Source: Bolinopsis microptera (taxonomy: Eukaryota > Ctenophora > Tentaculata > Lobata > Bolinopsidae). From it: DNA of 22,820 nucleotides. The position numbers and the translations under genes were made by a program. Position 1 is the first letter of the stretch. Every line of letters begins with the position of its first letter. Under the pieces are notes generated by a model that ran no database searches, was not told the origin of the DNA, and worked only from the letters and a program-made list of their open reading frames with translations. This document shows, in pieces, positions 1 to 22,820 of this stretch. The stretch is from assembly GCF_026151205.1 (NCBI RefSeq), contig NW_026971884.1:1-22820 (forward strand). Reading direction: 5' to 3'.

Positions 1-2
1 TA

Positions 3-47
3 TTTTTTGTCCGTTTTGAAAATATAGGGTACCGAACGGACAAAAAA
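3..47. repeat. 13-bp perfect inverted repeat (potential hairpin)
   Basis: The arms at 3-15 and 35-47 are perfect reverse complements (TTTTTTGTCCGTT and AACGGACAAAAAA) with a 19-base loop. Each arm carries the GTCCG core that recurs in the tandem repeat at 100-206. It lies upstream of the replicase-helicase exon. It could be an element end, a promoter or replication hairpin, or a transcript hairpin; the sequence does not decide. Confidence 0.6.
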
Positions 48-99
48 CATGATCCCCCTATAACAGCAGAAATTGAACATTTTATTTAGCAATTTAGGT

Positions 100-206
100 G
101 TCCATTAATGTCCGCCTATGTCCGCCTATGTCCGCCTATGTCCGTCTATGTCCGCCTATGTCCGCCTATGTCCGTCTATGTCCGCCTATGTCCGCCTATG
201 TCCTGT
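100..206. repeat. 10-bp tandem repeat (TGTCCGCCTA family)
   Basis: About ten copies of a 10-base unit run head to tail. In every third or fourth copy the core changes from TCCGCC to TCCGTC, giving a partial 30-base super-period. A reverse-complement piece of the same motif (GGACATAGACGGACG) follows at 232-246. The array stays open in the helicase frame only because 30 bases is a multiple of three, giving a repeated ten-residue peptide, so it is unlikely to be real coding sequence. A run of C at 252-262 followed by AG at 271-272 could be a splice acceptor for the next exon. Confidence 0.8.
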
Positions 207-274
207 CCTTTTTGGATTCTATGAGACAAGCGGACATAGACGGACGTGACACCCCCCCCCCCAATGTACAAGGA

Positions 275-3200
275 ATGGGGAACTTAGATGCTGCGTCTTT
301 ACTCAACAAAATCAAAATGAAAGATCCAGCCTTATTGAAAAGGATAAACAAAGTATTAAGATTGGTTCCAAATACACAGGCTTACTGGGAAAGTACGCGT
401 GCAAAACTGAAGGCACAAATAGAAAAGTTTGGTCCACCTACGTTTTTCGCCACTTTCAGCCCTAGTGAGTACGACTGGGAGGATTTACTCCAACACCTAA
501 AAGATGCCAACAGCGACATACCTAATGTGGATGACCTGTCTCCTTCTGCATTACTGAACAAAGACCCTGTATTAACATCCACTTACATCCACAAAAGATT
601 TGATGCACTTTTGAAGTTTATTATTGATGCCGAACCTTTAGGAAAAGTTAAGTCACATTTTGTGAGACATGAATATCAGTCTCGAGGTACTGTTCACTTT
701 CACACATTTTTATGGATTGATAAAAGCCCCCTGATTGGTAAAAGTTCTGACACGGAGGTCGCAAGCTTTATTCAAAAACACATCACGTGCAAACTCCCTG
801 ACCCAGTGAATGAGGCAACCTTATCCGATGTAGTGGGAAGCTACCAAGATCATTCATGCCGATCGTATTGCTTGAGGGCATTCAAAAAGTCTCATAATTC
901 ATCAAAGGCAAAGAACGAATCAGCTTCTTCAACTAAGTCAAAAACAAAAGTTGCATGCAGATTTGGGTTCCCAAGGCCAAAGTCGAAGAAATTCATTCTG
1001 CATGATGTTTTGTCTAGTGTAATTGGACGGAAAACTAAACAGATGAAACAAAGACTGTACGATTTGCCGAGAACTGAAGAAGAAAGAAGAATTAATGATT
1101 ATAATCCAATTTTATCGTTTCTGTGGAAAGGTAATATGGACATTCAATTCCTTGCTGAAGATAGTTACTCGATCACACAATATGTTACCAAGTACATCAC
1201 CAAGGGGGAGACAAGTGTTATCGACATAGATGAAGCGGACCTGAAAGATCTGTCTAAAACATCTTATCAGAATCTCTCCAAGTTTGCGTTCCAGCTTCTT
1301 AAATCCCGCGAGATGGGGGCACATGAAGCAGCTGATAGGATCCTTCAAAACAGTGGTGAACTCTGGAGATCTTCAGAAACGTTTGTGTGGCTACCAACAA
1401 CCACTCCAGACCGACGGACTAGGGTTTTGAGAAGCCTAAATGAGTTACAAAACCAGAAACCTGACAGCACCAATGTATTTTTTGATGATTGGGTACACGT
1501 TTTTTATCCGAATAGACCTCGAACAAAGGTCTTCGAAAACATGTCACTGTATGATTTCGTCTCCAGGTACGAGAAAGTGATTGGAAAACCTGAAAAGTTT
1601 GAAAAAGAAGAGAAAGAAAAGTACATCAAGATCAAGGATGAAAGTGGAAAATACATACGAACTCTTCAACGGAGAAAAAAAGAACCTGTTATTTACCATC
1701 ACAACTATTCAGTAAAAACTGATCCTGAGCTGTTCTATTACAGCATGTTAGCTCTTTATAAGCCATGGCGAAATGAAGCAGACATCGCTAGCTCTCACGA
1801 CAAATACAGCGATGCGTTTTTTGATGCTGTCGAGGACTTTTCACAGCTCAAGGAAATGTCTAGCAAGAAGATCAATATTGAAAAGGCTAGAGAGAAGATG
1901 GAAAAGGAAGCAGAAGCAAAAATGGCAGCATCTAGGACAGCAACTCCTTCACAGGCTGAGGATGACATCGATCTCGGAAATCAAGGTCTTAGATCCGGCC
2001 TACGAGATTTTGAGATAGTCAACGATAGAAGCGAAATAAAGTCTCATGAGGAACTTGAATCGTTTGTCAAAACATTGAATGAAGATCAAAAAAGAGTATA
2101 CATCAAAGTCACTAAACATATTGAGCATATGGTTCGACACAGGGACAAAGAATGCACGGGCAAGGAGTGCAGTCGACCTCTCAATTTATATGTTAGTGGA
2201 TTTGGTGGAACAGGAAAATCTTATTTGATAAAAGCCCTTCAAGGATATCTTTGGGTTCAGAAAAACCTGTTTGACGAATCCACTGATATTGCCTTAACGG
2301 CACCAACAGGGCTTGCTGCAGCTAATGTGGGAGGGCAAACACTGCATAGTCTTTTCAGTTTGCCAGTTGAGCATGGTGAAAAACTGCCGAAATACGCCGC
2401 CCTCAAGAAGAATTCGATGCAGCAAACAAGAACTGTACTGAAAGATCTAGCTTTGCTCGTAATTGATGAGATCAGCATGGTGTCAGCAGAGATGATGATG
2501 TCAATCAATTTGAGATTACAGGAGATTTTCGGTGCAGATGAGTTGTTTGGCGGCAAAACAGTAATTGTTTTCGGTGATCTACTGCAGTTGCCTCCTGTCC
2601 ATGGAAAACGGCCATTTCAGGATTTGTCCGGGGATGATGTTCACAACTTAACAGGCGGTCTTAGAATCCCTAGCCACTTGTGGGGGAACTTCGAGTACGA
2701 CGAACTCACCATCAATCAGCGTCAAAAAGGAGAGGAGAATGAAAAATGGAGTTCTTTACTAGGCAGGATTCGTATTGGCCGCCAAAGTCAAGATGATATC
2801 AACATTCTACAAGAGCGACTTATCCCAGTCAGACAATGCGAATTACCTAATCAACACTTAGATCAGATCGTTGATTACTACCTCAATTTGCAAGAACAGT
2901 TCCCTACCACTGTTTGTTTATTGCCAAAAAGGAACATGATGGATTCTTTTAATATGACAGTCATGAAAAAACTGTTCCCCAGGGCAATAAAGGTTGAGGC
3001 AGATGATGACGTTGACGGTAGAACAATAGCTGACAAAAAACGGGCATTAGATGCAGTTCGGAAGATTGATAAACTGGGTGACTCTCGAAATACGGCTGAC
3101 TTGGAAAAGTGTCTTTTCTTGAGCGAGGGTGTCCAAATAATGCTTAGAAAGAACATTGATACAGCGAAAGGGCTAGTAAATGGTGCTATGGGAATAGTAA

Positions 3201-3864
3201 CAAAAATTGTATCTTTTGAGGAACTTTTAGTAGAATTTGATGGCATTGACGGCGTTGTTACAATAACGAGGGATACTCGAAAAGTTAAATTGTTCGAAGA
3301 TTCATACCTCCATCGTCGACAGTTTCCTATCAGTACCGGATACGCCCTTACCATCCACAAAGCGCAGGGCATGTCTCTGAGTCACGTGTTTTGCGACTTA
3401 GGCAGTATGATCTTTGCGACTGGTCAGATTTATGTTGCTTTGAGCAGGTGCAAGACTCTTGACGGACTTCATTTAGTCAACTTTGACGAATCACGGATAA
3501 CTGTTGACCGTCTGGCTATTAATGAGTATGTAAGACTCAAGAGTAAACCTATCATAGCAGCAGGGATCACTCTGAAGACTGATGACCAGCCAGAATCAAA
3601 CAAAAAGGGCAAGAAAAGACAGACGAAGAAGAAGAATGAGAGGATATGGTATGAAACCGACGCTGCAAAGAAGGCTAAAGCGACTGTGAATGATACCCTA
3701 AAGAATGACAAAAAGGATCAATCAAAAGCTCGCAAGAAAAAGCAGCCGGTTAAACCAAAGAAAACGAAGCCATCTACTGAGAGGAACTCAAGTTTAACAG
3801 CAGCTAATATCAGTGCACACATCAATCAGATCTACGTCGGAATTCCTGCTGAGTATATTCCGAC
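275..3864 (+). CDS. Helitron-type replicase-helicase, 5' part (interrupted by an LTR element)
   Basis: This is a rolling-circle transposase of the Helitron type. A Helitron_like_N stretch (ending near the GPPTFF segment) leads to the HUH motif, read as His-Phe-His at 695-703, and a paired-tyrosine motif YVTKYITK beginning at 1181. These are the metal-binding and DNA-nicking residues of the family. A PIF1-like SF1 helicase follows: Walker A GFGGTGKS at 2198-2221, Walker B DE at 2465-2470, a GD..QLPP motif near 2572, and the closing motif YVALSRC from 3431. A lysine-rich linker ends at the insertion point. The start is uncertain: the frame is open from 98, but that part is repeat. Usable ATGs lie at 128, 221 and 275, and the family normally has more N-terminal sequence, so an upstream exon or truncation is likely. 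The coding frame breaks at 3864, where the LTR begins, and continues at 15219. Sixteen or so residues after the junction (to the stop at 3914-3916) come from the LTR. Confidence 0.9.
3861..3864. repeat. Target-site duplication (left copy, CGAC)
   Basis: CGAC immediately precedes the TGTAGA start of the 5' LTR, and the same four bases follow the 3' LTR at 15215-15218. A 4-bp duplication is usual for Ty3/Gypsy integrases. Confidence 0.9.
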
Positions 3865-4673
3865 TGTAGACATCCAGTTCGCATGTGTATTTTCAATTTT
3901 AATTTTAGTTTCTTAATAATTTTAGTTTTTTATAGGAATCACGTAAAAGTTGTAAAGTTGAATGTGGAGCTGTGCCAACTGATTCCAGACTGATTTCTTA
4001 ACAGTACCTGATTCCATCTCCTGATTTTGGGACAAGAATTTGAATCTAGAACAATAAAATGATAAACCCACTTTAATCTCAAATCTTGAAATAGTGTTAA
4101 ATTCTTTAAAAGATCTCAAGTCATTCAAACTTGATCAAATAAGCGGAATCTTTCTCTGAACAGCATGACACAGTACGATACCAAATAATTGACAAATGAT
4201 TCATTAATGATTACGGCCAAAGCCCAGTCCTAAAAATAAAAATGAATACTGATATAACGATCAATTGTAAAGATAACGGAATTTAGGAGCTAGTTGTTCG
4301 ATGATTTGAAAGTGATTGATAAGCCGCAAGACGCGCAGATAATGATATTGTAAGCATGAAAATCGAATTATTGTCGAGACAAGAAAGCCCGAGGATAATA
4401 CCGGAAGCCCGAGATGATCGTCGGAGGAATAATTACAGAGATAAGCCCGATAATTGGACGTGTTTATAAAAGCTGAAATCAAGCAGCTCTAATCGGCACA
4501 GCCTAGTTTTATTTACAGAGAGTTTTTGTCAGTTTTGAAGAAATTAACAGCTAGCTCCCACTTTGTTACTGTTACTCTGTTATTTACACCACTTTATTCT
4601 TAATCAGTTTCTGAAAGTACTCGTTTCTATTAGTCCCACTTAGTCTTTGTCCAACAAAACCCTACAGCGCACA
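3865..4673 (+). repeat. 5' long terminal repeat
   Basis: The 809-base repeat starts with TG and ends with CA. It matches the copy at 14406-15214 at a constant offset of 10,541 bases, with no difference that I can find by eye. A TATA box at 4465-4471 suggests U3 covers roughly 3865-4495. AATAAA occurs at 4053 and 4235, both upstream of the TATA box; I see none in the part that should be R-U5. The LTR supplies the premature stop of the host reading frame (3914-3916). Confidence 0.97.
4385..4471 (+). promoter_or_regulatory. LTR promoter: three AAGCCCGA motifs and a TATA box
   Basis: AAGCCCGA occurs at 4385-4392, 4405-4412 and 4443-4450, just upstream of TATAAAA at 4465-4471. The same set is in the 3' LTR at 14926, 14946, 14984 and 15006. 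The spacing suggests transcription starting about 25-30 bases after the TATA box, near 4495. The repeated octamer is a candidate host-factor site; the factor is unknown. Confidence 0.6.
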
Positions 4674-4692
4674 ATTGGTGGAGAACCCGGGC
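4674..4692 (+). other. Candidate primer-binding site
   Basis: The sequence directly after the LTR, ATTGGTGGAGAACCCGGGC, contains TGG, which would pair with the CCA end of a tRNA, at the expected position. I could not assign it to a particular tRNA. Confidence 0.6.
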
Positions 4693-4748
4693 ATTGAAGT
4701 TCTAAAGACTCCTGATCCCGAAGTTGGTAATAATTTCATCGATTGAAA

Positions 4749-6284
4749 ATGGCTTCCATTGAAGCACTTGAGCTGAGTACTGAAAAGAAAGCTGCCGTGG
4801 AGAACCTTATTATGCAAGCACAAAGGGAGGCTGCTGTGCAAGCTACTAACCAGGCCAAAGTTGACTTCAGAGCTGGAGTTGCTGGAAGTCGCCGGCCTAA
4901 TTCGTTTGACCCGACCACTTCTCACATTACTACGTATTTCGATAGCTTTGAACCTTTTCGGAGGATAATGAACCTTGAACGTGCTGAGGCAATTAATACT
5001 TTCCTGACTTATCTCGACCAAAAGTCACTAAATGCCTTGATTGCCAATGACCTAGTTAGGAAGGACGACTGGGCAGAATTTCGTAGAGATGCGATTACAG
5101 CCTTGACCTCCCCCAGTGAATCGGTCAAAGCAAGATACGAACTGAAAAAAGCTAAACAAAAACTGGATGAAACAGTGTCGGAGTTCGGAGAAAGACTTAT
5201 GGACCTGGCTAAATTAGGTTACACTGCTGATGAAGAAGACGCTATGCACTCCATTTTGAAAGATGCCCTGACTGGAGGATTGAACAGAGATGAAATTGCG
5301 GTTTCTTTGATAAATGAACCTGAGCTAGATTTTAAAACTGCTCTCGAAAAAGCCGTCAAGTTGGACGGAGCCTATAGGGCCAGGTCTTCGCTACGTGATG
5401 AAGATAATGTCCACGTCGCTGTTCTTAAAAATGAAGTTAGCATCGACAAGCATGAATCACTAGCCATAGGCGAAGCAGAACAGGCTAACAGACCTCACAA
5501 TCATTATCCAATGGGCCTGCCTCAATATACCGTCGGCCAATACGAGAGCCGCCTTGGAACAGAAAGTAGAGCAGTGCAGCAAAGCCAAGTCTATGGTATA
5601 GAACAAGGCTCAAATTACCATCCCCAGCAGTTCATAAATCAGCTGTCTTCTCACAATCCTGGTCAACCAGCTGATCCCAGATATGACCATCAGCCTCATG
5701 CTGGCAACTTAAGAGGCCAAGTACAGTGCCACAAGTGCTTTCAGTATGGTCACTACGCTAATCGTTGTCATAACAACTCGGGGGTCCAAAACCAAACCAG
5801 ATCCAACTCTAACGTAAGACGAAATAACAACAACCAGTGTCATTATTGTGGAATCTATGGCCACCTTCAAAGAGACTGTCGTAAAAAGATGAGAGACGAA
5901 GGTACTTGGAGCTCTGGTGGATTGAATGGACAAAGAGGACGGCCTAACTTCTCATCGCCAAGATATGGTAGACCTGGCAACAGCAGACCTGGTCATTTCT
6001 CGGAACAAGGACCCATCTACCAGGAACCTTATCAAAGCCCAGCCTATCAGCCAGGATACGATAACGGTTACAATAACAGAAGCTTCGCCACTACAAACGC
6101 ACCTGCAGCAGCACCACCAGCCAGTCATCCAGTGCACCAGCCGAACCAGAACAATGCAAGTAACCAGCACTACACTCCAAACAGTGGTCCTGTGGGAAAT
6201 CAGAACCCTGACCTGCGGAACACCCAACCTCAAGCAAACTACTCGGCTCCTTTCAATCCTACATCTGCGGTACCAAAAAACTAG
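4749..6284 (+). CDS. gag: Gag polyprotein with two zinc knuckles
   Basis: This is the structural protein that forms the retroelement particle and packages its RNA. It has 511 residues from the ATG at 4749; the frame is open for two codons upstream, but without an ATG. The first ~220 residues are helical and charged, as expected for a capsid region. Two CX2CX4HX4C zinc knuckles follow at residues 327-340 (nt 5727-5768) and 364-377 (nt 5838-5879), the nucleocapsid hallmark. The C-terminal tail is rich in Gln, Asn, Pro, Gly and Tyr and looks disordered. The stop TAG at 6282-6284 directly follows a -1 frameshift heptamer, so part of the product should be extended into Pol. A different ORF at 5926-6360 overlaps it in another frame and is regarded as a shadow. 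Confidence 0.93.
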   Translation: MASIEALELSTEKKAAVENLIMQAQREAAVQATNQAKVDFRAGVAGSRRPNSFDPTTSHITTYFDSFEPFRRIMNLERAEAINTFLTYLDQKSLNALIANDLVRKDDWAEFRRDAITALTSPSESVKARYELKKAKQKLDETVSEFGERLMDLAKLGYTADEEDAMHSILKDALTGGLNRDEIAVSLINEPELDFKTALEKAVKLDGAYRARSSLRDEDNVHVAVLKNEVSIDKHESLAIGEAEQANRPHNHYPMGLPQYTVGQYESRLGTESRAVQQSQVYGIEQGSNYHPQQFINQLSSHNPGQPADPRYDHQPHAGNLRGQVQCHKCFQYGHYANRCHNNSGVQNQTRSNSNVRRNNNNQCHYCGIYGHLQRDCRKKMRDEGTWSSGGLNGQRGRPNFSSPRYGRPGNSRPGHFSEQGPIYQEPYQSPAYQPGYDNGYNNRSFATTNAPAAAPPASHPVHQPNQNNASNQHYTPNSGPVGNQNPDLRNTQPQANYSAPFNPTSAVPKN

Positions 6285-6308
6285 GTCACCCCTCCCCTGG
6301 AGGGAGGG
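6275..6308 (+). promoter_or_regulatory. Programmed -1 frameshift signal (A AAA AAC plus hairpin)
   Basis: The slippery heptamer AAAAAAC occupies 6275-6281 in the correct phase (gag codons AAA and AAC), and the next codon is the gag stop TAG. After an 8-base spacer, CCCTCCC at 6290-6296 can pair with GGGAGGG at 6302-6308 across a 5-base loop. The pol frame is gag minus one and is open through this region back into gag. All three parts of the classical signal are present. Confidence 0.9.
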
Positions 6309-9300
6309 AGAACACCGCTTCAGATTCGGTCTCTCCAGCTTCACAGGTCAATTTCTGTGAAGGCCACGTCTACTTGGACTCAAATCTGTTTGGCACCTCT
6401 GTAAACACTCTCGTAGACACTGGTGCTAGTATGAACTTGCTAAGTGAAGAGCTGGTTAGAAAGCAAGGATTGGTTCAGTATCTCGACAATGCTTCCTTCA
6501 AGCTGAGTGGAGTGTCCGGAGTACCTCTCCAAGTGCTAGGAGTTCTGAGAGGGGTCGATGTCACTATAAACGGTGTTCACTTTGAAGCGGATTTCGTAGT
6601 GACGTCCAAGATGAATGAGGACTGCATCCTGGGACAAAAGTTCTTTGAGAAATACAAGATGGTGATTGATTTTAATAACAAGACTATTGGTAACTCGTAC
6701 ATTTCAGCCCAACTTCACGAAAGACCGTCTCGTGATTCCGTGTTGTACCTGAGGAGTAAGGAGAACTGTCTCGTCTCCAGCATACTAACCATCCCATGTG
6801 AGTTACTCGATAAAGATGGTACCGTAGTTGAACACACAGGCTTTTACTACCTCGCTCCACATCCTGATCTGCAGTTGTTGACAGAACTGAGTGGTAAAGA
6901 GAGCTCAAACGGAACACCCATTTACATTGAGGATGGTTACACTGACCTTGCTATGTCTTGCGACGATGATGCTGAAATCTGGTTCCCTAAAGACTGTATC
7001 ATAGGAACCGTTCTACCTGATGTTCGAAGTGCCTACTTAGTAGAAAGTGAGGACATTCCTATACGTAACTGCGCAGATGGAGTTAAGAAAACTTACGGCT
7101 GGAATGATGACGATCCACGCAGAATAAAGATGATAGTTGAAGCCCTTGGAATACCCAATAATGACGTCCTTACAGAATCCGAAAAGATAGAAGCAGCCAA
7201 CCTCATAGCTGAGTTTCCTGATGTCTTCGCTCTCGATAGGAGTGAGTTGGGCTGCACATCTCTTGTCTATCACGAAATTCCCTTATCAAGTTCAGTTCCA
7301 GTTCAGACTAGTTATCGCAGAGTGCCCTTTCATTTGAAAAAAGATTGCGTTAGAGAGTTAGGAGAGCTCCTAGATGCGGGAATAATACAGCACTCCACTA
7401 GCAATTACAACTCACCTGCTATAATCCTGAAGCGCAAGGGGAAGACTAGAATTATCCTTGATTTTAGATTATTGAACAAGATATCCAGCCGAAGCTATTG
7501 TAGCATACCAGCACTGAATACTCTCACGGCCGGATGCTATGGAAAGCAGATCTTCTCCAACCTTGACATGAAAGACGGCTTCTTACAAATTCCCATTCTA
7601 CCCGCTCATCGCAAATACACTAGTTTCAGCATCCCTGGCGTTGGGTTCTATGAGTTCGCAAGAATGAGCCTAGGGCTCTGTGGAGGACCCAGCACATTTC
7701 AGAACCTACTGGAACGTCTCTTATGCAACATCGAAGACCCTGCAGTGGCCTCAGCCTATGTAGACGATATCCTGAGTGCAAGCGTGGATGTCAAAGGCAT
7801 GATGTCCAACCTCAGAACTATCTTTGAGAGAATCAGGGTATCGAACTTGAGATTCAACCCCTCCAAGTGTTCTCTATTCAAGAAGAAAATCAAGTGGTTA
7901 GGAAGCTACATCTCTGAAGATGGAATCGAGGCAGACCAAGAGAAGACCCAAGCAATCCTTGACATGGTCTTACCCAAAACACGCCGTCAAGTGCAGAAGT
8001 TCATCGGTGCTGCATCTTGGTTCAGACCTCACATCAAGAACTTTAGTGACTTGTTGAAGGGTCTCTCTGCAACATTGAAAGGGGACAAATTCAAGATGAC
8101 CACAGAAGCTGCTGAAAGTGTAGAAAAGATCAAGGCCGCTCTCACAAGCCCAGAAGTGCTCTGTTTCCCTTCTGAAGAACATGAATTTGTAGTGATGACA
8201 GACGCAAGCTCTTATTGCTGTGGCGGCACCATCGGCCATATGATAAATGACACCTTCAGACCAGTAGCTTTTGCCAGCAAAATCCTCACAGAGACTGAAC
8301 AACGGTACCCTTCCTATAAACGAGAGTTCTTAGCAGTCAAGCACTTCTTAAATCACTGGAGATATTACCTTCTAAACAAGCACTTTACTGTCATAGTTGA
8401 CATGAAGGCCATTACATATGACTCTTTCATGAAAAAGACTAACTGTGGTGTTATTCTACGCTGGATTCTTGAACTGAGCTGTTTTCATTTTACGGTAAAG
8501 TACCGTGAAGGCAGACTAATGGATTTGCCAGATGCTCTCTCAAGGTTACCATCCAAGTCAGATAAGCTGTACTCCTGGTGGGTCAAAAGATGCGAACAGT
8601 CCGTTGAAGAAACTAAAAGGTATCCTGAAGAAAGAACCGCTCCAGACGAAGAGACGGAAGATGAGGAATTTACATTGGCAACAGTGCAATTTGAAGACTT
8701 GCAGAAAGCGCTTCAATATGAACAACCACCACCTATGCTCCCTAACTCTGATTACGAAATTCATGAGCTAGATCTACCTGGGCTCTTCCCCTTCGACAGT
8801 GTGCTAGAATATACCAATGATCGTAACGAACAGTCGAGCACATCTACCGGAAATCAGCAGAACTCAGCAGACTGTGACCTCGAAACTGATTTGGAAAAGA
8901 GCCGTGAAACTGATGGTGAAACTCCAACTTTAAAAGTAGATTCTAACCTCACGACGGCTAACATTGCGGACAGTCTCTCTAACATTGGTAATGCTGGACC
9001 AAAGACGGCGTGCAACTCTCAGTCGTTGAACAAAGAGCTTAAAATACTAGGCGATAACAGACTTGCATGCAACAAGGACCCCATAGTGGTTAACACAGTG
9101 AATGATCAGACCTCCAGCTCATTAAGGGTATCTCCTAGCAACCATAGGGACGAAGATGAAAGTCACAACACCCACACTAATCAAACTGGTCAATTACCAT
9201 CAACTGAAAACACCAAAGATTGTAGTGAGAACCCTACACTCCAGGATGCAGATAACAGAGATTCAACTCAAATGGATACAGAGGTTACATCTACACAAGA

Positions 9301-10918
9301 TTCAGCAGCGAAAGGTAGCCCTGAGTTCAGGACGGGAAGTTTTGACAAGCCCTTGCTAGCGTATAACAGTAAAGCTGTACTGGAAGAGCAGCTTAAAGAC
9401 CTCGATCTCATGACGGTCCGAGAATGGCTGAAGGCTGGCGCAAGACCAAATAGAGAGATAAACCGATCTGGATACAGTGATGACCTCACACACTACTGGC
9501 ACTACTTTGAACATCTCTGCTTCAGTGCTGAAGGCGCGATCTGCTACAAATACTTCTACACCGTGTCAAAGAAGTTTCGCGAACTCCTCTGTGTCCCACA
9601 ACGATTGCTTGGAAAAGTGCTAGAAAATCACCACGACTCTGACCATAGTGGACACTTTGGACCAGTTAAGACACTTCACCGAATAAGAGAGAAGTATTAT
9701 TTCCCTGGGATGTCGAAAGTGATTAAAATATACTGCAACACATGTGAAACGTGCTTTCTAAACAATCATACATACCAAAAGAAACCAGCTGCACCTCTCA
9801 AGCTCTTCACAGCCAACAGGCCATCTCAATACGTAAGCACTGATCTGATTGGACCAATCAATGGTCCTTGCAGGTTCCGGTATATCAGGACTATAAAGGA
9901 TCGCTTCACCAAATTCGTACAACTCGTTCCACTAATTGACGGTACTGCAAATAGGATAGCCAGATCCCTCATGGACAACTGGATCTGGAAGTTCGGTGTG
10001 CCAGAACGACTGTTAACCGACAGAGCCAACAACCTTACTGGTGAAGTAATGCAAGAGGTCTACAAAATCCTATCTATCTATAAAATCCAAACGACCAGCT
10101 ATCACGCGAGAGGCAACGGAGATTGTGAGAGGGCCAACAAGGACATAGCCGTGGTGCTCAAAAAACTGGTTGCTGATAAGCCTTCCTCTTGGCCTGCTAA
10201 GCTAGATGCAGTTTCTTTTGCCATAAATTCAGCAATAAATGCATCTACCGGTCGTTCTCCAAACAAACTTCAGTTCGGACGTGAGCTACGCTCTCCGGGA
10301 GACCTCGTCTTCGACACTACCAGTACCGAGTTCTACAAATCAGGTGCTCATCTAGACAAAGCCTTGTACTACGATATTCGAGAGACGTTTGATCGTGTCA
10401 GGATCAAATTGGGTAACAGTCAAAAGATGCAGAAAACAGCCTATGATAAGAAGAAAAGCTTCCATACTACCTACAAAGAGAATGATCTTATCCTGGTGTG
10501 GAAACCACTTAGCCCCGCCATTAAGCACTTTCGAAAGTTTAAGAACTGCTACAGCGGACCTTGGAAGATTTTAAAGGTTCTGTCTTCATGGACCTACCTA
10601 GTACGACATGCGAAAACTAAAAAAGAAATCGTATGTCATTTTGACACAATGAAGCTCATCCCCATTGATCTGCGCCACAAGACTCATGTGCCCATTACCA
10701 CTACCGAGGAGATCCAGCCTAGTGGTAAAAATTACGTGGAAGCCAACAATATAGACGATAGCGAGATCACACAACTGATGTATGGCACTGTGACTAAAAC
10801 GCCACCTCCTCCTATCATTGCCGAACCAGATACCACTGAGGTTAGAACCAACGAAGCAGAATCATCAAATACTGGGTATTCTCTCCGTACTAGAAAAAGC
10901 ATCACTTATTCTAAATAA
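6281..10918 (+). CDS. pol: Pol polyprotein (protease, RT, RNase H, integrase), made by -1 frameshift
   Basis: This provides the enzymes for Gag-Pol cleavage, reverse transcription and integration. It has about 1545 residues in the -1 frame and no ATG of its own near the start. Numbering from 6281: aspartic protease DTGA at residue 46 (nt 6416); reverse transcriptase with YVDD at 493-496 (nt 7757-7768); RNase H with its first Asp at 641 (nt 8201) and a DALSRL end near nt 8533; an HHCC zinc finger at about 1117-1158 (nt 9629-9754); integrase D-D-E at 1188, 1247 and 1283 (nt 9842, 10019, 10127); and a GPY/F-like module (YSGPW) near nt 10550. I see no chromodomain. All expected catalytic residues are present and there is no stop or frameshift. 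An acidic, low-complexity insert of roughly 250-290 residues (nt ~8600-9400) separates RNase H from integrase, much longer than usual. Confidence 0.95.
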   Translation, partial: LGHPSPGGRENTASDSVSPASQVNFCEGHVYLDSNLFGTSVNTLVDTGASMNLLSEELVRKQGLVQYLDNASFKLSGVSGVPLQVLGVLRGVDVTINGVHFEADFVVTSKMNEDCILGQKFFEKYKMVIDFNNKTIGNSYISAQLHERPSRDSVLYLRSKENCLVSSILTIPCELLDKDGTVVEHTGFYYLAPHPDLQLLTELSGKESSNGTPIYIEDGYTDLAMSCDDDAEIWFPKDCIIGTVLPDVRSAYLVESEDIPIRNCADGVKKTYGWNDDDPRRIKMIVEALGIPNNDVLTESEKIEAANLIAEFPDVFALDRSELGCTSLVYHEIPLSSSVPVQTSYRRVPFHLKKDCVRELGELLDAGIIQHSTSNYNSPAIILKRKGKTRIILDFRLLNKISSRSYCSIPALNTLTAGCYGKQIFSNLDMKDGFLQIPILPAHRKYTSFSIPGVGFYEFARMSLGLCGGPSTFQNLLERLLCNIEDPAVASAYVDDILSASVDVKGMMSNLRTIFERIRVSNLRFNPSKCSLFKKKIKWLGSYISEDGIEADQEKTQAILDMVLPKTRRQVQKFIGAASWFRPHIKNFSDLLKGLSATLKGDKFKMTTEAAESVEKIKAALTSPEVLCFPSEEHEFVVMTDASSYCCGGTIGHMINDTFRPVAFASKILTETEQRYPSYKREFLAVKHFLNHWRYYLLNKHFTVIVDMKAITYDSFMKKTNCGVILRWILELSCFHFTVKYREGRLMDLPDALSRLPSKSDKLYSWWVKRCEQSVEETKRYPEERTAPDEETEDEEFTLATVQFEDLQKALQYEQPPPMLPNSDYEIHELDLPGLFPFDSVLEYTNDRNEQSSTSTGNQQNSADCDLETDLEKSRETDGETPTLKVDSNLTTANIADSLSNIGNAGPKTACNSQSLNKELKILGDNRLACNKDPIVVNTVNDQTSSSLRVSPSNHRDEDESHNTHTNQTGQLPSTENTKDCSENPTLQDADNRDSTQMDTEVTSTQDSAAKGSPEFRTGSFDKPLLAYNSKAVLEEQLKDLDLMTVREWLKAGARPNREINRSGYSDDLTHYWHYFEHLCFSAEGAICYKYFYTVSKKFRELLCVPQRLLGKVLENHHDSDHSGHFGPVKTLHRIREKYYFPGMSKVIKIYCNTCETCFLNNHTYQKKPAAPLKLFTANRPSQYVSTDLIGPINGPCRFRYIRTIKDRFTKFVQLVPLIDGTANRIARSLMDNWIWKFGVPERLLTDRANNLTGEVMQEVYKILSIYKIQTTSYHARGNGDCERANKDIAVVLKKLVADKPSSWPAKLDAVSFAINSAINASTGRSPNKLQFGRELRSPGDLVFDTTSTEFYKSGAHLDKALYYDIRETFDRVRIKLGNSQKMQKTAYDKKKSFHTTYKENDLILVWKPLSPAIKHFRKFKNCYSGPWKILKVLSSWTYLVRHAKTKKEIVCHFDTMKLIPIDLRHKTHVPITTTEEIQPSGKNYVEANNIDDSEITQLMYGTVTKTPPPPIIAEPDTTEVRTNEAESSNTGYSLRTRKSITYSK

Positions 10919-11467
10919 ATAAAAAAATCACGGAAAAAGAAAGCGCATGCTCAGTCTCTTGCAATTGTCTTTCGATCCTATTGACCTGACGGTCCTGGTT
11001 GTTCATCTGAAGCTGAGTCGGACGAGTCATCTGACTCACTGGAACTATTTACGTGTATAGTGTCCAGTATTTCCCCAGTCTTTTCATCCACCTGAAAAAA
11101 TGTAAGTTATCTCTCGAAGCAACAAAGACCTAAAAGAGGATGGCAAAGATTCCTCTACTAAAGACTAACAAAGACTCTACCAGATTGGGCTGTACCTTCA
11201 AGTAGTGGCTCTCCAATGAGGAGTTACTGCCCTTAAATTGTTGAGCACGTAGTAAATACTTGAGGGTCTACTCTTCTCTGTTACAGTAGTCATTTCATTT
11301 TAACTTTGTATACTGGGTTTGCATCACGATAAATCGATTAGCTTGTTCAAGTACCGCACAAGCAAATAGTGACGCAAAATTGTTGTAATGCAATGTTATA
11401 AAACAATACAGTAGTGATTCTGCCGACTAGATGTAATCAGACACTTCTAACCTCAAATCTCCTAAGG
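10919..11467 (+). other. pol-env spacer with candidate env splice acceptor
   Basis: There is no sense gene in these 549 bases. On the plus strand, a pyrimidine-rich tract ends in ACAG at 11286, a candidate acceptor for a spliced env mRNA; a matching donor upstream was not established. Short upstream ATGs (near 11390-11440) would precede the env start. On the minus strand, 10978-11091 is the terminal exon of the antisense gene. Confidence 0.45.
10978..11091 (-). CDS. Antisense gene, exon 3 (acidic serine-rich tail)
   Basis: 37 codons and a TAG stop follow a TTTTTTCAG acceptor. The second half is dominated by Ser, Asp and Glu, like many transactivation or casein-kinase-target tails. It sits in the pol-env spacer and does not overlap either sense gene. 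No AATAAA was seen on the minus strand in the ~100 bases downstream. Confidence 0.72.
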   Translation of the reverse strand: MDEKTGEILDTIHVNSSSESDDSSDSASDEQPGPSGQ

Positions 11468-14116
11468 ATGCTCTACCTACTACTCTTATGTATGGCAAAG
11501 ACCTACGTAATAGTGCAGACACTTAGCAAAGACACCGATCTCCACTTTCTCACCTCGGATTCACCCATTGTACATGAAGAACTAGGACTGGCCTTATTGC
11601 CCAGCAACTTATTGGCTCAAGGAAACGAAAACATATATCAATCAGTGTTTCTCACACTAGAAAATGTGGCACCCCCGTCAAAAGTCTGTGATTTGCCGTG
11701 TTCACCAAATAGCACTGTGATATCACGATTAGCTAACCAGGATGGATGTTGGATCGAACAGATGGTCATTGTAAAGTCATCCGTGGTTTCAGAGACCAAG
11801 AGGACTACAAAGGAAGAATGCATAGTGAAATGCCTTGCAGAGGCCCGATGCGGTGCTGTTGCTTACGACCAAGAGAACTCTCGATGTATCACCCTCACAG
11901 GGAATTATTATCGAGTAAATGCCATTGATTCCACATCCTCCTCTGCTACAGCCAAACTCAGCTGCCTCTTAGAAAATGAAAGAAAAACCAGATCACAAGT
12001 GTGCGGAGAGAGCAACGAACTATTTGACGTCATTCTCAACTCTATGACAACACAACATAACTTGATCATAACAAAATACATTCAAAAATACAAAGACGTC
12101 CGCAAAGGGTATGACCTTAACCTCACAACGGCCCATCCCACACTCAACATTGAAAAAAGATCCTGGGCAGATTTCGATTTTCTGGAAAGTATCCCTATAA
12201 TTGGCCACTTTTACGAAATCCTAAAAAGTCCCTCAGAAAATAGAAAACTCAAAGAACATATGCATCATATCACAAAACAGTTCGTTCAATTTGCTGCCCA
12301 AGTTAAAACGGAGTTACTGACTGCTAGAAAATTTGAGAATGAAATACTCGAAATTGTAGAAGCAGGCTTCGGGAAAATCTTCGAAGAGATTCAAGGCATC
12401 AAATGTGATGTGGCATCACTAGCTATACTGTCCATCTTTCAGCAAGCACTTAAAACACATCAGTCAAAACTTGATGAACTCTTTTATGCAACAAAACACG
12501 GTAAATTAACCGCTAGCCTGCCCCAGACACTTACACTTGAAGACCTTGATATGGTACTGGAGCAAAACCCCAACTTCAGAGACACTCTCTACGTCGCCCA
12601 CCCGGAAGTGCTATACAGGGTTGGCGAATTATACCTCATGGATGTCCGACAGAACGAGAAAAATCTACTCTTCCACTTTCTACTAACCACACCCAGACTG
12701 AAACCAGCTTCTCTCTTCAGAACATATTACCCAGTCCAAGTCCCAATAACAACTGCTGACAGCCAGTTGTGCTTCAAACCAGTCTTACCAGGTACCATTA
12801 TTATACAAGACGACAGCTTGGTAGCAGCAGACATTACAGACTGCACAATAAAAGAAGAGATCATCCTATGCCAACAGGATTTCGGCGACAATTTTTCACC
12901 CAATGTACAAAAGATACCCTGTCTCAATAATGAGCCGAATTTATGCACACTAGAGAGCGTACCTTGTGACACGACCATGCTCTTCACTAAAGCTGGAGCA
13001 CTAGTATACAGTGACGACGCTATTTTGGGTATGAACATAGGAGAAACTACTCAACTCACGGTACTAAATCAGGAACAAAAGTATTCCTATTTTTTCCCCT
13101 GGTCAACATACAAAATGATTCAATCTAATCAAAAGGTGATGTATTCTCTTGATAATGAACTGGTCGTTAAAAACCTCACTTGGAAGTCGGACAAAATATC
13201 CGTAGAATTCCACGAATTCGTCAAAGTGACATCAAATCAACAGCTCACAGCTAACATCACAAAACTCAAAGAAACACTGGATAATGTTACATCTCTTGCA
13301 AAAATGGATTTCAAGCCCGACTTTCTTGGTCTGGGAATCTCAAGAAGAAAATGGAATGACTTCACAGGCATGCTCTCGCTAGTGGTCACCATACTGTCAA
13401 TACTCAGCTTCATCTTCGTCTGTTGCTATAGCAGAATAAAGAAAAACAACAGACTCGTACGCACTGTTATGCAAACACTAAAACAGGAAAAAAGAGAACG
13501 TCGTGCTATAAGATACAACAACTCTACAGCGCTGCTCGAATCCCCGGAGGACAGACACTGGCCGAGAACACCTGAGATGAGACGGGCACAACAACATTCA
13601 AAGACAACTTCATTAAAGACGGAAGACGAACACATAACACCAGCAGCAGCCTCTACGAAAGAGCCACAATTCAACGAAGTTCGCACAATAACAGATGCTT
13701 ACGGATCACTTTAAGCATGAAATAGACACTTACCAAGCTGCTGAACAGCCGTTTAGTGTGGTGCACCACACCCTCCGAAATGCGTCGTGCATATTCTAAT
13801 TTCTGGGACACAAGGTGCATCCTCAGAAATTTAACCTCGTGCTCCAACTCATGCACTAATTTCTGAAGTCTTTCGACTTCGGTTACCCTGGACACCTGCA
13901 ACAAATGCAAAAGATAGTCCTCAAACTACTACATGGTAACAAACAGCAACCCTTCAAACTAACAAAAATACATTGCAGTAGTACACTACTCACTTCAGAC
14001 GGTTCCAGAGGCTCTACGCGAGCCACAGGTCGCCCACGCTCATCGATCACCTCGATGTCACTATTGGAACTTCTTCTTCGTTTCCTGCTCTTCCCCTTGT
14101 CGGGTGGTCCCGGCAT
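10978..14116 (-). CDS. Antisense spliced gene inside the retroelement: basic / leucine-zipper / acidic protein
   Basis: On the minus strand, three open segments are joined by near-consensus splice sites and all junctions are in phase 0: exon 1 14116-13994, exon 2 13895-13734, exon 3 11091-10978. Donors read GAA|GTGAGT and TTG|GTAAGT; acceptors read TTTGTTGCAG|G and ATTTTTTCAG|G. The predicted product is 132 residues: a Lys/Arg cluster at 9-15 (likely nuclear signal), a four-heptad coiled coil with Val/Leu at a and d positions (residues ~48-69), and an acidic serine-rich tail ending at a TAG. The ATG has a G at -3. Intron 1 is 98 bases; intron 2 is 2642 bases and contains all of env. I recognise no homologue. 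The basic-zipper-acidic design suggests a nuclear regulator or a partner of a host transcription factor, which is inference. A chance set of open frames is the alternative, but four good splice sites with matching phase argue against it. Confidence 0.78.
11468..13714 (+). CDS. env: Envelope-like glycoprotein with PAN/Apple-type module
   Basis: A putative type I membrane glycoprotein of 748 residues. The frame is open from ~11414, but the first ATG is at 11468, and it begins with a leucine-rich hydrophobic signal peptide (residues ~1-18). Cysteines at 94, 118, 122, 128, 140 and 166, with a T.EEC...C....C.A..YD pattern, match the six-cysteine PAN/Apple fold. A dibasic EKR at 229-231 before a hydrophobic stretch may be a cleavage site, but it is not a perfect R-X-X-R. 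Helical segments follow, then a transmembrane helix at about 634-653 and a basic cytoplasmic tail of ~93 residues ending in YGSL, a YXX-hydrophobic sorting motif. Position and architecture support an envelope; I cannot assign it to a fusion-protein class. A class assignment (for example baculovirus F-like) would need structure prediction. It lies wholly within intron 2 of the antisense gene. Confidence 0.85.
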   Translation: MLYLLLLCMAKTYVIVQTLSKDTDLHFLTSDSPIVHEELGLALLPSNLLAQGNENIYQSVFLTLENVAPPSKVCDLPCSPNSTVISRLANQDGCWIEQMVIVKSSVVSETKRTTKEECIVKCLAEARCGAVAYDQENSRCITLTGNYYRVNAIDSTSSSATAKLSCLLENERKTRSQVCGESNELFDVILNSMTTQHNLIITKYIQKYKDVRKGYDLNLTTAHPTLNIEKRSWADFDFLESIPIIGHFYEILKSPSENRKLKEHMHHITKQFVQFAAQVKTELLTARKFENEILEIVEAGFGKIFEEIQGIKCDVASLAILSIFQQALKTHQSKLDELFYATKHGKLTASLPQTLTLEDLDMVLEQNPNFRDTLYVAHPEVLYRVGELYLMDVRQNEKNLLFHFLLTTPRLKPASLFRTYYPVQVPITTADSQLCFKPVLPGTIIIQDDSLVAADITDCTIKEEIILCQQDFGDNFSPNVQKIPCLNNEPNLCTLESVPCDTTMLFTKAGALVYSDDAILGMNIGETTQLTVLNQEQKYSYFFPWSTYKMIQSNQKVMYSLDNELVVKNLTWKSDKISVEFHEFVKVTSNQQLTANITKLKETLDNVTSLAKMDFKPDFLGLGISRRKWNDFTGMLSLVVTILSILSFIFVCCYSRIKKNNRLVRTVMQTLKQEKRERRAIRYNNSTALLESPEDRHWPRTPEMRRAQQHSKTTSLKTEDEHITPAAASTKEPQFNEVRTITDAYGSL
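13734..13895 (-). CDS. Antisense gene, exon 2 (leucine zipper)
   Basis: 54 codons lie between a TTGCAG acceptor and a GTAAGT donor. Numbering within the exon, Val7, Leu10, Val14, Leu17, Val21, Leu24 and Leu28 follow the a/d heptad pattern of a dimerising coiled coil, then a basic stretch follows. It sits just past the env stop (13712-13714) and does not overlap env. Confidence 0.78.
13994..14116 (-). CDS. Antisense gene, exon 1 (basic N-terminus)
   Basis: There are 41 codons from the ATG at 14116-14114 to GAA, followed directly by GTGAGT. The segment is rich in Lys, Arg, Pro and Ser, with KSRKRRRSS as a probable nuclear localisation signal. Reading on past the donor gives a different, cysteine-rich peptide unlike the first 41 residues. 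Confidence 0.75.
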
Positions 14117-14320
14117 GTCGTGATTCAGAACACTGTATCAAGACACACAAAATCTATTGCAAATGTAACGCCACTGCAAGTGAACTGAACAGTTATTTTT
14201 AAAGACTTGAATTTACTGCCTAATGCAGCCCAAACAATGATTGACAGTTGAACCGATAATTGCACAGTTCCGACCTTGAATGTATAGAATTTTACAATCA
14301 TGTCATATGATGCCCTAAGA

Positions 14321-14327
14321 TTATATA
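14321..14327 (-). promoter_or_regulatory. Candidate TATA box for the antisense gene
   Basis: On the minus strand the sequence reads TATATAA, about 205 bases upstream of the exon 1 ATG and just inside the 3' LTR. It would give a start near 14295. Another possibility is antisense transcription from within the 3' LTR. A TTGCAG near 14181 on the minus strand could be an acceptor for a further 5' untranslated exon. Confidence 0.35.
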
Positions 14328-14395
14328 CTGGTCTCACTTTTATTTCTCAGTTTTTCAAAGACTGCAGAGAGGGATTTATTTTTAAGCTTTTCTAC

Positions 14396-14402
14396 GGGGA
14401 AG
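14396..14402 (+). other. Candidate polypurine tract
   Basis: GGGGAAG lies 3 bases before the 3' LTR, the expected place for the plus-strand primer. It is short; a second purine run (GCAGAGAGGGA) lies near 14364-14374. Confidence 0.5.
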
Positions 14403-14405
14403 TAT

Positions 14406-15214
14406 TGTAGACATCCAGTTCGCATGTGTATTTTCAATTTTAATTTTAGTTTCTTAATAATTTTAGTTTTTTATAGGAATCACGTAAAAGTTGTAAAGTT
14501 GAATGTGGAGCTGTGCCAACTGATTCCAGACTGATTTCTTAACAGTACCTGATTCCATCTCCTGATTTTGGGACAAGAATTTGAATCTAGAACAATAAAA
14601 TGATAAACCCACTTTAATCTCAAATCTTGAAATAGTGTTAAATTCTTTAAAAGATCTCAAGTCATTCAAACTTGATCAAATAAGCGGAATCTTTCTCTGA
14701 ACAGCATGACACAGTACGATACCAAATAATTGACAAATGATTCATTAATGATTACGGCCAAAGCCCAGTCCTAAAAATAAAAATGAATACTGATATAACG
14801 ATCAATTGTAAAGATAACGGAATTTAGGAGCTAGTTGTTCGATGATTTGAAAGTGATTGATAAGCCGCAAGACGCGCAGATAATGATATTGTAAGCATGA
14901 AAATCGAATTATTGTCGAGACAAGAAAGCCCGAGGATAATACCGGAAGCCCGAGATGATCGTCGGAGGAATAATTACAGAGATAAGCCCGATAATTGGAC
15001 GTGTTTATAAAAGCTGAAATCAAGCAGCTCTAATCGGCACAGCCTAGTTTTATTTACAGAGAGTTTTTGTCAGTTTTGAAGAAATTAACAGCTAGCTCCC
15101 ACTTTGTTACTGTTACTCTGTTATTTACACCACTTTATTCTTAATCAGTTTCTGAAAGTACTCGTTTCTATTAGTCCCACTTAGTCTTTGTCCAACAAAA
15201 CCCTACAGCGCACA
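14406..15214 (+). repeat. 3' long terminal repeat
   Basis: The 809-base copy of the 5' LTR has the same length and, by eye, the same bases throughout, including the TATA box at 15006-15012. It is followed by the CGAC duplication and the resumed replicase-helicase exon. Confidence 0.97.
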
Positions 15215-15218
15215 CGAC
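15215..15218. repeat. Target-site duplication (right copy, CGAC)
   Basis: This matches 3861-3864. Keeping one copy of CGAC and dropping the element puts 3864 next to 15219 with the reading frame unbroken. Confidence 0.9.
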
Positions 15219-16467
15219 TACTGATATTGTTAGTGGTGCAGAAATGCTGTTAGCATACAGGAGGGCTCTAGTACCTGGTCACAGAGGTAATTCCCGAGAC
15301 AGCTTTATTACGAGAACAGCACTTGAGTTGGACCCTGATCCATACAACATTAGACAGGTCACTGATCTCTGGTTGACCGGATCGACTATCACAAAATATA
15401 TCGCTGTGATTAAGGATGATTTGACTACAGAGATCGGGGGTACAACTTTGTACAATATGGGACCTTACTGTGGTGGTTATCGGAGAGAGGGTCGACGTCA
15501 GGCTGGTTTGCTCGGGGATTACATAAAGAACACATTTGGCGAAAGACCGTTCACTAGACTTAGGTATAGTTTATTTTATTTTCCTTCTCATTTTATTTCG
15601 AACTCTTTAAAGTAATTGAATAATTGATTCAATGTATGCTAAAATCGAATGCACATCCTATAACGATATATTTCAGACAATACATGGTTCTTCCATTCAC
15701 TATCGAGGCTCACATGGATAAATATGGAGATCCTATGATGCATGATATTATTGTGATGGTCGGCAACCCTGGTGCACATTGGTATACGATCATCATTGAC
15801 AACAGAGTGCGGCAGGTTTGTACCGCTCAATGCTTTAATTTTATCAAATAAATTTAAACCGGGAAGCGTCTGCTATTTAATGTAATCGCAATTTTACACA
15901 TAACTGTATGTCTTCATATAACATGTAATTATAAAGTACATGATTTAAATATAAATAAAAAGCTCGGAGAGGTATTAATAATATTTCTTCGTACAGGTTG
16001 TGCACTTTGACTCCCTTGCTTGCTCGACAGCAAGAATGAAAGATCGTTGCAGCTCACATTTAAGGCTGGTTAAATACTTTCGGCAATATCTGAGGTTCGT
16101 TTAAGCTAACCATGGACTTAAACATTAATTTGCAAATAGTGATTAAGAATTTAGAATGATATACAAAATATTTCTAAAGCGTTATTTGATAGTTATACAG
16201 TCTAAAATTGCACACCATTTCAGGGAAGAGCTACAAATGGAAATCAGTCAAGATTTGAATACTGATGACTATTCTTTTGTTGATGGCCAATCAAGCATTC
16301 AACGAAATAGTTATGATTGTGGCGTCTTCTCTCTAATGAACATAGAGAAATATGTCATTGGCAGACCACTAAATCATCCTATAGTACAACCGCTCATGAA
16401 ACTATTTAGGCTTAGAATATTAGGGAAACTTTATCAACAAAGCGTTCAGCAAGGTTTAAGCCATTAG
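15219..16467 (+). CDS. Helitron-type protein, 3' part: Ulp1/C48-like cysteine protease domain (four exons)
   Basis: This continues the exon broken at 3864. Exons are 15219-15563, 15677-15815, 15997-16094 and 16224-16467 (stop TAG). The introns are 113, 181 and 129 bases, all GT-AG, and phases match at each junction (2, 0, 2). The protein resembles the SUMO-protease/adenain-like C48 fold: a WL-type N-terminal segment (LWLTGSTITKYI), His in AHWYTIIID (nt 15777), Asp in HFDSL (nt 16009), Gln at nt 16300 and Cys in DCGVF (nt 16318). The Gln-to-Cys spacing of six residues is that of Ulp1. All four active-site residues are present. Such a protease on a Helitron protein could process the polyprotein or remove SUMO/ubiquitin-like tags; its role is inference. 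Expression is now separated from the replicase by the LTR element. Confidence 0.8.
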
Positions 16468-16614
16468 ATATCCTTATCATATAGTGAAATGATGTCTTAA
16501 CCTTGTCAGCTTTTATAACATCCCTAATCGTTGCTGTTAAATCATTTTCTTGAGCCGAAGGTGATGACGATTTGTCTTTAAACATGCAACTCATGTCTTT
16601 ATCTTTATGATAGT
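16468..16614. other. 3' flank of the protease gene
   Basis: AT-rich sequence between the stop codon and the first recognisable minisatellite unit. I see no convincing polyadenylation signal and no Helitron CTRR end with a hairpin. Confidence 0.4.
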
Positions 16615-19600
16615 GCGGACTACTTGTAATGGCACTATGTGTCCACTTAGCTTGTCTGCTATTATATGTTATTAATTGGGTGGTGGGCTACTTGTAAGGG
16701 ACACTAGGTGTCGACTTGGCTTGTGGTCTGCTATTATATGTTATTAATTGGGTGGTGGGCTACTTGTAAGGGACACTAGGTGTCGACTTGGCTTGTGGTC
16801 TGCTATTATATGTTATTAATTGGGTGGTGGGCTACTTGTAAGGGACACTATATGTGTCTACTTGGCTTGTGGTCTGCTATTATATGTTATTTATTGGGTG
16901 GTGGGCTACTTGTAAGGGACACTATATGTGTCTACTTGGCTTGTAGTCTGCTATTATATGTTATTAATTGGGTGGTGGGCTACTTGTAAGGGACACTAGG
17001 TGTTGACTTGGCTTGTGGTCTGCTATTATACGTTATTAATTGGGTGGTGGGCTACTTGTAAGGGACACTATATGTGTCTACTTGGCTTGTGGTCTGCTAT
17101 TATATGTTATTTATTGGGTGGTGGGCTACTTGTAAGGGACACTAGGTGTCGACTTGGCTTGTGGTCTGCTATTATATGTTATTAATTGGGTGGTGGGCTA
17201 CTTGTAAGGGACACTATATGTGTCTACTTGGCTTGTAGTCTGCTATTATATGTTATTTATTGGGCGGTGGGCTACTTGTAAGGGACACTAGGTGTCGACT
17301 TGGCTTGTGGTCTGCTATTATATGTTATTAATTGGGTGGTGGGCTACTTGTAAGGGACACTATATGTGTCTACTTGGCTTGTGGTCTGCTTTTATATGTT
17401 ATTTATTGGGTGGTGGGCTACTTGTAAGGGACACTAGGTGTCGACTTGGCTTGTGGTCTGCTATTATATGTTATTAATTGGGTGGTGGGCTACTTGTAAG
17501 GGACACTAGGTGTCGACTTGGCTTGTGGTCTGCTATTATATGTTATTAATTGGGTGGTGGGCTACTTGTAAGGGACACTATATGTGTCTACTTGGCTTGT
17601 GGTCTGCTATTATATGTTATTTATTGGGTGGTGGGCTACTTGTAAGGGACACTAGGTGTCGACTTGGCTTGTGGTCTGCTATTATATGTTATTTATTGGG
17701 TGGTGGGCTACTTGTAAGGGACACTATATGTGTCTACTTGGCTTGTAGTCTGCTATTATATGTTATTTATTGGGTGGTGGGCTACTTGTAAGGGACAGTA
17801 GGTGTCGACTTGGCTTGTGGTCTGCTATTATACGTTATTAATTGGGTGGTGGGCTACTTGTAAGGGACACTATATGTGTCTACTTGGCTTGTAGTCTGCT
17901 ATTATATGTTATTTATTGGGTGGTGGGCTACTTGTAAGGGACACTAGGTGTCGACTTGGCTTGTGGTCTGCTTTTATATGTTATTGATTGGGTGGTGGGC
18001 TACTTGTAAGGGACACTAGGTGTCGACTTGGCTTGTGGTCTGCTATTATATGTTATTTATTGGGTGGTGGGCTACTTGTAAGGGACACTAGGTGTCGACT
18101 TGGCTTGTGGTCTGCTATTATATGTTATTAATTGGGTGGTGGGCTACTTGTAAGGGACACTAGGTGTCGACTTGGCTTGTGGTCTGCTATTATATGTTAT
18201 TAATTGGGTGGTGGGCTACTTGTAAGGGACACTAGGTGTCGACTTGGCTTGTGGTCTGCTATTATATGTTATTAATTGGGTGGTGGGCTACTTGTAAGGG
18301 ACACTAGGTGTCGACTTGGCTTGTGGTCTGCTATTATATGTTATTAATTGGGTGGTGGGCTACTTGTAAGGGACACTATATGTGTCTACTTGGCTTGTGG
18401 TCTGCTATTATATGTTATTTATTGGGTGGTGGGCTACTTGTAAGGGACACTAGGTGTCGACTTGGCTTGTGGTCTGCTATTATATGTTATTTATTGGGTG
18501 GTGGGCTACTTGTAAGGGACACTATATGTGTCTACTTGGCTTGTAGTCTGCTATTATATGTTATTTATTGGGTGGTGGGCTACTTGTAAGGGACACTAGG
18601 TGTCGACTTGGCTTGTGGTCTGCTATTATATGTTATTAATTGGGTGGTGGGCTACTTGTAAGGGACACTATGTGTCTACTTGGCTTGTGGTCTGCTATTA
18701 TATGTTATTGATTGGGTGGTGGGCTACTTGTAAGGGACACTATATGTGTCTACTTGGCTTGTAGTCTGCTATTATATGTTATTTATTGGGTGGTGGGCTA
18801 CTTGTAAGGGACACTAGGTGTCGACTTGGCTTGTGGTCTGCTTTTATATGTTATTGATTGGGTGGTGGGCTACTTGTAAGGGACACTAGGTGTCGACTTG
18901 GCTTGTGGTCTGCTATTATATGTTATTTATTGGGTGGTGGGCTACTTGTAAGGGACACTAGGTGTCGACTTGGCTTGTGGTCTGCTATTATATGTTATTA
19001 ATTGGGTGGTGGGCTACTTGTAAGGGACACTAGGTGTCGACTTGGCTTGTGGTCTGCTATTATATGTTATTAATTGGGTGGTGGGCTACTTGTAAGGGAC
19101 ACTAGGTGTCGACTTGGCTTGTGGTCTGCTATTATATGTTATTAATTGGGTGGTGGGCTACTTGTAAGGGACACTAGGTGTCGACTTGGCTTGTGGTCTG
19201 CTATTATATGTTATTAATTGGGTGGTGGGCTACTTGTAAGGGACACTATATGTGTCTACTTGGCTTGTGGTCTGCTATTATATGTTATTTATTGGGTGGT
19301 GGGCTACTTGTAAGGGACACTAGGTGTCGACTTGGCTTGTGGTCTGCTATTATATGTTATTTATTGGGTGGTGGGCTACTTGTAAGGGACACTATATGTG
19401 TCTACTTGGCTTGTAGTATGCTATTATATGTTATTTATTGGGTGGTGGGCTACTTGTAAGGGACACTAGGTGTTGACTTGGCTTGTGGTCTGCTATTATA
19501 TGTTATTTATTGGGTGGTGGGCTACTTGTAAGGGACACTAGGTGTCGACTTGGCTTGTAGTCTGCTATTATATGTTATTTATTGGGTGGTGGGCTAATTG

Positions 19601-19650
19601 TAAGGGACACTAGGTGTCGACTTGGCTTGTAGTCTGCTATTATATGTTAT
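16615..19650. repeat. 72/74-bp minisatellite, about 41 units
   Basis: A tandem array of a unit that begins GGACACTAGGTGTCGACTTG (72 bases) or GGACACTATATGTGTCTACT (74 bases). The first unit (near 16615) is diverged. The two forms alternate in blocks, and a block of 870 bases is repeated: 17971 onward matches 18841 onward for more than 600 bases with very few differences. Every form keeps an inverted repeat GACAC-N-GTGTC. Open frames along the array are a by-product of the repeat; 74-base units break any long frame. Confidence 0.95.
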
Positions 19651-19742
19651 TTGTAATAAAGCAATTTTTGAATTTTAAAACTTGATTGATCTTTTTCTAT
19701 TTTAATTCAATTTTTCCGCAGGCAAACTACAGTGACTACGGT

Positions 19743-19750
19743 GGTACAGT
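19743..19750. repeat. Target-site duplication (left, GGTACAGT)
   Basis: GGTACAGT here and at 20292-20299 flank the telomere-repeat element. The next base is G on both sides or part of the terminal GGGG, so 8 or 9 bases are possible. Confidence 0.75.
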
Positions 19751-20291
19751 GGGGTCTGGGACTCAACAGCTTGAGACTCTACGGCGTGAGACTAGACTCT
19801 AACCCTAACCCTAACCTTAACCCTAACCTTAACCCTAACCCTAACCCTAACCCTAACCCTAGGGTTAGAGTAACTCTAATTTAACCTAACAGTAACCTAA
19901 CAGTAACCTAACAGTAACCTAACCTAACCTAACCTAACCCAACCTAACCTAACCTAACCTAACCTAACCTAACCTAACATAACCTAACCTAACCTAACCT
20001 AACCCAACCTAACCTAACCTAACCTAACCTAACCTAACCTAACATAACCTAACCTAACCTAACCTAACCTAACCTAACCTAACCTAACCTAACCTAACCT
20101 AACCTAACCTAACCTAACCTAACCTAACCTAACCTAACCTAACCTAACCTAACCTAACCTAACCTAACCTAACCTAACCTAACCTAACCTAACCTAACCT
20201 AACCTAACCTAACCTAACCCTAACCCTAACCAAAATCCTAACCTAACCCTAACCCGCCGTAGAGTCTTACGCCGTAGAGCTTCCCGACCCC
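19751..20291. mobile_element. Short inverted-repeat element filled with telomere-like repeats
   Basis: The 541-base element begins GGGGTCTGGGA and ends TTCCCGACCCC, the imperfect reverse complement. Subterminal copies of CTCTACGGCG lie inside both ends in inverted orientation (near 19777 left; 20254-20280 right, twice). An 8-base duplication flanks it. It has no coding capacity, so it is a non-autonomous DNA transposon. The 8-base duplication fits hAT, P, Merlin and some others; the ends do not let me choose. Confidence 0.7.
19798..20254. repeat. Telomere-like arrays (CCCTAA)n and (CCTAA)n
   Basis: (CCCTAA)n with a few CCTTAA variants runs from about 19798 to 19861 and then flips into AGGGTTAG. 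Three copies of an 11-base TAACCTAACAG unit follow, then about 300 bases of CCTAA (the TTAGG type), returning to CCCTAA near 20217. It lies inside a transposon-like unit and is not a chromosome end. Confidence 0.95.
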
Positions 20292-20560
20292 GGTACAGTG
20301 TACACTTTGAAAATTTTGCTTTGTGCTTGCTCAACAGTAAAATCGGAGGTCTTGCTGCTCGTCAAGGTCTTTTAGCAATATTCGAAGTTCTCTTTTGTGC
20401 TTTAGTGATTTAAAAACTAATCAGCTGAATAGAATAACATTCAAAATATTTTAGATTTATTTGATAGTTCAGATTTATATTAATTGTTAGAAAGGAAATT
20501 GTTTTGTTCACATCGAGAGTTTAGTTTTATAATTTTGCAATATTTTCAGGAACCATAAGC
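20292..20560 (+). pseudogene. Diverged partial copy of the Ulp1-like protease exons
   Basis: From the GTACAG acceptor at 20293-20298 the sequence parallels 15991-16094: it shares the GTACAG...CACTTTGA start, the TTGCTTGCTC-ACAG middle and the GCAATAT-C-GA-GTTC end. The following intron-like stretch shares CAAAATATTT...TTATTTGATAGTT with 16165-16196 and ends in TTTTCAG near 20549, like 16214-16223. The catalytic Asp position reads Glu and the frame afterwards soon stops, so it is probably a decayed paralogue. The match is by eye and could be weaker than it looks. Confidence 0.45.
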
Positions 20561-21252
20561 CATTTTAGCGAGGGAAAACGAACTACACAACGAACTTTAA
20601 AACTCGCCGAAGTCCACAAACATTTATACGCAATTACCGAACTGTTACAGTACGTTTAGCCGACTAAGCGAAATAAATTATTGTATTGACTATCTTATAA
20701 ATAGAATGGTATTTAATCACTCAACTATCAGTATCACGTGACTTACTTTAATAGTAATACGTTCTTTAGTTGGCCTTGGGAAGGGACTATATAATTACTT
20801 ACCTCGGGTAGCTTTTTAAATTTTGACACATGCGGGGAGACTCAATCGGTTTGATATTCATGATAACACATATTTACTGATGATTGATTTACAGAATTTA
20901 AAATTACAATATGGTTTATACTTTAATATGTTATGTCACAAATTACCATTTCTCAGTTACAATAATTTTTGTGTCTAACTGCTTCTAATGTTGCCTCTTT
21001 ATTACTGTTAACTGTTTGAACAGTTTTCCATCGCCAATGAAATATGAACTGACCTGGTGCAGGCTATTATATGTTGAATCACTTTGTCTGGTGTCAACAA
21101 TATTTCAAAAGAATGTTTACAAGTATGAAGTAATATTCGTCTATTTAAACTAATATTTTCGGTAGTAATTATCATTCTCAGTGTAAATACTAAAATTTAA
21201 TAGTGGAGAGTCATAATTTTCTTAGTCGGTTTTAGACCAAAAAAATGTGATA
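20561..21252. other. AT-rich stretch without recognisable genes
   Basis: No open frame with recognisable content, no tandem repeat and no RNA gene was seen. Confidence 0.5.
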
Positions 21253-22609
21253 TTTTAACCAAAACCCAAACATTGGGTAGGATTGAGCGTTGTAAATGTG
21301 TGTGCATGCAGGGCAAAACTAAAGTGTGATCAAGTAACTTAATTATATTCGTTATAACTCCAGTTCCACGATACAATGTGAAATAAAGTAACTCTTTATA
21401 TAAATTACATAGATAGTTAATAAAACGAATAGAAGATGTGATATAAAAAAGTGACCGTTCTTGTCCCGTCACAGCGCTCGCTTGCTTTGACCGTCATGTC
21501 ACCAAATCATGAATTTAAAACGTCAGGCCTAGTCCTATCAATAATTATGAAAATAATGAAATTTACTAGTCAATTGCTAACATAAAAGAGACCGTGAAAT
21601 ATCCGGATCGGAACAATATGTATTACTATTAGTCACATAGTCGTTCTGTTCCTAGGTTAAATTTGTATTGATCCAGTTTATTGCCACAAGGCTGTTATCA
21701 TTTCCTGATAACAGCTTTTTCCTTGTTGCAATAAACGGGATCAATACAAATTGTATCTAAGTATAGTACAACAAATACCAATCATCATAATTAAAGTAAC
21801 ATTTTGATTTTCCATGTGTCACACTGATTTATCCATTATATTTTACCTAACCTATATTTGTGTGCTCTGGTATAAAATAAATTAAAGTCGGGCTTCATAA
21901 AACTCCAAAAATATAATAGCTAACTAAGCTCAGTTAAGATTAAAAATATGCATACTCGATTTTATCTTTTGTATGGTCAATGATCATTGTGCAGTACATA
22001 AACTCTTTTAGTTCCTTTGGTGCCCAGTAACAATTGGTTTCACTAACTCAGTTCATAACTTTATGCGGTCAGTCTAAACTCTAGGGAAATCTAAACTATA
22101 AGCTTTAAAGTAACTCTCAATGATCGCTTTTGTTTTAAATTGGGAATAGAATTAATTTAATTGTGATTTATGACAAAAATAATTTTAATTTCATTTTGTA
22201 ACGTTTAGACAAATACAGACATTTTCTATGAACATAGTTAGATTTATAAATCGTTCGGATTAGACTTTTACTAGTAGTACTATACTACAATAACAAGTTT
22301 TTATTCTGCTGTAAAAATACCACTTCTTTCAAATCGAATAAATTTTCGTGAGTGATTTGGTGACATGACGGTCAAAGCAAGCGAGCGCTGTGACGGGACA
22401 AGAACGGTCACTTTTTTATATCACATCTTCTATTCGTTTTATTAACTATATATGTAATTTATATAAAGAGTTACTTTATTTCACATTGTATCGTGGAACT
22501 GGAGTTATAACGAATATAATTAAGTTACTTGATCACACTTTAGTTTTGCCCTGCATGCACACACATTTACAACGCTCAATCCTACCCAATGTTTGGGTTT
22601 TGGTTAAAA
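21253..22609. mobile_element. Fold-back / inverted-repeat element with 257-bp arms
   Basis: The left arm 21253-21509 and right arm 22353-22609 are reverse complements over 257 bases with about one mismatch seen (ATAGATAG versus ATATATAG). The ends are TTTTAACC and GGTTAAAA, each flanked by TA, which would suit a Tc1/mariner-type TA duplication. The 843-base centre has no coding capacity. Open frames in each arm (minus left, plus right) are nearly the same peptide because the arms are copies. Confidence 0.75.
21660..21752. repeat. 93-bp imperfect palindrome (hairpin)
   Basis: AATTTGTATTGATCC at 21660-21674 pairs with GGATCAATACAAATT at 21738-21752. GTTTATTGC/GCAATAAAC and ACAAGG/CCTTGT continue the stem, and GCTGTTATCA/TGATAACAGC closes it around a 5-base loop. 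It lies in the centre of the fold-back element. It may be a nested small inverted-repeat transposon or a hairpin RNA source. Confidence 0.8.
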
Positions 22610-22820
22610 TAAATATATATAAATACTAGTGCCCGCGGGGTGATTAAAAATTACGCTCATTTTTTCCCAAAAATACCAATATCTTAGTACGTGATTTTGG
22701 TGAAAGTGACTTTTCTCAAAGCATATTTTTTAAACCCTCTCATAAGTGTGATAATCAGGTGTCTTAAAAATCATACCAGAGCGTTGAAATCTAATCTGCA
22801 TAGTCTGGAGTCCGGATGTC
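22610..22820. other. Right edge, no recognisable feature
   Basis: AT-rich sequence after the fold-back element. I see no open frame, repeat or RNA gene here. Confidence 0.5.

Follow-up and report, generated by a model that had tools for sequence, protein, structure and literature searches.

Antisense genes have been described for retroviruses as well as for LTR retrotransposons. HBZ of HTLV-1 and the APH genes of HTLV-2/3/4 are antisense to gag-pol-env, are expressed from the 3' LTR side, are spliced and code for small proteins, according to the available text of PMC10186651. Among the Ty3/gypsy elements (Metaviridae), antisense open reading frames are reported for the plant elements Grande, RIRE2, Retand and PvRetro13 and for the fungal element Boty; the antisense protein of Grande is nuclear and expressed from its own upstream promoter (PMC7264820; PMC11963269, both in the sections at hand). 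For animals, the accessible part of PMC7264820 gives noncoding antisense RNAs of Drosophila micropia. Within the sections available of the literature searched, there was no spliced antisense gene in Metaviridae and no animal case beyond the micropia noncoding RNAs. An earlier assertion that no spliced antisense gene is described for this family therefore holds in this literature as far as splicing is concerned, but antisense ORFs as such do exist there (PMC7264820; PMC11963269). Env-bearing gypsy elements have been found in ctenophores (Chary and Hayashi, eLife 2025, as cited in the part of PMC12859917 at our disposal).

The window analysed here, 22,820 nucleotides long, comes from the ctenophore Bolinopsis microptera, where it forms a contig, and holds a full-length env-bearing Ty3/gypsy element, in line with the non-bilaterian elements of Chary and Hayashi as they are cited there. 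Its main features are:

3865..4673, plus strand: 5' LTR, 809 bp, identical to the 3' LTR
4743..6284, plus strand: gag ORF with two zinc-knuckle matches, both below the Pfam cut-off
6374..10918, plus strand: pol ORF with protease, RT, RNase H and integrase zinc-binding domain; integrase core below the cut-off
11414..13714, plus strand: env ORF with a PAN domain above the cut-off and a weak paramyxovirus fusion-protein match; first ATG at 11468
14406..15214, plus strand: 3' LTR, 809 bp, identical to the 5' LTR

The element is flanked by CGAC (3861-3864, repeated at 15215-15218). The LTRs, gag, and the pol order protease-RT-RNase H-integrase place it in the Metaviridae, the gag and integrase-core matches being below the cut-off. 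Env matches PF00523 with an E value of 0.0016, also below the cut-off, and among solved structures reaches an E value of 0.012 at best, with a PDB F protein; precomputed PF00523 assignments exist for 6 of 15 relatives. Mnemiopsis leidyi has an env related to this one at 52% identity. Scanning the window for Rfam families and tRNAs gave no matches, and a search of viral contigs with the env alignment gave 10 pattern matches, none of which was confirmed.

The preliminary description had proposed a spliced gene of three exons on the opposite strand, placed in the gaps left by pol and env. Start codon, both donors and acceptors, phase and stop were all verified, and the exons lie outside the pol ORF (which ends at 10918) and the env ORF, which confirms this three-exon antisense ORF as real. 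It consists of:

13994..14116, minus strand: exon 1, 123 nt, 41 codons, with the start codon ATG and the basic cluster KSRKRRR
13896..13993, minus strand: intron 1, 98 nt, GTGAGT...TTGCAG
13734..13895, minus strand: exon 2, 162 nt, 54 codons, coding for a coiled coil
11092..13733, minus strand: intron 2, 2642 nt, GTAAGT...TTTTTTCAG, enclosing the entire env ORF of the opposite strand
10978..11091, minus strand: exon 3, 114 nt, 37 codons plus stop, coding for an acidic serine-rich tail

In-frame splicing, with phase 0 at both junctions, would yield a protein of 132 amino acids. Judged by these coordinates, the predicted gene is arranged around and against env. When the region was resampled 200 times with a first-order Markov model, one of the controls contained a gene with three exons and 120 or more amino acids, compared with six such models in the real region; the splice rules of this control were chosen after the gene had been seen. 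The evolutionary comparison given below, with its amino acid conservation and excess of third-position changes in the antisense frame, is the stronger evidence.

The protein has three recognisable parts, a basic cluster, a coiled coil and an acidic tail. The first and the last are as originally described; the leucine zipper is not, since instead of four heptads there are only three leucines in L-x6 spacing (residues 51, 58 and 65), with V48, V55, V62 and L69 at the a positions. In a seven-row alignment of exon 2, L51, V55, L58, L65 and L69 are invariant. Membership in the bZIP class was rejected: the basic run ends 36 residues ahead of the first of these leucines, two bZIP patterns are unmatched, and Pfam has no bZIP match up to an E value of 1. 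The Pfam scan of the protein gave no match above its cut-off, and the TRP28 domain of Retand is absent from the Pfam matches at E values up to 1. A weak likeness to CCDC106 (PF15794) spans the coiled coil and the tail (E 0.0073; 16.6 bits against a cut-off of 30.2). No solved structure is significantly similar; the best one is an engineered protein (E 0.034), and the bZIP chain of MafG has an E value of 0.48.

HBZ has an acidic part beside its basic and zipper parts. The ctenophore gene resembles this deltaretroviral gene in its antisense orientation, its splice sites, its position beside env and the 3' LTR, and its set of basic, coiled-coil and acidic parts. A parallel to HBZ had been suggested early on, and in layout it stands; at the domain level it fails, since the element protein lacks a contiguous bZIP, as do the APH proteins. 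Further differences from HBZ and APH are the other virus family, the division into three exons, one intron of which encloses env, and a candidate promoter located beside the LTR and not within it. The antisense protein is therefore at most an analogue of HBZ. With Grande gene23, RIRE2, Retand TRP28 and Boty it shares, as far as the available sections go, the location between pol and the 3' LTR and conservation within the family. Unlike it, those cases are given there as ORFs, with splicing unmentioned, and none of them surrounds env in an animal element; the TRP28 of Retand, moreover, is not matched.

When the antisense frame was compared with its relatives in the same genome, amino acid changes remained below the expectation for random substitution in all 18 comparisons, with P<0.05 in 17 of them. 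Third positions carried an excess of changes in 16 of the 18, with P below 0.001 in 13 and across all three exons; the rows share common ancestry, so these tests are not independent. For instance, exon 1 differs from copy C9b by one amino acid change where 7.3 are expected, and nine of eleven changes fall on third positions. For exon 2, 10 changes were observed against 19.6 expected with C9b, 19 against 27.9 with C9a and 22 against 32.9 with C11_772; for exon 3, 10 against 14.9 with C2_2. The dN/dS ratio is below 1 in all 12 comparisons that yield one, dS being saturated in the other six of the 18, namely five C11 copies for exon 2 and C8 for exon 1. The sense frame that faces the same third positions also has ratios below 1 (0.15-0.52), in 12 of 12 comparisons above those of the antisense frame. 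Intron 1 (five rows) and the leader served as controls and are without clear codon periodicity, at small counts: the C11_919 intron has 2/4/7 changes by phase, and two control cells hold 0 or 1 change. Against the trend, copy C12 reaches only P 0.06 in exon 1 and has no third-position excess in exon 2 (5 of 14 changes). Two pairs of C11 copies look neutral, with four amino acid changes in five substitutions and six in nine; we read these as dead copies. C9a and C11_913 were left out for exon 1, which is not usable in either (C11_913 has in addition a gap at acceptor 1), and the four remaining C11 copies, in which the exon 1 alignment runs across a frame change or an early stop, were excluded from the substitution test for this exon. 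For exon 3 this test covers four of six C2 copies; C9b and C12 were left out and the C11 copy near 909 kb is unaligned.

The splice sites and the stop codon are mostly retained in these relatives. The GTAAGT donor of intron 2 is present in nine of nine rows holding the site and the CAG acceptor in nine of nine aligned rows, the window being counted in both. The frame of exon 3 with its terminal GPSGQ-stop is intact in C12 and in five of six C2 copies, and broken in C9b and one C2 copy. All three exons are intact in only two of the examined copies, the window and C12, the latter with some 1.1 kb interrupting the integrase region. Since the copies were found mostly by way of the exons, their number is circular as a measure of the gene's presence among relatives. 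Among the RT matches listed for the same genome, of which at most 100 were scored, both copies at 100% carry an intact gene. In the closest RT relative listed (72%) the pol-env gap gave no match to exon 3, and two stretches of this relative hold no homologue beyond an eight-residue match (E 0.98); its env match ends at residue 498. A sister env family was also searched: with E values limited to 0.05, no homologue was found at three loci in the roughly 2 kb that follow env on its 3' side, or in a single stretch of 1.6 kb upstream of it; at E values up to 10 one locus gave short matches only, the best a 12-residue match to exon 1 (E 0.034). Donor 1 is missing from all four of the short elements that carry gag only, yet two of the four have identical LTRs; recent copying thus does not need the gene in cis. 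Taking these alignments together, selection has conserved the three predicted exons, most of their splice sites, the frame and the core of the coiled coil in several element lineages, and a conserved antisense three-exon coding gene within this env-bearing gypsy element is well supported at the sequence level.

Database records touch on the gene twice. The NCBI protein LOC134821114 (P0001), a gene model, is identical to what a decayed C9 copy would give when spliced at the homologous junctions, the frame of the source copy being broken; for the two intact copies, the NCBI protein search returned no model. Exon 2 is also contained in the ENA protein P0018, with an in-frame insertion of two amino acids; this record is probably from another species.

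Upstream of exon 1 lies a conserved noncoding block:

14176..14331, minus strand: candidate core promoter and 5' leader of the antisense gene, with a TATA-like motif near 14327

It is identical at 139 of 156 positions in three C11 copies, the exon 2 of which is 62-63% identical, and has 15 matches in the genome. The motif reads TATAAAA in six of ten rows and TATATAA in the window. This TATA-like block is outside the LTR; a second TATA-like site is found within the LTR at 14475. The block could serve the sense strand instead, as its sense RNA folds better than shuffled sequences (z -2.42, 4/200), the antisense RNA does not (z 0.00), and the short elements retain it without a working gene.

How the gene might act can be sketched as follows. 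Antisense transcription would start at the TATA-type promoter, which lies at a distance of 75-230 bp from the 3' LTR, and run leftward, and the env-containing intron 2 of 2.6 kb would be removed from the predicted transcript. From its composition, the product is expected to be a small nuclear protein, with the basic cluster as putative nuclear signal, the V/L coiled coil for dimerisation, and an acidic tail. It may tune expression of the element in trans in the manner of HBZ or APH, most likely at sense transcription or RNA handling. We infer such a regulatory role from the features of the protein, and lean slightly towards the view that the antisense accessory gene of this element is real and that its nuclear, dimerising product of 132 amino acids acts in trans on element expression.

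A real gene might also have another task, such as helping the integration complex into the nucleus or counteracting a host defence. Its basic, coiled-coil and acidic parts are compatible with many nuclear roles, a part in nuclear import has been discussed for plant antisense proteins (PMC7264820, in the part available), and the fast divergence of exon 2 (C9a and four of the C11 copies share 52-63% amino acid identity with the window) would fit an arms race. No domain match favours any single role, though, and the coiled-coil core is invariant in seven rows, and dN/dS stays below 1 wherever a ratio was obtained (12 comparisons); we consider a non-regulatory product rather unlikely. That the antisense RNA is the active part, with the protein of little weight, is very improbable: intron 2 is complementary to env and its flanks and could pair with env RNA, but the exon amino acids are under selection, and RNA pairing alone does not give a codon-phased pattern.

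A host family of which the element carries a copy, or the capture of a host gene, would agree with the clustering of copies on C11 (0.76-0.92 Mb), C9 (3.09-3.11 Mb) and C2 (7.04-7.13 Mb), with the C2 loci, which match only in the pol-env gap that contains exon 3 and lack LTR, exon 1-2 and env matches, and with the weak CCDC106 match. We regard this as improbable, as an antisense env-tail match lies beside exon 2 in four of five C11 loci examined, an LTR match is present in four as well, and C9 has both, such matches being remains of the element. Host origin by way of CCDC106 was rejected: the window match is below the cut-off, P0001 has none, and the antisense exons are absent among the 30 matches listed in the CCDC106 genome search, which recovered different loci, with two individual matches and a combined one above the cut-off. 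Chance, that is, an open antisense path spotted by eye where there is no gene, is extremely improbable. Splice consensus sites are common and one of the 200 resampled controls gave such a structure, but this explanation is already contradicted by the comparison between lineages as aligned here, with its strong third-position excess in all three exons; the retained splice sites, the matching NCBI model and exon 2 in another record also stand against it.

Returning to the regulator, we propose tentatively, at a little short of an even chance, that an env-bearing gypsy element of a comb jelly has evolved, independently of the deltaretroviruses, a spliced antisense gene for a nuclear coiled-coil regulator, with its own promoter beside the 3' LTR and with env in a large intron, the first such gene known in animal Metaviridae. 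HBZ contributes to the persistence of deltaretroviruses (PMC10186651, in the text available), and the antisense ORFs of plant gypsy elements remain unexplained (PMC7264820, likewise). If the proposal is true, antisense regulation of env-bearing elements would be a recurrent solution. The ctenophore case would then allow one to ask whether env-bearing retroelements tend towards antisense control, in animals that can be sequenced and, according to the sources at hand, cultured, and of which Mnemiopsis leidyi has a related env.

The three minus-strand exons that the preliminary description had assigned to an antisense gene within an env-bearing Ty3/gypsy element proved exact, and the spliced product has 132 aa. 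It carries a run of basic residues (KSRKRRR), a coiled coil (V48/V55/V62/L69 plus L51/L58/L65) and then an acidic serine-rich tail; a Pfam search with it returned zero families above their own cut-off. Such a structure is uncommon by itself: among 200 first-order resamplings of the region, one contained a gene with three exons and 120 aa or more, by splice rules that were set after the antisense gene had been seen. The features concerned are:

98-3916, Helitron (Rep/helicase) ORF, with the 5' LTR of the retroelement inserted in its end
3865-4673, 5' LTR
11091-10978, minus strand, exon 3
11414-13714, env ORF, inside intron 2
13895-13734, minus strand, exon 2
14116-13994, minus strand, exon 1
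14331-14176, minus strand, leader and candidate promoter block
14406-15214, 3' LTR

The window (C125) is an entire contig of 22,820 bases in an assembly of 264.65 Mb. The two 809-bp LTRs do not differ from each other, CGAC borders the element at either end, and the gag, pol and env ORFs are all open. The tail of env (13694-13714) terminates in DAYGSL, and DAYGS or DAFGS is common to 7 of 10 aligned env proteins, window counted. Elsewhere the contig holds a long tandem array (16559-18968 and beyond; spacing 72 and 74 bases, 41 copies found), an inverted repeat at 21251-22611 with perfect 259-base arms separated by 843 bases, and arrays with 10-base spacing at 79-218 (TGTCCGCCTA) and 19850-20304.

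Within the genome, relatives were found at 7 loci for the DNA of exons 1-2 and at 9 for exon 3, and a protein search with the antisense product (E up to 10) gave 32 places, the window counted each time. Alignments comprised 13 rows for exons 1-2 and 9 for exon 3. In the antisense frame, differences are concentrated at third codon positions: between the window and the C9b copy, positions 1/2/3 differ 2/0/9 times in exon 1 and 7/4/20 times in exon 2 (9/12/26 against C9a), and exon 3 differs from five C2 copies by 6/2/15 or 6/3/15 and from the sixth by 6/2/14. The NG86 dN/dS of the antisense frame, computable in 12 of 18 comparisons, was 0.02-0.22 in 11 of them and 0.36 for exon 2 of C12, against 0.15-0.52 for the closest rival, the sense frame with shared third positions. 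In a site-shuffle test of the comparisons with the window, we found fewer amino-acid changes than expected in 18/18 comparisons (P<0.05 in 17, highest P 0.061) and a third-position excess at P<0.05 in 16/18, the exceptions being exons 1 and 2 of C12. In the 5 rows examined for it, neither intron 1 nor the leader had a clear codon periodicity. Among the C11 copies themselves two pairs look neutral, which is how dead copies should behave.

Donor 2 is GTAAGT in all nine rows holding it, window counted, and acceptor 2 ends in CAG in 9/9 aligned rows. Acceptor 1 ends in CAG in nine of 13 rows, in CCG in three, and has a gap in one; donor 1 reads GTGAGT in seven, GTGTGT in one and GGGAGT in the four short elements, one row not being alignable. 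Exon 3 retains its frame and stop in the window, in C12 and in five of the six C2 copies; in the remaining C2 copy and in C9b they are broken. The expectation of dN/dS below 1 on the minus strand held in all 12 computable comparisons, and that of retained splice sites held for the most part, with donor 1 lost in the four short elements.

The database protein P0001 (LOC134821114, 106 aa, Bolinopsis microptera) is identical to the product of joining exons 1 and 2 of C9 to an exon 3 at C9:3,112,710, with junctions homologous to those described here. Because the frame of this C9 copy is broken downstream of the coiled coil, the locus is not a working gene; the worth of the model is that NCBI's annotation, itself a prediction, picked the same junctions. 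For the two intact copies, no NCBI model was among the proteins returned by the homology search. Repeated units on C2 (L024:2266-6127, L025:2160-2264, L026:2193-6361) include the gap between pol and env, and with it exon 3 plus acceptor 2. In L024 the units are spaced about 1.9 kb apart and follow a minus-strand ORF of another kind (136-173 aa), so that exon 3 may have been reused by a second gene.

Divergence is mosaic and centred on the antisense exons (13734-13895 and 13994-14174). Window and C12 differ at 14/162 positions in exon 2, 13 of which fall within 13822-13892, and at 0/98 in intron 1, window and C9b at 31/155 and 1/98, and the short elements at C2:17.1 Mb and on C8 at 21/116 in exon 1 and 0/98 in intron 1. 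This looks like exchange tracts between lineages.

The noncoding block 14331-14176, just upstream of exon 1, is far more conserved than the antisense exons. It is identical to the window at 139/156 positions in three C11 copies and at 124/156 in a fourth, while the same copies match at 29-31/66 in the LTR-side flank and 101-105/162 in exon 2. The block has 15 matches in the genome, and its TATA-like motif reads TATAAAA in six of the ten rows; the window has TATATAA, and the other three rows show TATAGAA or AATAAAA. These features fit a candidate core promoter and leader of the antisense gene. The block might instead serve the sense strand, since its sense RNA folds better than shuffles (z -2.42), its antisense RNA does not, and short elements retain the block without a working antisense gene.

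These four short elements (L020-L023; on C10, C1, C2:17.1 Mb and C8) hold gag, a stub where the protease begins and a 3' remnant of the antisense gene that includes sequence from exon 1, with no match to RT, integrase or env. Donor 1 is lost in every one of them and the ATG in two; of exon 2, 16 codons are left in three (tblastn), the fourth being similar in the alignment. The LTR pairs are identical in two and differ by a single mismatch in one. Recent copying therefore does not require the antisense gene in cis, which fits a trans-acting or a dispensable product.

Beyond this genome, P0018 (an ENA entry with 4 member sequences, the longest contig having 737,721 bases) matches exon 2 at 37/59 residues (63%) with a two-residue in-frame insertion. 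It likely comes from another species, as its best-scoring match in the B. microptera genome is only 64% identical and its most similar one, partial, 69%. P0002 (ENA, 598-base contig) matches exon 1 with 74% identity across 35% of the query. In a sister env family (three loci, 41-46% env identity), about 2 kb after env gave no match to the antisense gene. Among the matches listed, the element closest in RT (72%) gave no match to exon 3 in the gap between pol and env; its env match stops at residue 498, and its 3' part is uninformative on the gene. From the sister loci and this gap, the gene seems confined to a single clade of such elements. In the sister family (L047, L049, L050), env is followed by a sense ORF that encodes 425-434 aa and contains basic repeats, possibly a different accessory gene in the same place.

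Antisense spliced proteins are described for HTLV-1 (HBZ, a bZIP) and HTLV-2/3/4 (APH) in the part of PMC10186651 concerned with them; unlike HBZ, the ctenophore gene has no bZIP. The relevant passages of PMC7264820 and PMC11963269 describe Grande gene23, a plant antisense ORF that is nuclear and has a promoter of its own, and list others in plant Retand (TRP28) and fungal Boty; the ctenophore gene differs from Retand in having no TRP28. Env-bearing gypsy elements are reported in ctenophores, as cited in PMC12859917, and the small accessory ORFs of the Drosophila MDG1-group, noted in PMC11952523, are of a different type and precede gag.

At the sequence level, exons, frame, most splice sites and the coiled-coil core are conserved, and we regard a real antisense coding gene as highly probable. 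For the full regulatory account we have a slight preference: transcription would start from an internal TATA-type promoter, splicing would remove the env-containing intron, and the product, presumably nuclear and dimerising, may act in trans on the expression of the element.
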